A stretch of 64,000 nucleotides of DNA from Rhodoblastus sp. 17X3 (GTDB lineage: Bacteria > Pseudomonadota > Alphaproteobacteria > Rhizobiales > Beijerinckiaceae), in contig NZ_JASHHX010000004.1 in assembly GCF_030056575.1 (NCBI RefSeq), forward strand, positions 62,001 to 126,000, read 5' to 3'. A program made the position numbers and the translations under genes. A model generated the notes under the pieces. The model ran no database searches and was not told the origin of the DNA. It was given only the letters and a program-made list of their open reading frames with translations. Position 1 is the first letter of the stretch. Every line of letters begins with the position of its first letter. Positions 1 through 64,000 of the stretch are shown piece after piece.

Positions 1-2
1 GC

Positions 3-155
3 GACGAGGCGGTGCGCACCTTTCTTGAACGGGAAAATCCGCGCGCGGCGAGGTCCATCGCGGAGAAGTTCAGCGAAGCCGAACGGCGCGGGCTTTGGCA
101 ATCGCGTCGCAATTCCACCGCCGCGATCCTCGCCGAAATGGGGGGCGATTCATGA
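3..155 (+). CDS. cobN: Cobaltochelatase CobN, C-terminal end (partial)
   Basis: Only the last 50 codons lie in the window. The reading frame from base 3 ends at the TGA at 153-155 and encodes an acidic/basic helix ending RRGLWQSRRNSTAAILAEM, which resembles the usual CobN tail. CobN is the large subunit of the aerobic, ATP-dependent complex that inserts cobalt into hydrogenobyrinic acid a,c-diamide. Its stop overlaps the cobG start (ATGA), so the two are probably cotranscribed. Identification from so short a tail rests partly on context. Confidence 0.6.
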   Translation, partial: DEAVRTFLERENPRAARSIAEKFSEAERRGLWQSRRNSTAAILAEMGGDS

Positions 156-1402
156 CCGCGACCTTACGCAAAGGCTGGTGTCCGGGAGCGCTCGCGCCCA
201 TGCTTAGCGGCGACGGCTATATCTTCCGCCTGCGCCTCACCAATGGAATCCTCACCTTCGAACGCGCGAAAGTCTTCGCCGATCTCGCGCGGCGTTTCGG
301 CAATGGCGCCTTCGATCTTTCCGCGCGCGCCAATCTGCAAATGCGCGGCGTTGCGGGCGAAAAGATCGCGGACCTGCAGGAGGAGTTGCGCGCCCTTGGC
401 CTGCTCGATTCCGACGCCCGCGCCGAAGCCGTCCGCAATGTCGTCCCGAGTCCGATGGCCGGTTTCGATCCGTCGGCGGCGCTCGACGCGCGCCCGCTGG
501 TAGCGGCGCTGGAGGCCCTGCTGGCGCGTGAAACAGCCCTGCATGATCTGCCCGCGAAATTCGGCTTTTCCGTCGATGGTGGCGGGCTTCTGCCGTTGCA
601 GGGCGTCGAGACGGACATCGCCTTCGCCGCTCTGCCCGGCGCGCCGCCGCGTCTCGCCCTGTCGCTCGGCGGCAGGCCGGCGGGCGAACTCGCCCCGCAA
701 GATATTTGCGCGGTCGCCGAAAAGATCGCGCGCAATTTCCTTCGCCTGCGCGGACAAGACCGCCGCATGAGCGCCGTGGTCGCGCGGCTTGGCGTCGCGC
801 CCTTGCTGGATGGCGACGCTGTCGTCACGCCGTCCTCCGCGCGCGACGAGGCGGCGTCTTGCGACAATTTCCTTGGCGCGCAGCCATGCGGGGGGAAATA
901 TTTCGTCGGCGCGGGCCTGTTGTTCGGGCGCATCGAGGCGGACTCGCTTGAGCCTCTGGCCGAACTGGCGCAGGCCTTCGGCGCAGCGGAATTGCGCCTG
1001 ACGCCGTGGCGCGCGATTCTCGTGGTCGGGCTGGAGCGTGCGGCGGCGGTTGAGCTTGCCAAGCGGCTTGCCGGGCTCGGCTTCCTGCTCGACGCGCGGG
1101 ATTCGCGGCTGGTCTTCGCAGCCTGTCCCGGCGCTCCAGCCTGTTCCTCTGCGCGTGGCGACGTGCGGGCGCTGGCGCTGGCGCTGGCGCCGCATTGGTC
1201 CGCGCAGGCCGGCCGCGTTCACATTTCCGGCTGCGAAAAAGGCTGCGCCTTCAATGCGCCGGCGCTCACGCTCGTCGCGGAGGCTGACGGCTACGCGCTC
1301 ATTGATTTTGGTTTGGCGCGCGAAAGACCTTCCGCGCGTGGGCTCGACCTCGCCGCGCTACAATCGCGGCTGATTTCTCTCGCTCAAGGGACGCGGGTTT
1401 GA
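152..1402 (+). CDS. cobG: Precorrin-3B synthase CobG
   Basis: A 416-residue protein of the nitrite/sulfite reductase fold. It carries the siroheme/4Fe-4S cysteines in CPGAPAC near residue 326 and SGCEKGC near residue 357. CobG makes precorrin-3B from precorrin-3A with molecular oxygen, a marker of the aerobic cobalamin route. The ATG at 152 was chosen because it overlaps the cobN stop and gives the usual N-terminus (KGWCPG). An upstream start at 95 would run inside cobN. The 3' end overlaps cobH. Confidence 0.93.
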   Translation: MTATLRKGWCPGALAPMLSGDGYIFRLRLTNGILTFERAKVFADLARRFGNGAFDLSARANLQMRGVAGEKIADLQEELRALGLLDSDARAEAVRNVVPSPMAGFDPSAALDARPLVAALEALLARETALHDLPAKFGFSVDGGGLLPLQGVETDIAFAALPGAPPRLALSLGGRPAGELAPQDICAVAEKIARNFLRLRGQDRRMSAVVARLGVAPLLDGDAVVTPSSARDEAASCDNFLGAQPCGGKYFVGAGLLFGRIEADSLEPLAELAQAFGAAELRLTPWRAILVVGLERAAAVELAKRLAGLGFLLDARDSRLVFAACPGAPACSSARGDVRALALALAPHWSAQAGRVHISGCEKGCAFNAPALTLVAEADGYALIDFGLARERPSARGLDLAALQSRLISLAQGTRV

Positions 1403-2028
1403 CAGGTTACGACTACATCCGCGACGGCGCGGAAATTTACAAAAACTCCTTCGCGATCATCCGGCGCGAGGCGGATCTCGCGCGTTTCGATCCGTTCGAG
1501 GAACGTGTCGCCGTGCGCGTCATTCACGCCTGCGGCATGGTGGACATCACGCCCGATCTGTTCTTTTCGCCCGGCGCCGCCAAGGCGGGAATAGAGGCGC
1601 TCGCCGCCGGCGCGCCGATCCTGTGCGACGCCAATATGGTGGCCTTCGGCGTCACCCGCGCGCGCCTGCCAAAAAACAACGAAGTGATCTGCTCGCTCGC
1701 CGATCCGCGCGTCGCGGAACTCGCGAAAGAAATGGGCACGACGCGCACGGCGGCGGCGATGGAGCTGTGGCGCCCGCATCTCGCCGGCGCCGTGGTGGCT
1801 TTCGGCAATGCGCCTACCGCTCTGTTTCACATGTTGGAAATGCTCGACGCCGGAGCGCCTTCGCCGGCCTTGATCCTGGCCATGCCGGTCGGTTTCGTCG
1901 GCGCGGCGGAATCGAAGGACGCCGCGATAGCCGATGGCCGCGTTCCGGTCATCGCCATGCGCGGGCGCAAGGGCGGCAGCGCCATGGCGGCGGCTGCGAT
2001 CAACGCGCTCGCGAGCGAAAAGGAATGA
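1399..2028 (+). CDS. cobH: Precorrin-8X methylmutase CobH
   Basis: A 209-residue protein with the family N-terminus (YDYIRDGAEIYKNSF) and the motif RVIHACGMVD, which contains the catalytic histidine. It moves the C11 methyl group to C12, converting precorrin-8X to hydrogenobyrinic acid. The start is TTG at 1399, overlapping the cobG stop as TTGA. The 3' end overlaps cobI (ATGA), so the gene sits inside a translationally coupled cob operon. Confidence 0.93.
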   Translation: MTGYDYIRDGAEIYKNSFAIIRREADLARFDPFEERVAVRVIHACGMVDITPDLFFSPGAAKAGIEALAAGAPILCDANMVAFGVTRARLPKNNEVICSLADPRVAELAKEMGTTRTAAAMELWRPHLAGAVVAFGNAPTALFHMLEMLDAGAPSPALILAMPVGFVGAAESKDAAIADGRVPVIAMRGRKGGSAMAAAAINALASEKE

Positions 2029-2753
2029 GCGTGGGCCGGCTTTATGGCGTCGGGCTCGGTCCCGGCGATCCCGAACTCCTGACGGTGAAAGCCGTGCGCG
2101 TCATCGAGAGCGCGCCGGTCATCGCATTTTTCGCCAAGGCGGGGCGGCGCGGCAATGCGCGCGGCATCGCCGACCGCTGGATTCCGGCGAGCGCACAGGA
2201 AATGCCGCTGCTCTATCCGGTGACAACGGAAATTCCGGTGAGCGACCCAGCCTATAATGAAGCGCTGCGGAATTTCTACGAAGAGGCGACGGATAGCCTC
2301 GCCGCAGAACTTGCCGCGGGGCGCGACGTCGCGATCCTGAGCGAGGGCGACCCGCTGTTCTATGGCTCCTTCATGCATCTCTACATCAGGCTGAGGGACC
2401 GTTTTCCCGTCACCATCATTCCGGGCGTCCCCGGCATGGCTGGCTGCTGGGCTGCGGCGGGCGAGGCCATGACCTGGGGCGACGACATCATGACGATTCT
2501 GCCCGGCACCCTGCCTCAGCAGGCGTTGACCGAAAGCTTGCAACGCACCGACGCTGCGGTCATCATGAAGGTCGGCAAGAATTTCGCCAAGATCCGCCAG
2601 GCCCTGCGGGACAGCGGCCATTACGATCGCGCCATCTATGTCGAGCGCGGCGCCATGGCGGGCGAGAAGATCATGAAGCTGAGCGACAAGCCGGACGATT
2701 CCGCGCCCTATTTCGCCATTGTTCTCGTCAGCGGGCGGGGGCGTCGGCCATGA
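2025..2753 (+). CDS. cobI: Precorrin-2 C20-methyltransferase CobI
   Basis: A 242-residue SAM-dependent tetrapyrrole methylase. The N-terminal GVGLGPGDPELLT is the P1 loop of the family, and SEGDPLFYGSF near residue 105 is the second conserved motif. It methylates precorrin-2 at C20 to give precorrin-3A, the CobG substrate. The ATG at 2025 overlaps the cobH stop. The open frame continues upstream within cobH, but the family start fits residue 1 here. It overlaps cobJ by four bases. Confidence 0.93.
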   Translation: MSVGRLYGVGLGPGDPELLTVKAVRVIESAPVIAFFAKAGRRGNARGIADRWIPASAQEMPLLYPVTTEIPVSDPAYNEALRNFYEEATDSLAAELAAGRDVAILSEGDPLFYGSFMHLYIRLRDRFPVTIIPGVPGMAGCWAAAGEAMTWGDDIMTILPGTLPQQALTESLQRTDAAVIMKVGKNFAKIRQALRDSGHYDRAIYVERGAMAGEKIMKLSDKPDDSAPYFAIVLVSGRGRRP

Positions 2754-3541
2754 GCGGCGGCGGAAATGCTAATATGAGCGGCGGCGGCAAATTATTCATC
2801 ATCGGCCTTGGCCCCGGCCCTGACAAATGGCTCGCGCCCGAGGCCGGCGCGGCGCTGGCCGAGGCCGACGCGCTGATCGGCTACAAGCCCTATACGGACC
2901 GCGTGCCGGAGCGCGCGGGGCTGGAGCGTTTCCCTACCGACAATCGCGTCGAACTCGACCGCGCCCGTCACGCCTTGCAGCTCGCAAGCGCAGGCCGCAA
3001 AGTTGCCGTGGTGTCCGGCGGCGACGCCGGGGTATTCGGCATGGCGGCGGCGGTGCTGGAGGCGGTCGAGACGGGCGAAGCGGAATGGCGTGGGCTGGAC
3101 CTGCGGATCGTGCCGGGAATCAGCGCCGTGCTGGCGGCGGCGGCGCGTCTCGGCGCGCCGCTCGGCCATGATTTTTGCGTGATTTCGCTGTCGGACAATC
3201 TGAAATCCTGGGAAATCATCGCTCGGCGCCTGCGCGCGGCGGCGGAAGGCGATTTCGTCATCGCGCTCTATAATCCCGCGTCAAAGGCGCGGCCCCGCCA
3301 GATTTTTGACGCTTTCGATCTGCTGCGCGGAATGAAGGGCGGACAGACGCCGGTCGCCTTCGCCCGCGCCATCGGGCGCCCCGACGAGCGCGTCATCCTG
3401 AGCGATCTCGCCTCCGCAGATCCGGGGCTGGTCGACATGGCGACTTTGGTGCTGATCGGTTCGTCGGAAACGCGGCTCATTCCGCGTCCCGGCGCCGAGC
3501 CGTGGCTTCTGACGCCGCGCAGCTATGGGGCGGGCCGATGA
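2750..3541 (+). CDS. cobJ: Precorrin-3B C17-methyltransferase CobJ
   Basis: A 263-residue tetrapyrrole methylase with FIIGLGPGPDKWL near the N-terminus, VVSGGDAGVFGMA (about residue 90) and ALYNPASKARP (about residue 175), all typical of CobJ/CbiH. It contracts the ring and methylates C17 to give precorrin-4. The start at 2750 overlaps cobI. A second in-frame ATG at 2774 lies in a direct repeat of the first start (ATGAGCGGCGGCGG), so the true N-terminus could be eight residues shorter. The 3' end overlaps the convergent cobK by 19 bp. Confidence 0.92.
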   Translation: MSGGGNANMSGGGKLFIIGLGPGPDKWLAPEAGAALAEADALIGYKPYTDRVPERAGLERFPTDNRVELDRARHALQLASAGRKVAVVSGGDAGVFGMAAAVLEAVETGEAEWRGLDLRIVPGISAVLAAAARLGAPLGHDFCVISLSDNLKSWEIIARRLRAAAEGDFVIALYNPASKARPRQIFDAFDLLRGMKGGQTPVAFARAIGRPDERVILSDLASADPGLVDMATLVLIGSSETRLIPRPGAEPWLLTPRSYGAGR

Positions 3542-4281
3542 GCCTCGATCCAGTCCAGCACGTCGTCGAGCCGGGCGGCCTCGGCGGCGCCTTCGGCTTC
3601 AGGTCGCGCGACGAGAATGACCGGAATGTTCAGATCGCGCGCCGCGACCAGTTTGGCCGCCGTCGCGCCGCCGCCGCTGTTCTTGGAGACGAGGATTTCA
3701 ATTCCCTCCGCGCGCATCAGCTCGCGCTCGCCTTCGAGCGTGAACGGGCCGCGCGCGGAAATGAATTTGTGATGCGGGAGCAAGCGCAGTTCGTCGGGCT
3801 TATCAATGGCGCGCACGAGATAATAGTGCTGCGGCGCCGCGGCGAAGGCGGCAAGCTGCAACCGGCCCTGAGTGAGAAATACGCGGCGCGGCGCGTCGCC
3901 GAGCGCGGCGACCGCGTCGGCCATTGTCGCGACTTCGCGCCATTGGTCGCCGTCGCCGGGCGCCCAAGCCGGTCGCGAAAAGACCAGCAGGGGAACGCCG
4001 CTCGCCGCGCTGGCCGCGCGGGCGTTGGCGGAAATTTTTTCCGCGAACGGGTGGGTCGCATCGATCAGCGCGTCGAAATTTTCCGCGCGCAAGAACGTCG
4101 CCAACCCGTCCGCTCCGCCGAAGCCGCCGATGCGGCAGGGGATTGGCGCCGGCGCCGGGTTCTGCGTGCGTCCTGCGAGCGAGAGCAGCGGCGAAACATC
4201 CGCACGGTCGGCGAGTGCGCGAGCCAGTTCGCTTGCTTGCGTCGTGCCGCCAAGAATCAAAATGCGGATCAAGCTGCGCAA
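3523..4281 (-). CDS. cobK: Precorrin-6A reductase CobK
   Basis: A 252-residue protein starting ILILGGTTQASELARAL, the nucleotide-binding N-terminus of CobK/CbiJ, with DATHPFAEKISANA (about residue 85) as the second signature. It reduces precorrin-6A with NADPH. It is encoded opposite to its pathway neighbours: its 3' end overlaps cobJ and its start lies 53 bp from cobL, divergently. The start is TTG at 4281, supported by GGAG seven bases upstream. No better ATG is available. Confidence 0.9.
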   Translation of the reverse strand: MRSLIRILILGGTTQASELARALADRADVSPLLSLAGRTQNPAPAPIPCRIGGFGGADGLATFLRAENFDALIDATHPFAEKISANARAASAASGVPLLVFSRPAWAPGDGDQWREVATMADAVAALGDAPRRVFLTQGRLQLAAFAAAPQHYYLVRAIDKPDELRLLPHHKFISARGPFTLEGERELMRAEGIEILVSKNSGGGATAAKLVAARDLNIPVILVARPEAEGAAEAARLDDVLDWIEAHRPAP

Positions 4282-4334
4282 GGGCGTGCTCCACTTCTTT
4301 ATGCGCGACGGCGCGCTCCACTTGGAGAAGGCTC

Positions 4335-5561
4335 ATGAGCGCGACGTCGCCGGCTGGACCTTGGCTCACCTTGATCGGTCTTGGCGAGGACGGGCGCGAC
4401 GGCCTGTCTCCTGCCGCAAATGCGGCGCTGGCGCAAGCGGCGCTGGTCGTCGGCGGCGCGCGTCACCTGGCGCTCGCTGCGCCTTTTGCCTGCGAGACGC
4501 TTTCCTGGCCCTCGCCAATGGATGAAGCCTATCCGCAAATCCTGGCGCGGCGCGGCGAGAAGATTGTCGTGCTGGCGTCGGGCGATCCTTTTTTTTATGG
4601 CGTCGGTTCGGTCTTGGCGCGCGCCATTCCGGCTGCGGAAATGACCTGCCTGCCAGCGCCGTCCGCCTTCAGCCTGGTCGCCGCGCGTCTCGGTTGGGCG
4701 CAGCAGGATTGCGCGCTGGCGACGTTGCATGGCCGTCCGCTCGAAAGGATCATCCCCCATCTATTCGATGGCGCAAAGATCATCGCGCTTTCGTGGGATG
4801 GCGCGACGCCGGGGAAACTGGCGGCGCTGTTGACGCGGCGCGGCTTCGGCGCCTCGCGCCTGACCATTTGCGAAAGTCTCGGCGGCCCGCGTGAAAAACT
4901 GCGGGCGATTCTCGCGCGCGATTTTGCGTTGGAGGATATCGCGGCGCTGAACACCATCGCGCTCGATCTGGTCGCGGATCGTGACGCGAAAATCCTGTCG
5001 CGCGCGCCGGGCCTGCCGGACGCGTTTTTCGAACATGACGGGCAGATCACCAAGGCGGAAATCCGGGCGCTCACCCTCTCCGCGCTGGCGCCGCGCAAGG
5101 GCGAATTGCTGTGGGATATTGGCGCGGGGTCCGGCTCCGTCGCGATCGAGTTTCTGCTGGCGGATGAGAAGAATGCGGCTATCGCGATCGAGGCCAATGC
5201 GGAGCGCGCGGCGCGCATCCGGCGCAACGCTCTCGCTTTGGGAACCCCGCAGCTGCATGTGGTCGAAGGGCGCGCGCCTGAGGCCTTGAGCGATCTCGCG
5301 CGCCCGCAAAAAATCTTCATCGGCGGCGGCGTCACGGCGCCTGGCGTGCTGGACGCGGCGCTCGACGCCCTGGCGCCTGGCGGGCGGCTGGTCGCCAATG
5401 GCGTGACGCTGGAGACGCAAGCCCTGCTGATCGCGCGTCACGGCGCCCTTGGCGGCGAACTGATTTCGGCGCAGATTTCGCGCGCGGAAAGGCTCGGCGG
5501 CTTCTTCGCCTTGCGGCCCGCTTTGCCCATCCTGCAATGGACTTTCGACAAGCCATGTTGA
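4335..5561 (+). CDS. cobL: Precorrin-6Y C5,15-methyltransferase (decarboxylating) CobL (CbiE-CbiT fusion)
   Basis: A 408-residue two-domain enzyme. The N-terminal half is a tetrapyrrole methylase (LTLIGLGEDG; VLASGDPFFYGVG near residue 78). The C-terminal half is a CbiT-type SAM methyltransferase (LLWDIGAGSGSVAIEFL near residue 257). It methylates C5 and C15 and decarboxylates the C12 side chain. The ATG at 4335 has a GGAGAAGG ribosome site just upstream. The longer open frame upstream is antisense to cobK and was not used. The 3' end overlaps the CobE-like gene by 25 bp. Confidence 0.92.
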   Translation: MSATSPAGPWLTLIGLGEDGRDGLSPAANAALAQAALVVGGARHLALAAPFACETLSWPSPMDEAYPQILARRGEKIVVLASGDPFFYGVGSVLARAIPAAEMTCLPAPSAFSLVAARLGWAQQDCALATLHGRPLERIIPHLFDGAKIIALSWDGATPGKLAALLTRRGFGASRLTICESLGGPREKLRAILARDFALEDIAALNTIALDLVADRDAKILSRAPGLPDAFFEHDGQITKAEIRALTLSALAPRKGELLWDIGAGSGSVAIEFLLADEKNAAIAIEANAERAARIRRNALALGTPQLHVVEGRAPEALSDLARPQKIFIGGGVTAPGVLDAALDALAPGGRLVANGVTLETQALLIARHGALGGELISAQISRAERLGGFFALRPALPILQWTFDKPC

Positions 5562-5962
5562 GCGCCATCGCCATTGGAATCGGCGCCGCAACCAGCGCGC
5601 GCGCAGAGGACATTTCCGCCCTCGCGCAGGCGATGCTGGAAGAGGCGCCGCCATACGCAAAGGCGAGGATTTTCACGCTCGCGCGCAAGGCTCGGACGCC
5701 CGCTCTGCGCGATGCGGCGGCGCGCCTCGGCGTGGAAGTCGTTGCCCTTGACGAAGCAGAGTTTTCCGCGCGCCAAACGGAGTTTCTCGCCCGTGGCGCG
5801 AAAGCTTCGGCGCTCGTGCAGGAGAAGACTGGCTTCGCCAGCGTCGCGGAGGCCGCCGCCTTGATGGGCGGCGGACCCAACGCCGTCCTGATCGCGCCAC
5901 GCCGCGCGCAAAACAGCGTCACCTGCGCGCTTGCCGCGCCAGCAGACGAGTTGAACATATGA
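5537..5962 (+). CDS. cobE: CobE/CbiG C-terminal-domain protein
   Basis: A 141-residue protein with the opening [17 protein letters not shown] and central [18 protein letters not shown], matching the CbiG C-terminal (CobE) domain. In aerobic pathways CobE is a small accessory protein found beside CobL/CobM whose exact role is less clear. In anaerobic CbiG the domain accompanies lactone opening. It overlaps cobL upstream and cobM downstream (ATGA), strongly suggesting coupled expression. The assignment is by motif and position. Confidence 0.82.
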
Positions 5963-6747
5963 AAGTGCATTTCATCGGCGCCGGTCCGGGCGCGCCCGAT
6001 CTCATCACGCTGCGCGGCCGCGACCTGCTCGCGCGCTGCCCGGTCTGTCTCTATGCCGGCTCGCTGGTGCCTAGGGAACTGCTCGCGCATTGCCCGCCCG
6101 GCGCGCGCATCGTCGATACGGCGCCGATGACGCTCGATGAAATCGCCGCCGAATTCATTTCCGCGCGCGACAATGATCAGGATGTCGCACGGCTGCATTC
6201 CGGCGATCTTTCGGTGTGGAGCGCGATGGGCGAGCAGTTGCGCCGGCTCGACGCCTTGGGCATTGCATATGACGTCACGCCCGGCGTGCCGTCCTTCGCC
6301 GCGGCCGCCGCCGCCTTGCAGCGCGAATTGACCCTGCCGGAAGTCGCACAATCCTTGGTGCTCACCCGCACCTCCGGTCGCGCTTCGGCCATGCCGGAAA
6401 AGGAAAAGCTTGCCGCTTTCGCCGCCACCGGCGCGACTTTGGCGATTCATCTCTCCATCCATGTGCTTGATAAAATCGTCGCGGAGCTGCTGCCCTTCTA
6501 CGGGCCGGATTGCCCGATCGCTTTGGTGTTTCGCGCGAGCTGGCCGGACGAGCGGATCGTGCAGGCGACGCTCGCGACCATCGTCGCCGCAACGCGCGAG
6601 GATCCGATGACCCGCACGGCGCTGATCCTCGTTGGCCCCGCCCTGGGCGCGAGTGATTTCCGCGAAAGCGCGCTCTATGATCCGGATTACCGGCGCCGTT
6701 ATCGCGGCGGCTATGTGCGGCCGGATGGCGTGGTGGAGGAGGAATGA
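5959..6747 (+). CDS. cobM: Precorrin-4 C11-methyltransferase CobM
   Basis: A 262-residue tetrapyrrole methylase with [18 protein letters not shown] at the N-terminus, [18 protein letters not shown] near residue 75 and [15 protein letters not shown] near residue 103, all typical of CobM/CbiF. It methylates C11 of precorrin-4 to give precorrin-5. It is the last plus-strand gene of this stretch and converges with cbiD, with 11 bp between the stops. Confidence 0.93.
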
Positions 6748-6758
6748 GCGGCGCCGCT

Positions 6759-7853
6759 TCAGCCGATCTTGCGAAATCCGGTCTTCGCCAGAAGGCCGCC
6801 GTCGCGGTCGAACACCACGATTTCCAACTCGCTCGGCGCGCCATGGAGCGCCTTGGCCGCCGCGGTCCAGGCGGCGTCCGCCACGGCGCGCGCGATGTCG
6901 AGGCCCGCGCTTTGGGCGATCTCGAAGGCGTGCTTGGCGGAATTGGCGGCGCGGATGGCCTCGGCCGCTTCGCCTTCGGCGAAACTCGCGAGAAAATCGA
7001 GATCGACGCCGCCGCGTTTGGAGTGCAGGTCGAACAGGCCCTGCGCCAGCTTGGTCATCTTGGCCATGCCGCCCGCGACGATCACGCGGGGCGTGGGATG
7101 TTTGCGCAGATATTTCAGCATGCCGCCGACGAAATCGCCCATGTCGATCAGGGCTTCCTCGGGCAAGCCATGGAGCGCCTTGACCGCAGCTTCGGAGGTC
7201 GAGCCGGTGGCGCCCGCGACGGTATCCAGCCCCAGCGCGCGGGCGACGTCTATGCCGCGATGGATCGAGGAAATCCAGGCCGCGCAGGAGAAGGGCGTCA
7301 CGATTCCGGTCGTGCCGAGAATGGACAGGCCGCCGACGATGCCGAGCCTTCCATTGAGGGTGCGCTCGGCGATCTTAGCGCCGCCCGGCACGGATATTTC
7401 GACGTGAATATCGGTCGCGTCGCCGCCAAATCCACCTTGTTTTGCGGCTTCGGCGGAGAGCGCCTCGCGGATCATCTGGCGGGGCATGGGGTTGATCGCC
7501 GGTTCGCCGACGGGCAGCGGCAGGCCCGGCTTGGTGATCATGCCAACGCCTTCGCCCGCCGAGAAAGTCACACCCGCGCCGGGCGCGCCGCGCGAGACGC
7601 GCGCGATGATCAAGGCGCCATGGGTCACGTCGGGGTCGTCGCCGGCGTCCTTGATAATGCCCGCTCGGCAGAAATTTTCGCCGCGTTCGGTGAGGGCCAG
7701 CGCGAAGGCCGGCGTCTGGCCGCCGGGCAGCCGGATGGTCACAGGGTCGGGGAATTCGCCGCTCATCAGCGCCGCAAAAGCCGCGCGGGCGGCGGCCGCC
7801 GCGCAGGCGCCGGTAGTCCAGCCGCGTCGCAGATTGGGGGCGTTCTCGTCCAT
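6759..7853 (-). CDS. cbiD: Cobalt-precorrin-5B/precorrin C1-methyltransferase, CbiD type
   Basis: A 364-residue protein with the CbiD signature LRRGWTTGACAAAAARAAF at its N-terminus and GAIVSVPGG-like core segments (GGDATDIHVEISVPGG). CbiD methylates C1 of the corrin macrocycle. In many aerobic producers this step is done by CobF, which is absent from this cluster, so CbiD probably fills that place. The ATG at 7853 has GGAG very close upstream. The open frame extends to 7922, but that would overlap cobB. It is divergent from cobB with 47 bp between starts. Confidence 0.9.
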   Translation of the reverse strand: MDENAPNLRRGWTTGACAAAAARAAFAALMSGEFPDPVTIRLPGGQTPAFALALTERGENFCRAGIIKDAGDDPDVTHGALIIARVSRGAPGAGVTFSAGEGVGMITKPGLPLPVGEPAINPMPRQMIREALSAEAAKQGGFGGDATDIHVEISVPGGAKIAERTLNGRLGIVGGLSILGTTGIVTPFSCAAWISSIHRGIDVARALGLDTVAGATGSTSEAAVKALHGLPEEALIDMGDFVGGMLKYLRKHPTPRVIVAGGMAKMTKLAQGLFDLHSKRGGVDLDFLASFAEGEAAEAIRAANSAKHAFEIAQSAGLDIARAVADAAWTAAAKALHGAPSELEIVVFDRDGGLLAKTGFRKIG

Positions 7854-7900
7854 ATCTCCTGCTACCGCGCCGTGGCCCGCTCGCAAAAGGATTTTTTCGC

Positions 7901-9223
7901 ATGAGCGTCGCGATGCGCCCATCCGGCCTGCTCATCGCCGCGCCGCGCTCGGGCTCAGGCAAGACCACGCTCACGCTCGGCCTGATGCGCGCGCTGCGCC
8001 GGCGCGGCGTCAAGGTCGCCGGGGCCAAGTCCGGGCCGGATTATATCGACCCGGCCTTCCATCAGGCGGCGCTGGGGCGCGACAGCCTCAATCTCGATTC
8101 CTGGGCCATGGACGAAAGCCTGCTCGCCGCGCTCGCGGCCCGGGCCTCCGACGGCGCCGAGCTTCTGCTTGCGGAAGCCTCGATGGGCCTGTTCGACGGC
8201 GTCCCGGCGCCGCCCGGCCGCACGGGGGCCTCCGCCGACGTCGCCGCCGCTTTGGGCCTGCCGGTTCTGCTGGCGCTCGACGCTTCCGGCCAGGCGCAAT
8301 CGGCTGGAGCGGTGGCCAAGGGTTGCGCGAGTTTCGACCCTCGTTTGCGGGTAAAAGGGGTCGTGCTCAACAAGATCGGCAGCCCGCGCCATTTGCGGCT
8401 GGCGCGGGAGGGCGTCGAGGCCGCGGGCCTCAAGGTTTTGGGCGCCTTGCCGAAACAGGCCGATGTCGCGCTGCCCGAGCGTCATCTCGGCCTCGTCCAG
8501 GCGGCGGAGACAGCGGAGCTTGAAGCGCGGCTCGAGTCGCTGGCGGATTTCGTTTCGGCTCATGTCGATCTTGACGCCGTGCTCGCTCTCGCCGCGCCTC
8601 TGGCGACGGAGGGGTCTCCGCGCGTGGCGCTCGCGCCGCCGGGCCAGCGCATCGCCATCGCGCGCGACGCCGCCTTTTCCTTCCTCTATCCGCACATCCT
8701 CGCCGGTTGGCGCGGGCGGGGCGCGGAGATCGTCTTTTTTTCGCCGCTGGCCGACGAGCCGCCGCCTGAGGCCGATTGCGTCTGGCTGCCTGGGGGCTAT
8801 CCCGAGCTTCACGCCGGGCGACTTGCCGCGAACGGGCGGTTCCTTGCGGGCTTGCGCGATTTCGCGGGCGAGAGGCGGGTCCATGGCGAATGCGGCGGCT
8901 ATATGGTTCTGGGCGAAAGCCTGACCGACGCCGCAGGCGACGTTCACCACATGGCCGGGCTCCTGTCCGTGCAAACCTCCTTCGCCCGGCGCAAGATGAC
9001 GCTTGGCTATCGCGACGCGACTCTTTTGGCCGATTGCGCGCTCGGCCGGAAAGGGCAAAGATTTCGCGGCCATGAGTTCCACTACGCCAGCATCGCCACG
9101 CTCGGCGCGGACGAGCCGATGGCGGTCGCCGCCGACGCTTATGGCGGCGCGCCAGCGCCGTCGGGTTCGCGGAGGGGGCTCGTTTCGGGCAGCTTTTTCC
9201 ATTGCGTCGCCGAGGTTGCATGA
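7901..9223 (+). CDS. cobB: Cobyrinic/hydrogenobyrinic acid a,c-diamide synthase CobB
   Basis: A 440-residue amidotransferase. The N-terminal P-loop domain has LIAAPRSGSGKTTLTLGLM (residues about 10-28) and KSGPDYIDPAFH. The C-terminal class I glutamine amidotransferase domain has VHGECGGYMVLGE with the catalytic cysteine near residue 330. It amidates side chains a and c using glutamine and ATP, giving the CobN substrate. AAGGA lies nine bases before the ATG. The stop overlaps bluB. Confidence 0.93.
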   Translation: MSVAMRPSGLLIAAPRSGSGKTTLTLGLMRALRRRGVKVAGAKSGPDYIDPAFHQAALGRDSLNLDSWAMDESLLAALAARASDGAELLLAEASMGLFDGVPAPPGRTGASADVAAALGLPVLLALDASGQAQSAGAVAKGCASFDPRLRVKGVVLNKIGSPRHLRLAREGVEAAGLKVLGALPKQADVALPERHLGLVQAAETAELEARLESLADFVSAHVDLDAVLALAAPLATEGSPRVALAPPGQRIAIARDAAFSFLYPHILAGWRGRGAEIVFFSPLADEPPPEADCVWLPGGYPELHAGRLAANGRFLAGLRDFAGERRVHGECGGYMVLGESLTDAAGDVHHMAGLLSVQTSFARRKMTLGYRDATLLADCALGRKGQRFRGHEFHYASIATLGADEPMAVAADAYGGAPAPSGSRRGLVSGSFFHCVAEVA

Positions 9224-9864
9224 TGGCGCAGACACCTGTCTTTGATCCGCAGTTCCGGGCCGAGCTTGCTGAATTGATGCGCTGGCGGCGCGACGTCCGG
9301 CGCTTCCGCACCGATCCCGTCCCCGAGGACCTGCTCGACTCCCTGTTCGACCTCGCGCAGATCGCGCCTTCGGTCGGCAACAGCCAGCCGTGGCGCTTCC
9401 TGCGTGTCGTGAGCGCCGACAAGCGCGCCGAAATCCGGCGCAATTTCCTGGCCTGCAACGCCGAGGCGCTTGCGGCGCAGAGCGACGAGCGCGCCGCAAT
9501 TTACGCGCGTCTCAAACTGGCGGGCATCGACGCTGCGCCAGTGCAGCTTGCGGTGTTTTGCGATCACGCGACCGAACAGGGCCATGGCCTTGGCGCCCGC
9601 ACCATGCCGGAAATGTTGGATTACTCGGTCGTCGGCATGATCGCGGGCCTATGGCTCTCGGCGCGGGCTGCCGGGCTTGGCCTTGGCTGGGTCTCGATCC
9701 TCGATCCAGCGCAGGTCTGCGCTGCGCTTGATACTCCGCCGTCCTATAAGTTCATCGCTTTCCTCTGCCTTGGCTGGCCGGAAGAAGAGCATGTCGATCC
9801 CGAGCTCGTGCGCAATGGCTGGCAGGAGCGCACTGACTTCGGGCGCCGCATCGTCAATGTCTGA
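9220..9864 (+). CDS. bluB: 5,6-dimethylbenzimidazole synthase BluB
   Basis: A 214-residue flavin-destructase of the nitroreductase fold. Conserved elements are RRDVRRFRTDPVPEDLL (about residues 25-41) and APSVGNSQPWRFLRV (about residues 49-63), as in BluB. It cleaves reduced FMN with oxygen to give DMB, the lower ligand of cobalamin. The ATG at 9220 overlaps the cobB stop, and ATG at 9223 is an alternative. It ends the cob run; the following 225 bp is AT-rich. Confidence 0.92.
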   Translation: MMAQTPVFDPQFRAELAELMRWRRDVRRFRTDPVPEDLLDSLFDLAQIAPSVGNSQPWRFLRVVSADKRAEIRRNFLACNAEALAAQSDERAAIYARLKLAGIDAAPVQLAVFCDHATEQGHGLGARTMPEMLDYSVVGMIAGLWLSARAAGLGLGWVSILDPAQVCAALDTPPSYKFIAFLCLGWPEEEHVDPELVRNGWQERTDFGRRIVNV

Positions 9865-10089
9865 TGCGCGCGCAACGAGCCTGTTGCTAAAAGTTTAATA
9901 AAATAGTCATTTTGTTTGCTACGGTCGTTTCACTATAGTCAAGTTCATATAAAAATTGCATTTGAAACGGTTGTTTCGTTAGGTAAAAGCTAACTTTGCT
10001 CGATCAACGTTCGCGTCTAATTGTCGCACAAGCTCGGGCAATTCTGGCAGTCTTGGCGGCTGCGGCGCGTTCCTGGCGGGAGACAGGCG
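9865..10089. other. AT-rich intergenic region upstream of a small ORF
   Basis: About 225 bp with no convincing gene. The segment 9890-9990 is much richer in A/T than its surroundings and is the likely promoter region for the small downstream ORF. I could not assign specific -35/-10 boxes with confidence. Confidence 0.4.
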
Positions 10090-10281
10090 ATGGGTCGTTT
10101 CATTCTTCAGTTTGAAGATCAGAGCAGGCCGTTGCGCGTGGAAAGAGACCTCGTGGCGTCCTTCGGCTATATCGTGCGGACGACGGCGACAATCATCGCG
10201 CTTGGCTGCGTCATCAGCGTCGGCAGCAGTTATGTCACCGGCGACCAGAAATTCCTGTTCCGCCTGATCCAATTGGTCTGA
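10090..10281 (+). CDS. Small membrane protein, hypothetical
   Basis: A 63-residue ORF with ATG at 10090, GGGAG eight bases upstream, and one hydrophobic stretch (IVRTTATIIALGCVISVGSSYV, about residues 27-48) following a charged N-terminus. This would be a single-span inner membrane protein. I recognise no family. Support comes from the ribosome site, the upstream AT-rich promoter-like region and the terminator just downstream. It could still be spurious. Confidence 0.5.
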   Translation: MGRFILQFEDQSRPLRVERDLVASFGYIVRTTATIIALGCVISVGSSYVTGDQKFLFRLIQLV

Positions 10282-10303
10282 TTGCGCGGATTCGGCGAGT
10301 TGT

Positions 10304-10341
10304 GGCGCCCGGCGATGATCGTCGAGGCGCCTTTTTCTTTT
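10304..10341 (+). terminator. Rho-independent terminator
   Basis: GGCGCC at 10304-10309 pairs with GGCGCC at 10326-10331, with an inner CGAT/ATCG pairing, followed by TTTTTCTTTT. It lies 22 bp after the stop of the small membrane ORF and separates it from the suf operon. Confidence 0.7.
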
Positions 10342-10420
10342 CATAGCCGTTCAATTCGGTTGTCGCGCCGCGCGGCAGGCGATAAGCCGCCTCCTCGGGA
10401 AGCTGTTCCACGTCGAGCCG

Positions 10421-11554
10421 ATGAAACGGATCTATTTCGATTATAACGCCACGGCGCCGCTGCGTCCCCTGGCGCGCGAGGCGATGCTGAGGGCGCTCGA
10501 CGCCGGCAACGCCTCGAGCGTGCATGCCGAGGGACGCGCGGCGCGCGCGGTGATCGAATCGGCCCGGGTCGCAGTCTCCGGCGCCTTGGGCGTCAGGCCC
10601 GATCATGTTCTGTTCGTTTCGGGCGCGACCGAGGCCGCCGCGACCGCCTTGCGTCCGGGCGAAAGCGATCGCCTGCTGATCGGGGCGGGGGAGCATGCCT
10701 GCGTCCAGGCGGGCCATTCGTTCCCAGCCGAGAATGTTGGCGCCGTTCGACTCGATTCGCAGGGCAGGCTCGATCTCGACGATCTTCGCGCCCGCTTGGC
10801 CGAGGCGCCGGGCCAGCGTCCGGTTCTGGCGCTTCAGGCGGTGAACAACGAGACCGGCGTGATCCAGCCTCTCGCCGAGGCGGCGGAACTGGTTCATGCG
10901 GCGGGCGGAATCGTGATTTGTGACGCGGTGCAGGGTTTTGCGCGCATTCCCTGCGCCTTCGCGGCGACCGGCGCCGATGTTCTGTTCATCTCAAGCCACA
11001 AGCTTGGCGGGCCGAAGGGCGCGGGCGCTCTGGTTTACGCCCGGCGCGACCTTGCGCCCAAGGCCGCCTTCATTCGCGGCGGCGGGCAGGAGCGGGGCCT
11101 GCGCGGCGGCACGGAAAATGTCGCCGCCATTGCAGGATTCGCCGGCGCGCTGGTCGAGGCGGAGGCGGCGCGCGAGGCGGAAGAGGCGCGGCTTGCCAGA
11201 TTGCGCGACTTTTTGCAGGCTGGCGTGCTGGAAATCGCGCCCGAAGCCGCCATATTCGGAAGAGAGGCGCCGCGCGTCGGCAATAGTCTGGCTTTCGCCT
11301 TGCCGGGTCTCGCCGCGGAAACGCTGGTCGCGGCCTTCGACGTGGAAAGCGTGGCGCTGTCCTCCGGCTCGGCTTGTTCGTCGGGCAAGGTGGCGCCCTC
11401 TTATGTGCTGGCGGCCATGGGCGTTTCGCCTGATCTTGCACGCTCCGCCTTGCGTATCAGCCTCGGATGGGGCTCAACCTGGGAAGAGGGCGTGCGTTTT
11501 CTGGAAATATTGGCTAAGGTGCGCGAGAGAATGCGGCGACGGCTCAAAACCTGA
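10421..11554 (+). CDS. Cysteine desulfurase, IscS/NifS class
   Basis: A 377-residue PLP enzyme. The N-terminus is IYFDYNATAPLRP, the PLP lysine is in ISSHKLGGPKGAGAL (near residue 195), and the catalytic cysteine loop is SSGSACSSGK (near residue 312), as in class I desulfurases. It supplies persulfide sulfur for Fe-S assembly. It is first in the suf run; alphaproteobacteria commonly have an IscS-like gene ahead of sufBCDS. It also lies 62 bp before sufB, with no terminator seen between. Confidence 0.92.
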   Translation: MKRIYFDYNATAPLRPLAREAMLRALDAGNASSVHAEGRAARAVIESARVAVSGALGVRPDHVLFVSGATEAAATALRPGESDRLLIGAGEHACVQAGHSFPAENVGAVRLDSQGRLDLDDLRARLAEAPGQRPVLALQAVNNETGVIQPLAEAAELVHAAGGIVICDAVQGFARIPCAFAATGADVLFISSHKLGGPKGAGALVYARRDLAPKAAFIRGGGQERGLRGGTENVAAIAGFAGALVEAEAAREAEEARLARLRDFLQAGVLEIAPEAAIFGREAPRVGNSLAFALPGLAAETLVAAFDVESVALSSGSACSSGKVAPSYVLAAMGVSPDLARSALRISLGWGSTWEEGVRFLEILAKVRERMRRRLKT

Positions 11555-11616
11555 TCCGCTTCGGACATAGACTCAACCAGCGGGCCTTGAACCCGCGTTA
11601 GGTGAGGAGAATCAAG

Positions 11617-13098
11617 ATGGCGGCTGTCCAGGAGACTGTCGACAAGGTCAAGACGCTTGACGTTGACGCCTATAAATACGGTTTTTTCACTGATATCGAA
11701 TCCGACAAGGCCCCAAAGGGTCTGGACGAGGACATCGTCCGCTTCATTTCGGCCAAGAAGAATGAGCCGGAATGGATGACGGAATGGCGCCTCGACGCCT
11801 TCCGGCGCTGGCTGACCATGACCGAGCCCAAATGGGCGCGCGTGCATTACCCGCCGATCGATTATCAGGACCTCTATTATTACGCCGCGCCAAAAAGCGC
11901 CGAGGGGCCGAAATCGCTCGACGAGGTCGATCCCGAACTGCTGCGCACCTATGAGAAGCTTGGCATCCCGCTGCGCGAGCAGGAGCTACTGGCCGGCGTG
12001 CAGCCGGACCCCAACGCCCGCAAGGTGGCGGTCGACGCCGTGTTCGATTCCGTCTCGGTGGCCACGACCTTCAAGGCGGAGCTGGCCAAGGCCGGCGTGA
12101 TCTTCTGCCCGATTTCCGAGGCGATCCAGACCCATCCGGAGCTGGTGAGGAAATATCTCGGCTCTGTCGTGCCGGTGACCGACAATTATTTCGCCACGCT
12201 CAATTCGGCGGTGTTTTCCGATGGCTCCTTCGTCTATGTGCCGCCCGGCGTGCGCTGCCCGATGGAGCTTTCGACCTATTTCCGCATCAATGAGAAGAAC
12301 ACCGGCCAGTTCGAGCGCACGCTCATCATCGCCGACAAGGGCTCCTACGTCTCCTATCTCGAAGGTTGCACGGCGCCGCAGCGCGACGAGAACCAGCTTC
12401 ATGCGGCCGTGGTCGAACTGGTCGCGCATGACGAAGCGGAAATCAAATATTCCACTGTTCAAAATTGGTATCCCGGCGACAGCGAGGGCAAGGGCGGCAT
12501 CTACAACTTCGTCACCAAGCGCGGCGATTGCCGTGGCGACCACTCCAAGATTTCATGGACCCAGGTCGAAACCGGCTCGGCCATCACCTGGAAATATCCG
12601 TCCTGCATCCTGCGCGGCGATTTTTCGCGCGGCGAGTTCTATTCCATCGCGATTTCCAACGGCAGGCAGCAGGTCGATTCCGGCACCAAGATGCTGCATC
12701 TCGGCGCCAATACGTCGAGCCGGGTGATCTCGAAGGGCATCGCCGCCGGCCATTCGCAGAACACCTATCGCGGCCAGATTTCCGCGCATCGCAAGGCGGT
12801 CAATGCGCGCAATTTCACCCAATGCGACTCGCTGCTGATCGGCAATGCCTGCGGCGCCCATACCGTGCCCTATATCGAGGCGAAGAACTCCTCCGCCATA
12901 TTCGAGCATGAGGCGACGACGTCGAAAATCTCGGACGACCAGCTGTTCTATTGCATGCAGCGCGGCCTTTCCGCTGAGGAAGCGACGGCTCTTATCGTCA
13001 ATGGCTTCGTGCGCGACGTGCTCCAGCAGCTTCCTATGGAGTTTGCCGTCGAGGCGCAAAAGCTCATCGCCATTTCGCTTGAGGGCAGCGTCGGCTGA
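11617..13098 (+). CDS. sufB: Fe-S cluster assembly scaffold SufB
   Basis: A 493-residue SufB of normal length. Conserved blocks include [43 protein letters not shown] and [22 protein letters not shown]. It forms the SufBC2D complex on which clusters are built. ATG at 11617 has AGGAG at the correct distance; an in-frame start at 11602 lies within the ribosome site. It is followed by sufC after 37 bp. Confidence 0.95.
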
Positions 13099-13135
13099 CG
13101 CCGGCGCCCTCGCATTCTTTTTTCAAGGTCAAGCC

Positions 13136-13885
13136 ATGCTCGAAATCAACAATCTCCACGTTTCCATCGCCGGTAAGAAAATCATCGACGGCCTTTCCCT
13201 GACCGTCGCGGATGGCGAGGTCGCCGCGATCATGGGGCCGAACGGCTCCGGCAAATCGACTCTCTCTTACGTCATCGCCGGTCGCGCCGATTATGAAGTG
13301 ACGGAAGGCTCGATCCGGCTCGACGGCGTGGACCTGCTCGACAAGACGCCTTCCGAGCGCGCGGCGCTGGGGCTGTTCCTGGTGTTCCAGTATCCGCTGG
13401 AAATTCCCGGCGTGGCGACCATGACCTTCCTCAAGGCGGCGCTCGCCGCGCAGCGCAAGGCGCGCGACGAGGCCGAGCTGTCGACGCCCGATTTCATGAA
13501 GCGCGTGCGCGCGGCTGCGAGCAAACTCAATATTCCGCAGGACATGCTCAAGCGGCCCGTCAATCTCGGCTTTTCCGGCGGCGAGAAGAAGCGCATGGAA
13601 ATTCTCCAGATGGCGCTGCTGGAGCCGAAATTCGCCATTCTGGACGAAATGGATTCGGGGCTCGACATCGACGCCTTGCGGGTCTGCGCTGAGGGCGTGA
13701 ACGCCTTGCGCTCGAAGGATCGCGGCCTGCTGGTCATCACCCATTACCAGCGCCTGCTCGACTATATCGCGCCGGACTCGGTGCATGTCATGTCCAAGGG
13801 CCGCATCGTCAAAAGCGGCGGGCCGGACCTGGCGCTCGAACTCGAAAAAAGCGGCTATGCCGATTACGTCGACGAGGCGGCATGA
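13136..13885 (+). CDS. sufC: Fe-S assembly ATPase SufC
   Basis: A 249-residue ABC-type ATPase. Walker A is MGPNGSGKSTLSYVIAG (near residue 36), the ABC signature is LGFSGGEKKRMEILQM and Walker B is FAILDEMDSGLDID. It powers conformational change in SufB-SufD. A longer open frame upstream overlaps sufB; the ATG at 13136 gives the family N-terminus MLEINNLHVSI. Its stop overlaps the sufD start (ATGA). Confidence 0.95.
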   Translation: MLEINNLHVSIAGKKIIDGLSLTVADGEVAAIMGPNGSGKSTLSYVIAGRADYEVTEGSIRLDGVDLLDKTPSERAALGLFLVFQYPLEIPGVATMTFLKAALAAQRKARDEAELSTPDFMKRVRAAASKLNIPQDMLKRPVNLGFSGGEKKRMEILQMALLEPKFAILDEMDSGLDIDALRVCAEGVNALRSKDRGLLVITHYQRLLDYIAPDSVHVMSKGRIVKSGGPDLALELEKSGYADYVDEAA

Positions 13886-15156
13886 TGGGCGCCCTTTTGC
13901 AAAATCCCACGCAAGCCGAGCAGGACCTTCTCGCTCGCTTCGCGCTTGAGCCGGTCGATGGCGAACGGCAGGCGGCGGCGGAGCGTTTCGCGCGCGCCGG
14001 CTTGCCGTCGCGCCGCAATGAATCGTGGCATTACACCGATCTGCGCGCGAAATTGCGCGCGGCCCCGCCCTTGGCGGCGCGCCCGGACGCCGCGGCTCTG
14101 GCCCGGGCCAAGGAAAAGCTCGCGCCGTCCGATCGGCTGAGCATCGTCACCATTGACGGTTATTTCATTCCCGAACTGTCGGGCGACGTCTCGTCGACTC
14201 CGGGCCTGAGCGTCCGCGCGCTCAAGGCTGACGAGCCCGCGTTGAAGAGCCTCTCGCTGGGCGCGGACGACGCGCTGCTCGACCTCAACGCGGCTTTCGC
14301 GCAAGGCGGCGTCGCGATTGAAATCGCCGCCGGCGCCCAAATCGAGAAAATTCTGGAGCTGGTCGCGCTCGACGGCGCTTCGGGCGCTCAGAGCCGCTTC
14401 GCGCGTCATCTCGTCGTGCTGGGCGAAGGCGCGCGCGCCTCGCTCATGGAGACGCGCGCCGAAGGCGCCGAGGGCTTCGGCGACGGCGCGCTTTTCGTCG
14501 CGCTCGGGCGCGGCGCGCAACTCGATTACGCCTGCCGTTCGCTGGAAGGCGGCGCCGTCGAGGTGCAGAATTTCGTCGCACGGCTCGGAGCAGAGGCGCA
14601 ATTGCGCGCCGTCTCGCTGCTCGCCGGCGCGCCCTTCCTGCGCCGTCAGTATTTCATCTCCTGCGACGGCGCCAATGCGCAGATTCACCTGAGCGGCGCG
14701 ACCCTGCTGCGCGGGCGGGAGCATGCCGACGTCACCTTGACGCTCGATCATGACGCGCCCGCCTGCCTCAGCCGCGAGACATTCAAATATGTTCTCGCCG
14801 ATCAGGCGAATGGCGTGTTCCAGGGCAAGATCGTCGTTCCGCCGCATGCGCAGAAGACCGACGGCAAAATGCTGTGCCGTGCGCTGCTGCTGTCCGACGA
14901 CGCCGCGATGTCGGCCAAGCCGGAGCTGGAGATTTTCGCCGACGACGTCGCTTGCGGCCATGGGGCGGCCTGCGCGAAGCTCGACGCCAGCCAGCTTTTC
15001 TATATGGAATCGCGCGGCATTCCGCGCGCCGAGGCGCAAGCCATTCTGGTCGAGGCTTTCGCCGCCGAGGCCTTCGACGATCTGAAAGACGACAGCCTGC
15101 GCGACCTGCTCAACGCCGATCTCACGCTTCTTCTCGCCGACGGAGCCTTTACATGA
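13882..15156 (+). CDS. sufD: Fe-S assembly protein SufD
   Basis: A 424-residue beta-helix protein with the SufD signatures RRNESWHYTDLRAKL near residue 40 and a C-terminal block CGHGAACAKLDASQLFYMESRGI. It partners SufB and SufC. The start overlaps sufC and the stop overlaps sufS, so sufC-D-S are translationally coupled. Confidence 0.94.
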   Translation: MMGALLQNPTQAEQDLLARFALEPVDGERQAAAERFARAGLPSRRNESWHYTDLRAKLRAAPPLAARPDAAALARAKEKLAPSDRLSIVTIDGYFIPELSGDVSSTPGLSVRALKADEPALKSLSLGADDALLDLNAAFAQGGVAIEIAAGAQIEKILELVALDGASGAQSRFARHLVVLGEGARASLMETRAEGAEGFGDGALFVALGRGAQLDYACRSLEGGAVEVQNFVARLGAEAQLRAVSLLAGAPFLRRQYFISCDGANAQIHLSGATLLRGREHADVTLTLDHDAPACLSRETFKYVLADQANGVFQGKIVVPPHAQKTDGKMLCRALLLSDDAAMSAKPELEIFADDVACGHGAACAKLDASQLFYMESRGIPRAEAQAILVEAFAAEAFDDLKDDSLRDLLNADLTLLLADGAFT

Positions 15157-16394
15157 ACCAGTCGGTGAAAATCGCCCCTTACGACGTCGAGAAGATCCGA
15201 GCGGGCTTCCCCATTCTGGCCGAGCGGCCCTATGGCAAGCCTCTGGTCTATCTCGATAACGCCGCCTCGGCGCAGAAGCCGCGCGCGGTGATCGACCGCA
15301 TGGTTCATGTCTTCGAGCATGAATATTCCAACGTCCATCGCGGCCTGCATTACCTGGCCAACGCCTCGACCGACGCCTTCGAGGCGGCGCGCGAAAAAAT
15401 GCGCGCCTTTCTCAACGCCGGCTCGACCGACGAAATCATCTTCACGCGCGGCGCGACGGAAGCGTTGAACCTCGTGGCGTCCTCCTACGGGCTGGCCCAT
15501 ATCGGCGAGGGCGACGAGATCGTGCTCTCCATCATGGAGCATCATTCCAATATCGTGCCCTGGCATTTTCTGCGCGAGCGCAAGGGCGCGGTGCTGAAAT
15601 GGGTCGATGTCGAGGACGACGGCTCCTTCTCGCTGGAGAAATTCGAGGCGGCGCTGAGCGAGAAAACCAAAATCGTCGCGATCACCCATATGTCCAACGT
15701 GCTGGGCACGGTGACGCCGGTCAAGGAGATCGTCCGCCTCGCCCATGAGCGCGGCATTCCCGTCCTCGTCGACGGCTCGCAGGGCGCGGTTCATTGCGAC
15801 GTGGATGTGCGAGATCTCGACGTCGATTTCTATGTCGTCACCGGCCACAAGCTTTACGGCCCGACCGGAATCGGCGCGCTTTACGGCAAGAAGGAATGGC
15901 TGTCGCGCCTCCCGCCCTTCGCCGGCGGCGGCGAAATGATCGAGACGGTCACGATGGACAATGTGACCTACGGCGTCCCGCCGCACCGTTTCGAGGCGGG
16001 CACCCCGCCCATCGTCGAGGCGATCGGCCTCGGCGCCGCGCTCGACTATATGGAGAGCATTGGCCGCGACGCCATCCACGCCCATGAGGCTGATCTGACA
16101 GCTTATGCCGCGCAGCGCCTTGGGGAACTGCCTTATCTGCGGCTGTTTGGAACCGCGCCGGGCAAGGGGGCCTTGTTCTCCTTCGAAATGGAGGGGGCGC
16201 ACGCCCATGACGTCGCCACCGTGATCGACCGCTCCGGCGTGGCGGTCCGCGCTGGCACCCATTGCGCGCAGCCCTTGCTGGCGCGCTTCGGCGTCACCTC
16301 CACTTGCCGGGCCAGCTTCGCGCTCTATAACACCCGCGCCGAAATCGACGCCCTGGTTGCGGCGCTGGATCGCGCCGCCCATCTCTTTGCCTGA
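15153..16394 (+). CDS. sufS: Cysteine desulfurase SufS (class II)
   Basis: A 413-residue PLP enzyme. It has LVYLDNAASAQKP near residue 28, SNVHRGLHYLANAST, the PLP lysine in VVTGHKLYGPTGIGAL near residue 232, and the single-cysteine loop VRAGTHCAQPLL near residue 370, typical of SufS. It is the sulfur donor to the SufBCD scaffold. The true start is 15153, overlapping the sufD stop; the open frame continues upstream inside sufD. Confidence 0.95.
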   Translation: MNQSVKIAPYDVEKIRAGFPILAERPYGKPLVYLDNAASAQKPRAVIDRMVHVFEHEYSNVHRGLHYLANASTDAFEAAREKMRAFLNAGSTDEIIFTRGATEALNLVASSYGLAHIGEGDEIVLSIMEHHSNIVPWHFLRERKGAVLKWVDVEDDGSFSLEKFEAALSEKTKIVAITHMSNVLGTVTPVKEIVRLAHERGIPVLVDGSQGAVHCDVDVRDLDVDFYVVTGHKLYGPTGIGALYGKKEWLSRLPPFAGGGEMIETVTMDNVTYGVPPHRFEAGTPPIVEAIGLGAALDYMESIGRDAIHAHEADLTAYAAQRLGELPYLRLFGTAPGKGALFSFEMEGAHAHDVATVIDRSGVAVRAGTHCAQPLLARFGVTSTCRASFALYNTRAEIDALVAALDRAAHLFA

Positions 16395-16398
16395 TCGG

Positions 16399-16797
16399 AT
16401 GCTCGCAATGAACGAACATGCCAAGCCCGAAGCCGAAGTTCAGCCCAACCGCCCCGCCATCGCGGCGCAGGACGCCATTGCGCCGGAAGAGCTCGACCGC
16501 TTCACCGACGCGATCATCGCGGCGTTGAAGACGGTTTACGACCCCGAAATCCCCGCCGATATTTACGAGCTGGGCCTGATTTATCGGGTCGATATCGACG
16601 AAAGCCACTTCGTCAAGATCGACATGACGCTCACCGCGCCCGGCTGTCCGGTGGCGGGCGAGATGCCGGTCTGGGTCGAGAACGCCGTTTCCGCCGTGCC
16701 GGGCGTCGCGGGCGTCGAGGTCAGCATGGTGTTCGACCCGCCGTGGGACCAGAGCCGCATGTCGGACGAAGCCCGAGTCGCCCTCGACATGTGGTGA
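16399..16797 (+). CDS. sufT: SufT/MIP18-family (DUF59) Fe-S assembly protein
   Basis: A 132-residue protein with the DUF59 core VYDPEIPADIYELGLIYRV, LTAPGCPVAGEMPVWVENAV and VVFDPPWDQSRMSDEAR-like ending (MVFDPPWDQSRMSDEA). SufT-type proteins help Fe-S maturation and usually close alphaproteobacterial suf operons, as here. ATG at 16399 follows the sufS stop by four bases; ATG at 16408 is an alternative. The stop falls at the base of a perfect hairpin shared with the convergent gene. Confidence 0.9.
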   Translation: MLAMNEHAKPEAEVQPNRPAIAAQDAIAPEELDRFTDAIIAALKTVYDPEIPADIYELGLIYRVDIDESHFVKIDMTLTAPGCPVAGEMPVWVENAVSAVPGVAGVEVSMVFDPPWDQSRMSDEARVALDMW

Positions 16798-16825
16798 ATT
16801 CATCGCGCGTCGGGCGCGATGAATT
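16797..16825. terminator. Perfect hairpin between convergent genes (bidirectional terminator-like)
   Basis: AATTCATCGCGC (16797-16808) and GCGCGATGAATT (16814-16825) form a perfect 12-bp stem with a five-base loop. It overlaps the sufT stop and the last codons of the convergent beta-propeller gene. There is no T-tract, so intrinsic termination is uncertain. Confidence 0.5.
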
Positions 16826-17768
16826 GGCCGAAGGCGCGGGGGCTGGCGCCAGCCAGGATTTTTCTGGTCATCTTCAGGCCCTTCACGTCGATGACGGCGA
16901 GAACGTCGTCCATCCAGCAGGCGGCCAGAACCTCCGTTTGATCGGGCGAGACAGCCAGGCCTTCCGGAAAGCCGCAGGTGGAAATGGTCGCGAGCGGCTC
17001 GTAGCTTCGGCCGTCGAAGACCGAGACGCTGTCGTCGTGCTGGTTGGTCACGAACAGGCGAGAGCCGTCCCTGGTCGCCGCGACGGCATAGGGAAAGCTT
17101 TTCACCTTCAGCCGCCGCGTCTCGCGCCGCGTGGCCGGGTCGATGACCGAGACGTCGCCCGATTGCACATTGGCGACCAGCACGCGCGGCCCGTCGGGGC
17201 CGTTGGGATCAAAAGTCACGCCGAAGGGCGCCTTGCCCACCGCGATTTCAGCGGTGCTGCGCAGGCTCGCCAGATCGACCACCGAAATGCTGTCGCTTTC
17301 GCGATTGGCGACATAGAGCCAGCGATTGTCCGGGCTGACGGCCATGCCGGACGGCGACTGGCCGACCTTGATTTCCCCGGTCACGGCGAGCTTGTCGGTA
17401 TCGATCACGCTGACGCGGTCAGCATACCAGTCTGCGACGAACAGGCGCTGGCCCGTCGCGTCGAGCGCAAGGCCGAGCGGCCCCTCGCCGGCGGCGATTT
17501 CGGCAAGAACCTGATGGGTTCCATCCGCGCGCCGGGAAACGACTGAAATGCTGTGGCCTTCCGGATTGGAGACGTAAATCCGCTCCCCGCCCGGCGCGAC
17601 AGCGACGCCCGCAGGCTTCTTCCCGACTTTCACGGTTTCGACAATGTGGCCTTGGGCGAGATTGATGACGGAGACCGCGTCGGCGCCCTGGTCGGTTATG
17701 TAAGCAAGGGGCTCCGCCCGCGCCGCGCCCATCAGGGCGAGCAGGGCGAAGCCGATACGTGCGATCAT
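16800..17768 (-). CDS. Periplasmic YVTN/NHL-like beta-propeller protein
   Basis: A 322-residue protein with a signal peptide (MIARIGFALLALMGAARA) followed by about seven repeats of the type AYITDQGADAVSVINLAQG, RIYVSNPEGHSISVV, RLFVADWYADRVSVIDTDK and WLYVANRESDSISVVDL. Such propellers are often found with PQQ-dependent alcohol oxidation genes. No catalytic residues are expected. The stop of this gene and the start of the SRPBCC gene show it lies downstream in the same minus-strand unit (overlap of four bases). The methylotrophy link is inference. Confidence 0.85.
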   Translation of the reverse strand: MIARIGFALLALMGAARAEPLAYITDQGADAVSVINLAQGHIVETVKVGKKPAGVAVAPGGERIYVSNPEGHSISVVSRRADGTHQVLAEIAAGEGPLGLALDATGQRLFVADWYADRVSVIDTDKLAVTGEIKVGQSPSGMAVSPDNRWLYVANRESDSISVVDLASLRSTAEIAVGKAPFGVTFDPNGPDGPRVLVANVQSGDVSVIDPATRRETRRLKVKSFPYAVAATRDGSRLFVTNQHDDSVSVFDGRSYEPLATISTCGFPEGLAVSPDQTEVLAACWMDDVLAVIDVKGLKMTRKILAGASPRAFGQFIAPDAR

Positions 17769-18304
17769 TTGCCGGATTCGGCAAGGGTCTTGATATTGTC
17801 CAGACCGGCCCGATAGACCCCGCGCACGGCGGCGGCGGAGGCCTCGTCATTCAGTTCGGGCGGGGGATCGTTGAGCATATAGCCGCGATAGAAGGCGCCC
17901 TTCCATTCCACCGTCGAGCCGCCCTTGCCATTGTCGAGCACGCTGATGGTCGAGGTGTAGGTGTTCACCGGAAGGACCTTCGGATCGACCTTCGGGATTT
18001 CATATTTATAGCTGTGTTCGGCGGCGTCATATTTGTCGAGCACTTCGTCGAAGCTCGGATCGCCCGGCGCTTTCAGCACGACCTTGCGCACGGAGCCGAC
18101 CTCATTGCCCTTGTCGGCGACGCTGGAAGCGACCGCCGGGTGCCACTTCGACAATCCGTCGAAGTCCTTGATGATGGCCCAGACCTGATCGACCGGCTTG
18201 GCGATCTCGACCGTTTCGACGATCTTCTGCCGGGTCGGCCCATGCGCCTGAACAGGCGCTGCGACAATGGCGATCACGGCCGCCGCGAGAGCAAATACTT
18301 TCAT
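17765..18304 (-). CDS. SRPBCC-fold periplasmic protein, MxaD-like
   Basis: A 179-residue protein with a signal peptide (MKVFALAAAVIAIVAAPVQA) and a START/SRPBCC ligand-binding fold (KIVETVEIAKPVDQVWAIIKDFDGL). MxaD of methanol-oxidation clusters belongs to this fold and is periplasmic, so an MxaD/XoxJ-neighbour role is possible. I see no mxaF or xoxF in the window. It precedes the beta-propeller gene with a four-base overlap, suggesting a joint function. Confidence 0.75.
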   Translation of the reverse strand: MKVFALAAAVIAIVAAPVQAHGPTRQKIVETVEIAKPVDQVWAIIKDFDGLSKWHPAVASSVADKGNEVGSVRKVVLKAPGDPSFDEVLDKYDAAEHSYKYEIPKVDPKVLPVNTYTSTISVLDNGKGGSTVEWKGAFYRGYMLNDPPPELNDEASAAAVRGVYRAGLDNIKTLAESGK

Positions 18305-18457
18305 CCGTCCCTCATTCCAGAATGCCGGACTTGCGCCGGTTCTGAACGCGATATTGGCGGAAAGTCCTGCGGCCTGCCAGTAGAGGGGATGGGGGCCAAG
18401 GCCGTTCGAAGGTCGAATTATGCAAAATATAAGAGGATGCGCCGCGGCGCGCGCCGA

Positions 18458-19162
18458 CTATTTGCCCGCGCGACGGTAGAGCCCGGAAAAGGACACGTTC
18501 AGGCCGCCGCATTGCATATTGTCCTGCACGAAAAGAACCTCTCCGGCGCGAGCCATGCGCAGGCGGCAGGAGGCGTCGGGCTCCTTGGGATCGGCGTCCT
18601 TGTCCGTGAAAACCGCCTGACCGCCCTTGACGAGCAGCGGTCCGGAGAATTCGCCGCTATTGACCGCGCCGCGCTTCACGCGGTCGGGATCGAGCGAGCC
18701 GAAGCTTGCGCTTCCCTCGGCCTTCAACCCGCCGCCTGCGGTTTCGATGCTGATGTTGGCCTCGATGCGCTTCCATTTGCCGGCCCAGCTCGTCGGGTCG
18801 GTCGCGGCCGGGGCCGGCTCGATGGCCGAGGCAGGAAGCCAGCCGCCTCGGCTTCCCTTGGCGGTTTCGTAATCGACGCAGACGAAATCGCCCTTCGTCA
18901 CGCCGAGAACGACAAGATCGCCCGGTACGAGATAGGCCTTTTCCTGGCAATCCGCCCCCGTCGAGGGGCAGGCGTTGGCGGCGTCGCCATTCTTGCGGAA
19001 ATTGACCTTTCCGGCGTCGGCCTTGATTCGGCCGACGTTCAGGGCGGGCGTGTCGGAAAAGGACGCGCCGGAGCAAAACCGGTCTTCGGACGCGGGGGCG
19101 GCAAAAGAAGCGCCTCCTATCAAGGAAAAAGCGGCGCCGAGAACGAAGGCCAGTCGCCGCAT
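18458..19162 (-). CDS. Secreted SH3-like domain protein, hypothetical
   Basis: A 234-residue protein with a signal peptide (MRRLAFVLGAAFSLIGGASFA). Its first half resembles a bacterial SH3 segment (VNFRKNGDAANACPS... YLVPGDLVVLGVTKGDFVCVDYETAKGSRGGWLPASAIEP), and its second half is a small beta-domain ending CRLRMARAGEVLFVQDNMQCGG. Several cysteines suggest disulfides in the periplasm. ATG at 19162 has GAAGG upstream and begins the signal peptide; the frame extends further but has no signal there. It follows pyrE closely. Its function is unknown. Confidence 0.75.
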   Translation of the reverse strand: MRRLAFVLGAAFSLIGGASFAAPASEDRFCSGASFSDTPALNVGRIKADAGKVNFRKNGDAANACPSTGADCQEKAYLVPGDLVVLGVTKGDFVCVDYETAKGSRGGWLPASAIEPAPAATDPTSWAGKWKRIEANISIETAGGGLKAEGSASFGSLDPDRVKRGAVNSGEFSGPLLVKGGQAVFTDKDADPKEPDASCRLRMARAGEVLFVQDNMQCGGLNVSFSGLYRRAGK

Positions 19163-19167
19163 CGGGA

Positions 19168-19875
19168 TCAAGCCTTCTTGCCGAATTCCGAGGCGCCGCC
19201 ATGGGCGGCGGACCATTCCGCCGGGGCGTGCAGAAATTTTTCTACCTCGTCCAGCGTCGCGTCGGGCAAATATTTGGTGTCGCGCGCCACTTTCAGCACG
19301 TCCCACCAGGTGGTGAGCTGGTGCAGCTCGATGCCGTCCTTGCGCAACTCCGCCCGCGCCTGTGGGAAGATGTCATAAAAGAAGAACACGAAGGTATGGT
19401 CGCATTTCTGGCCGGCCTCGCGCAGCGCGGAGCAGAAATTGACCTTGGAGGCGCCGTCGGTGGCGAGGTCCTCGACCAGCAGGGTGCGGGCGCCGTCGGT
19501 CACTTCGCCCTCGATGCGGGCGTTGCGGCCAAAGCCTTTGGGCTTCTTGCGGACATATTGCATCGGCAGGCCGAGGCGGTCGGAAATCCAGGCCGCGAAG
19601 GGAATGCCCGCCGTCTCGCCGCCGGCGATGATGTCCAGGCTCTCATAGCCGATCTCGCGCTGGATGGTCTTCACCGCGAAATCGAGCAGCACGCTGCGCA
19701 GGCGCGGGAAGGCGATCAGCTTGCGCATGTCGGTATAGACCGGGCTGGCCCAGCCCGAGGTAAAGATGAAGGGCTTTTCCGAATTGAACAGGACGGCGCC
19801 GACCTCAAGCAGCATTTTGGCCGTTTCTTCGGCGATGAGCTGCTTTTCCAGCGCGGCGGGGGACAGGTCGGACAT
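19168..19875 (-). CDS. pyrE: Orotate phosphoribosyltransferase PyrE
   Basis: A 235-residue type I phosphoribosyltransferase. The PRPP-binding motif is [14 protein letters not shown] near residue 130, and [17 protein letters not shown] near residue 86 is the second conserved loop. It converts orotate and PRPP to OMP in pyrimidine synthesis. It is divergent from rarA with about 108 bp between starts. Confidence 0.94.
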
Positions 19876-19983
19876 GCGGGATTCCTTTCGCGGACGGCCT
19901 GATTAGAGCCGGAAGCCCCGCGTCGTCAATCGCGGGTTCGCCACACGGCTTGCTCCTTGGCGTGAGACGCGCGAAAAAGGCGC

Positions 19984-20774
19984 ATGACCGATCTCTTCGC
20001 CAGCGCCGGACTGGAGCGGGACGCGCCGCGTCCGCTGGCCGAGCGGCTGCGCCCGAAAAACCTGGCTGAAGTGGCGGGGCAGGACCATCTGCTCGGTCCC
20101 AATGGCGCGCTGACCCGGCTGATCGAATCAGGCTCGCTCGGGAGCCTGATCTTCTGGGGGCCGCCCGGCACGGGCAAGACCACGGTCGCGCGACTGCTGG
20201 CGCATGAGACGAAGCTCAACTTCGTCCAGGCCTCGGCGATTTTCTCCGGCGTCGGCGAGCTGAAGAAGATTTTCGATGAGGCCCGCGCGCGCCGCCGCGT
20301 GGGGCAGGGCACGCTGCTGTTCATCGACGAAATCCATCGCTTCAACCGCGCCCAGCAGGATTCCTTCCTGCCGGTGATGGAAGACGGCACCGTCACCCTG
20401 ATCGGGGCCACCACCGAAAATCCGTCCTTCGAGCTGAACGCGGCATTGCTGTCGCGCGCCCGCGTGCTGACCTTTCACAGTCTCGACGTGGCGGCGATCG
20501 AGAAATTGCTGGAGCGCGCGGAGGAGGCCGAGGGCAGGCCGCTGCCGCTTGACGCCGAAGCCCGCGCCAGCCTCGCGATGATGGCGGATGGCGACGGCCG
20601 CGCCGCCCTGACCCTGGTGGAGGAAATTTTCCGCGCCGCCCGGCCTGGCGAGATGTTCGACGCCCGATCATTGAGCGAGATCGTCCAGCGCCGGGCGCCG
20701 ATTTATGACAAGGGGCAGGAGGGCCATTACAATCTCATCAGCGCCCTGCACAAGACCGTGCGCGGCTCGGACCC
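19984..20774 (+). pseudogene. rarA: RarA (MgsA) AAA+ recombination factor, 5' part interrupted by an island
   Basis: The first 263 codons of RarA are intact: [22 protein letters not shown], Walker [17 protein letters not shown] (about residues 56-71), Walker [17 protein letters not shown] and sensor 1 [14 protein letters not shown]. The frame meets the island after HKTVRGSD and reads on into 23 foreign residues to a stop at 20844, losing the tetramerisation/helical C-terminal domains. The missing part lies at 51681-52205; joining 20774 to 51686 restores R-G-S-D-P-D-A-A-L in frame. RarA acts at stalled replication forks with SSB and the clamp loader. Confidence 0.95.
20770..20774. repeat. Left copy of the 5-bp direct repeat (GACCC) flanking the island
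   Basis: GACCC occurs here and at 51681-51685, exactly at the two rarA/island junctions. It is either a target duplication or the crossover core of the attachment site. Confidence 0.85.
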
Positions 20775-20787
20775 TTTATCTCGACAG
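20775..20787 (+). repeat. Left terminal inverted repeat of the island
   Basis: TTTATCTCGACAG matches the complement of the right end (TTATCTTGACAG) at 11 of 12 aligned bases. A second inverted match, GTATCACTGCGT at 20807-20818, pairs with the complement of 51650-51661 (GTATCGCTGCGT). The gap between outer and inner repeats is 19 bp here and 7 bp at the right end. Confidence 0.8.
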
Positions 20788-20958
20788 TCTGTATGTATGG
20801 ACATTGGTATCACTGCGTCCCCCGTAGGACTCCAATTCCGTTGAATTCACAGGCCCGAGGCACTTCGTCGAACCTTGGTACGAGCTTTCGCAGCTGAGCC
20901 CCACGCTCTCGTATATGGTGGCGTCGGTTCCCGACAAATTAGAGCAGAGAAACGAGTC

Positions 20959-22257
20959 ATGAGCAGGAGCTCTTTGTTTGAGGTAGATGCGAAGCGCCCG
21001 CTTGCTGACAGGCTCCGACCCGCGGTTTTGACGGCGGTTGTTGGTCAGGATCATCTGCTTGGACCCGATGGACCTATAGGGCGCATGGTTGCGATCAATA
21101 CGCTGTCTTCGATGATCCTCTGGGGGCCGCCTGGAACCGGAAAGACAACCATTGCACGTCTGCTCGCATTGGCGACCGACCTGCACTTCGAGGCGATCTC
21201 CGCCATTCAGTCCGGCGTAGCCGACCTCCGTAAGGTTTTCGAGTCAGCCCGGCGACGTCAGGAAGCTGGATCGGGGACCTTGCTGTTTTGCGATGAGATC
21301 CATCGCTTCAACCGGGCGCAGCAGGACGCATTCCTGCCAGTGGTCGAGGATGGCGCCATTACCCTCGTAGGTGCGACGACCGAGAACCCCAGCTTCGAAC
21401 TAAACGGCGCGCTCCTGTCGCGGTGCCGGGTTTTCGTCCTGCGCCGGCTAGACGAACCAGCGTTGGAAACCCTTCTCTCGCGGGCCGAAGAATACATGCA
21501 GCAATCGCTACCGCTGACTCCGGAAGCTCGAACTGCGATGGTAGCACTTGCTAGCGGGGACGGGCGCTACCTACTGAATATGGCTGAGCAGATGTTCACG
21601 GTCGAAGCAAGTGAGCCGCTGAACGCCGTCGGCATGGGGCGCGTTCTTCAGAGGCGCGTGGCTACTCACGACAAGGCGGGGGACGCGCATTACGATCTGC
21701 TGAGCGCGTTCCACAAAAGTCTGCGCGGTTCCAGTCCCGATTCGGCCCTTTATTATGCTGCGCGGTTGATTGTAGGTGGCGAGGCGCCGGAGGCCTTATT
21801 TCGGCGGCTGCTGTGCGCCGCCTCCGAAGATGTGGGCACTGCCGACCCGAATGCCATGTTGCAAGTGATCGGAGCGTGGGACGCGTTTGAACGAGTGGGC
21901 TGGCCTGAGGGTAAGTTGTTCATGGCTCAAGCTATTTGCTATGTTGCTACTGCCCCAAAGTCAAACGCGTGCTATACGGCATTTTCTGCGGCGCTTGACT
22001 TAGCCGAGCGCACTTCTGAGCTTCGTCCGCCCTTAAGTGCCCTAAACGCACCGACTCAAATGATGAAGGAGATGGGATACCACAAAGGTTATATTTATGA
22101 TCACGATCAGCCGAACGCTTATGGCGCGAATGCATTATTTCCAGAAGCACTTGCAGAGCGTGGGGAACCAGAGTTCTATAAGCCTAACGAACGCGGGTTC
22201 GAGCGCGAGATTTTGAAGCGTCTCGCGTTCTGGGCAAAGCTCAAAGCTCAAAGCTGA
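20959..22257 (+). CDS. rarA: Second, complete RarA-like AAA+ protein carried by the island
   Basis: A 432-residue full-length Rar[26 protein letters not shown], Walker [18 protein letters not shown] (about residues 57-73), Walker [41 protein letters not shown], and the whole C-terminal part ([27 protein letters not shown]). It is clearly homologous to the host gene but divergent in protein and codon use, so it is not a recent duplicate. At the attachment position it reads CGCGGTTCCAGTCCCGAT, unlike the host site. It is placed first inside the left end, with 184 bp upstream for a promoter. It very likely replaces the activity lost by insertion. ATG at 20959 matches the family start. Confidence 0.93.
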
Positions 22258-22610
22258 AGTCGGTCGCAATTTTTTTTTACGTCGACAGCAAAGATCTTGA
22301 AGAGTGTTGTTATACTTGATGACAAAACAAGCTTATATATTGAACCTTGCCGACGCTAGGTTTGGGTTCGACCAAGCCGAAATCTTGAAGCTGCCCGAAA
22401 AGCAGCGCACCACTCTTAGCAGGAGCGCCCGCCCGCGCTTCCTATATAGCGCTGTAGGGCGGGCGCGATAGCACAATAGCTCCATGCAATTGATTGTTTA
22501 CAAGTGAGTTTCCGAAGACGTGCTGATTGGGACTCGTTGTTTGCACAACCTTGCGAAACTGCGATTGTAGAGTGCGGCAATTTGCAAAAGTAGTGTTTAC
22601 GAAATAGGGT
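22258..22610. other. Intergenic region with a large GC-rich hairpin
   Basis: There is no supportable gene here. GCGCCCGCCC (22425-22434) pairs with GGGCGGGCGC (22457-22466), and the loop contains a second stem GCGCT/AGCGC (22435-22439 with 22448-22452). It lies between the convergent rarA copy and an XRE-type regulator. It lacks a T-tract on either strand. Confidence 0.6.
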
Positions 22611-23087
22611 TCATTTTGTTTGATCATTTTTTCGCGACGCCGTGGCCATTGACATAAGTGCGTCGAGGTCGTTTCGGATTTTGAGGGCAGTTTTTTCTAT
22701 ATTGGAGATCATTTGCGCTTCTATAAAAGACTTCGTGCTTTCGTCGATAGTCGGCAAAGCCATCCCAATTATCAGCTTGTTGTCTATTATGTCGACCAAA
22801 ATACCTCGAGAAATTAGAGCGGCCTTGAGCGCAATGCAGGTGGTGATATCTGGCTCGCGTTTTCCTGTCTCAAGCGCGATAAGTGTGCGCCTAGAAATAT
22901 TGGCGGCATCTGCCAAGTCTGCTTGGGAAAGCTGAAGTAAGCCCCGCGATGCCCTAGAAATATAGGGCATCACAGTCTTTTCCAGTACGTACTGACGCGC
23001 TTCAGAGAACTCCGGAAGCCATCGCCACCAGGTGAAGGTTGACGGAGGTATGAGGGCGTTAACGTCGGCGTCTTTCATTTTTGCCAT
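22611..23087 (-). CDS. XRE-family DNA-binding protein
   Basis: A 158-residue protein with an HTH_3 domain in its middle (LLQLSQADLADAANISRRTLIALETGKREPD, about residues 52-82) and a C-terminal helical region (SFIEAQMISNIEKTALKIRNDLDALMSM). It is divergent from the recombinase genes with a short gap, so it probably controls them. ATG at 23087 was taken; a TTG at 23105 would add six residues. The ligand or partner is unknown. Confidence 0.8.
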   Translation of the reverse strand: MAKMKDADVNALIPPSTFTWWRWLPEFSEARQYVLEKTVMPYISRASRGLLQLSQADLADAANISRRTLIALETGKREPDITTCIALKAALISRGILVDIIDNKLIIGMALPTIDESTKSFIEAQMISNIEKTALKIRNDLDALMSMATASRKNDQTK

Positions 23088-23128
23088 GGATTCGCCATTG
23101 ACCAAAAGGTGACGAGCGACTGCGAATC

Positions 23129-24730
23129 ATGTACAAAAAGTGCAATCACCGTAGAGGGCCCAATGGCTTTGAGTCTGAGTTCTATCAATCAGCATACCAT
23201 TTTTTTTGCGAGACAAACGACATGGAGCTGTTCTTCACCAGGGCAAACAGGCTCGAACTCGCCATCTGCGTGGATGGAGAGCCGCTTATGGTCGAGGGGC
23301 GGCCCTACGTTCTTCCCAAGGATGCAAGGGTAGCGATGGAAGACGAAGTGGTCCCCGACGGCATGCCCTTTCTTCTCGGTGATGAAGGAGATTACGACAA
23401 GGTTATCAACAAGTTCTTCCGTGATCTGCCATTCTTGGGCTGCGGCTCCGTCAATACATGGCGAGCATACGCTCGCGACATCGTTACCTTTTGTCGCTTC
23501 CTTTCTGAACGTCGGGGCGGGAAACATTTGCTCAATGCCACGGTAGAGGACGTTCGGCAATACTATCGCACTCGGCGTTTGACCGGTCTCGCAGCGGTAG
23601 CCCCCGAGACGTGGAACCGCGGAGTGACCGCACTCCAGAAGTTCTTTGAATGGGCTTTGGAAGAGAAGCGGATTATCGCCGTTCCTTTCACATACAAGAC
23701 AGTTGTAATGCGGCGACCCGGTACAACTGCAACGCAGCCAGTCCAACACAACACGGCGCTTGAAAGGGTGGGAAGCGATGCCACGATCAAGTGCGTCAGC
23801 CTAGACGATTACATCGCTTTCCGGGACATCGGATTGCTGGGTTATTTGCCGGAGGGCGGCCTGGATCCGAATTTCCGCGGCCGCAATCGTCTTCGGAATG
23901 CGGCCTTCGCCGAACTCCTCGTCACCACTGGCATCCGGTTGGAAGAGGGAGGATCAATGTTGAAAGAAGAGACTCCGGACGCCGCCGAGAAAAAGTGGTT
24001 GGGTTTCCGAAGCTGCAAGATGCGCCTCGCCAAGCTCACTACCAAGGGGGATAAGGGAAGGCCCATCTGGGTTCCCAAGCGGGTGCTAAACGAGCATATC
24101 TACCCCTACATCCAGGAGGAGCGCGATAATGCGGTCTGCCGCGCGACCGATTGCGGGGCTTACGAGACCGTTCTAGATGCGCTCCACGTGTCCGCGTGGC
24201 GAAGGACCGGGTGCACCATCCAGCAAGCGGGTGGTCGAAGCCAAAAGATTCCTTACGATCAGCTTAGCCCCGGACAGCGGCGCCAGATGTTCTCGCTCGA
24301 CCACAACAAGCTCGTTGAGCCGGGTTGCCTTTGGCTGACAGAAACCGGAATGCCAACCGCGCTGAACAACTTCGAGGCGGTTTTCGCCAGGGCGTGCAAC
24401 AGGTGCCAGGGGTTCGGCATTGACCTGTGGATTACGCCGCATGTCCTTCGGCACACCTTCGCCGTCTACATGCTGAGCAATCTCATCAAAGGGGTCCTCG
24501 ACTGCAGCGAGGGGAAGTATCCTGGAAGTGGAGAGAGCGTTTACCGGAAGGTCATCTCCGATCCGCTCCGAAGCCTCCAGAGGATGCTGGGGCATGCTAG
24601 CATCACGACCACTTACAAGTACCTCACATACATCGAAGAATCGGAAGAGCAAATCGACGCCGCAGTCGGTAGCTGGGGCGACCGCCTTGGTTCGCCGTCT
24701 GATCATATTTACTCAGAGGAAGCAGCATGA
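23129..24730 (+). CDS. ginA: Tyrosine recombinase 1 of the trio (GinA-like)
   Basis: A 533-residue integrase. An N-terminal SAM-like core-binding part (NTWRAYARDIVTFCRFLSERRG, about residues 109-130) is followed by a catalytic domain with R270 (VTTGIRLEEGGSM), H438-x-x-R441 (PHVLRHTF), H489 (MLGHASITTTYKYL) and nucleophile Y498. All catalytic residues appear present. It is longer than phage integrases, as usual for this trio class. The start is uncertain (ATG 23129 or 23222). Its stop overlaps the next recombinase (ATGA). Confidence 0.9.
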   Translation: MYKKCNHRRGPNGFESEFYQSAYHFFCETNDMELFFTRANRLELAICVDGEPLMVEGRPYVLPKDARVAMEDEVVPDGMPFLLGDEGDYDKVINKFFRDLPFLGCGSVNTWRAYARDIVTFCRFLSERRGGKHLLNATVEDVRQYYRTRRLTGLAAVAPETWNRGVTALQKFFEWALEEKRIIAVPFTYKTVVMRRPGTTATQPVQHNTALERVGSDATIKCVSLDDYIAFRDIGLLGYLPEGGLDPNFRGRNRLRNAAFAELLVTTGIRLEEGGSMLKEETPDAAEKKWLGFRSCKMRLAKLTTKGDKGRPIWVPKRVLNEHIYPYIQEERDNAVCRATDCGAYETVLDALHVSAWRRTGCTIQQAGGRSQKIPYDQLSPGQRRQMFSLDHNKLVEPGCLWLTETGMPTALNNFEAVFARACNRCQGFGIDLWITPHVLRHTFAVYMLSNLIKGVLDCSEGKYPGSGESVYRKVISDPLRSLQRMLGHASITTTYKYLTYIEESEEQIDAAVGSWGDRLGSPSDHIYSEEAA

Positions 24731-26625
24731 CCGGGTCCGATTTCTCTCTTGGCCCCGGAGACTCAAAGGTCTCCCTGCACGATCGGCGGATGACATTTCC
24801 GGTTGTGCCGATTCCAGTAGAGAAACCCGACGCCACCTTCATCGGCACCAAGTTTACTGTCGTCTTTGAGGGAAATCGCAGCTACACCGTAAATCTGTCT
24901 GACCTTTCCAAACCGCCAATTGGAGGGTTAGTGCGGGACGCCATCCGAGTTCTGTGGGAGGAAAGCCAACCCCTCGGAGCCTATAAATCTCCTGGAGCAG
25001 TCAAGGACGCCGTGGCCATCGTGCGGTCATTCGCGCGCTTTGTAATCGAGACGGGATGCGCCGCCCGCATGACGGGACTGGCGGCTATTTCCGTCGCCGA
25101 TTTCGGGGCTTTCGAGGCATGGCTACGGCAGGGGAGCCCAAAAGAAAGCCCGCGACCCTATCAACGGATGGGTGACTTTCGCCAATTTATACTTTGCGCA
25201 CAACTGCGCGGCATGGCCTCGGGGGACATCGCTCACCGATTAGGCTACATCGCGGACGGTCCAACTTACAGCGAGAACCAGGGCAAGCGGGATGCTTACA
25301 GCCCGCGCGTTGCTCAACAAGTGCGCGAAGGCGCCTGGCAAGATATTGAGGCTGCGGTTAAGCGCATTACCATTGACGGGCCCAGCTTGGCTGCGGCCGG
25401 AGAAGACCCGGAACTGAAAAACTGCTGGTCGGACAGCAACGTCGCGTGGGCCATTGCGAGCCAAGGTCTGACCGTCTTGCGCGACAATATGATTTTCTCT
25501 CGCCGCGTCAGGGACATGAGCGGTGACCTGACACAATACGATCTCCTCGGGTTGTTCCACCTGGACCTAGCGGACGCGTTCGTAATATCGACGCTATTGT
25601 CACTCGAGACGGGGCTGCCGATCGAGAGCGTCGAGGGTCTCAAGGTCGACTGTCTGCAGAACGAGGCCAGGGGCTACGCTGATCTCCGGTACGTCAAGCG
25701 CCGCGGGGGCGCGATTACCGAAAAATCCAAGCGGGTCAAGGTAGAAGGCACCAAGTCGCCAGGTGCGCTCATTAAAATTGTGCTTCGCTTGACCCAGACG
25801 ACGCGGAAGTTCTGTTCTGCTGAGGTTGCGCAGTGGCTGCTCGTCGGGTGCGTCGCGCGGCGTGATGCCAATGGCAGCTCCTTCCGCCACCTGAAGCCTC
25901 GTAATAGCCAGTTCGCGGACCGGTTCTGTGCCCGGCACGCGATTGTAGATGACAAGCTCGCGCCGATTAAGACAGTTGCGCGGGTCAGCATGCGCAAGAC
26001 GTTCAAGGCGGCCCAATACAAAAAGGCGAACGGCCATCTCGCCGACGCCGCCGACGACCACACGAAGTCGGTGCACGCCAACCATTACGCCAACATTCCC
26101 GCGCTGGCCGATGTCCATGAGGCCACGATTGCTGCCGGACTAGAGCAGGCGCTGGCCAGCGCTATGGCGCCAACGATTCTCGCCGAAGCCGACGAGAGAC
26201 GATTCACTGCTGACCCGACCGGCTTGGCAGCGGACCGAGGTCTTTCCGAGGATGATATCCGTGCGGTGGCCGATGGCGAAGGAGATGTGTGGCTGGCCAC
26301 TTGTCTAGGCTACCACGATTCGCCTTTCGCGGCGCCCGGTGAGAATTGTTGCCCCTGCCCAGTCTGGGGATGTTTATCCTGTAAGAACGCCGTGATCACC
26401 ACGTCCAAGTTGCCTGCCGTCATTGCGTTCTTGAACCATATCCTCCAGCGGCGCCAAGAGATGGACCTCCGCGCGTGGATTGCGCGCTTCGCGGAGGCGT
26501 ACCACCGCATCACCAAGGACATTCTGCCTCGGTTTCCTGAGCGCGAAGTTGTGTTGGCCAGAGCAATTGCTGCCGCCGACGTAGAGCTCGTCTGGCTGCC
26601 TGCCGAATTCACCATGACCGTGTGA
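24727..26625 (+). CDS. ginB: Tyrosine recombinase 2 of the trio (GinB-like), degenerate active site
   Basis: A 632-residue protein with the integrase layout: core-binding region about residues 65-180 and catalytic domain about 260-480. At the first arginine position it has TGLPIESVEGL (proline), and the HxxR box reads VSMRKTF with serine in place of histidine. HANHYANIP could provide a late His/Tyr pair. A C-terminal extension holds a cysteine cluster (ENCCPCPVWGCLSCK) suggestive of metal binding. It is coupled to GinA by ATGA and followed by GinC after three bases. It may have a structural rather than strand-cleaving role. Confidence 0.85.
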   Translation: MTGSDFSLGPGDSKVSLHDRRMTFPVVPIPVEKPDATFIGTKFTVVFEGNRSYTVNLSDLSKPPIGGLVRDAIRVLWEESQPLGAYKSPGAVKDAVAIVRSFARFVIETGCAARMTGLAAISVADFGAFEAWLRQGSPKESPRPYQRMGDFRQFILCAQLRGMASGDIAHRLGYIADGPTYSENQGKRDAYSPRVAQQVREGAWQDIEAAVKRITIDGPSLAAAGEDPELKNCWSDSNVAWAIASQGLTVLRDNMIFSRRVRDMSGDLTQYDLLGLFHLDLADAFVISTLLSLETGLPIESVEGLKVDCLQNEARGYADLRYVKRRGGAITEKSKRVKVEGTKSPGALIKIVLRLTQTTRKFCSAEVAQWLLVGCVARRDANGSSFRHLKPRNSQFADRFCARHAIVDDKLAPIKTVARVSMRKTFKAAQYKKANGHLADAADDHTKSVHANHYANIPALADVHEATIAAGLEQALASAMAPTILAEADERRFTADPTGLAADRGLSEDDIRAVADGEGDVWLATCLGYHDSPFAAPGENCCPCPVWGCLSCKNAVITTSKLPAVIAFLNHILQRRQEMDLRAWIARFAEAYHRITKDILPRFPEREVVLARAIAAADVELVWLPAEFTMTV

Positions 26626-26628
26626 TCC

Positions 26629-28728
26629 ATGCAATACTTTGCGGCCGATCTTCAATTACTTCAATCCAAACATTGGTCCGACGACGCGCCGGTTCTGCCA
26701 GAGAACAAGTTCCTGGACGATAAGCCTGACGCTCCAAGGCCGCGATTCGGAGAGGAGCAATGGAACCTGATTGGCGCCATAGCGAGGAATAATATTTCAG
26801 ATCGTCGTTGCGTCGCTGACTTCACGAATTTCTCAGACCCCGTGCGACGACTCACGGTTAAAGAACTCGCCATGCAGAGGCTCAACACACCGATCGCCTC
26901 CCTTTACAGCAAACCGGGCTGCATGGATCCAGTATCGGTTCGTGCCTTGATCATGAATCTTCGCAAGTTCTTCAGATTTATGGATAAACTAAACGTCAAA
27001 AGACTATTGGATATAACTCAAGATAATCTTAATAATTATTTAAAGATACTTAATGATTCCAGTACGAACAAAAGTACGATGCAAAAAAATATTGTTGTAA
27101 TTTATTGGCTGCACGACGCGCGCGACTTTTTGTCCTTCGATTGGGTCCCGTTCAAGCCTTGGGGCGGCATCCCGCCGCATAAGGTCGTCGGCGGAAAAAA
27201 GAATAGCGAAAATAAAACTCCACGCATCCCTGAGGAAACAATGGGGCCGCTGCTACGGTGGGCCCTGTTATATGTAGAGCGGTTTTCAAACGACATCATT
27301 GACGCATCCAGAGTCTACGGGGATCAAGTAGGCGGGACAATTCTTACTGCCAAGAGGACCAGCCTGAACGAATACAGGTTGAAGCTGGAGTCATGGCTAG
27401 AGGACTGCCGCCGATCAGGAAAAAGGCTACCTGGTCATGCGGGCGATCACCCCGAGCTAAACATTCTCCGTATCGCTAAATTGTCGGGGCTGCCCAACCA
27501 AGCGGCTTATAAGCTCCGGCTTCGCCTTGAGGCGGCAATCCCGACACTCGGGATCGACAATGGAAGGATACCAGTGGCTGTTTCTGTTCTTCCAGAGACC
27601 GGAAAACCTTGGCGCGGTGACTTCACCGAGTGGGACGTTTTGAGCGAGTGCAAGGCTCTGATCACAGCCTGCTACATCGTCTGCGCTTACCTTTCGGGGA
27701 TGCGGGACGGCGAGGTTCAGGACATACGGCGCGGGGCATATAGGCCGACACGAGACGAAACTGGGCAGATCATACGTCACAAGGTCGTCAGCCGGCGGTC
27801 CAAAGGCCGCGCTATAAAGCGGACCTGGGTAATCATTGAACCAGTGGCAAAAGCCATAGAAGTCATGGAGCAGCTGACGCAAACCATGCTGCCATCCGTA
27901 AGACGAAGCAACTTTCTGTTCGTGCAAATTCGCCCGAAGTCTTCCAACCCCACTCTTAAGGCGATGATCAATGTCTACATCGGGAAGTTCATCAAGACTA
28001 TCAATAGCCAAACTCAGCCGCGTCTCGTTAAGCTTGGAATCCCCGCCATCTCGGTAGGCACTTCGGATGATCCTATCAAGATCACCACCCGAATGTTCCG
28101 ACGCACCGTGGCGTGGCACATCGCCAACCGCCCGTTTGGCGTGGTGGCGGGAATGATCCAGTATGGGCACGCCTGCGAGATTACGTTCGAAGGTTACGCA
28201 GGCAGCTCAGAGAGCGGCTTTCGTGCCGAGGTTGAAGCCGAACGGGAAACCGCACGACGCATCGACATCCTCGAAATCTACGAGGACTATAAGCGAGGCG
28301 TAAAGCCTGCAGGCCCGATGTCAACGGAACTTGAGGCGGAGTTCAAAAACATCAGAGAGCAGCTCGGTGACTTTCGAGGGAAGATTGTAGACGATCGACG
28401 CCGCATGAAGATGCTAGAGCATCTGCGCATCCGCCTCTTCCCCGGCATGATGGCGGACTGCTTTTTTGAACCGAAGGACGCGGCCTGCTTGAGTCATCTC
28501 AAGGAGAAAGACCGCAAGCAACCGGTTGCAGGCATATGTGACCCGAACTGCCGCAATGCCTGCTGGCTGAAGAAGCACTTATCCGTTTGGGAGGGGAGCC
28601 TTGCCGATGTGCAGCGGCTGGCCGCCCGAAACCGCATCTCCCCCATCCAGAGAAAGATTCTGCGGGACAAGGCCAAGGAGTACAGGGCGGGTATCACCAG
28701 CATCCGGGAGGCTTGCCATGCCGGTTAA
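26629..28728 (+). CDS. ginC: Tyrosine recombinase 3 of the trio (GinC-like)
   Basis: A 699-residue recombinase. The catalytic domain shows AYLSGMRDGEVQDIRR (Arg I near residue 357), MFRRTVAWHIA (Arg II, with arginine where HxxR has histidine) and GHACEITFEGYAG (late His and candidate Tyr). A C-terminal cysteine motif (CDPNCRNACWLKKHLSVWEG) resembles that in the second recombinase. Codons about 115-160 are strikingly AT-rich compared with the rest. Its 3' end overlaps the small fourth gene by 11 bp. Confidence 0.88.
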   Translation: MQYFAADLQLLQSKHWSDDAPVLPENKFLDDKPDAPRPRFGEEQWNLIGAIARNNISDRRCVADFTNFSDPVRRLTVKELAMQRLNTPIASLYSKPGCMDPVSVRALIMNLRKFFRFMDKLNVKRLLDITQDNLNNYLKILNDSSTNKSTMQKNIVVIYWLHDARDFLSFDWVPFKPWGGIPPHKVVGGKKNSENKTPRIPEETMGPLLRWALLYVERFSNDIIDASRVYGDQVGGTILTAKRTSLNEYRLKLESWLEDCRRSGKRLPGHAGDHPELNILRIAKLSGLPNQAAYKLRLRLEAAIPTLGIDNGRIPVAVSVLPETGKPWRGDFTEWDVLSECKALITACYIVCAYLSGMRDGEVQDIRRGAYRPTRDETGQIIRHKVVSRRSKGRAIKRTWVIIEPVAKAIEVMEQLTQTMLPSVRRSNFLFVQIRPKSSNPTLKAMINVYIGKFIKTINSQTQPRLVKLGIPAISVGTSDDPIKITTRMFRRTVAWHIANRPFGVVAGMIQYGHACEITFEGYAGSSESGFRAEVEAERETARRIDILEIYEDYKRGVKPAGPMSTELEAEFKNIREQLGDFRGKIVDDRRRMKMLEHLRIRLFPGMMADCFFEPKDAACLSHLKEKDRKQPVAGICDPNCRNACWLKKHLSVWEGSLADVQRLAARNRISPIQRKILRDKAKEYRAGITSIREACHAG

Positions 28729-29134
28729 CAGGGAGAATGCGGAGGCGCTTCGGGCCGCCATGACCACTATGCTAGCCATGGCGGAAGAGGACGGGTTCCG
28801 TTCCCTGACCTGGAACAACGTTTGCGCTACGGCGGGAGTGCCAAGGGCCACCGCGTCTCGGGCCATAGACATTATCGCGGAGTGGAAGGCCTCTGTCGCT
28901 GCCTTAAGGAGTCAAGCGGCATCCCCGAAGGAGCGCGGGCCAACGTCCTCCATCGAGCACAAAGCGGCGCGGGATGCCGTGATCATTGCGGCGCTCCGGC
29001 AGACGGTGCGAACAATGGGGGACCATATCCAAGCGCTGACGCTCGCGCTGGCCAAGAAAGACGCGTTGATTGCTACCCTCAAGGGCGAAAGCGGCCGCGA
29101 CATCGTCATCATGCCGGTCGACAGGCGCTCATGA
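28718..29134 (+). CDS. ginD: Small HTH/coiled-coil protein of the recombinase operon (GinD/TnpC-like)
   Basis: A 138-residue protein. Residues about 28-50 read as a helix-turn-helix (TWNNVCATAGVPRATASRAI), and the C-terminal half is a long charged helix (AALRQTVRTMGDHIQALTLALAKKDALIATL). Tn554 TnpC and GInt GinD are of this size and place. ATG at 28718 lies inside the ginC end, consistent with coupling. It probably assists synapsis or directionality; this is inferred from its relatives. Confidence 0.78.
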   Translation: MPVNRENAEALRAAMTTMLAMAEEDGFRSLTWNNVCATAGVPRATASRAIDIIAEWKASVAALRSQAASPKERGPTSSIEHKAARDAVIIAALRQTVRTMGDHIQALTLALAKKDALIATLKGESGRDIVIMPVDRRS

Positions 29135-29489
29135 CCGCGTCGTTAAGCCCAAACTTCGTGGCCGTAATCGACCTTTCCTTGAGGCTAAGGACCGGGCGTG
29201 GCAGGCGTCGCCGGCGAAACACTGCAAGGCGGCGTCCGAGTGGCAACTGGCATTTCAGCGACAGCTCGTCGACCGTGAAATTCGCTGAGGGTGGCAGATA
29301 TTTTGGGGTTTGCGCCGATTTTGCGTATTCGTTTTCGCAAGGTTTTTCGTCGTGATCGCACAAAAGCTTGCGAATTCGCGCGCTGGCGCGCGCGAAGCCT
29401 TTCCCCGGCGGCCGCGGCCGCCAAGCGCGCTCATCGGACAGTGGATGCTCCCGACGCGCTCGCGCGCTGTCGGGAAACTATTGGCGCAA
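29135..29489. other. Region between ginD and an IS remnant
   Basis: No convincing gene. An ORF of 74 codons at 29131-29355 overlaps the ginD stop as ATGA, but its arginine-rich, low-complexity translation matches nothing I know. A self-complementary GC run (GCGCGCTGGCGCGCGC, about 29378-29393) lies near the IS remnant. Confidence 0.35.
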
Positions 29490-29944
29490 AAGCCTGAAGA
29501 CACCGACAAGCTCTACGCCTTGCACTCGCCCGAGGTCGAGTGCATCGGCAAGGGCATGGCCGTCACCAACGCCCGCGCCGCCGGCGGCCAGTTCGTGCTC
29601 GGCGCCCTGGCCCGTCCCGGCAACCCTTATGACGGCCATACCCTTGCCGACCAGATCGCCCAGGTCGGATCACGGGCGTAAAAATCAAGCGCGTCTACGT
29701 CGACCGCGGCTATCGCGGCCACAAGCATTCTGGCCCCGCCTAGGTCTATGTGTCGCATACGAGAGGCATCGCTTCGCCGACGATTCGACGAGAGCTCAGA
29801 CGCCGCAACGCCATCGAGCCAGTGATCGGCCATCTCAAAAGCGACGGGCTGCTTGAGCGCAATCATCTGAAGGGCGCAAAAGGCGACGCGATCAACGCCA
29901 TCCTGTGCGCTGCCGGGCACAATCTCCGCCTGCTGCTGGCCTAG
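29490..29944 (+). pseudogene. IS5-type DDE transposase remnant
   Basis: Broken frames encode recognisable pieces of an IS5-superfamily transposase: KLYALHSPEVECIGKG, GNPYDGHTLADQIAQV, RVYVDRGYRGHKHSG and AIEPVIGHLKSDGLLERNHLKG...AGHNLRLLL. There is an internal deletion after ECIGKG, a frameshift near 29670 and an in-frame TAG at about 29742, and no N-terminal half. No terminal inverted repeats were seen. It is a dead insertion, likely a relic of island assembly. Confidence 0.8.
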
Positions 29945-30308
29945 CTCAGGACTTTGCGCCTCGCCATCATCGTCCTCGTCGTGAGTCTAAACGCCGACGA
30001 GCCATCCCCACGTCACGTTCTCCCGGTGGCCTGACGTCGAAAAACGCAAAGCTCTTCAAGCCGCAGAACAGCACGATTGTCCGATCGTGGTGGGCATTTA
30101 TTGCGGACCGTTTTTCATGGGTCTTGGCGAAGGCCGCGCGCATCAGATATCCGCCCGAGGCCTTGCAAAATACCACGCCGACAGCGACGACGGCCGCGCC
30201 CTTTTTGGCATGTGCTCGCTTCGGCCCGTTTCGCCGGGAATCCTTAGCTTGACAGTTTCCCCGCCATGGCTTTGCGTCGCACCGATTTCACTCGTCGAGG
30301 CTGGTCGC
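29945..30308. other. Intergenic region upstream of the Ntn-hydrolase gene
   Basis: There is no supportable gene. The frame of the next gene stays open back to 30087 but the translation there is low quality. TTGACA at 30249-30254 could be a -35 box for the next gene, but I see no matching -10. Confidence 0.35.
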
Positions 30309-31187
30309 ATGACACTGGTTGCTGCATGGATGGATTGGACCGACCAAAAATCGCCACGGTTGCTTTGCCAGTCAGACAGCCGGCTCTCCAACACGGCGAC
30401 GAAAGACAAGATCACGGATCGGACTTCCAAGCTGTTTCGCCTGCCGCTCAACCTCCATCGAATGTCCGACCAAGACTTCGCGACCGCCGGCGGCTTGCGG
30501 GCGCCTTATTTTTCGTCATCGGTAGGGATGGGCTATTCGGGGGATACGATTCTCGCGCTCGACGTCATAAATGTCCTATCTCAGACGTTGCCGAATCTTG
30601 CGAGGCAAGACGAGCGGGAGGAACTATTGAACTGGGAGGAGATCGTCCAGCACGCACACGTCGTGATAGACGGAATCGTCAAAGGTTACGAAGGCATCGT
30701 CGACATCCAGACAGAAATTCTGATTTTCGGTGCGCGCCCGGCGGCGGCGGACTTCCGCAAGCTGGGCGCCCACCACTTCATAATCAAATCCGGACGGATA
30801 ATTGCAACGGACGTCGATCTTTACAACGACAATTGCTTCGCCATCGGCTCCGCAGCCCCGCAATTCAGGGCCGAAGCCAAGGTGCCGGTCGCACTTTGGA
30901 GGCAGTATCGAGACGCGAAAAACCTTTACGAAAGGGCGACACCTGAGCAACATGACGGCCGCGAAATCGATCTTTGGAGCGCCCGGAGGGACATTTGCGA
31001 CCATTACAAGAACGCCTTTTCGAGCGTAGTGAACTCTACCAATCGGACTGTCGGCGGTTCGATACAGATGATCGAGACCACCCCCGATTTCATGGTGGCG
31101 CGGAAGCGTAAATTGGGCGACCTGTTCGACCTTCCTGGAATCCACCAGGTCGGAGATTTCTCCGTCGCAGTTGTGACCGAGTTGTAA
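30309..31187 (+). CDS. Proteasome/HslV-like Ntn-hydrolase family protein (putative)
   Basis: A 292-residue protein beginning M-T-L-V-A-A-W. If Met is removed, Thr becomes residue 1, as in proteasome beta subunits. An aspartate in the context SDSRLS (about residue 22 from Thr1) and a lysine in TSKLFRLPL (about residue 40) match the family Asp17/Lys33 positions. Further on, SVGMGYSGDTILALDVINVL resembles the glycine-rich segment after beta-strand 4. The C-terminal third is unlike known subunits. ATG at 30309 has CGAGG upstream; the longer frame from 30087 is not supported. It lies ahead of the defence operon on the same strand. The fold call is mine from motif reading; the substrate is unknown. 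Confidence 0.6.
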   Translation: MTLVAAWMDWTDQKSPRLLCQSDSRLSNTATKDKITDRTSKLFRLPLNLHRMSDQDFATAGGLRAPYFSSSVGMGYSGDTILALDVINVLSQTLPNLARQDEREELLNWEEIVQHAHVVIDGIVKGYEGIVDIQTEILIFGARPAAADFRKLGAHHFIIKSGRIIATDVDLYNDNCFAIGSAAPQFRAEAKVPVALWRQYRDAKNLYERATPEQHDGREIDLWSARRDICDHYKNAFSSVVNSTNRTVGGSIQMIETTPDFMVARKRKLGDLFDLPGIHQVGDFSVAVVTEL

Positions 31188-31672
31188 GCCAAATGGTGCG
31201 CATGGCCGCTCGAAATCGCGAAAAAGCAAAGGCCGCTCAGGATTGCTCCCTCGCGACCTTTGAGCCCGTAGCAAGCTAGGGGTGGGTGATGCTCATGTTA
31301 TGGCGCAGCTGCCGAAAAATTAAAGGCGAAGCCGCCAGCGCAACCGTTTTTTGACGGGTGTTTCGCAGCGCCAGACTCCGCACAATAGGCTCACTTTATG
31401 TTCGAACGGCCGGGCTGCCGCGCGCGAGATGCGAAAAACCATCGCGCCGACCAGGACCAAAAACCCGACAAAAAAGCAATTATTCAGCTGTAGAACTTGG
31501 CGCAACCTGCCCGCAAAAGGCAAGCCACCAGCGGTAAGAACGAAATGAAAACAAGTTGCTTGCGCCGCGCCCGCAGGAATGGCTATGACTCACGTAAGAA
31601 CGAAAGCGAAATTGATATTCAAGAAAATGGCCGGTCAAAAACAAAAGATTGCCCCCGGACGAGGAATTGCTG
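31188..31672. promoter_or_regulatory. Putative control region of the defence operon with a direct repeat
   Basis: A 485-bp region without a convincing gene. GTAAGAACGAAA occurs at 31534-31545 and again at 31594-31605, exactly 60 bp apart, just before the helicase gene. Such spaced repeats could bind a regulator. I could not assign promoter boxes. Confidence 0.4.
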
Positions 31673-34600
31673 ATGAAGGCTTTCGAATTTGACCACCAAC
31701 TGATCGACACATACGCTCGATTTTCCCGGTCCTTCAGCACTATCCGGTCCCCCGACATCGCCGAAGAAATCAATCGCCAGTATGACGCTGGCCGATTCTG
31801 GCCGGACGCTTTGCTCTCGCTCAACCCGCGATTCCTGCCAGGACCGACCATCGACGACCTCGTCGCCTCCGGCGATCTCGACGAAGCCACCGGGAAAATC
31901 TTCCGATTCGGCGCCGATCCGCTGCGTTTTCACCGCCACCAGGGACAAGCGATCGCGAAGGCCCGCGCCGGGCAGAGTTATGTCGTCACCACCGGCACCG
32001 GTTCGGGCAAGTCGCTCTGCTTCTTCGTTCCGATCGTCGACGCCATCTTGCGCGCCCGCAAGGCGGGACGGCCACGGCGGACAAGCGCCATCATCGTCTA
32101 TCCGATGAACGCGCTCGCCAACAGCCAGATCAAGGAGATAGAGAAATTCATCTCCCAGTCCGGCCTGGCTGATGACATCAAGCCCGTCGTGCGGCGCTAC
32201 ACCGGCCAGGAAAGCCAGGAGGAGAGGCAACGCATCGCCGCCAATCCGCCCGATATCCTGCTGACCAACTTCATGATGGCCGAACTGCTGCTAACCCGTC
32301 AGGACGACCTCGACGCCAAGGTCGTCGATAACGCCAGCGGCCTCGAGTTCCTCGTGCTCGACGAACTCCACACCTACCGCGGCCGTCAGGGCGCCGATGT
32401 GGCAATCCTCGTCCGTCGGCTCCGCAACCGCTGCGCGCTCGACAAACCCCTGATTTGCATTGGCACATCAGCGACGATGGCCAGCGAAGGCTCGGATACG
32501 CGCCGGGCCCAGGCCGTCGCCGACGTGGCTTCTCGCCTATTCGGCGCAGCGATCGGTCCAGACGCGGTCATCGACGAATCGCTCGACCGGGCGACCGACG
32601 ACCGGCTCACTCTCTCCGACATACGTCCCAAGCTCGCCCAAGCTCTGACCAGTGATCTCCCCGACGACTTGTCTGACGCCGTACTGAAGCGGCATCCACT
32701 CGCGATTTGGGCGGAGCTGGCGATTGGTCTCGACGACGGCCAGACCCTCAAACGCAAGAAGCCCATTCCGTTCGAGGTAGCCGTCCAGCTGCTCTCCGAC
32801 GACAGCGGCGTCGCCGTCGACATCTGTCGGACCAGCTTCGAACAATTTCTGACGCGCGTCAGCCTGCCGGAAACAGAAAGAGGCGGCCTGGGCGCGGCGG
32901 CGTTCATTGCTTTCAAGCTGCACCGGTTTATTTCCGGCGCCGGCGAAATCTACACGACTTTGGCCGCCCGCCCGCGCCGCGTCCTGTTCGACGGCCAGCT
33001 CGAGGATCCTGAAGCGCCCGGTAATCGGCTCTATCCGACCCGCTTCTGCCGTGAATGCGGACAAGAGGTCCATGTCGTCACCAAGCTCCAGGACGACGAC
33101 GGCGTGCGCTTTCTGCCGCGCAGCATCGACGACACTCCCATTGATGGCGACGAGAGCGAAGTCGCGGGCTACTTGACGCCGACGGCAAATGGCGATCCGA
33201 ACTACGTCTTCGACGGCACGATCGACAATTATCCCGAAGACTGGCGCGAGGAACGCGGCGGAATCGAACGTCTGCGCAGCAACCGAAAGGGCCGCGAGCC
33301 GGTCATGATGACGGTCGCCACCGACGGACGGTACGACACGTCAGGGCGGCCGTTCTGGTTCATCCCCGGCAAGTTCGGCTTCTGCCCCTGTTGCCAGCAC
33401 CAGCCGGTGTCCGGGATGCGCGAACGCAGCAAGCTCGCCGGCCTGTCCGGCGAAGGCAGAAGCTCGGCGACAACCCTGCTCGTTTCGACCGCCCTCGAAT
33501 GGATGAACAGACCGGAAAGCGGCGTTCCACAACAAAAGCGCAAGCTGCTCGGCTTCACCGACAACCGCCAGGACGCTGCATTGCAGGCCGGCCATTTCAA
33601 CGATTATCTTTTCGTCAGCCTTTTGCGCGGCGCGATCTTGCGCGCGGTCCTCGACGCCGGCGAAAGCGGCATGACCGAGGACGAATTCGGACTGCGCGTC
33701 GTCAGGGCGCTCGGCTTCACCGCCGCCAACAAGGAGGCCCGCATCCACTGGATGCTGGACCACGAGGCCGGCGCCGTCGTGCGTGAGGACGCGCAGCGCG
33801 CATTGCAGAAGGTCATCGCCCATCGGGTATGGACCGACCTGCGCCGTGGCTGGCGGTTCACCAATCCGAGCCTGTCGGTGCTCAAGCTCATCGATGTCGA
33901 ATTCATAGGACTCGACGACATCGCCGGCGACCTCGAAAGCCTCGTGGCGATCCTGCCCGATTTCGCCAATCTCGACCTCGACAAGCGCAAGAAGACGCTC
34001 AAGGATATTCTAAGCGCCATGCTCGAAGGCCTCGCTGTCGGCACCGAAGCGCTCGACCTGACTGTGCTCGACACCGTCGCCCAGAAATCCCGCAACCTGC
34101 TACGTGCCCCGTGGGCCATCGACCAAAAGGAAAATCCACGCAGCCGGACCAACCTGCACCTACAAGCACCCACCGTCGGTTTGCGCGAGGAGCAGACCAT
34201 CCTGCGCGGCGGCCACAATTCGCGCATCGCCCGCCTCGTCAACCGCAAGAGTATTCTCGGCGTCAAACTCAAGAGGGATGACTACCTCGCCTTCATGACA
34301 GGCCTGCTCCAACTCTTCGCGCGCGAAGGCCTTGTCACGGCAGTCGACGTCGAGGCCGACCAGCAAGGCTGGCGGCTGTCGCCGTCCGCCGTGCGCATTG
34401 TGCCCGGCGAGGCCGTGCGCAACGGTGGCGCGCAGGGCAACCGTTATTTCCATGAGCTCTACAACGCCATTGCCGAAGACCTAAAACAGGGGCGCAGCTC
34501 TTTCTGGGGGCTCGAAGGCCGCGAACACACGGCGCAAGTGTCGCAAAAACAGCGCGAATGGCGCGAATGGCGCTTCCGCTTTGAAGACGACGACCGTAAG

Positions 34601-36835
34601 AACCTCAAGGACAACATCGCCGAGATCAAAGCAGCGGGCGAATCCGACCAGTTCCTGCCAGCGCTGTTTTGCTCGCCGACCATGGAGCTCGGCGTCGACA
34701 TCTCAGCGCTCAACGCGGTCTATTTACGCAATGTGCCGCCGACGCCAGCCAACTATGCGCAACGGGCGGGTCGCGCCGGCCGCTCGGGCCAGGCGGCGTC
34801 GATCATCACCTATTGCGCCGCCCAGTCGCCGCACGACCAGTATTTCTTCGAGCGGCGCAACGAGATGGTGGTTGGCGTCGTGCGGCCTCCCGCGCTCGAC
34901 ATCACCAACGAAGAGCTCGTCCGTTCACACCTTCACGCCGTCTGGCTCGCCGAGGCGAAACTCGCGCTATCGCCAGACATTCCTGAGATTCTCGACCTCA
35001 AGCAGCCCGATTTCCCGCTCAAGCAGAAGGTCGTCGAAATCATCGACCAACCGTACCTGGCGACGCGGGCGGTCGCACCCATGCAGCGCGTGCTGGACCA
35101 AATCCTGGCGTCGGTCGGAGGTCGTCCGCCGGCATGGCTGGCCGACCGCACTGACTTCGTGCGCGAGGTCGCGACTGCGGCGCCCAAAGAGTTCGACCGC
35201 GCCTTCGATCGCTGGCGCGAACTTTACAACTCTGCGCGCACCCAGCTGACGACAGCCAACGCCCAGTCTGAGATCACCGGTCTTTCGGGAGCGGACCGCC
35301 GCAAGATCAAGGCCGCGCAGATGCAGGCGAGCGACCAGATCGCGATCCTCGAGCAGGGCAAGGCGACCAGCGGTTCGGACTTCTACTCATACCGCTATCT
35401 CGCAACCGAGGGCTTCCTGCCGGGCTACAATTTCCCGAGGTTGCCGCTCTACGCCTTCATCCCGGGCGAAGGCAGGCAGGGCGCTTTCCTGCAGCGCGCG
35501 CGATTCCTTGCGATCGCGGAGTTTGGGCCCCGCAGTCTGATCTACCACGAGGGCCGCGCCTATCGCGTCATGAAGGCCAAGCTCCCGCCGGAAGTGCGAA
35601 CCGGCGATGGTTCCGAACTCGCGACCAAGGATATCTATATTTGTCCGAACTGCGGCGCGTGCCATGAAGGCAGCGTCGAGCGCTGCCATGCCTGCAATGG
35701 CCCCATGGCTGGCGAAGATCCTGTCAAAGGCACGCTGCGCATCGACAACGTCGAGGCCGCCCCCACCGAGCGGATCACCGCCAACGACGAGGAGCGTGTG
35801 CGCCAGGGCTTCGAGATCCAGACAGTCTTCGCTTGGCCGAGAAAGAATGGTCGCGTCCAGGTCACGGAGGGCGACTTCCGATGCGATGACGTGTCCATCT
35901 TGGCGCTGCAATATGCGAACAGCGCAGAGATCAGCCGCATCAACAAAGGCCTGAAGCGCCGGAAGAACCAGACCGTCTATGGCTTCAACATCGACTCGCG
36001 CACTGGCTACTGGGCGAAATCGGACGACGAAGATCCTGACGTAGACCTGCCGCCCGACGTCGAGCGGCCGGTTCGCATCGTGCCGATCGTGCGCGACCGC
36101 AAGAACGCCCTTCACATCCGGTTCAGGGAGCCCGAAGCCTACGAACCGTCGACGATCGCCACCGTGCAGCACGCACTGATGCGCGGCATCGAAGTCGTCT
36201 ACCAGCTTGAAGAGGGTGAGATCCTGGGAGAGCCTTTGCCCTCGCGAGGCGACCGTCGCGCCATCCTGACCTATGAGGCGACCGAAGGAGGCGCCGGCGT
36301 TCTCAACCGGCTCGTCGAAGACCCAGACGCAATCGGCAAGATTGCACGCGAAGCCCTCAAATTGATGCACTTCGACAAGGTCGACGAGGCGATCGCCGCC
36401 GGCGACGCCAGCCTTTTGGTTGACCACGAACACGAAGCTTGCGTGCGCGGCTGCTACCGCTGCCTGCTCTCCTATTTCAACCAGCCCGATCACGAATTGA
36501 TCGACCGCATCAGCCCCGAGGCCAAACAACTGCTCGTCGATTTGGCGCGCGGCCAAGTCGTGCTGGCGGCGCCAGGCCCGCGGCCGGAATCGCCCGACGG
36601 CTGGCGGGCCGCCTTCAACGATGCGGGCATTCCCGACCCCGATGCCGACGCCGTCCAATTCGCGGATCAATCCATGGATTACGTCTGGCGCAGCCATTTC
36701 GTGGCGGCCTGTAAGGCGCCGATCGGCGACACGGCGCGCAACATCGCCGAGAGCAAAGGTTGGACGGTTTTCGAATTGCCCGCGAACCCGTCTGAAAACA
36801 TCCCCGCGGCAATGATTCTGAGCCTGACGGAATGA
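31673..36835 (+). CDS. DEAD/DEAH helicase with C-terminal DUF1998 (MZB) domain, DruE/DrmA-DrmB-like
   Basis: A 1720-residue SF2 helicase. Walker A is VTTGTGSGKSLCFFVP (about residues 104-119), the DEAH-like box is LVLDELHTYRGRQGAD (about 225-240), and the helicase C-domain has SPTMELGVDISALN and QRAGRAGRSGQ (about 1000-1040). Cysteine pairs occur at CRECGQ and CPNCGACHEGSVERCHAC, and the end carries the DUF1998 signature EATEGGAGVLNRL and CVRGCYRCLLSYFNQPDH. Size and layout match Druantia DruE or a fusion of DISARM DrmA with DrmB. ATG at 31673 has GAGG nine bases upstream; a TTG at 31649 is less likely. First gene of a seven-gene run. Confidence 0.85.
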   Translation: MKAFEFDHQLIDTYARFSRSFSTIRSPDIAEEINRQYDAGRFWPDALLSLNPRFLPGPTIDDLVASGDLDEATGKIFRFGADPLRFHRHQGQAIAKARAGQSYVVTTGTGSGKSLCFFVPIVDAILRARKAGRPRRTSAIIVYPMNALANSQIKEIEKFISQSGLADDIKPVVRRYTGQESQEERQRIAANPPDILLTNFMMAELLLTRQDDLDAKVVDNASGLEFLVLDELHTYRGRQGADVAILVRRLRNRCALDKPLICIGTSATMASEGSDTRRAQAVADVASRLFGAAIGPDAVIDESLDRATDDRLTLSDIRPKLAQALTSDLPDDLSDAVLKRHPLAIWAELAIGLDDGQTLKRKKPIPFEVAVQLLSDDSGVAVDICRTSFEQFLTRVSLPETERGGLGAAAFIAFKLHRFISGAGEIYTTLAARPRRVLFDGQLEDPEAPGNRLYPTRFCRECGQEVHVVTKLQDDDGVRFLPRSIDDTPIDGDESEVAGYLTPTANGDPNYVFDGTIDNYPEDWREERGGIERLRSNRKGREPVMMTVATDGRYDTSGRPFWFIPGKFGFCPCCQHQPVSGMRERSKLAGLSGEGRSSATTLLVSTALEWMNRPESGVPQQKRKLLGFTDNRQDAALQAGHFNDYLFVSLLRGAILRAVLDAGESGMTEDEFGLRVVRALGFTAANKEARIHWMLDHEAGAVVREDAQRALQKVIAHRVWTDLRRGWRFTNPSLSVLKLIDVEFIGLDDIAGDLESLVAILPDFANLDLDKRKKTLKDILSAMLEGLAVGTEALDLTVLDTVAQKSRNLLRAPWAIDQKENPRSRTNLHLQAPTVGLREEQTILRGGHNSRIARLVNRKSILGVKLKRDDYLAFMTGLLQLFAREGLVTAVDVEADQQGWRLSPSAVRIVPGEAVRNGGAQGNRYFHELYNAIAEDLKQGRSSFWGLEGREHTAQVSQKQREWREWRFRFEDDDRKNLKDNIAEIKAAGESDQFLPALFCSPTMELGVDISALNAVYLRNVPPTPANYAQRAGRAGRSGQAASIITYCAAQSPHDQYFFERRNEMVVGVVRPPALDITNEELVRSHLHAVWLAEAKLALSPDIPEILDLKQPDFPLKQKVVEIIDQPYLATRAVAPMQRVLDQILASVGGRPPAWLADRTDFVREVATAAPKEFDRAFDRWRELYNSARTQLTTANAQSEITGLSGADRRKIKAAQMQASDQIAILEQGKATSGSDFYSYRYLATEGFLPGYNFPRLPLYAFIPGEGRQGAFLQRARFLAIAEFGPRSLIYHEGRAYRVMKAKLPPEVRTGDGSELATKDIYICPNCGACHEGSVERCHACNGPMAGEDPVKGTLRIDNVEAAPTERITANDEERVRQGFEIQTVFAWPRKNGRVQVTEGDFRCDDVSILALQYANSAEISRINKGLKRRKNQTVYGFNIDSRTGYWAKSDDEDPDVDLPPDVERPVRIVPIVRDRKNALHIRFREPEAYEPSTIATVQHALMRGIEVVYQLEEGEILGEPLPSRGDRRAILTYEATEGGAGVLNRLVEDPDAIGKIAREALKLMHFDKVDEAIAAGDASLLVDHEHEACVRGCYRCLLSYFNQPDHELIDRISPEAKQLLVDLARGQVVLAAPGPRPESPDGWRAAFNDAGIPDPDADAVQFADQSMDYVWRSHFVAACKAPIGDTARNIAESKGWTVFELPANPSENIPAAMILSLTE

Positions 36836-36839
36836 CCCA

Positions 36840-39605
36840 ATGACCATGAACTTTTCGCCCGGCGATCTCGTCCGCGCCCGCGGCCGCGAGTGGGTGGCGC
36901 TGCCATCCCCGCGCGAGGGCGTTCTCGCCCTTCGCCCTCTTTCAGGCAGCGAAAACGACACCATTGTCCTCGATCCGGCGCTCGAACTCCTGCCCGTCGA
37001 GCCGGCGCGGTTCGACCTGCCGGCGGACGCTGCGCCGACGGTGCAGGCGAAAGCCGCGCTGCTCGCCGACGCCATGCGACTGACGCTGCGGCGCGGCGCC
37101 GGACCATTCCGATCGGCGGCGCAACTTGCCTTCGAGCCGAGGACATATCAGCTCGTGCCACTCTTGATGGCGTTGCGGATGCAGGCGCCACGGATTCTGA
37201 TCGCCGACGACGTCGGCGTCGGCAAGACGATCGAGGCGGGGTTGATCCTGCGCGAACTCATGGATCGCGGAGAACTCGACGCGTTTTCGGTACTATGCCC
37301 GCCGCATCTCGTCGAGCAATGGGTCGGCGAACTCAAGTCCCGCTTCGGCATCGAAGCAGTCGGCGTCACGTCGGGAACAGCTGCGCGTCTTGAACGGGGC
37401 CTGCCAATCGCCCAGACGCTGTTCGACGCCTATCCGTTCACCGTTGTCAGCCTCGACTACATCAAGGCCGACAAGCGGCGTGAAGGATTCGCCCGCGCTT
37501 GCCCCGACCTCGTCGTAGTCGACGAGGCCCACGCCTGCGTCGGCACGCATAAGGGCAAGCAGCAGCGCTTCGAGCTCCTGTCCGGCCTCGCCGCCGATCC
37601 CGAACGGCGGATGATCCTGCTGACCGCGACGCCGCACTCCGGTGATGAGGACGCTTTCAGCCGCCTGTTGTCTCTGATCGATCCGGATTTCGCATCGCTG
37701 AACTTCGACGACGCCAGGTTTCGAGAGCGGCTGGCGCGGCATTTCGTGCAGCGCAGGCGCATCGACATCACCTCAGGCGACTGGGGCGAGGATCAAGCCT
37801 TCCCGAAACACGAGACAGCAGACTTTTCCTACCGGCTTTCGCGACCACATCTCGATTTCCAGGAAGCCGTCATCGACTATTGCCTCGGCGTCGTGTCGAA
37901 GGCGGGCTCCGGCTTGCGCGAACGCCGCCTGGCGTTCTGGGGCACTCTCGCGCTGATGCGCTGTGTCGGCTCATCGCCAGCCGCAGCGTTGAGCGCGTTG
38001 CGCAACCGGGCATCGAACGAGAGCGATCGCCTCGAGACGCAGATTTACGACGAGGATGGCGACGACGAAGACGCCGTTGACCTCGAACCCGGCGCGGTTT
38101 TCAACCTCGATCCGGCGCTGCAGGCGCTGATCGACCGCGCAGAAGGGCTGCTCAAGAGCCCCGATCCCAAGCTTACCGCCCTGATCGATGCCTTGACGCC
38201 GCTTATCAAAAATGGCGCTAACCCGGTCGTCTTCTGCCGTTATCTCGCCACGGCCGAATATGTGCGCAACGCCCTGCGCAAGGCGTTTCCGAAGCTCACC
38301 GTCGAGGCGGTGACCGGCGTGCTGACGCCCGACGAGCGCCGCGACCGCGTCGCCGACATGGCGCCAGCCGACGACGCCAAGGAAACCCAACGCCTTCTCG
38401 TCGCCACCGACTGCCTGTCGGAAGGCATCAACCTGCAACTGCTGTTCGACACCGTCGTCCACTACGACCTGTCTTGGAACCCGACCCGCCATCAACAGCG
38501 GGAAGGGCGCGTCGACCGCTTCGGCCAGCCGGCCAAGGTGGTCCGCTCGATCATGATGTTCTCCCCCGATAGCGCCATCGACGGCGCCGTGCTCGAAGTC
38601 ATCCTCAACAAAGCGAAGAAAATCCGCGAGGCGACCGGCATCACTGTTCCCTTGCCGGACGACCGCGGGCCGCTCACCGACGCATTGATGGCGGCGGTGA
38701 TGCTGCGCCGCGGCGGCGTGCAGCAACTCGCCCTCGACCTGCGCCTCGAAGACGGCGCCAAGGCGATGGACGCGCGCTGGCGCGACGCCATGGAAAACGA
38801 GAAGAAATCCCGCGCCCGCTTCGCCCAGAATGCGATGAAACCGCAGGAGGTCGTGCCGGAATGGCAGAAGGTCAAGACCTTCCTCGGCTCACCGGCTGAC
38901 GCGAAAGTCTTCGTCGAGCGCGCCATGTCGCGCTTCGGCGTGCCGGTCGAACACAAGAAATCTCTGCTCCTCGCTCATGTCCACGCGCTCCAAACGGGCT
39001 TACGGGAACGATTAGAGCAGGGCGGCCTCGCTGGCACGGTTCGTCTCGCTTTAGCCGAGCCGGCTCCATCCGGCGCAACGCTGTTGACCCGCACCCACCC
39101 GCTGACCGCGACCCTTGCGGAAGCCCTGGTCGAAGCCTCGCTCGAACCGGAAAGCCTGACCAATCTCGGCGTTGGCCGCGTTGGCGCCTGGCCGACGCCG
39201 GCGGTGCAGCAGCTGACCCGTCTGGCGCTGTTGCGCATCCGCTTCAAACTGACCATCCACGCTCGCAAGGAGCGCCTGCTGCTCGCGGAAGAAGCGGCGC
39301 TGGTCGCAATCCAGGGTCAATCGATTGTTGCTGACGGCGAAGCGGCGCGCGGCCTCATCAACACGCCCGCTGCCGCAGATCTCGCGCCGGTGGCCCGCGA
39401 CCGGTTCATCGGTAAGGCCAAGGATGACTTGCAGAACCTGCTCGACGGCCCGTTGGCTCAATTCGTCAAGACGCGGGCGGAGCAGCTCATGCGCGACCAT
39501 GCGCGCCTGCGCGCCGCGGCAGGCTCCTCGTCGCGCGTCACCGTCGATGCCGTCATGCCGCCCGATGTCATCGGGCTCTTCGTCTTGATTCCGAGCGAGG
39601 TCTGA
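36840..39605 (+). CDS. drmD: SNF2-family helicase, DrmD-like
   Basis: A 921-residue ATPase. Walker A is IADDVGVGKTIEAGLIL (K129), the DEAH box is LVVVDEAHACVG (218-221), motif III is LLTATPHSGDEDAF, and the C-terminal lobe has LVATDCLSEGINLQLLF and HQQREGRVDRFGQ. This order and spacing fit the SNF2-like DrmD of class 1 DISARM and related RapA-like proteins. DrmD usually sits beside an adenine methylase gene, as here. It starts four bases after the helicase stop and ends three bases before the methyltransferase start. Confidence 0.85.
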   Translation: MTMNFSPGDLVRARGREWVALPSPREGVLALRPLSGSENDTIVLDPALELLPVEPARFDLPADAAPTVQAKAALLADAMRLTLRRGAGPFRSAAQLAFEPRTYQLVPLLMALRMQAPRILIADDVGVGKTIEAGLILRELMDRGELDAFSVLCPPHLVEQWVGELKSRFGIEAVGVTSGTAARLERGLPIAQTLFDAYPFTVVSLDYIKADKRREGFARACPDLVVVDEAHACVGTHKGKQQRFELLSGLAADPERRMILLTATPHSGDEDAFSRLLSLIDPDFASLNFDDARFRERLARHFVQRRRIDITSGDWGEDQAFPKHETADFSYRLSRPHLDFQEAVIDYCLGVVSKAGSGLRERRLAFWGTLALMRCVGSSPAAALSALRNRASNESDRLETQIYDEDGDDEDAVDLEPGAVFNLDPALQALIDRAEGLLKSPDPKLTALIDALTPLIKNGANPVVFCRYLATAEYVRNALRKAFPKLTVEAVTGVLTPDERRDRVADMAPADDAKETQRLLVATDCLSEGINLQLLFDTVVHYDLSWNPTRHQQREGRVDRFGQPAKVVRSIMMFSPDSAIDGAVLEVILNKAKKIREATGITVPLPDDRGPLTDALMAAVMLRRGGVQQLALDLRLEDGAKAMDARWRDAMENEKKSRARFAQNAMKPQEVVPEWQKVKTFLGSPADAKVFVERAMSRFGVPVEHKKSLLLAHVHALQTGLRERLEQGGLAGTVRLALAEPAPSGATLLTRTHPLTATLAEALVEASLEPESLTNLGVGRVGAWPTPAVQQLTRLALLRIRFKLTIHARKERLLLAEEAALVAIQGQSIVADGEAARGLINTPAAADLAPVARDRFIGKAKDDLQNLLDGPLAQFVKTRAEQLMRDHARLRAAAGSSSRVTVDAVMPPDVIGLFVLIPSEV

Positions 39606-39608
39606 GTC

Positions 39609-42600
39609 ATGGCCCGCAAACCCGTCACCGACATGTCGGCGTGGCCGTCGCTTACATTGGAAGGAAGCCTGATCGCGCCTGCCATGGTCGCGCAGATTTC
39701 CCAGCCCAAGGAGGACGGCGACACGCGCGAAGGCTACGGCGTCCGCAAGGGCCTGACCATCCGTGACGAGATCTCAACCGCCTTCCGTGTCGGCCAATCG
39801 CACTATGACGCCTTCGCCAAGCTCGACAATCCGTCACTTGAAGCGACGAAGCGCTTCGTCCGCGACTTCCTGAAGGAGACCTTCGGTTTCGACGATCTCG
39901 CGCCACACGCCGGCGCGGTCGCATTCGTTGCCGGCGAGCGCGCGCCGGTCGTGGTCGCGCCGCGCAGCGATGACAAGCTCGACCGCCGCAGCCCAACGCT
40001 ATCGATCGAACGGTCGCTGTCGCCGGCCTTCGCGCTGCAAGACTACCTCAACGACCACGACAACGCGTTGTGGGGCCTCGTCACCAATGGCGCAACGATC
40101 CGGCTGATGCGGGACAACGCCTCGCTGACGCGGCCGGCCTATATCGAAGCCGATCTTGCCCAAATCTTCGCCAATGAGGACGCCGCCTCCTTCGCGGCCC
40201 TGTGGCTGCTTATCCACCGCAGCCGTTTCGGCGTCGCCGGCGCCCCGGCGTCCGACTGCGCGCTGGAACGCTGGCGCGATGCAGGCGCCCGAGAGGGCGA
40301 GGCCGCCCGCGACCGCCTTGCCGATCAGGTTCGGGAAGCGCTCAAAATTCTGGGTTCAGGCTTTCTCGAAGCCAATCCGGATCTCTCATCAAAACTGAAA
40401 TCCGGCGAGCTCGACCTGACCGAATGGTTCAACGAACTGCTTCGTCTGGTTTATCGCCTGATCTTCCTCATGGTGGCCGAGGATCGAAACCTCCTCCATC
40501 CGGAAAAGGCCAAGCCGGAAGCGCGCAAGCTTTACGCAGACGGCTACGGCTTCGCCACGCTCCGCGCCCAGTGTTTCCGCGCTGCAACCTGGGACCGGCA
40601 CCACGACCGCTATGAAGGGATTAAGGTCGTCTTCCGCGCCTTGACCCATGGCCAGGACGCACTCGCCCTTCCCGCTCTTGGCGGTCTTTTCAGGGAAGAC
40701 AAATTACCACACCTCGAAACTGCGCGCCTGCGCAACAAGGCCTTCATGGCGGCGCTCTACCACCTGTCGTGGCTTTCCGAGAAAGCCGGCATGGTTCCGG
40801 TCAACTGGCGCGCGATGAAAACCGAGGAATTGGGATCAGTCTACGAATCCCTCCTCGAACTGCAGCCGCAGCTCGGCAATGACGGCAAGACGCTCGTCTT
40901 TGCCTCAGAAGCAGCCGAGCAGAAGGGCAACCAGCGCAAGACGACAGGTTCCTATTATACGCCGGACAGTCTGGTTCAGGCTCTGCTCGACACCGCGCTC
41001 GATCCCGTCCTCGACAAGATCGAAGCCGAGGCCGCCGAACCGGCAAAGGCCCTGCTGAAACTCGCTGTCATCGACCCGGCCTGCGGCTCGGGCCATTTCT
41101 TGCTCGGGGCTGCCAGCCGCATCGCTGCCCGTCTGGCCCGAATCCGCGCCGAGGGCGCGCCCTCCCTCGCCGATTTCCGCCATGCGCTACGCGACGTCGC
41201 CCGCAATTGTATCTATGGCGTCGATCGCAATCCAATGGCGGTGGAGTTGACGAAGGTCGCGCTCTGGATCGAGACTGTCGATCCAGGCCTTCCTCTGGGC
41301 TTTTTTGACGCGCAGATCCGCTGCGGCGACGCGCTGCTCGGCGTTTTCGATCTCAAGGTTTTGCAGGAAGGAATCCCTGACGCCGCCTACAAGCCGCTGG
41401 CCGGCGACGACAAGGACACCGCGAAATATTACCTGCAAACCAACCGTGCCGCGACATCAGGCCAGGGTGGTTTTGATTTCGGCGCAGGCCAGGCCGCCAT
41501 GCCGGAAATCCAGCCGTTGGCCCTGGATTTCTCAGCCTTTCACGATCTTCCTGAGGATAGCGTCGACCAGATCACCGCCAAGGCCGCGCGCTTCAAGGAC
41601 CTGCGCAAACAATCATCCTTCGTCCGCGCCAAAGCCGCAGCGGACCTCTATATCGCGGCCTTTCTGTTGCCGAAAATCGGGGGCGCGCCGTCAGGAGCCA
41701 CGGCCCGCAGCATACCCACGACTGAAGAGCTCTGGATGGCGCTCAATCAGGGCAAAATCCGGAACGCGATGTTGGATGCTCCCAAAGCGGCACGCCATGC
41801 TCGGGCCTTCCACTGGCCGCTCGAATTTCTGGATGTGATGCAGCGCGGCGGGTTTGATGTCGTTCTTGGAAATCCGCCATGGGAACGGATCAAGCTGCAG
41901 GAACAGGAGTTCTTTGCGGCCCGCAGCCCGGAGATCGCCAACGCACCAAACAAGGCCGCTCGCGATCGGCTAATCAAATTGCTGGCCGCCGCACCCGAGG
42001 GCAGCGCCGAACGAGGCTTACATAACAACTTTACTTCCGCCAAGCGAGACGCAGAAGCGGCCAGCGAGTTTGTCCGCTTAGCGATGGAAGATGGCGGACG
42101 CTTTGCGATGACAGGCCGAGGCGATGTCAACACATACGCGCTGTTCGCCGAGTTATTCCTGACGCTTGCATCGGATCGCGGCCGTGCCGGTGTGATCGTG
42201 CCGGCCGGCATCGCAACAGATGCGACGACAGCAGCGTTTTTCGGAGAACTGATCTCAAGAGGGCGTCTGGCGAGCTTGCTTTCGCTTGAGAATGAAGAAT
42301 TCGTCTTTCCCAACGTTCACCACGCATTTCGATTTGCGCTTCTGACGCTTCAAGCCTCGAACTCAAATGCGAGGCCTGAATTTGTTTTTTTTGCGCGACA
42401 ACCTGGTCAACTATTTGATGTTGATCGACGATTTTCTTTGTCACCGGCAGACATCGTTCGTATCAATCCCAACACCAAGACTGCGCCGGTCTTCCGCTCA
42501 CGCGCTGACGCCGAGCTCGCGACCAAGATCTACGGCCGAGTCCCGGTGTTGATCGACGAGAGTAAGGGGCCGAACGGCAATGCTTGGGGAATGTCGTTCG

Positions 42601-43526
42601 CGCGCCTGTTCGATATGTCAAATGACAGCAATCTATTTCGCACCGCCAAGCAACTTGAGGAGGAAGGCTTCGCCCGCGAAGGAGTGGATTGGACGCATGA
42701 CGCCGAGCATTTCGTGCCGCTTTATGAGGCAAAGATGATTCATCAATTCGACCATCGCTGGGCTACCTTCGATGCCAGCGAGAGCCGTGATGCGACCTTC
42801 GATGAGAAGGCTCGCGCCAATTTTGAAGCGGAGCCGCGCTACTGGGTGCCTAAGAACGAAGTAGTAGGCCGCTTGACCGAAAAAGGTTGGTCCGGCGGCT
42901 GGCTTATTGGCTGGCGACGGATTTCCGGTATCGAGAAAATCAGAACCGTGATCGCCTCCGCCACCCCAGCAGTCGGGATGGGTGACAGCATCTTCCTCAT
43001 GTTACCTACCAAGGAGAAAAGCCCCAATTTAAGTGCAGCGCTCTTGGGCTGTCTCTCGTCCATGACGTTCGACTTCACCGCGCGCACAAAAATGGGGGGA
43101 ACAAACCTTAACTATTTTATCATGGAGCAGCTTCCAGTCCTCCCGCCGTCTGCTTATAGCGAATACGCTCTCGCCTACATCACGCCGCGAGTATTGGAAC
43201 TAACATATACTAGCCATTCGATGGAGCAGTTCGCGCGCGACCTGGGTTATGATGGCCCGCCTTTCGTCTGGGACGAGGACCGCCGTGCACTACTGCGCGC
43301 CGATCTCGACGCCTTCTATGCCGGTGCCTACCGCCTGACGCGCGACGAACTGCGCTACATCCTCGACCCCGCCGATGTGATGGGCCCCGACTATCCGTCC
43401 GAGACTTTTCGTGTGCTGAAGGACAAGGAAAATAAGCAATACGGCGAATACCGCACCCGCCGCCTCGTTCTCGCCGCCTGGGACCGGATGGAGGCGAACG
43501 GCGAATTCGCGGCGATGGGGATGTGA
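39609..43526 (+). CDS. drmMI: Eco57I-class N6-adenine DNA methyltransferase, DrmMI-like
   Basis: A 1305-residue protein. SAM-binding motif I is DPACGSGHFLLGAASRI (near residue 488), and the adenine-methylase motif IV is VVLGNPPWERIK (NPPW near residue 754). An N-terminal nuclease-like or recognition region of about 400 residues includes FVRDFLKETFGF. A target-recognition region follows motif IV and ends with a PLQ/TaqI-like specificity fold (IEKIRTVIASATP). In DISARM class 1 DrmMI marks self DNA; I expect the same here. No intact PD-(D/E)xK triad was identified by eye. It overlaps the HNH gene by four bases. Confidence 0.85.
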   Translation: MARKPVTDMSAWPSLTLEGSLIAPAMVAQISQPKEDGDTREGYGVRKGLTIRDEISTAFRVGQSHYDAFAKLDNPSLEATKRFVRDFLKETFGFDDLAPHAGAVAFVAGERAPVVVAPRSDDKLDRRSPTLSIERSLSPAFALQDYLNDHDNALWGLVTNGATIRLMRDNASLTRPAYIEADLAQIFANEDAASFAALWLLIHRSRFGVAGAPASDCALERWRDAGAREGEAARDRLADQVREALKILGSGFLEANPDLSSKLKSGELDLTEWFNELLRLVYRLIFLMVAEDRNLLHPEKAKPEARKLYADGYGFATLRAQCFRAATWDRHHDRYEGIKVVFRALTHGQDALALPALGGLFREDKLPHLETARLRNKAFMAALYHLSWLSEKAGMVPVNWRAMKTEELGSVYESLLELQPQLGNDGKTLVFASEAAEQKGNQRKTTGSYYTPDSLVQALLDTALDPVLDKIEAEAAEPAKALLKLAVIDPACGSGHFLLGAASRIAARLARIRAEGAPSLADFRHALRDVARNCIYGVDRNPMAVELTKVALWIETVDPGLPLGFFDAQIRCGDALLGVFDLKVLQEGIPDAAYKPLAGDDKDTAKYYLQTNRAATSGQGGFDFGAGQAAMPEIQPLALDFSAFHDLPEDSVDQITAKAARFKDLRKQSSFVRAKAAADLYIAAFLLPKIGGAPSGATARSIPTTEELWMALNQGKIRNAMLDAPKAARHARAFHWPLEFLDVMQRGGFDVVLGNPPWERIKLQEQEFFAARSPEIANAPNKAARDRLIKLLAAAPEGSAERGLHNNFTSAKRDAEAASEFVRLAMEDGGRFAMTGRGDVNTYALFAELFLTLASDRGRAGVIVPAGIATDATTAAFFGELISRGRLASLLSLENEEFVFPNVHHAFRFALLTLQASNSNARPEFVFFARQPGQLFDVDRRFSLSPADIVRINPNTKTAPVFRSRADAELATKIYGRVPVLIDESKGPNGNAWGMSFARLFDMSNDSNLFRTAKQLEEEGFAREGVDWTHDAEHFVPLYEAKMIHQFDHRWATFDASESRDATFDEKARANFEAEPRYWVPKNEVVGRLTEKGWSGGWLIGWRRISGIEKIRTVIASATPAVGMGDSIFLMLPTKEKSPNLSAALLGCLSSMTFDFTARTKMGGTNLNYFIMEQLPVLPPSAYSEYALAYITPRVLELTYTSHSMEQFARDLGYDGPPFVWDEDRRALLRADLDAFYAGAYRLTRDELRYILDPADVMGPDYPSETFRVLKDKENKQYGEYRTRRLVLAAWDRMEANGEFAAMGM

Positions 43527-44308
43527 TGATCGAGACCCCTCAATCCTTCATCGTCCGCCAAGAATGCGACAAGGCCACGTTCCAGAACGGCTACCGCAAA
43601 CCCCAAGGCGAAACGGCGGGCTGGGTGGCCTATGGTTCGACGACAGCGCACGGCACGATCCATCTCGCCGCCAGCGGCCCGAACGGCCCGTGGTTCCTGG
43701 CGCTCGACCACGCCGGCGTCATACAGGAATTGAACCTGTCCAAATTGGACATGCCCGGCCCCGGCCTCGCCCGCTATGCCTTCGACACCCTCGGCGCGCT
43801 CTATAAGATTCTGCCTCGGATCTACAGGTTGGCGGTCAGCCTCCCTGATGCGCCACTTCTCGCCTTCCAGGCGAAGGTCAAGGACCTGCCGAAAACCACC
43901 GAGGCCGAGCGATTGATCGTCCAGCGAGTCGGACAGGACATTTTCCGCGCGGCGCTAGACAATTATTGGGGCGGCGCCTGCGCCATCACGGGCATCACCG
44001 ACCGCGCCCTCCTTCGCGCCAGCCACATCAAACGCTGGGCGGATTGCAAGACGGACGAAGAGCGCCTCGACGTCCACAACGGCATCCTTCTCGCCGCCCA
44101 TTACGATGCCGCTTTCGACGCCGCGCTGATCACCTTCGCGAAGGATGCAAAGCTGCTCTATTCGCTGCACCTCAGTTCAGACGCGGTCGCGCTGCTGACA
44201 CCGCCAGCCGCGATTATGTTCAGACTTTCCGACGAACATCAGCGATACCTCGACCATCATCGCATACGGTTTGCCGCGCTGAACGACGCTGCGAAGGCCG
44301 AAAAATGA
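43523..44308 (+). CDS. HNH endonuclease
   Basis: A 261-residue protein. The C-terminal HNH_2 domain reads GACAITGITDRALLRASHIKRW...DVHNGILLAAHYDAAFD, with the histidine of SHIK, the asparagine of HNG and the downstream aspartate typical of this nuclease subgroup. The N-terminal half (residues 1-135) is an uncharacterised domain. It is coupled to the methyltransferase (ATGA) and to the small gene after it. A nuclease encoded directly with a methylase suggests the cleavage arm of the system; this is inference. Confidence 0.85.
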   Translation: MMIETPQSFIVRQECDKATFQNGYRKPQGETAGWVAYGSTTAHGTIHLAASGPNGPWFLALDHAGVIQELNLSKLDMPGPGLARYAFDTLGALYKILPRIYRLAVSLPDAPLLAFQAKVKDLPKTTEAERLIVQRVGQDIFRAALDNYWGGACAITGITDRALLRASHIKRWADCKTDEERLDVHNGILLAAHYDAAFDAALITFAKDAKLLYSLHLSSDAVALLTPPAAIMFRLSDEHQRYLDHHRIRFAALNDAAKAEK

Positions 44309-44580
44309 ACGAGCAACTCATTACATTTCTCAAGGCCGCGCTGGAGTGCAGCGTGTACGTCAGCCCACTCGATCCCGGCCTGACAGGCGAAGAACTTATG
44401 CTCCCGGAGCGCGACGCGATCGAGGCGGTGATCGCCTTCGTGCCGAAGCACTTCGGCGCGGTTCAAATCTTGCATTTTAATTTTGGCCGATCATCAAAAA
44501 GGAGCAGCCGTCGGAACCGTGATCGTATCAACATGATAGACGCGGACATTCGGGCGCATTATCCGGGTGTCGCTCGGTGA
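44305..44580 (+). CDS. Small protein, hypothetical
   Basis: A 91-residue ORF starting at ATG 44305 within the HNH stop (ATGA) and ending at the start of the metallo-hydrolase. The sequence begins MNEQLITFLKAALECSVYVSP and ends with a basic tail. I recognise no family. The double overlap with neighbours makes it a likely real gene and a member of the operon. Confidence 0.6.
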   Translation: MNEQLITFLKAALECSVYVSPLDPGLTGEELMLPERDAIEAVIAFVPKHFGAVQILHFNFGRSSKRSSRRNRDRINMIDADIRAHYPGVAR

Positions 44581-44600
44581 TTTTTCGAAGAGGTGGGGGG

Positions 44601-45665
44601 ATGATCGGTGAAGTCGATTTCTTGCCGGCAGGAGAAAGTAATGCCGACGCGATCTGCGTCCGTTATGGGGATCAACAGAGTGGCTGGTATTTGCATGTAA
44701 TCGACGGCGGCTACAAGGACACAGCCGATACGATCATCAACCATATCGACGAGCATTACGGCCGTGACTGGCATATCAACCATATGGTGCTCACGCACGC
44801 CGACAATGATCATGCGACCGGGCTGATCGGCGTGATGGAACGGAAGCGCGTACTCAATCTGTGGATGAACCGCCCCTGGCTGTATGTTGATGAGGTTAGC
44901 AGCCATTTTCATGGCAACTTTAATCGCGCTGGGTTAATCGGCGCGATGAAGGCCCGCCACGAATATCTCGTGCGGCTCGAAGAACTTGCGACCGAACAAG
45001 GAACTGTCATCCGAGAGGTTTTTCAGGGCGCGAAGATCGGTCCATTCACGGTTCTGGCTCCGTCGCGGGAACGCTATCTACGGCTAATCCCAGACCTTGA
45101 CAAAACGCCGCAGAAATATTCCGAGCAAGCCGTTTTCACCAATACGTGGAGCAAGCTCATGGAGGCGGTGAAAGAGTGGATCGATGAGCATTGGCACATC
45201 GAGACTCTATCAAACAGCCCAGAGCCCGTCTCCGCTTCTAACGAGACGAGCGTTGTGCAGCTAGGAGATTTCAATGGCGAAAAACTGCTTCTGACTGGCG
45301 ACGCCGGCCCGCAGGCGCTTAATGAAGCGGCGGACTATGCTCAAAGCCTTGGCCTGCTTAATGAGTTTCCAAAATATGTCCAAGTGCCGCATCACGGCAG
45401 CAGGAAGAATGTAACGCCGGCGGTGCTGGATCGCTGGCTCGGTCCGAAGATGCAGCTCGGGGAGCGGTACGGTCACGCGTTCTGCTCGGTGGGTTCCGAA
45501 CAAGAAGATTATCCGCGGGGTCAAGTCAACAATGCCTTCATCCGGCGAGGCTACCCAGTGTGGGTCACTAAAGGACAAAGCGTGTGCCAGTCATTCGGTA
45601 TGGGAATGAGGTCCGGTTTTGTCCCCGCGGATCCGTTGCCGTGGTCGGACAGGGTGAAGGTATAA
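44601..45665 (+). CDS. Metallo-beta-lactamase-fold hydrolase (ComEC-type)
   Basis: A 354-residue protein with the metal-binding motif THADNDHATGL (H66, D68, D70, H71), a later aspartate in LLLTGDAGPQ and a C-terminal QVPHHGSRKN, the pattern of the ComEC/Rec2-like MBL hydrolases that act on nucleic acids or nucleotides. ATG at 44601 follows a strong AGGTGGGGGG; GTG at 44577 is an alternative. It is next to a small membrane protein gene. Substrate unknown. Confidence 0.85.
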   Translation: MIGEVDFLPAGESNADAICVRYGDQQSGWYLHVIDGGYKDTADTIINHIDEHYGRDWHINHMVLTHADNDHATGLIGVMERKRVLNLWMNRPWLYVDEVSSHFHGNFNRAGLIGAMKARHEYLVRLEELATEQGTVIREVFQGAKIGPFTVLAPSRERYLRLIPDLDKTPQKYSEQAVFTNTWSKLMEAVKEWIDEHWHIETLSNSPEPVSASNETSVVQLGDFNGEKLLLTGDAGPQALNEAADYAQSLGLLNEFPKYVQVPHHGSRKNVTPAVLDRWLGPKMQLGERYGHAFCSVGSEQEDYPRGQVNNAFIRRGYPVWVTKGQSVCQSFGMGMRSGFVPADPLPWSDRVKV

Positions 45666-45667
45666 CA

Positions 45668-46465
45668 ATGAATTTTCCCAATATCGATCTGAAGATGTTC
45701 GACCACTATAGCCGCAACGCCCGTATCTATCCCGCTGTGATAGGGGCAGCACCCGCCATTGCAGCTTTGATGATCTTGTTCACATGGCGGGGAGTCTCGC
45801 TAACCAGCAGTGTTGCATCCGCCGGTCTGCTGGTGGTCCTTTACGCGATGTCGGACTTGGCTCGGCAATGGGGCAAGCGACTGGAACCCAAACTCTACGC
45901 GCGCCTCGGCGGCATGCCTTCGGTTCGGATGCTGCGTCGGAATGACGACACATTCGACGAAGGATCAAAGGAGCGCTACCGTGTTTTTCTTGCTGGGAAA
46001 CTCGGTCGACCCGTTCCGACTGCGGAAGAGGAAGCGCACAATCAACAGGTAGCCGACGCGTTCTACGCGGCTGCCGGCAGTTGGTTGCGGGAAAACACGC
46101 GCGACACCAAAAAGTTCAGCATTTTGTTCAACGAGAACGTGACTTACGGCTTCCGGCGCAATCTGCTTGGACTAAGGTGGCCGGCTGCGGCCCTAAATTT
46201 CATTGTTTGCGCAATTTGCATTGCACTACTCTGGCCAGTCACTTGGCCTTTGAATATGGCCGACGATCTCACCGTTCGGGTCGTCATCGTGTTGCTCGTT
46301 GCGCTAATCCACGGTCTATATTTGGTGCTGGTGGTGACGTGGCGTGCGGCGGGAGATGCAGCTAATTCGTATGGCAGGCAACTCATACTCACCTCGGAAG
46401 CATTTCTCACCAAACCGGGTCCGGCTCAGCCAAAGCGGGCCAGGAAGGCGGCCACATCGAACTAA
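45668..46465 (+). CDS. Four-helix membrane protein, putative effector
   Basis: A 265-residue protein. Two hydrophobic helices lie at about residues 18-60 (YPAVIGAAPAIAALMILF; SVASAGLLVVLYAM) and two at about 175-235 (ALNFIVCAICIALLWPV; VVIVLLVALIHGLYLVLVV), with a 110-residue soluble loop between. I recognise no family. Its place behind the MBL gene, two bases from its stop, suggests a joint role. Membrane proteins closing a defence operon are often effectors; that is speculation. ATG at 45668 has GAAGG upstream. Confidence 0.65.
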   Translation: MNFPNIDLKMFDHYSRNARIYPAVIGAAPAIAALMILFTWRGVSLTSSVASAGLLVVLYAMSDLARQWGKRLEPKLYARLGGMPSVRMLRRNDDTFDEGSKERYRVFLAGKLGRPVPTAEEEAHNQQVADAFYAAAGSWLRENTRDTKKFSILFNENVTYGFRRNLLGLRWPAAALNFIVCAICIALLWPVTWPLNMADDLTVRVVIVLLVALIHGLYLVLVVTWRAAGDAANSYGRQLILTSEAFLTKPGPAQPKRARKAATSN

Positions 46466-46562
46466 CTGATTTGGCCCGAGAACCATTCTCCATCCGGCTT
46501 AGGGAATAATCTCAATGCTCGCGCAGGCACTGGCCTGACGTATCGGCGAGCGCGACGGTAGT

Positions 46563-48782
46563 CTACTCGGCGACGACGCATGTGTAGCCATCCGGTAGGG
46601 CGATGAGCATGAGGACCGGGAAACATTGCCTGAGGGAGAGGATGAGCGCCGTCGCTTTGTCTTGCAACGATGGGCCGCTGGTAACGAGGTGGTTATGCCA
46701 AGTTCCGAGAACATAAAGAGTTCCGCCAGAATTTGCATAGAGCCTCTTGGTCTGCGCCTTCAGGCCGGCAGTTCCGAGCACGAATTGGTGTTGTGAAAAC
46801 ATGCTGTCCGGTGGCGCCGGAATGAGGTCCACGACTTGGAACGAGTTGTTGATATGCGAGAAGCGGCCGACAATCACGCCGCCGGTTTCGCTTTGCGGTT
46901 TTGCCGCGATGTCGGAGCGAATGGCCTCATCGACGAGAGGGCTGATGCGGACGCCGATCCCTGTTTCGTCGTCAGATATAATCGTCCATGGCCGAATGTC
47001 ACAGCGCATCCAGCTTTGCGACAGTCCGTCGGCGTGAAGGTTGCCGATTGCAATCTCGCCGTTGCTGGGCGTCGCACCGAGTCGTTGCGCAACGACGCAG
47101 CTCAACCCGGCGGTCAGCGCGCTGAGGCGATCGTCCGGCATCGGAAACGTCGCCGCGCTGCAGCCCTGTCCGATCAGGATTTCCTGGGCTTGCGCCGAAA
47201 AGACCTCGCGTCGAAGATTTTCGTCCGCTGCGATCATGCGGTAAGATTCGGCGGCGAGATCGCTCAGATTGGGATTGCCATTCGGCCCTTCGAACGCCGC
47301 ATAGGCTACCGTGCCGGCGGCGAGCAAATGAGTCTCTCCCAGTTGAGGGCGCGCTTCCCAGGGCAAGCAGGAAAGTACTTCGCGCACGATCGTCGACGCC
47401 GTGGTGTTCAAGACCAGTTTAGTCGATTCGGACGCAAGTCGCTGTCTGCCTTGCTCTTCCGCTGAAATGGCCAAGACATCTTCATCGAGGAATGTGGCGC
47501 CCTGTCTTAAGCGCTGGATCTCGCCAGCGAGCATTTCTGCTTTTTGCCCAGCGAAGCCCAACCATTCGTTGTCATCAGGTGTAAGAGCATGGCGCGCGTA
47601 ATTATGCGGCGACATGAAGCTGTGATCGACCACTCGCGCTGGCCCGCTTCCCTGGCGAGCCAGATGTATTGCGATCTTCGAGCCAACGCTACCACAGCCA
47701 ACTAGCGTCCAGTCTGTACGCGCGGCATATTCGGGCGCTCCGGACGTTCGCCTCAAAATCTGTTCCGACAGTTGCTCACGCAGCGCGCATGGCCGAACTA
47801 TCGCGCGGTCTGCTCGTTCAATGCTGGTCAATGTGCTCAGGTCGATGACGTAGGAACACAATTCGATGGGCGAGCCTGTGCCAATGACTGGGTATGGGCG
47901 CGGCGTCATCAAGGTGACGAGAAAGGGAATCTTTCCAAATCCTGCCTGGTCGGCTTGAAATGCGATCTGATTGATCTTGGCGTTTAGATGGCCGGAGCAG
48001 CCATAGAGCCCGGCGCGTTCGATCAGTTCGCCGACATTTGTCACCGTTTCAGGAAGGTAGGTGTCAACGATCGGCGGCTTTCCCGTTTCTTCTGCTGGCG
48101 CCCAAATCAATAAGCCGACCGAAACGCCGCGGAACGCGTTCGGTGTTATTTGTTGCAGGCCGTAGGGGCGGACGTTGAGATCGACAATCTCCAATGATCG
48201 ATGGTCGATCCGAAAATGGCCGTTGTCGCTGTCCGCGACATAGAGGAATCCTGTTTTTACGGCCAGGCAGCCGCCCCCCGGCGTCATCAGATTGCGGATC
48301 GCAGTTCCGTCGACGACGGCGATATCCATGACCGCGTCGCGGCGCACGGGCTCCCAGCCATTTTCCGCATTGTTCAGGGCTAGCATCGCGGCTCTGTCGA
48401 GCCATTCGGCAAGCTGGTCTATCAGGCCTTCGATCCCGCGCGACTGCAGCAGCTCGCTGGCGCTGCCGGCGATCAGGCACGGCTGCGGTGGCATGTGCGC
48501 CGGACCCGGATTGATGTGCGGATGGGAGCGATTGAAATCGGGTCGTAGCGTAATCACCGGCGCGTGCAGCGGATAGGACGCCGGAAAATGAAGGGTCACG
48601 GACTCTGTCGCGCGCACGCCGTTGAGGCTCTCGCCTTTTGTCCGCCATGCGGCCGGCAATTCGGTCCACATATCGACTTCGGCGACGACCGAACCGTCAT
48701 CGTGTTCGGCCGTCACCCGGCAATCCAGGACCGCCGGATGCAAGCCGACGAGGCGAAGGCCTCGATTGATGGCGAGCTTCAT
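46563..48782 (-). CDS. E2-E1-JAB triple-fusion ubiquitin-like conjugation protein
   Basis: A 739-residue protein in three parts. Residues 1-150 are an E2-like fold (FPASYPLHAPVITLRPDF) with candidate catalytic C102 in PPQPCLI. Residues 355-570 are an E1/ThiF domain with the nucleotide loop VGCGSVGSKIAIHLA (362-367), NYARHAL and a candidate cysteine at 541. Residues 630-739 are a JAB/JAMM isopeptidase (E632 in ETGGVIVG; H696, H698, S705, D708 in WHNHLVTSGPSLQD). The JAMM H-to-D spacing is one residue shorter than canonical. Such fusions occur in bacterial antiviral ubiquitin-like systems, often beside an MBL gene, as here. No ubiquitin-like protein or CD-NTase gene is seen nearby. Confidence 0.85.
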   Translation of the reverse strand: MKLAINRGLRLVGLHPAVLDCRVTAEHDDGSVVAEVDMWTELPAAWRTKGESLNGVRATESVTLHFPASYPLHAPVITLRPDFNRSHPHINPGPAHMPPQPCLIAGSASELLQSRGIEGLIDQLAEWLDRAAMLALNNAENGWEPVRRDAVMDIAVVDGTAIRNLMTPGGGCLAVKTGFLYVADSDNGHFRIDHRSLEIVDLNVRPYGLQQITPNAFRGVSVGLLIWAPAEETGKPPIVDTYLPETVTNVGELIERAGLYGCSGHLNAKINQIAFQADQAGFGKIPFLVTLMTPRPYPVIGTGSPIELCSYVIDLSTLTSIERADRAIVRPCALREQLSEQILRRTSGAPEYAARTDWTLVGCGSVGSKIAIHLARQGSGPARVVDHSFMSPHNYARHALTPDDNEWLGFAGQKAEMLAGEIQRLRQGATFLDEDVLAISAEEQGRQRLASESTKLVLNTTASTIVREVLSCLPWEARPQLGETHLLAAGTVAYAAFEGPNGNPNLSDLAAESYRMIAADENLRREVFSAQAQEILIGQGCSAATFPMPDDRLSALTAGLSCVVAQRLGATPSNGEIAIGNLHADGLSQSWMRCDIRPWTIISDDETGIGVRISPLVDEAIRSDIAAKPQSETGGVIVGRFSHINNSFQVVDLIPAPPDSMFSQHQFVLGTAGLKAQTKRLYANSGGTLYVLGTWHNHLVTSGPSLQDKATALILSLRQCFPVLMLIALPDGYTCVVAE

Positions 48783-48790
48783 TTATCCGA

Positions 48791-49927
48791 TCAGCCGTGA
48801 CCGAGGGCTTCGGTCCCGACGCCGGTGCTCAGACCTGCGACCGCGGCTGCCCTCTTGCGCCCGGCTTTGGGTCCGTATTGGCTGACGGTGATTTCGAACG
48901 GTTCGTCGCCCGGATCATCCGCGAGGCAACGAAATTCGCCGGCCACCTTCTTGACAATGTTCTTGTATTCGCGTTCGGCGCGGATACAGGGCGGATCAAT
49001 TTCGTCGTCTTCGATTTCGCAGCTGCTTGATAAGATCATCGCGCCCGCTTCGGCTTGCGCCAATGCACTGCGCGCCTTTTTCGAAACTTCGGCTTTCTCG
49101 CCCTTTTCGGACCAGCTGTCCCACGACAGGCTATGCCATGAGCAGTGATGCGGCGCCAACAGGACATCATATTTGAGGTCGTCGTCAGTGTAGGTATCGC
49201 GCACCTTTTCCCAGATCGCGACTTCGGCGTCGCCGCCGAGCAGGTAGCGCGCCGCAACCTTGGAGCCGACGAGCAGCGACAATTGCATCACCACGCTCGA
49301 GTCGTTTTTCGAGAGTTTTTCGTCCTCTTCGTCGTCGGCGGCTAGCATCGGCCCGAGAAGAAGGGATTCGAACGAGGTGTCGGCATTGCCGCAAATTTTC
49401 GAAAAGCGCGAGCCCGCTTTCATCACGATAGCGCCGAGCTTGTCCGTTTTGCCGTCAATATCTTCGCCGAGGATGAGGATGCGATCGCCGTCTTCGAAGG
49501 CTCCCTTCGTCTCGAAAACTTTGACCCGTCGACGCGCTTCGCTAATCCAGGCTTTGGCGTCGTCGCAGAGCGGCGACTTCTTCTCAGCGCGCCGGAAGAT
49601 GAGCGGCGACGACCACATTTCACGGATGACGATCTTGTCGTCTTTTTCGCTCCAATCCTTCAGCGATCCGAGATGGAAGTGGTTGCGCAAGCCGGAACAG
49701 TGGTCTTGGTCTGGGTGGGTCAGAAGGAAGGCATCGACAAATTTCCGCTTGGCGGCGTCACGGTCGAGCCGCTCGCGCAATTGGGCGCCAACGTCTGGCG
49801 TTTCGTCATCGGAATCATCGGCCGCTGATCGAATTTTGATGTCGACAAGCAGGCGCTTGCCGCTTTCGAATTCAATTAATGTCATGTCGCCGTTGCCGAC
49901 TTTAAAATGAGTAGTTTTAACAGGCAT
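48791..49927 (-). CDS. Metallo-beta-lactamase-fold hydrolase paired with the E2-E1-JAB gene
   Basis: A 378-residue protein with the metal site LLTHPDQDHCSGL (H71-D73-D75-H76), a later aspartate in YLLGGDAEVAIWE and LLAPHHCSWHSL. It resembles ComEC-type MBL proteins and is a different branch from the MBL at 44601. It lies eight bases before the E2-E1-JAB gene on the same strand, a known neighbourhood for bacterial E1/E2 systems. ATG at 49927 has a clear GGAGG; an upstream ATG at 49957 is less likely. It ends with a basic, low-complexity tail. Confidence 0.82.
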   Translation of the reverse strand: MPVKTTHFKVGNGDMTLIEFESGKRLLVDIKIRSAADDSDDETPDVGAQLRERLDRDAAKRKFVDAFLLTHPDQDHCSGLRNHFHLGSLKDWSEKDDKIVIREMWSSPLIFRRAEKKSPLCDDAKAWISEARRRVKVFETKGAFEDGDRILILGEDIDGKTDKLGAIVMKAGSRFSKICGNADTSFESLLLGPMLAADDEEDEKLSKNDSSVVMQLSLLVGSKVAARYLLGGDAEVAIWEKVRDTYTDDDLKYDVLLAPHHCSWHSLSWDSWSEKGEKAEVSKKARSALAQAEAGAMILSSSCEIEDDEIDPPCIRAEREYKNIVKKVAGEFRCLADDPGDEPFEITVSQYGPKAGRKRAAAVAGLSTGVGTEALGHG

Positions 49928-50332
49928 TCGCACCTCCAAATGAACTGCCACGCACAAGGTGGGTGTTCCTCATTTGTACGCAAGGGGGCGAACTAAATAA
50001 TTCTTAAAAATTGGCGTGGCTTTTGCCGGTGAATCCGCGAAAAGGCGCTGCCGACAGAGCCGGCGCAGAGCAGGTCATGCTAGAACTCAATGTTGACGCC
50101 CTAAGGATGGGAGTATTCGCGTCTTCTACGAGTCGACTCAGGTGATCATGGCGCGCATCCATGCACGTCTCGGCAGTCGCGCGTACCCGTGACTTCCCAA
50201 TTGAGCGGATGGAGGGCGTTTACGGTACCATACCGAAACGCCGGCGGCGAAAGCTGCCAACACGCCGCGTCATTGCTTGGCCGGCTCGATTGCCGACCCG
50301 TCCCTGCCTGAACAGCGTTCTTCACGGGCGAA
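49928..50332. other. Intergenic region upstream of the MBL/E2-E1-JAB operon
   Basis: About 405 bp with no supportable gene. The operon's GGAGG lies at its left edge and an AT-rich patch (about 49995-50015) is a candidate promoter. The rest shows no recognised element. Confidence 0.4.
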
Positions 50333-50998
50333 TCATTCATCTCCATGAATAGTATGTGCAAGGCAGCGAACTTTTTGCGAATCCCGAATTTGACGGAGCG
50401 CGCCTTCTTCGCCGCACATCTCACAAATCCCCGTCGAACATGCTTCCGCCAAGTCCGCGACGCGCTGCAACTGAGCAGCCACGTGCGCCCTTAGGCCGAT
50501 AGATTCGACCTGGATCTTTAATCGCCCATTGATTTCAATGACTTGCGCGATACCGAGCTTAAAACCATGCATGGAGGCAAGCGCAAACATCTTTTCGAGC
50601 GAGCGACAAATCAAAGGATTCCAACCTTCGCCGCAGGTGATCGCGAAAGGGTGCGCGAGGTAGGAGGACCATGTCGCCGCTATCTGGGCGGGGTTATTCC
50701 CCACCGGAGTAGCGCCACGGCGCACAGATTTTGGGGGCAAAGATTGATCGGCCAGGTGCCCTTCGAATTGGTCGAAATTGAACTGTCTCGCGAACTCGTC
50801 TTCCCACACGGGCGACCAAAGTCCCAATGCCGCGCGCGAGGCGGACCATTGCCGCAGATCTGCGACACGCAGACGCTCTGCAATCTCGTCCAATTTTTGG
50901 TTGATGCGGGCCAAATTCGCACTTACGTCAAACAGGATGTCCGAATTTCGTCCGGCGAGATTCAATAACCGGTCAATTTTCTTTTCGCTCGCGTACAT
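50333..50998 (-). CDS. Uncharacterised protein with C-terminal zinc-binding-like motif
   Basis: A 221-residue protein. The N-terminus is helical (DRLLNLAGRNSDILFDVSANLARINQKLDEIAERL, coiled-coil-like) and the C-terminus has ICEMCGEEGALR...KVRCLAH, a possible zinc ribbon. I recognise no family. It is divergent from the XRE regulator with about 80 bp between, so the pair may form a regulated module such as a regulator with its target. Confidence 0.7.
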   Translation of the reverse strand: MYASEKKIDRLLNLAGRNSDILFDVSANLARINQKLDEIAERLRVADLRQWSASRAALGLWSPVWEDEFARQFNFDQFEGHLADQSLPPKSVRRGATPVGNNPAQIAATWSSYLAHPFAITCGEGWNPLICRSLEKMFALASMHGFKLGIAQVIEINGRLKIQVESIGLRAHVAAQLQRVADLAEACSTGICEMCGEEGALRQIRDSQKVRCLAHTIHGDE

Positions 50999-51079
50999 TA
51001 TCGCCCCGACGCTTCATCAAAGACGAATATCCCTTATAGTTAATAGATTGTCGAGTGTCCAAATGCGCTTCCTAACGGT

Positions 51080-51307
51080 ATGGAAACGCCCCGAAAACGC
51101 GCAGGTAGAGATATTTTGGCGAGGAACCTCCGCCGTCTGAGAAGGGAACGGGGTGTCACGCAAGAAGCGCTAGCCCACCAAGTAAACCTCACGCAAACTT
51201 ATTTATCCGAGGTCGAGGCTGGAAAACGCAACATTTCCATCGACAACATAGAGATACTAGCTGACGCCTTTGGCCTTTCGCTCAGTGCGCTGCTTGAAGA
51301 AGGCTGA
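51080..51307 (+). CDS. XRE-family transcriptional regulator
   Basis: A 75-residue single-domain HTH_3 protein: RNLRRLRRERGVTQEALAHQVNLTQTYLSEVEAGKRNISI. This size and form suit a Cro/CI-like repressor of neighbouring genes. It is divergent from the 221-residue gene and close to the right end of the island. Confidence 0.88.
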   Translation: METPRKRAGRDILARNLRRLRRERGVTQEALAHQVNLTQTYLSEVEAGKRNISIDNIEILADAFGLSLSALLEEG

Positions 51308-51680
51308 GCGCTGCTAAGGCTCGGGAAATATTGGCGCCGGTCGAGCAGATTATACAACCGTATCTGGAGACGGCTGCTTATAATGGGGTCAGAAAACAGG
51401 TGCGAGAACGACTAGATCAGCCGATCCGCGCTCGGACGTTATGATGCGTTGCGCATGTATTTATACATCGCAATGGCATCGCACCACTACGCGGCGCCTT
51501 AAGCGTAGTTCGACCCCGTTGCTTTGTATCCCTCTGGCGCGACGCGCCTTGCGCGAATTAGGGTCCTAAAGAAATGCTCCGCAGCTAGATCGGCTTTAGG
51601 AGCGAGGATATACGGCCATCTCAAAGGAGCGGACTTCCCATGCACGCTTACGCAGCGATACATCGAAGCTGTCAAGATAA
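51308..51680. other. Right end of the island, non-coding, with a palindrome
   Basis: No convincing gene. A 38-base imperfect palindrome at 51443-51480 has arms GATGC-TTGC-ATGTAT and ATACAT-GCAA-GCATC around TT. The outer terminal repeat is at 51669-51680. Confidence 0.6.
51669..51680 (-). repeat. Right terminal inverted repeat of the island
   Basis: CTGTCAAGATAA, complement TTATCTTGACAG, matches the left end. The inner repeat ACGCAGCGATAC is at 51650-51661. Confidence 0.8.
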
Positions 51681-51685
51681 GACCC
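51681..51685. repeat. Right copy of the 5-bp direct repeat (GACCC) flanking the island
   Basis: Identical to 20770-20774. The base after it continues the rarA frame. Confidence 0.85.
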
Positions 51686-52205
51686 CGACGCGGCGCTCTA
51701 TTATCTCGCGCGCATGTTCGACGCTGGCGAAGACCCTCTGTTCATCGCGCGCCGCGTGGTGCGAATGGCGGTCGAGGATATCGGCCTCGCTGATCCACAG
51801 GCGCTTGTGATCGCCAATGCCGCCAAGGACGCCTATGATTTTCTCGGCAGCCCCGAGGGCGAACTGGCCATCGCCCAGGCGGTCGTCTATTGCGCCACGG
51901 CGCCGAAATCCAACGCCAATTACAGCGCCTACAAGGCGGCGATGCGGCTGGCGCGCGAACGCGGTTCGCTGATGCCGCCCAAGGTCATTCTCAACGCCCC
52001 GACCAAGCTGATGAAATCGGAAGGCTATGGCTCGGGCTACGCCTATGACCATGACGAGCCCGACGCCTTTTCCGGCCAGAACTACTGGCCGGAGGAGCTG
52101 GGGCGGCAGAAGCTGTACAAGCCGGTCGAACGCGGCTTCGAGCGCGAGATCGGCAAACGGCTGGAATATTGGGCCAAGCTGCGCAAGGAGCGTGGCGAAA
52201 GCTGA
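51681..52205 (+). pseudogene. rarA: RarA, 3' part separated from its start by the island
   Basis: 174 codons of RarA C-terminal sequence: [55 protein letters not shown] and the tail GYAYDHDEPDAFSGQNYWPEEL. It has no start signal of its own; an internal ATG at 51714 would give a fragment without ATPase. Joined to 19984-20774 it makes a 436-residue RarA. It is clean, with no further damage seen, suggesting the insertion is fairly recent or reversible. Confidence 0.93.
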
Positions 52206-52231
52206 GTACGCGGGTTTGGGAGAAGTGTGGC

Positions 52232-53573
52232 GTGGAAAAGCCGAGGAATTTTGATCGCGCCGTGTCGCATGTCGCGGTGCGCTCGCGTTTGGCTGTCAAG
52301 CGCTGGTTGCGTCGGGGCCTTTTCATCATCGGCGGCATGGCGGTCGGCGCCGTCGCCGTGGCGATGGCCTGGCTCGCGGACCATGCGCAGGAGGCTTTCC
52401 TCACTTTGCACCAGCGCATTCCCGGCGTGGTCTTCGCAGTCACGCCGCTGGGCTTCGGGGTCGCGATCTTGCTGGCCCGCCATGTTTTTCCGAATTCTCA
52501 AGGCAGCGGCATTCCGCAGGCCATCGCCGCGCTTCAGATCGAGGACCAGGCCCAACGCGCTTCGCTGGTTTCGCTGCGTGTCGCCTTCGGCAAGATCCTG
52601 GTGATGACCCTCGGCCTGTTGGCTGGCGCCTCCACGGGGCGCGAGGGCCCGACCGTTCAGGTCGGCGGCCATCATGTTCGCTATGGGGCGCATCTCTCCC
52701 TATCGGCAGGGAGGCTTTCTCCTGGCGGGGGCCGCGGCGGGCGTGGCCGCAGCCTTCAATACGCCGCTGGCGGGAATCGTATTCGGAATCGAGGAGATGA
52801 GCCGCTCTTTCGAGGCGCGCACGAGCGGCCTGATCATCGGCGCGGTGATTGCCGCGGGCCTCACCTCTTTCGCGCTGGTCGGCGATTATTCCTATTTCGG
52901 CTCGACGACGGAGCGCCTGCCGCTGAGCGCCGACTGGCTGGCGGTTCTGGCCTGCGCCGCCATCGGAGGCTTGACCGGAGGCCTGTTCATCCGCCTTGTC
53001 GTCGCCTTCGCTCATGGCCTTCCGGGCCGCGCGGGCGACGCCATCGCCAGGTGGCCGGTCCTGTTCGCCATGCTCTGTGGCTTGGGCGTGGCCCTATGCG
53101 GAATGAATGGCGACGCCTCGGTCTTCGGTACAGGCTATGCTCAAGCTCGCACGGTCGTTCACGCCAGCGGCGAAATCGATTACTGGTTCGCGCCGCTGAA
53201 ATTCGTCGCCACGACGCTCTCCGCCATTAGCGGCATTCCGGGCGGCGTCTTCTCGCCCTCGTTGGCGATCGGCGCCGGTGAAGGCGCCGCGCTCAGCCTC
53301 GTTTTTCCTCATGTGGCGCTGGGCGCGCTCGCCCTGATTGGCATGGTTGCTTATCTCACAGGCGTGACCCAGGCGCCGATCACGGCTTTCGTCATCGTGT
53401 CGGAGATGACCGACGATCACGCCATGATCATCCCCTTGATGCTCGCCGCGATGATCGCCCGGGCCGCGTCGCATCTGCTGAGCCGGGAAGGACTTTACCA
53501 CGCCCTCTCCCATCATTTTCTGCCCAAGCCTGCGGCAAATGATCTGACGCCCGCGGCGCCCCAAGTGGTCTGA
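52232..53573 (+). pseudogene. ClC-type chloride channel/antiporter with a frameshift
   Basis: The first frame encodes helices and the gating segment GSGIPQAIAAL and GASTGREGPTVQVG. The product then continues in another frame from MFAMGRISPYRQGGFLLAGAAAGVAAAFNTPLAG through GIPGGVFSPSLAIGAGEG to a C-terminus at 53573. The shift lies near 52661-52675, where related channels read VGAAIMFA; two bases seem missing or one extra. A GTG start at 52232 with GGGAG upstream is best. If the shift is real the gene is dead; a sequencing error is possible. It follows rarA closely. Confidence 0.8.
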
Positions 53574-53602
53574 GGCCGCGCCGCCGTTTCGGGCGTCGCC
53601 GG

Positions 53603-55918
53603 TTACAGGATAAACCGGGTCTGGGCTTGAACCTGGGACGCAGACACGCCGGAGACATACGCTTCCCAATACTGGCCGGGCGCCAGCGCGGTCGCTATGA
53701 AGGCGCCACCGCTGACATCGGTAAAGCTGGTGGAGGACGCCATCGCGGTCGGCAAGTCCAGATAGGTCCCGTTCACGCCGTCAAACACATGGAAATCGGA
53801 AATGCCGACAGCTTTCCCCGCAACGAGGGACGAGCTGCTCTCCTTGATGATATCGGTCCCGCTTCCGGCCATGACATAGGCGTCGCCGCCGCCGCCGATA
53901 ATGGTGTTGCCGACGGCGCCGCCATAATAAATTTCGAAGGCGTTGCTGAAATTGATGGTGTCGGTTCCGCCGGAATTCTGGCCGACGAAAATCTCGGCGC
54001 CGGCGCCGGCCTGGAATTGATCGACACCGGAAAAGCCGAGCGCGACGACACCGGAGCTGCCCGCGAAATACGCATAGCCGTGGTCAAGATCGACCACGAG
54101 CGAGCCCGCGCCCGTCAAGCCGCCCAGATCAAGCAACGTATTGCCGCCCGTCACGGTCACATAATCGGCGCCCTTGGCGTTTCCCGGCTTCACATAGCCG
54201 CCGCCTGCATCGATCTGGATGTAATCCTGGCCGGCGCCAGCGCTCGCGCCATCGATATGGACGCCATTGGCCGAATAGATTTGATCTCCGACGCCCAGAT
54301 CATAGACGTCTGTCGCGCGAGCGGCTGTTGTTATCGCGGCGACGCCATAAAACTGAGCCTTCAGGGTCGAGCCGTCGTAAACCTGGCCGGTGCTGAAATC
54401 GACCTTCACGGTCGCGGAGCCGCCGAGGGCGTTCAGGTTTAGCTCGTCATAGCCGCCGCCGCTGATGAAATAGCCGCCGGCGCCGAGCTTGTAATGGCTG
54501 CGAGCGCTTGCCGTGCTGTAAAACTGATCGGCGCCGGCGCCGGCGACCACCGTGCCGCCCTTCGTTCCAAGTTTGACGACATCATTGCCGTTTCCGAGCG
54601 TGAACGTGTTGAAGACGTTGTCACCATAGATCGTGTTATTGCCGTTGCCGACAATCAGATTGGTGATTTCGGATGATGTATCGCCGCCGAAATCCAGCGT
54701 GTTATACACATTGTACTGGGCGTAATCCACGCCGGGGCCTGAGTTTCCGTAATAGCCAAGATCAGCACGCTGGGCTGACGAGAACAGCAGGCCCTTGCCT
54801 GGCCTGAGATCGAGCGTGCCGTTGGTGTTGAAATTGCTGAGGTCATAAGTCGACTTGGCGCCCGCCGTCCAAACCGTGTCGAAGATATTGCCGACAGACC
54901 CGCCCGCATTCTTCTCTGGGGCGCCCTGGCCGACTCCATTGATCGACATTTCGCCCGTCGTGGCGGACCACGTGTAGGTGACGTTCTGGTTCAATTTCGA
55001 ATAATTCGCGCCATAAAGATATTGCAGCGCGGCGATATCGTACATCTGGTAGGTCTGCTCGCTCGACCCGGGACCAGCCGTGCCAAAGCCTTCCGTTGAA
55101 CCGACGTAGTTCGGATAGTTCATATCCGAATATTCGATGTCGAGATGCGCGGCGCTCATGACGCCGAAGGAAAAATTGTCCTGGCCATGCTTGAGGCCAA
55201 GCGCATGGCCGATCTCGTGCATGGTCGACTGGCCATTGTCGAAATTGCCGAGGGTCGGGTTCTGGCCGGTGCCGCCATACCAGACGTCGCCCCACATGCG
55301 TCCGTCGGCTGTCTCTCCGTTCGAGAGGTCGCCGATCGGATAGGCGTGCGCCGTGGGGTTCACCGTCGAGGACGAATTCGCGAAACGAAGATCGGCGTGG
55401 GTTGTCGTGGTCTCGGTGATTTCGGTGAAGGTCAGGCCGGTGAAGCTCGAAAGCATGGCCAGCGCGCGCCGGACATATGTCTTCTGGTTCGCCGTCAGGC
55501 CGGAAAAGCCCGTGAAGGGGTCGGCCGAATTATATTGTCCCGCGCCTGTCCCCTGGGAGGTTCCATAGTCGGCCGAATTGGTCGGGAAACTGTATGTCAG
55601 ATTGGTCGTGTTCCACTTGTCGCCCCAAAGCAGGCTGGCGGTGTCATGGTCGGCCGGGGCCACCGTGACGGCGATCGCGCTGCCTGGGCCGGGCGCGCCT
55701 TCTACTGTCGCGCCGCTGGTCGCGGATGCGGCGCCGCCGGATGCGAAGCCGTTTGTCGTCGTTCCAATGCCGTGGCTTTGGTTTGCGACGGGCAGGAAGA
55801 TCGGAGCGACGCCGGCAAAATTGGCCGGATCGAAGATCGTCTGATCCTGCCAGCCTGAAACGTCGCCAGAATCCTGACCATTTCCGAATGACCGAGCGTT
55901 GAGCCAGTTGCGCGCCAT
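53603..55918 (-). CDS. Serralysin-like M10 metalloprotease with repeat-rich C-terminus
   Basis: A 771-residue protein. The zinc motif HEIGHALGLKH lies near residues 232-242, and a following EYSDMNYPNY supplies the Met-turn, as in M10B peptidases. The C-terminal 400 residues are rich in glycine-aspartate patches (GNGNNTIYGDN, LGNGNDVVKLG, GGGGDAYVMAG) resembling degenerate RTX calcium repeats. No N-terminal signal peptide is seen, consistent with type I secretion via the C-terminus. No secretion genes are nearby. Confidence 0.85.
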   Translation of the reverse strand: MARNWLNARSFGNGQDSGDVSGWQDQTIFDPANFAGVAPIFLPVANQSHGIGTTTNGFASGGAASATSGATVEGAPGPGSAIAVTVAPADHDTASLLWGDKWNTTNLTYSFPTNSADYGTSQGTGAGQYNSADPFTGFSGLTANQKTYVRRALAMLSSFTGLTFTEITETTTTHADLRFANSSSTVNPTAHAYPIGDLSNGETADGRMWGDVWYGGTGQNPTLGNFDNGQSTMHEIGHALGLKHGQDNFSFGVMSAAHLDIEYSDMNYPNYVGSTEGFGTAGPGSSEQTYQMYDIAALQYLYGANYSKLNQNVTYTWSATTGEMSINGVGQGAPEKNAGGSVGNIFDTVWTAGAKSTYDLSNFNTNGTLDLRPGKGLLFSSAQRADLGYYGNSGPGVDYAQYNVYNTLDFGGDTSSEITNLIVGNGNNTIYGDNVFNTFTLGNGNDVVKLGTKGGTVVAGAGADQFYSTASARSHYKLGAGGYFISGGGYDELNLNALGGSATVKVDFSTGQVYDGSTLKAQFYGVAAITTAARATDVYDLGVGDQIYSANGVHIDGASAGAGQDYIQIDAGGGYVKPGNAKGADYVTVTGGNTLLDLGGLTGAGSLVVDLDHGYAYFAGSSGVVALGFSGVDQFQAGAGAEIFVGQNSGGTDTINFSNAFEIYYGGAVGNTIIGGGGDAYVMAGSGTDIIKESSSSLVAGKAVGISDFHVFDGVNGTYLDLPTAMASSTSFTDVSGGAFIATALAPGQYWEAYVSGVSASQVQAQTRFIL

Positions 55919-56199
55919 GTCTTCCCCTCAACCCGCCAGACGGAAAACGCCAAACAAGGCGTGAGCCGGCATCAAGATACAGCGAGCGGCCAAGCTGCCG
56001 CACAAAAACCTCTCTTGCACGAATATGGTTGTTTTCGCTAGATAAAATTTCATCTGTTTCGCGACGATCCGCCGCAATAAGAGCGCATCCCGGTTCGGCC
56101 ATCGGCCGGGAACGCGAGCACGGAGGCAAGGCGCGGCCTAGGCGCCGCCGCCGCAAATGCCTTGATGACGCCGGCGCCCGGCTTGGCTATAGAAAGTCG
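55919..56199. other. Intergenic region between the protease and crcB
   Basis: About 280 bp between divergent genes, probably holding both promoters. I looked for a fluoride riboswitch ahead of crcB and found no convincing match. Confidence 0.4.
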
Positions 56200-56583
56200 A
56201 TGCAAGCCTATCTTCTCGTATTCTTCGGCGCCGGGCTCGGCGGATGCCTGCGCCACACCATCAATATCCTTGCGGCGCGGCTGTGGGGGATGAATTTTCC
56301 GTGGGGCACATTCGTCATCAATATTTCCGGCTCGCTGGTCATGGGCCTGATCGCGGGTTATCTTGCCTTCCGCGCCGGAGCGGGCTGGACGCAGCATGTG
56401 CGGCTGTTCCTGCTGACCGGCGTTCTTGGCGGCTATACGACCTTTTCCGCCTTTTCGCTCGACTCGGCCCTGCTCTATGAGCGCGGCGATCTGGGCCTGA
56501 TGGCGGCCTATGTCGGCGGATCCGTTCTTCTTGCCCTGGCCGGGGTCTTTGGCGGCCTTGCTTTAGTGAGGGCTTTGTCATGA
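56200..56583 (+). CDS. crcB: Fluoride channel CrcB/Fluc
   Basis: A 127-residue protein with four membrane helices and the family motifs GAGLGGCLRHTIN, WGTFVINISGSLVMGLI and GGYTTFSAFSLDS. Fluc channels export fluoride as dual-topology dimers. ATG at 56200 gives the usual N-terminus; the longer frame upstream is not supported. Its stop overlaps the pseudouridine synthase start (ATGA). Confidence 0.93.
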   Translation: MQAYLLVFFGAGLGGCLRHTINILAARLWGMNFPWGTFVINISGSLVMGLIAGYLAFRAGAGWTQHVRLFLLTGVLGGYTTFSAFSLDSALLYERGDLGLMAAYVGGSVLLALAGVFGGLALVRALS

Positions 56584-58004
56584 CGCGTGTGCGCACCGGC
56601 TCTCCCAAAGGAGCATCAGGCAAGGGAGCAGCAAGCAAGGGGGCGTCAAAAAGCGGCGGCGGCGGCAAGGGTCGCGCTCCCGTCGCGCGTGCGCGGACGC
56701 TGGGCGCCGACAAGAGCTTCGGCTCCAAAAGCGCCGGTCCCAGAAGCGCCGGCCCCAAAAGCGAAGCGCCGAAGCCCAAAAGTTTTTTCGCCGCGCGTCC
56801 GAAAAAGGCGCGGCCTGAGGACGACGCTTTCGATCCGGTGAAGGCAGCGCGCCTTGTGCGGGAATCGGCGGAGAAATTTCACGCCGCCGAAGCCGGGGAG
56901 GCGCCCGCGCCCGCGCCCGACATGGAAACCGGTTCGGTGCAGATTCTGCTCGTCACCGAGGACGAGGACGGCATGCGCATTGACCGCTGGTTCAAGCGGC
57001 GCATCCCGACGCTTTCGCTGTCGCATCTGGCGAAGATCTGCCGCAAAGGCGAGGTCCGGCTGAGCGGCAAGCGCGTGGACACCTCCACCCGTGTCGTAGC
57101 GGGGGCCAATGTGCGCGTCCCGCCGTTGAGCATTGAGGGCGTGAAAGCGCCGGCGGTCAAGCGGCCGGTCGCTTCCGAGGCCGACGCCCGCGCCATCCGC
57201 GACATGGTCCTGCTCGACGACCGCGACCTGATGGTGCTCAACAAGCCCTTCGGCCTCGCGGTGCAGGGCGGTTCGGGCACCAGGGTCCATCTCGACGGCA
57301 TGTTGCAATCGCTCGCCAATGAGCGCGGCGACCGGCCGGTTCTGGTCCATCGCCTCGACCGCGACACCTCCGGCGTGCTGTTGATCGCCAAGACGCGGAA
57401 AATGGCCGCCGACCTCGGCGAGATTTTCCGCTCGCGTTCGGCAAAGAAGATTTACTGGGCCATGGTCGAGGGCGTGCCGCGCCCGGCCCAGGGCCGCATC
57501 TCGCTCTATCTCGCCAAGGGCGAGGCGATGGGCGACAACCGGCCGTCCCGTGAAAAAGGGCGTCACGGCATGGAGGCGCGGCGCGACATCGAGAAAATGC
57601 GTGTGGCCAAGCATGGCGACGACGACGCCCAGCATTCGCTGACCTATTACGCCGTGGTGGACAAGCTCAGCCCCAGGCTGTCGTGGCTGTCGATGAAGCC
57701 GCTGACCGGGCGCACCCACCAGTTGCGCGCCCATGCCGAGGCCATCGGCTGCCCCATCGTCGGCGACCCGAAATATGGCCACGGCGTCGAAGATTCCTAT
57801 CGCCGCGCCGACCCCAACCGCAATCTGCCGGACGGGGTCGAGAACAAGCTGCACCTTCTCGCGCGGCGCCTGATCCTGCCGCATCCCAAGGGCGGCGTGC
57901 TGGACGTCACCGCGCCGCTGCCGCCGCACATGAAAAAAAGCTGGGACATGTTCGGCTTCGACGCCAGCCAGCACGATCCGATCATGGACGCGCCGGAAGA
58001 ATAG
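56580..58004 (+). CDS. rluC: RluC-family 23S rRNA pseudouridine synthase
   Basis: A 474-residue protein. The first 90 residues are a basic, low-complexity extension rich in Gly/Ser/Lys. An S4 domain (RIDRWFKRRIPTLSLSHLAKICRKGEVRL, about residues 130-160) and the catalytic motif HRLDRDTSGVLLIAKT (near residue 256) follow. It modifies 23S rRNA uridines. The long disordered N-terminus is typical of alphaproteobacterial members. Exact target sites cannot be read from sequence. Confidence 0.9.
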   Translation: MTRVRTGSPKGASGKGAASKGASKSGGGGKGRAPVARARTLGADKSFGSKSAGPRSAGPKSEAPKPKSFFAARPKKARPEDDAFDPVKAARLVRESAEKFHAAEAGEAPAPAPDMETGSVQILLVTEDEDGMRIDRWFKRRIPTLSLSHLAKICRKGEVRLSGKRVDTSTRVVAGANVRVPPLSIEGVKAPAVKRPVASEADARAIRDMVLLDDRDLMVLNKPFGLAVQGGSGTRVHLDGMLQSLANERGDRPVLVHRLDRDTSGVLLIAKTRKMAADLGEIFRSRSAKKIYWAMVEGVPRPAQGRISLYLAKGEAMGDNRPSREKGRHGMEARRDIEKMRVAKHGDDDAQHSLTYYAVVDKLSPRLSWLSMKPLTGRTHQLRAHAEAIGCPIVGDPKYGHGVEDSYRRADPNRNLPDGVENKLHLLARRLILPHPKGGVLDVTAPLPPHMKKSWDMFGFDASQHDPIMDAPEE

Positions 58005-58022
58005 CGGCGGGGAGAGCGGTTC

Positions 58023-58502
58023 ATGCCCGAAGGCAAGGCCTCTTTTCCTTTCGGATTTGCGCTCGTCCTCCTCGTGGCGGCCGGACTCTATGTCGCGACG
58101 CTGCATGACGCCCTGACGATCCGGACGGGCGGCGGCGAGGCGGTGATCGCGGCGGCTTACGAGGGCATGTTCCTCGTCGCCGGCTTGTGGCTTTCCCTCA
58201 CCGTGCTGCTGATCATCGCCGGGACGATGGGCGCCATGCCGCGCGCGGGCGCCTGGGCGGCTGTCTTTCTGGTCCCGGTCTCTGCCGTCGCCGCTTTGGT
58301 CGCGCTCGACGCGTGTTCGCGCGAATTGCGCGGGGCGGCGTTCTTTCCTGCGGCGCTTGCGGGACTCATCTCCTTCGATGCGATCTGGTCGCGTTTGCCC
58401 AACCTGCGCGGGCGGTTTCCAGCGAAGGAAACCACGCGCGCGGTCTGGGGCGGGGTATTCGTCCTTTCGGCGCTCGCTTTCGGGATCGCCGCCCTGTTTT
58501 AG
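58023..58502 (+). CDS. Small integral membrane protein, hypothetical
   Basis: A 159-residue protein with four or five hydrophobic segments (FALVLLVAAGLYVATL, GMFLVAGLWLSLTVLLIIAG, WAAVFLVPVSAVAALVAL, AVWGGVFVLSALAFGIAAL). No family recognised. It follows rluC by 18 bp and converges with the COG0523 gene. Confidence 0.75.
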   Translation: MPEGKASFPFGFALVLLVAAGLYVATLHDALTIRTGGGEAVIAAAYEGMFLVAGLWLSLTVLLIIAGTMGAMPRAGAWAAVFLVPVSAVAALVALDACSRELRGAAFFPAALAGLISFDAIWSRLPNLRGRFPAKETTRAVWGGVFVLSALAFGIAALF

Positions 58503-58508
58503 GCGTCG

Positions 58509-59648
58509 TCACGCGGCGTAGGCGCAGGCCTCGAAGCCCGTGCGCAATTCATCTTCCTTCAGCTTGCGGCCGATGAAGACGATGCGGCTGGCGCGTTTTT
58601 CCTCGGGCTTCCAGTCGCGTTGCAGGTCGCCGTCGAGGATCATGTGGACGCCCTGGAAGACATAGCGCCTAGGCTCGTCGGGGAAGGCGAGAATGCCCTT
58701 GGAGCGCAGGATGTCCGGGCCGTCGCGCTGCACCACCTCATTGATCCAGGGCAGGAAGAGATCCGGATCGACCGGACCGTCGAGCTGGAACGCGACCGAA
58801 CGCACCTCGTCGTCATGCAGGACTTTCGGCGCATGATGGCCGTCGTCGTGCTTGTGCTCATGCTCGTGATCGTGGCCGCAATCCGGGCCGCATTCATGAT
58901 CGTGGCCGTGCTCGTGATGTTCGTGGTCATGACCATGACCGTGATGCTCGTGGCCGTGATGGCCATGGCTATGATGATCGTGATCGTGGTCGTGCTCTTC
59001 GACTGTCAGGAATTCCGGCTCCAGCTCCAGGATGCGGTCGAGGTCGAAGGCCTTGCGGTCGAGCACGGCGCCGAGCGACACATCGCAGTTCCGGGTGCGA
59101 TGCAGCTTGGCGTAGGGGTTGAGGCCGCGAATGCGGGCTTCAACTTCCTCCAGTTCGTCCGGAGTCACGAGATCGGTCTTGTTGAGCAGGATGACGTCGG
59201 CGAAGACGATCTGGTTCTTGGCCTCGGGCGCGTCCTTCAGCCGGGCGGCGAGGAATTTTGCATCAGCCACGGTGACAATGGCGTCGAGCCGGGCCTCGTT
59301 CTGGACGTCGGCGTCCACGAAAAAGGTCTGCGCGACCGGGGCAGGGTCGGCGAGGCCGGTCGTCTCGACCAGGATCGCGTCGAACTTGCCCTTGCGGCGC
59401 ATCAGGCCTTCGATGATGCGGATGAGATCGCCGCGCACGGTGCAGCAGATGCAGCCGTTGTTCATTTCGAACACTTCCTCGTCGGCGTCCACGACGAGGT
59501 CGTTGTCGATGCCGATTTCGCCAAACTCATTGACGATCACGGCGAATTTCTTGCCGTGATCCTCGGTGAGAATGCGATTCAGCAGCGTGGTCTTGCCCGC
59601 CCCGAGATAGCCGGTGAGGACGGTGACGGGAATCTTTTCAACGGACAT
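58509..59648 (-). CDS. COG0523 (CobW/ZigA-like) GTPase metallochaperone
   Basis: A 379-residue G3E GTPase. Walker A is [17 protein letters not shown] (G13-T21), the metal site is [12 protein letters not shown] (C66, C68, C69), and [10 protein letters not shown] follows. A His-rich stretch, residues about 222-275, contains many HDH/HGH repeats and CGPDC. Such proteins near Zur and zinc transporters deliver zinc when it is scarce. It lies downstream of the metal-binding lipoprotein gene on the same strand, probably cotranscribed. CobW naming would also fit the cob genes far to the left, but the neighbours favour zinc. Confidence 0.88.
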
Positions 59649-59659
59649 GCGAACTCCGG

Positions 59660-60565
59660 TCAGATGTTGGGGGCCAGCGCCTTCTTCAACTCGACTATAT
59701 TGTGTTCCATCATCGCAATGTAAGTGCCCGCCGGGCCGTCGGGCGTCGAAAGCGAATCGGAATAAAGGTCGCCGCCTATTTTCGCCCCGGATTCCTGCCC
59801 GATACGCTTCATGAGACGCGGATCAGAAATGTTTTCTAAGAAAACGGCAGGCGCCTTGTCATGTTTGATCTGGGTGATCAGCCGCGCGACGTCGCGTGCG
59901 GACGGCTCCGAATCGGTGGAGAGGCCCAGCGGCGCGATGAAGGTGAAGCCATAGGCCTCGCCGAAATAGCCGAAGGCGTCATGGGTGGTGATGATCTTGC
60001 GGTTTTCCGGCGGAATCGAGGCGATGGCCGCGCGCACTTTCCTGTCGGTCTCATCCAGCGCGAGTTCATATTGCTGGGCGCGGGCGCGGAAAAAGTCGGC
60101 GTCGGCGGGGTCGGCGGCGATCAGGCCGGCGAGGATGTTGCCGACATAGATTTTCGCATTGGCGATGCTCTGCCAGGCATGGGGATCGACGCCTTTCTTG
60201 CCCTCCTCTTCTCCTTCGCGCGGCTTGACGCCCCTGGACGCGACAACGACGGGGGCCTTGGCCCCGGAGGCGGCGATGAGGCGCGACATCCAGCCTTCGA
60301 GCGCGAGGCCGTTGACGACGATCAGCCTGGCGCCTGCGAGGCTCTGCGCGTCGGTCGGGCTCGGCTGGAAGACATGGGCGTCGCCATTCGGCCCGACCAG
60401 CGATTTCACCGCGACCTTGTCGCCGCCGATCTGGCGGACGAAATCGGCCAGAATGGAGAAACTTGCGACCACCGGGAGCCTTTCCGGGCCTTCAGCGCGT
60501 GCCGACAAGGGTGAAAATGCGAGCAGCAGCGTCAGGGCGCGGATCAGGACTCTTTGCAGGCGCAT
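59660..60565 (-). CDS. Zinc/manganese ABC transporter substrate-binding protein
   Basis: A 301-residue periplasmic protein with a signal peptide ([24 protein letters not shown]) and cluster A-1 features: [48 protein letters not shown] and [12 protein letters not shown]. The histidines in these blocks are metal ligands. It resembles ZnuA/AztC more than SitA by context (Zur next door), but the metal cannot be decided. It starts 76 bp from zur, divergently. Confidence 0.88.
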
Positions 60566-60610
60566 GGTTGCATCCTATCCTTGGAACATTATCTTCGCGC
60601 AGAGGGTTGC

Positions 60611-60625
60611 GTATATTATAACATC
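60611..60625. promoter_or_regulatory. Candidate Zur operator
   Basis: GTATATTATAACATC, complement GATGTTATAATATAC, is an AT-rich near-palindrome resembling alphaproteobacterial Zur boxes. It lies between the divergent starts of the binding-protein gene and zur, where a Zur box is expected. Confidence 0.55.
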
Positions 60626-60641
60626 CGTCAAGAGGGTCAGA

Positions 60642-61076
60642 ATGGCGCCGGCGCCTTTGAATGAAACGCAGAGCCGCATCCGCGACCTGCTCGCGCAGGC
60701 CGAAAAGCCGCTTTCGGCTTATGACGTCATCGACGCCTTGCGCGGGGAGCATGGCCGCGTCGCGCCGCCGACCGTTTATCGCGCTTTGCAAAAACTGATC
60801 GACGAGGGGCTGGCCCACCGGCTGGAGACGCGCAACGCCTATGTCGCCTGCCGGGATTCCGGGCATGGCTCGGGCCATTCCTGCGGCCATCGCCACCGCG
60901 CGGGCTTCATGATCTGCCGGTCCTGCGGCAAGACGCTGGAATTCGGCGATGAGGAGATCGAGACGCTGCTGTCGCGCGCGGCGGCGCGCGGGGGCTTCAC
61001 GGCCGAGCGGGTGGCGATTGAGATTCAGGGCCTGTGCGGGGCTTGTTCTACCCTTCCAGATGCGAGCGAGGCGTGA
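60642..61076 (+). CDS. zur: Zinc uptake regulator Zur (Fur family)
   Basis: A 144-residue Fur-family protein. The winged helix has LSAYDVIDALRGEHGRVAPPTVYRALQKLIDEGLAHRL, the regulatory part has CGHRHRAGFMICRSCGKTLEF, and the C-terminus has GLCGAC, giving two CxxC structural zinc sites. It represses zinc uptake genes when zinc is plentiful. ATG at 60642 fits the family; the frame extends upstream without support. Its 3' end overlaps the convergent permease gene by 29 bp. Confidence 0.92.
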   Translation: MAPAPLNETQSRIRDLLAQAEKPLSAYDVIDALRGEHGRVAPPTVYRALQKLIDEGLAHRLETRNAYVACRDSGHGSGHSCGHRHRAGFMICRSCGKTLEFGDEEIETLLSRAAARGGFTAERVAIEIQGLCGACSTLPDASEA

Positions 61077-61917
61077 GGCGGCGCAACAGCCCGCCCGCCG
61101 GCCCGGCGATCAGCGATCCCACATAGAAAACGCCGCAGGCGAGGATGATCATCGGCCCCGAGGGCAGGCCCCAGTAGAAGGAGGCCAGCAGGCCCCCATA
61201 GGCGCCGATGAGGCCGAAGGCGGCGGCGATCAGGATCATCCCGGTAATGTCCTGCGTCCACAGGCGCGCGCTGACGGCAGGCAGCATCATCGCGCCCACC
61301 GCCAGCAAGGTGCCGAGCGCGTGGAAGCCGGCGACGAGATTCAGCGCGACAAACGCGAGGAAGACCGCGTGGGTCCAGGCGCCCGCGCCGCTGACGGTGG
61401 CGAGAAAGCCGGGGTCGAGCGTGTCCATCACCAGCGGGCGATAGATCACCGCGAGGCCGATCAGCGTCAGGCTGGCGATGCTGGCGAGCAGCAGCATGGT
61501 GGCGTCATCGAGCGCGAGCACGCTGCCAAACAGAACATGCAGCAGATCGACATTGGAGCCGCGCACCGAGACGATGGCGACGCCCAGCGCCAGAGACAGC
61601 AGGTAGAAGGCGGCCAGCGAGGCGTCCTCGCGCAAGGCGGTGGCGCGGGCGATGGCGCCGGAGCCGATCGCGACCGCGAAACCGGCGACGACCCCGCCGA
61701 TGGTCATGGCGGGCAGCGAAAGCCCCGCGACAAGATAGCCGATCGCCGCGCCGGGCAGGATGGCGTGGGCCATGGCGTCGCCGGAAAGCGACATGCGCCG
61801 CAAAATGAGAAAGACGCCGAGCGGCGCCCCCGCCAGCGCCAGCGCCATCGCGCCGACGAGGGCGCGGCGCATGAATTCGAAATCGAGGAAGGGGGCGATC
61901 AGCAGCGTGTAGAGCAT
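61048..61917 (-). CDS. Zinc/manganese ABC transporter permease ZnuB-like
   Basis: A 289-residue protein with about eight membrane helices and motifs LILRRMSLSGDAMAHAILPGAAIGYL and GFHALGTLLAVGAMMLPAVSARL, typical of cluster A-1 permeases. It would pair with the binding protein nearby. The gene for the ATP-binding subunit is not in the window; the gene order binding protein-zur-permease leaves no room for it. Confidence 0.9.
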   Translation of the reverse strand: MLYTLLIAPFLDFEFMRRALVGAMALALAGAPLGVFLILRRMSLSGDAMAHAILPGAAIGYLVAGLSLPAMTIGGVVAGFAVAIGSGAIARATALREDASLAAFYLLSLALGVAIVSVRGSNVDLLHVLFGSVLALDDATMLLLASIASLTLIGLAVIYRPLVMDTLDPGFLATVSGAGAWTHAVFLAFVALNLVAGFHALGTLLAVGAMMLPAVSARLWTQDITGMILIAAAFGLIGAYGGLLASFYWGLPSGPMIILACGVFYVGSLIAGPAGGLLRRLTPRSHLEG

Positions 61918-62099
61918 GGGCCTCTTTAGCTTGCCCGCGCCGATCTGTCATGTCGGCCCGAAAGCCAAGCGCAAGGACCCCGAAAAAGCGGCCATGGCTG
62001 CGTCGCTGAAGGGCGTTTTCGCCGCGCCCGCGCGATTCGCGCTGGACATTCGCCCGCTAGGCGGCTTTACCCGCCCAGGAGCAAGAAGGGGAAAAATCC

Positions 62100-62315
62100 A
62101 TGTCCGAGACGCGTGATTCCAACGGCGCCATTTTGAACGAGGGCGACAATGTCACCCTCATCAAGGATCTCAAGGTCAAGGGCTCCTCGACCGTGCTCAA
62201 GCGCGGCACGATGGTGCGGGGCATTCACCTGACCGACGACCCCGAGGAGATCGAGGGCCGCACCGACAAGGTCAAGGGACTGGTGCTCAAGACCTGCTTC
62301 CTGAAAAAGGCCTGA
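62100..62315 (+). CDS. PhnA/YjdM C-terminal-domain protein
   Basis: A 71-residue protein: SNGAILNEGDNVTLIKDLKVKGSSTVLKRGTMVRGI and a C-terminal VLKTCFLKKA, which is the SH3-like C-terminal domain of PhnA/YjdM-type proteins without the N-terminal zinc ribbon. Such short forms are common in proteobacteria and the function is not well defined. ATG at 62100 has AGAAGGGG upstream. Confidence 0.85.
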   Translation: MSETRDSNGAILNEGDNVTLIKDLKVKGSSTVLKRGTMVRGIHLTDDPEEIEGRTDKVKGLVLKTCFLKKA

Positions 62316-62340
62316 GCGACCCGCGCGCCCCGCCGATTCG

Positions 62341-63867
62341 TCACTGCGTCAGATGCGCCGTGGCGACCGCCATGTTGAACATGGCCTGCATGGCGTTGGC
62401 GATATCCTGCGGCGTCGAGGCCTTGAAATAGAAGTTCGGCGAGGCGCAGGACTTGAGAGACGGCTCGATGAACGGGATATTGTTGTTGGCCGCGTGGTCC
62501 TCGTCATTCCAGATCGTGGTCGGATTGGGGATCGGGACATAGGGGACATAGAGCACGGCCAAAGTGATGCCGCGGTTCTTGATCGTCGTGCAATTGGTCG
62601 TGTTCAGGGTCGTGGCGTTGTTGCTGCCGCTCCAGGAGCCGTTGTTCTGCTGGATCTGGTTGTTCTGGGCGCCGTCGGTCACCATGAAGACGAAGGGGCG
62701 CGGCGAGGTCGCGCTGCTGCCGTCGCCGATCTTCGTGATGGTCGTGTTCATGGAGGTCAGGGCGTTCTCGAAATGTGTGCCCCCGGAGCCGAGCCCGCTC
62801 GTGGGCAGGTTGACTGTGCTGGAGCCGTTGCCATTATCGATCAGGGCGGTGAGGCCGGCGGCGGCGGTCTTGACCGTGGTCAGATTGGTCGACAGCGCCT
62901 GATAGCTCTGCATCCAGCGCACGAAGGGGTAGAGCCCGATCCCGAACTGGTTGGGAATATGGTCGGACGCCGCGGTGTCGATCGCCGTCTGGATCAATTG
63001 CTGCGTGGCGTAGGCGACGGCGTCGAGCCGAAGCTGGATGCAGGCGCTGGTGCCCGGCTGCGGGCAATAGGTCACAGGCGTATTCTTGGCGTTGCCGCCA
63101 TTGCGCGTGAGATTGTAGCCTTGGCACATCACCGTCGCGCCCTTGGCGTTCTGGCAAGCCGAATAGGCGGTGAAATGGCAGGCGATGGTGCAGCCGCCCG
63201 GATAGAGATTAAGATAATCCGGATTGATCTTGGCCAGACGGTCGATCTCCGTATTGGTCGAGGGAATGCCCATCGAGCCGGAGACGTCGAGCAGAAGGTA
63301 GAAATTGAGATAACTCGGGAGGGTCAGCGCGGAAGCGGCCGAGTGCGACAGGTTCATGTTGGCGACATGGGCCAGCGAGCCGAACAGGTTCGGCGACTGG
63401 GCCTGATAGCTGATATTGGCGGTGATGACCTGCCCGTTGCGCTGAACGTTGATCGTCGGCGCGCTGCTGAGAATATTATAGGTCTGGCCCGCATTGGCGA
63501 CGAAGGCGCGTTGCGCCGCGGCCTGGGCGTCGATCATCATCTGGCTCGCGCCGGCGTTGTTGATATAGCCGGATTGGGCGGCGCTGAGCGCGGCGAGCGC
63601 CGCCGCGTCGGTCGCCGTGTTGAGCACGGCCTTGGCGGACAGCGCCCGCCCATAGTCAAGCACCAGGCCCACAACGATGAAAATCGCCATGAGGGCCAGC
63701 CCGAAGAACATCAGGACCGACCCCGAGCTGTCGCGCGAGAAGGCGCTCAATTTCCGTCGAAGGCTGCTGCGTTGCACGGGCGCTTCTCCCTGTCGTGCCT
63801 GCTTTCGGGGCGTCCGCCGGACGGGCCCCTGGTCTCTAATCCGCAGAATAAAAGGGGAGTCCTTCAA
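62341..63867 (-). CDS. TadG-like Flp pilus assembly protein with a vWA domain
   Basis: A 508-residue protein. A TadE/TadG-type N-terminal membrane helix (GSVLMFFGLALMAIFIVVGLVLDYGRAL, about residues 49-77) is followed by NTATDAAALAALSAA. A von Willebrand A domain carries the MIDAS motif LLLDVSGSMGIPST near residue 195. Most of the protein is extracytoplasmic with cysteine pairs. Tad pili mediate attachment; no other tad gene is in the window. Confidence 0.85.
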   Translation of the reverse strand: MKDSPFILRIRDQGPVRRTPRKQARQGEAPVQRSSLRRKLSAFSRDSSGSVLMFFGLALMAIFIVVGLVLDYGRALSAKAVLNTATDAAALAALSAAQSGYINNAGASQMMIDAQAAAQRAFVANAGQTYNILSSAPTINVQRNGQVITANISYQAQSPNLFGSLAHVANMNLSHSAASALTLPSYLNFYLLLDVSGSMGIPSTNTEIDRLAKINPDYLNLYPGGCTIACHFTAYSACQNAKGATVMCQGYNLTRNGGNAKNTPVTYCPQPGTSACIQLRLDAVAYATQQLIQTAIDTAASDHIPNQFGIGLYPFVRWMQSYQALSTNLTTVKTAAAGLTALIDNGNGSSTVNLPTSGLGSGGTHFENALTSMNTTITKIGDGSSATSPRPFVFMVTDGAQNNQIQQNNGSWSGSNNATTLNTTNCTTIKNRGITLAVLYVPYVPIPNPTTIWNDEDHAANNNIPFIEPSLKSCASPNFYFKASTPQDIANAMQAMFNMAVATAHLTQ

Positions 63868-64000
63868 TTAGCCCAATACATTGATTCAATTTTTAGCGGA
63901 TCGCGCCTTGTCCCAAACTGACATGACGCTCGCTGTCAAATTTCGCCCCCGGATTCGACAAGACCGCCATCCGGTCCCACATTGCGGTTAACGATTCGCC
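63868..64000. other. Upstream region of the TadG-like gene
   Basis: The last 133 bp hold no gene that I can see. It is the probable promoter region of the TadG-like gene. Confidence 0.4.

Follow-up and report, generated by a model that had tools for sequence, protein, structure and literature searches.

An island that breaks rarA in Rhodoblastus sp. 17X3 carries a complete foreign rarA just inside its left end

We found that an island of 30,906 bp has inserted precisely into the host gene rarA of Rhodoblastus sp. 17X3, and that the first gene inside its left end is a complete rarA which, by its phylogeny and codon use, is of foreign origin, from an Acetobacteraceae-like source. The window analysed is the whole stretch of 64,000 nucleotides from contig NZ_JASHHX010000004.1 (positions 62,001 to 126,000, forward strand), and coordinates are those of the window. 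Mobile elements usually avoid harm by using tRNA genes or gene ends as landing sites, or by restoring the end that they remove; islands in dusA limit damage by restoring a gene end. The best reading of the present arrangement is that the island probably compensates for its own insertion, in that it breaks rarA and the carried foreign rarA would replace the host RarA. The broken gene and the limits of the island are as follows.

19984 to 20774, + strand: N-terminal part of host rarA; the frame continues 23 codons into the island to a stop at 20842-20844
20770 to 20774: left copy of the crossover repeat, GACCC (GACCCT with the next base)
20775 to 51680: island, 30,906 bp, within host rarA, defined by the empty site in two congeners and the inverted terminal motif
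20776 to 20787, + strand: left terminal motif TTATCTCGACAG, with an exact counterpart before ginA in the related element L016
51669 to 51680, - strand: right terminal motif TTATCTTGACAG, inverted
51681 to 51685: right copy of the crossover repeat, GACCC (GACCCC with the next base)
51681 to 52193, + strand: C-terminal part of host rarA, 3' limit approximate

Two congeners (L233 and L234) have an uninterrupted rarA and thereby provide the empty site. In L233 the sequences that match window positions 19983-20774 and 51681-52192 lie side by side and share five bases, GACCC, and L234 gives the same picture; the ten congeners listed have one RarA match each, with E-values typical of whole genes. An assembly error was rejected as the cause of the split, since the insertion lies inside a contig of 226,923 bases, is bounded by inverted terminal motifs and has an exact empty site in congeners. 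The TTATCTYGACAG motif is inverted at the island ends and occurs exactly at only two places in the window, while 8 sites with up to two mismatches were found versus 4.0 expected. Among 105 relative genomes, the terminal motif with up to one mismatch was present in 17 and the exact motif only in the window's own genome; as a control, the motif read backwards was found in 5 of the genomes listed. If the island ends were joined as a circle, two 12-bp arms would flank a 6-bp centre, GACCCT, and the empty host site has GACCCC; the crossover repeat comprises 5 exact bases, or 6 with one mismatch. The arms and the 6-bp centre presumably form a tyrosine-recombinase core site, and the island would insert site-specifically and break rarA at the codons for Asp-Pro (residues 259-260, numbered as in the carried protein) within the conserved motif RGSDPDAALYY. 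The last 680 bp of the island have a GC content of 0.525 versus 0.591 for the whole island. Directly after the C-terminal part of rarA, about 3.9 kb of the window (52205-56153, with chloride channel and matrixin genes) are absent from L234 and L233.

The left part of the island contains the carried gene and the recombinase operon.

20959 to 22257, + strand: carried rarA, 432 aa, complete and uninterrupted, foreign; first gene inside the left end
22277 to 22288, + strand: terminus-like TTACGTCGACAG, a weak match that may be due to chance
22611 to 23105, - strand: gene for an HTH regulator-like protein, lying between rarA and ginA; matches a Y4mF/HipB-type antitoxin model at E 1.4e-7, which is below the cut-off
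23129 to 24730, + strand: ginA-like tyrosine recombinase gene; phage-integrase domain
24727 to 26625, + strand: ginB-like gene, 44% to the Azospirillum oryzae element
26629 to 28728, + strand: ginC-like gene, 45% to the Azospirillum oryzae element
28718 to 29134, + strand: small ginD-like gene, start approximate; 40% over 145 aa to an Azospirillum oryzae gene, E 3e-24

The initial annotation had described a complete rarA homologue at this place that diverges from the host gene in protein and codon use, and both points, as well as the coordinates given, were borne out. The frame is intact, and its product carries all three RarA domains, AAA, AAA_assoc_2 and MgsA_C, the last aligned over positions 1-164 of its 167. 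E. coli RarA (3pvs) matches the carried protein across residues 7-427, nearly end to end (E 1.6e-117). The GDGR motif and the usual RarA/AAA motifs, with the names and roles that we take them to have, are retained, and the catalytic motifs are ordinary. The carried protein is 56% identical to the host N-terminal piece (260 columns) and 47% identical to the C-terminal piece (210 columns). Measured against five host genes, the carried gene has a codon distance of 0.50 and the host N-terminal piece one of 0.27, and GC3 is 0.62 in the carried gene, 0.63-0.69 in the gin genes and 0.85 in the host N-terminal piece. A RarA search of the whole genome (4.18 Mb, 68 contigs) gave five matches, namely the carried gene, the two halves of the host gene and two weak AAA matches (E 6e-8 and 6e-5).

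The RarA tree was built from 92 sequences, comprising 85 RarAs not chosen by a pattern that requires Asp, six named ones and the carried one. The carried protein falls into a clade of four rows with Rubritepida and two Pseudoroseomonas (SH-aLRT 98), separate from the host's genus and from almost every row of the host's family. It is 70% identical to the Rubritepida protein and 53-57% identical to those of G802, G836, G862 and G1049, the four congeners for which identity was printed. In this tree it clusters with chromosomal-type RarAs of Acetobacteraceae/Roseomonadaceae and not with any island-borne RarA; to our knowledge, there is no island-borne RarA for comparison. The dN/dS of the carried gene against Rubritepida, its nearest relative, is 0.11, with dS saturated. 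For the host pieces against congeners the ratio is 0.10-0.14, the same as for intact congeners among themselves, and extra decay of the pieces, sought as a clock by this comparison with congeners, was not seen. Given this lack of extra decay, the insertion could be recent, in which case the carried gene would be untried by selection in this host; or else the insertion may not yet be marked by decay of the host pieces.

In G1003, a genome of the host's family, the surroundings of rarA (L227, 7804-9084) are like those of a rarA locus from the same genus (L235). Its RarA lies in the next larger clade beyond that of the carried protein, with Acetobacteraceae-type neighbours and a long branch, as if the gene had been replaced. 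Near-identical RarAs (branch 0.05) are encoded on an Aeromonas caviae plasmid (L167, 5998-7311) and in genome G847 (L229, 7790-9055); the plasmid, a conjugative one, has nhaA, uvrA and a MobH relaxase gene in the vicinity, and G847, which belongs to the host's family, has this RarA as its second. By their sequences, these two are a separate mobile RarA lineage. Four genomes from a single genus of the host's family (G1127, G1152, G1211 and G1227) have a main rarA and further RarA-like genes whose products are 34-38% identical to the carried one, and a viral contig (L165:335-787) is RarA-like for the first ~150 residues only, followed by unrelated sequence in the same frame.

The ATG of the carried rarA is 114 nt past the premature stop of the broken host gene, in the same direction. 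No terminator-like site was found on the + strand between 20782 and 20959, and thus transcription of host rarA could reach the carried gene. A scan for promoter-like matches in 19700-23200 found no promoter belonging to the carried rarA itself; it returned 2 matches on both strands versus 1.1 expected, and the only one on the + strand (20705-20733, inside the host N-terminal piece) is at chance level. According to the mechanism that we propose, the element would offset the damage by bringing in an entire rarA of Acetobacteraceae-like origin, placed first at its left end and oriented like the host gene. Transcripts from the host rarA promoter would run through the truncated gene and onward to the carried ATG, and the carried gene is perhaps expressed in this way. 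The carried copy, altered at the crossover, would be spared from insertion by its own element. E. coli can do without rarA, and the island may therefore have little damage to make good.

The position of the carried gene was compared with the corresponding position in related elements. In all seven relatives (L013, L014, L015, L016, L168, L169 and L171), the inferred left terminus is 143-374 bp before ginA, where the terminus of L016 is an exact motif and those of the other six were chosen by their common sequence and with two or three mismatches, and where the distances for L014, L015 and L016 were taken to the start of the GinA match and not to the start codon. Since L015 and L168 are nearly identical at the terminus, these represent about six independent relatives; an eighth trio (L170), whose locus starts 145 bp before ginA, was left out. 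In the window the terminus is 2,353 bp before ginA, and the added block consists of rarA and the HTH gene. The gene content of islands is varied, and 110 of 72,556 plasmid records, some of them chromosome-sized, contain a RarA match at 1e-30, so rarA could have been picked up by chance among other genes, unlinked to the broken gene. However, the one gene that matches the broken gene is the first inside the end, is in the same direction and occupies a place that is empty in 7/7 relatives, and a rough estimate (one rarA per ~4,000 genes, ~20 cargo genes, one end, one direction) puts the odds at ~1 in 10,000. We consider chance acquisition very unlikely, and we infer that selection rather than chance placed rarA at the left end.

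The relatives also show whether elements of this kind generally bring their target gene. In L016 the terminus breaks ardC inside the metallopeptidase domain, with no second ardC copy at that end, and thus elements of this family do not regularly bring their target along. Comparing the ORFs within 6 kb before ginA with one another in each of the seven relatives gave one weak pair only (L016, E 9e-5). Going by these loci, carrying an orthologue of the target is particular to the rarA island among the elements seen. A tandem radC before the trio on a Pukyongiella plasmid was rejected as a second case, since the second gene is without a RadC domain (Pfam) and both genes look like plasmid backbone.

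The initial annotation had further proposed that the carried gene differs at the position equivalent to the attachment site, and it does. At the crossover the carried gene reads AGTCCC, in contrast to GACCCT and GACCCC at the island junctions, and residue 259 is Ser (codon AGT) in place of an otherwise constant Asp, which is present in 85 of the 85 comparison RarAs, many of them the best matches to the carried protein in each search and not a random sample. These 85 are the ones not found by the Asp-demanding pattern among 179 full-length RarAs (176 distinct) obtained by tblastn on fetched loci. Ser259 is one of five unusual residues of the carried protein (S199, S259, S353, E354 and A390) at 104 near-invariant columns, and thus the probability that one of them coincides with the crossover by chance is ~5%. 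Because the carried copy differs at the crossover, the island should not insert into its own copy, and the change is suggestive of self-immunity. Exact GACCC occurs in 22 of the 85 native rarA genes and is absent from the other 63, so a protein change is unnecessary for immunity, which silent changes could also give.

Besides chance, two other accounts of the arrangement were weighed against self-compensation. The element may have resided beside rarA in an Acetobacteraceae-like donor, where faulty excision from an upstream site took rarA along and its usefulness was secondary. Such passive capture is suggested by the terminus-like TTACGTCGACAG, 20 nt after the stop of the carried gene, and by the GInts described at gene 3' ends, among them that of a duplicated gene for ribonucleotide reductase in P. 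aeruginosa, but TTACGTCGACAG has 2 mismatches and ~4 such sites are expected per window. The account also leaves unexplained why the new insertion is again inside rarA, and we regard it as unlikely. RarA acts at stalled forks, and the element could instead take over this function by removing the host RarA and installing a variant that acts differently on replication, recombination or its own maintenance. The divergence of the carried protein and its five unusual residues are consistent with a takeover, and with the host protein gone no mixed oligomers would form, a benefit that Rapa et al. put forward in the case of RecA. However, nothing observed points to altered activity, the catalytic motifs are ordinary, and plain replacement accounts for the layout equally well, which makes a takeover quite unlikely in our view. 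Self-compensation is hence the reading that we prefer.

The carried rarA and the HTH gene are followed by an operon that resembles the recombinase operons of GInts. The ginA-like product conserves R270, K306, H438xxR441, H489 and Y498, which we take to be catalytic residues, and its best match is on an Azospirillum oryzae plasmid (52%). Relatives of GinB and GinC stand in the same order beside relatives of GinA, and the ginABCD arrangement at one end agrees in order, sizes and homology with like operons on plasmids. GinB and GinC gave no Pfam or NCBIfam match and no hhalign link to GinA, and their AlphaFold models were poor (mean pLDDT 37 and 40, respectively). As GinB and GinC are not demonstrable as recombinases, we term the element GInt-like and not GInt. 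GinA relatives were found in 221 and GinC-like proteins in 238 of 72,556 plasmid records, many of which are alphaproteobacterial or actinobacterial. In genomes, GinA relatives were found in 6 of 397 of the host's order (the window's own included, and two of them short and weak), in 2 of 82 of the family around G051 (one being the A. oryzae plasmid element, identical over 20 kb, and one weaker) and in 1 of 289 of the class, which is the window's own. No GinC relative was found among 385 genomes of the class beyond the window's own, and of 10 stretches of genome contigs that fit a pattern, none encodes a relative of the GinA protein. Window positions 29150-30300, after ginD, contain broken frames that look by eye like the remains of insertion sequences. 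The rest of the island is occupied largely by cargo.

31649 to 49957: cargo, with DruE-like helicase, DpdE, DrmMI/type IIG-like methylase, HNH, metallo-beta-lactamase-fold and E2/E1/JAB proteins

DpdE is near full-length (E 1.8e-186), and the region also encodes an LmuA/PDC-M48B-like protein and an E2/E1/JAB fusion, which suggests that the cargo is probably devoted to anti-phage defence.

We searched for further islands in rarA. A RarA match was obtained in 117 of 119 and 376 of 392 genomes of the host's family (two draws with a large overlap), and with four candidates scored per genome no other island in rarA was found in the 392, the present one being the only rarA island found. Re-examination of 13 genomes with odd, multiple or partial matches revealed none with a split rarA and a carried copy. 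In G1149, G807 and G782, rarA is in pieces at contig ends or at what look like contig ends, and G794, G1005, G1032, G1038, G1059 and G1072 have partial or frame-broken RarA matches; a hidden insertion is possible in any of these nine. A junction-pattern scan of genome contigs gave at least 117 loci. In the 117 listed, Gln, His or Ser replaces the expected Asp and the RarA reading frame continues over the residues shown (at most 33, with two loci ending earlier), so the gene is not interrupted there; interrupted copies may occur among further loci. A tighter junction pattern gave no match in viral contigs. In the open-licence literature, judged on the best-ranked matches of long lists, we found no description of a rarA-borne island with a rarA of its own.

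The layout itself has a precedent in two Vibrio islands. RME of V. cholerae S24 is described as an element of 32,787 bp that interrupts recA after 494 bp and has a divergent but complete recA at one of its ends; it excises, and the carried recA is functional and protective in E. coli (PMC4405046). VpRME of V. parahaemolyticus 090-96, of ~30 kb, is at position 491 of recA with a 6-bp overlap, and its annotation gives a truncated RecA at 75858-76382 (+) followed by a complete RecA at 76558-77607 (+), with a gap of 175 nt (PMC4334540). As far as these descriptions go, all three are islands of ~30 kb inside a recombination-repair gene, with a complete divergent copy just inside one end and short terminal inverted repeats, and in VpRME, as in the rarA island, the complete copy comes after the truncated part in the same direction, the gaps being 175 and 114 nt. 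They differ in that the target is rarA and not recA, and the Vibrio hosts are Gammaproteobacteria. In addition, the integrase of RME and VpRME is placed toward the far end from recA, whereas the ginABCD-like operon adjoins the carried rarA. Excision and function are reported for RME, while the rarA island is known from sequence alone. The earlier claim of a self-compensating insertion thus stands as regards the intact foreign orthologue, its place as first gene in the same direction, the changed crossover and the place left empty in seven relatives; as an idea it is not new, in view of the Vibrio recA islands.

Like the GInts as described (PMC5385486), the rarA island has a single clear tyrosine recombinase gene that is followed by two large genes, a small ginD and cargo, and it has a short crossover overlap. 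In contrast, the published GInt structure places nothing before ginA, where the rarA island has 2,353 bp with rarA and the HTH gene (PMC5385486). GInts are given imperfect direct repeats of 10-17 nt, and the repeat found here has 5 exact bases, or 6 with one mismatch. A GInt is further expected to have tyrosine recombinases in GinA, GinB and GinC, of which GinA is clear here, and a short AT-rich 3' end, for which the lower GC content of the last 680 bp (0.525) was noted. A survey reports no GInt ginC-ginD blocks in Alphaproteobacteria in its account (PMC10214605). The same work describes SEs, strand-biased circularizing elements that likewise have several recombinase-like genes at one end; these are set apart by that description, as they consist of intA-tfp-intB-srap genes, were detected only in Gammaproteobacteria and have no carried target gene mentioned in it (PMC10214605). 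As in the dusA islands, the insertion is in a protein-coding gene (PMC4482086), but the host rarA stays broken mid-gene and a whole second gene is brought.

Taken together, the target gene, the host class, the recombinase operon and the carried gene beside this operon are new in the rarA island, and the layout is as in the Vibrio recA islands. It is conceivable, though doubtful, that placing an insertion-proof foreign orthologue in the path of the host promoter is a general strategy that has evolved repeatedly, with the Vibrio recA islands and the present rarA island as two independent inventions and the host RarA swapped for the element's variant. A second target gene, combined with another recombinase operon in an identical layout, would make a curiosity a repeatable rule; the island lends itself to a simple test of how elements spare their own copy, and it would show a direct route for swapping core repair genes between bacterial orders.
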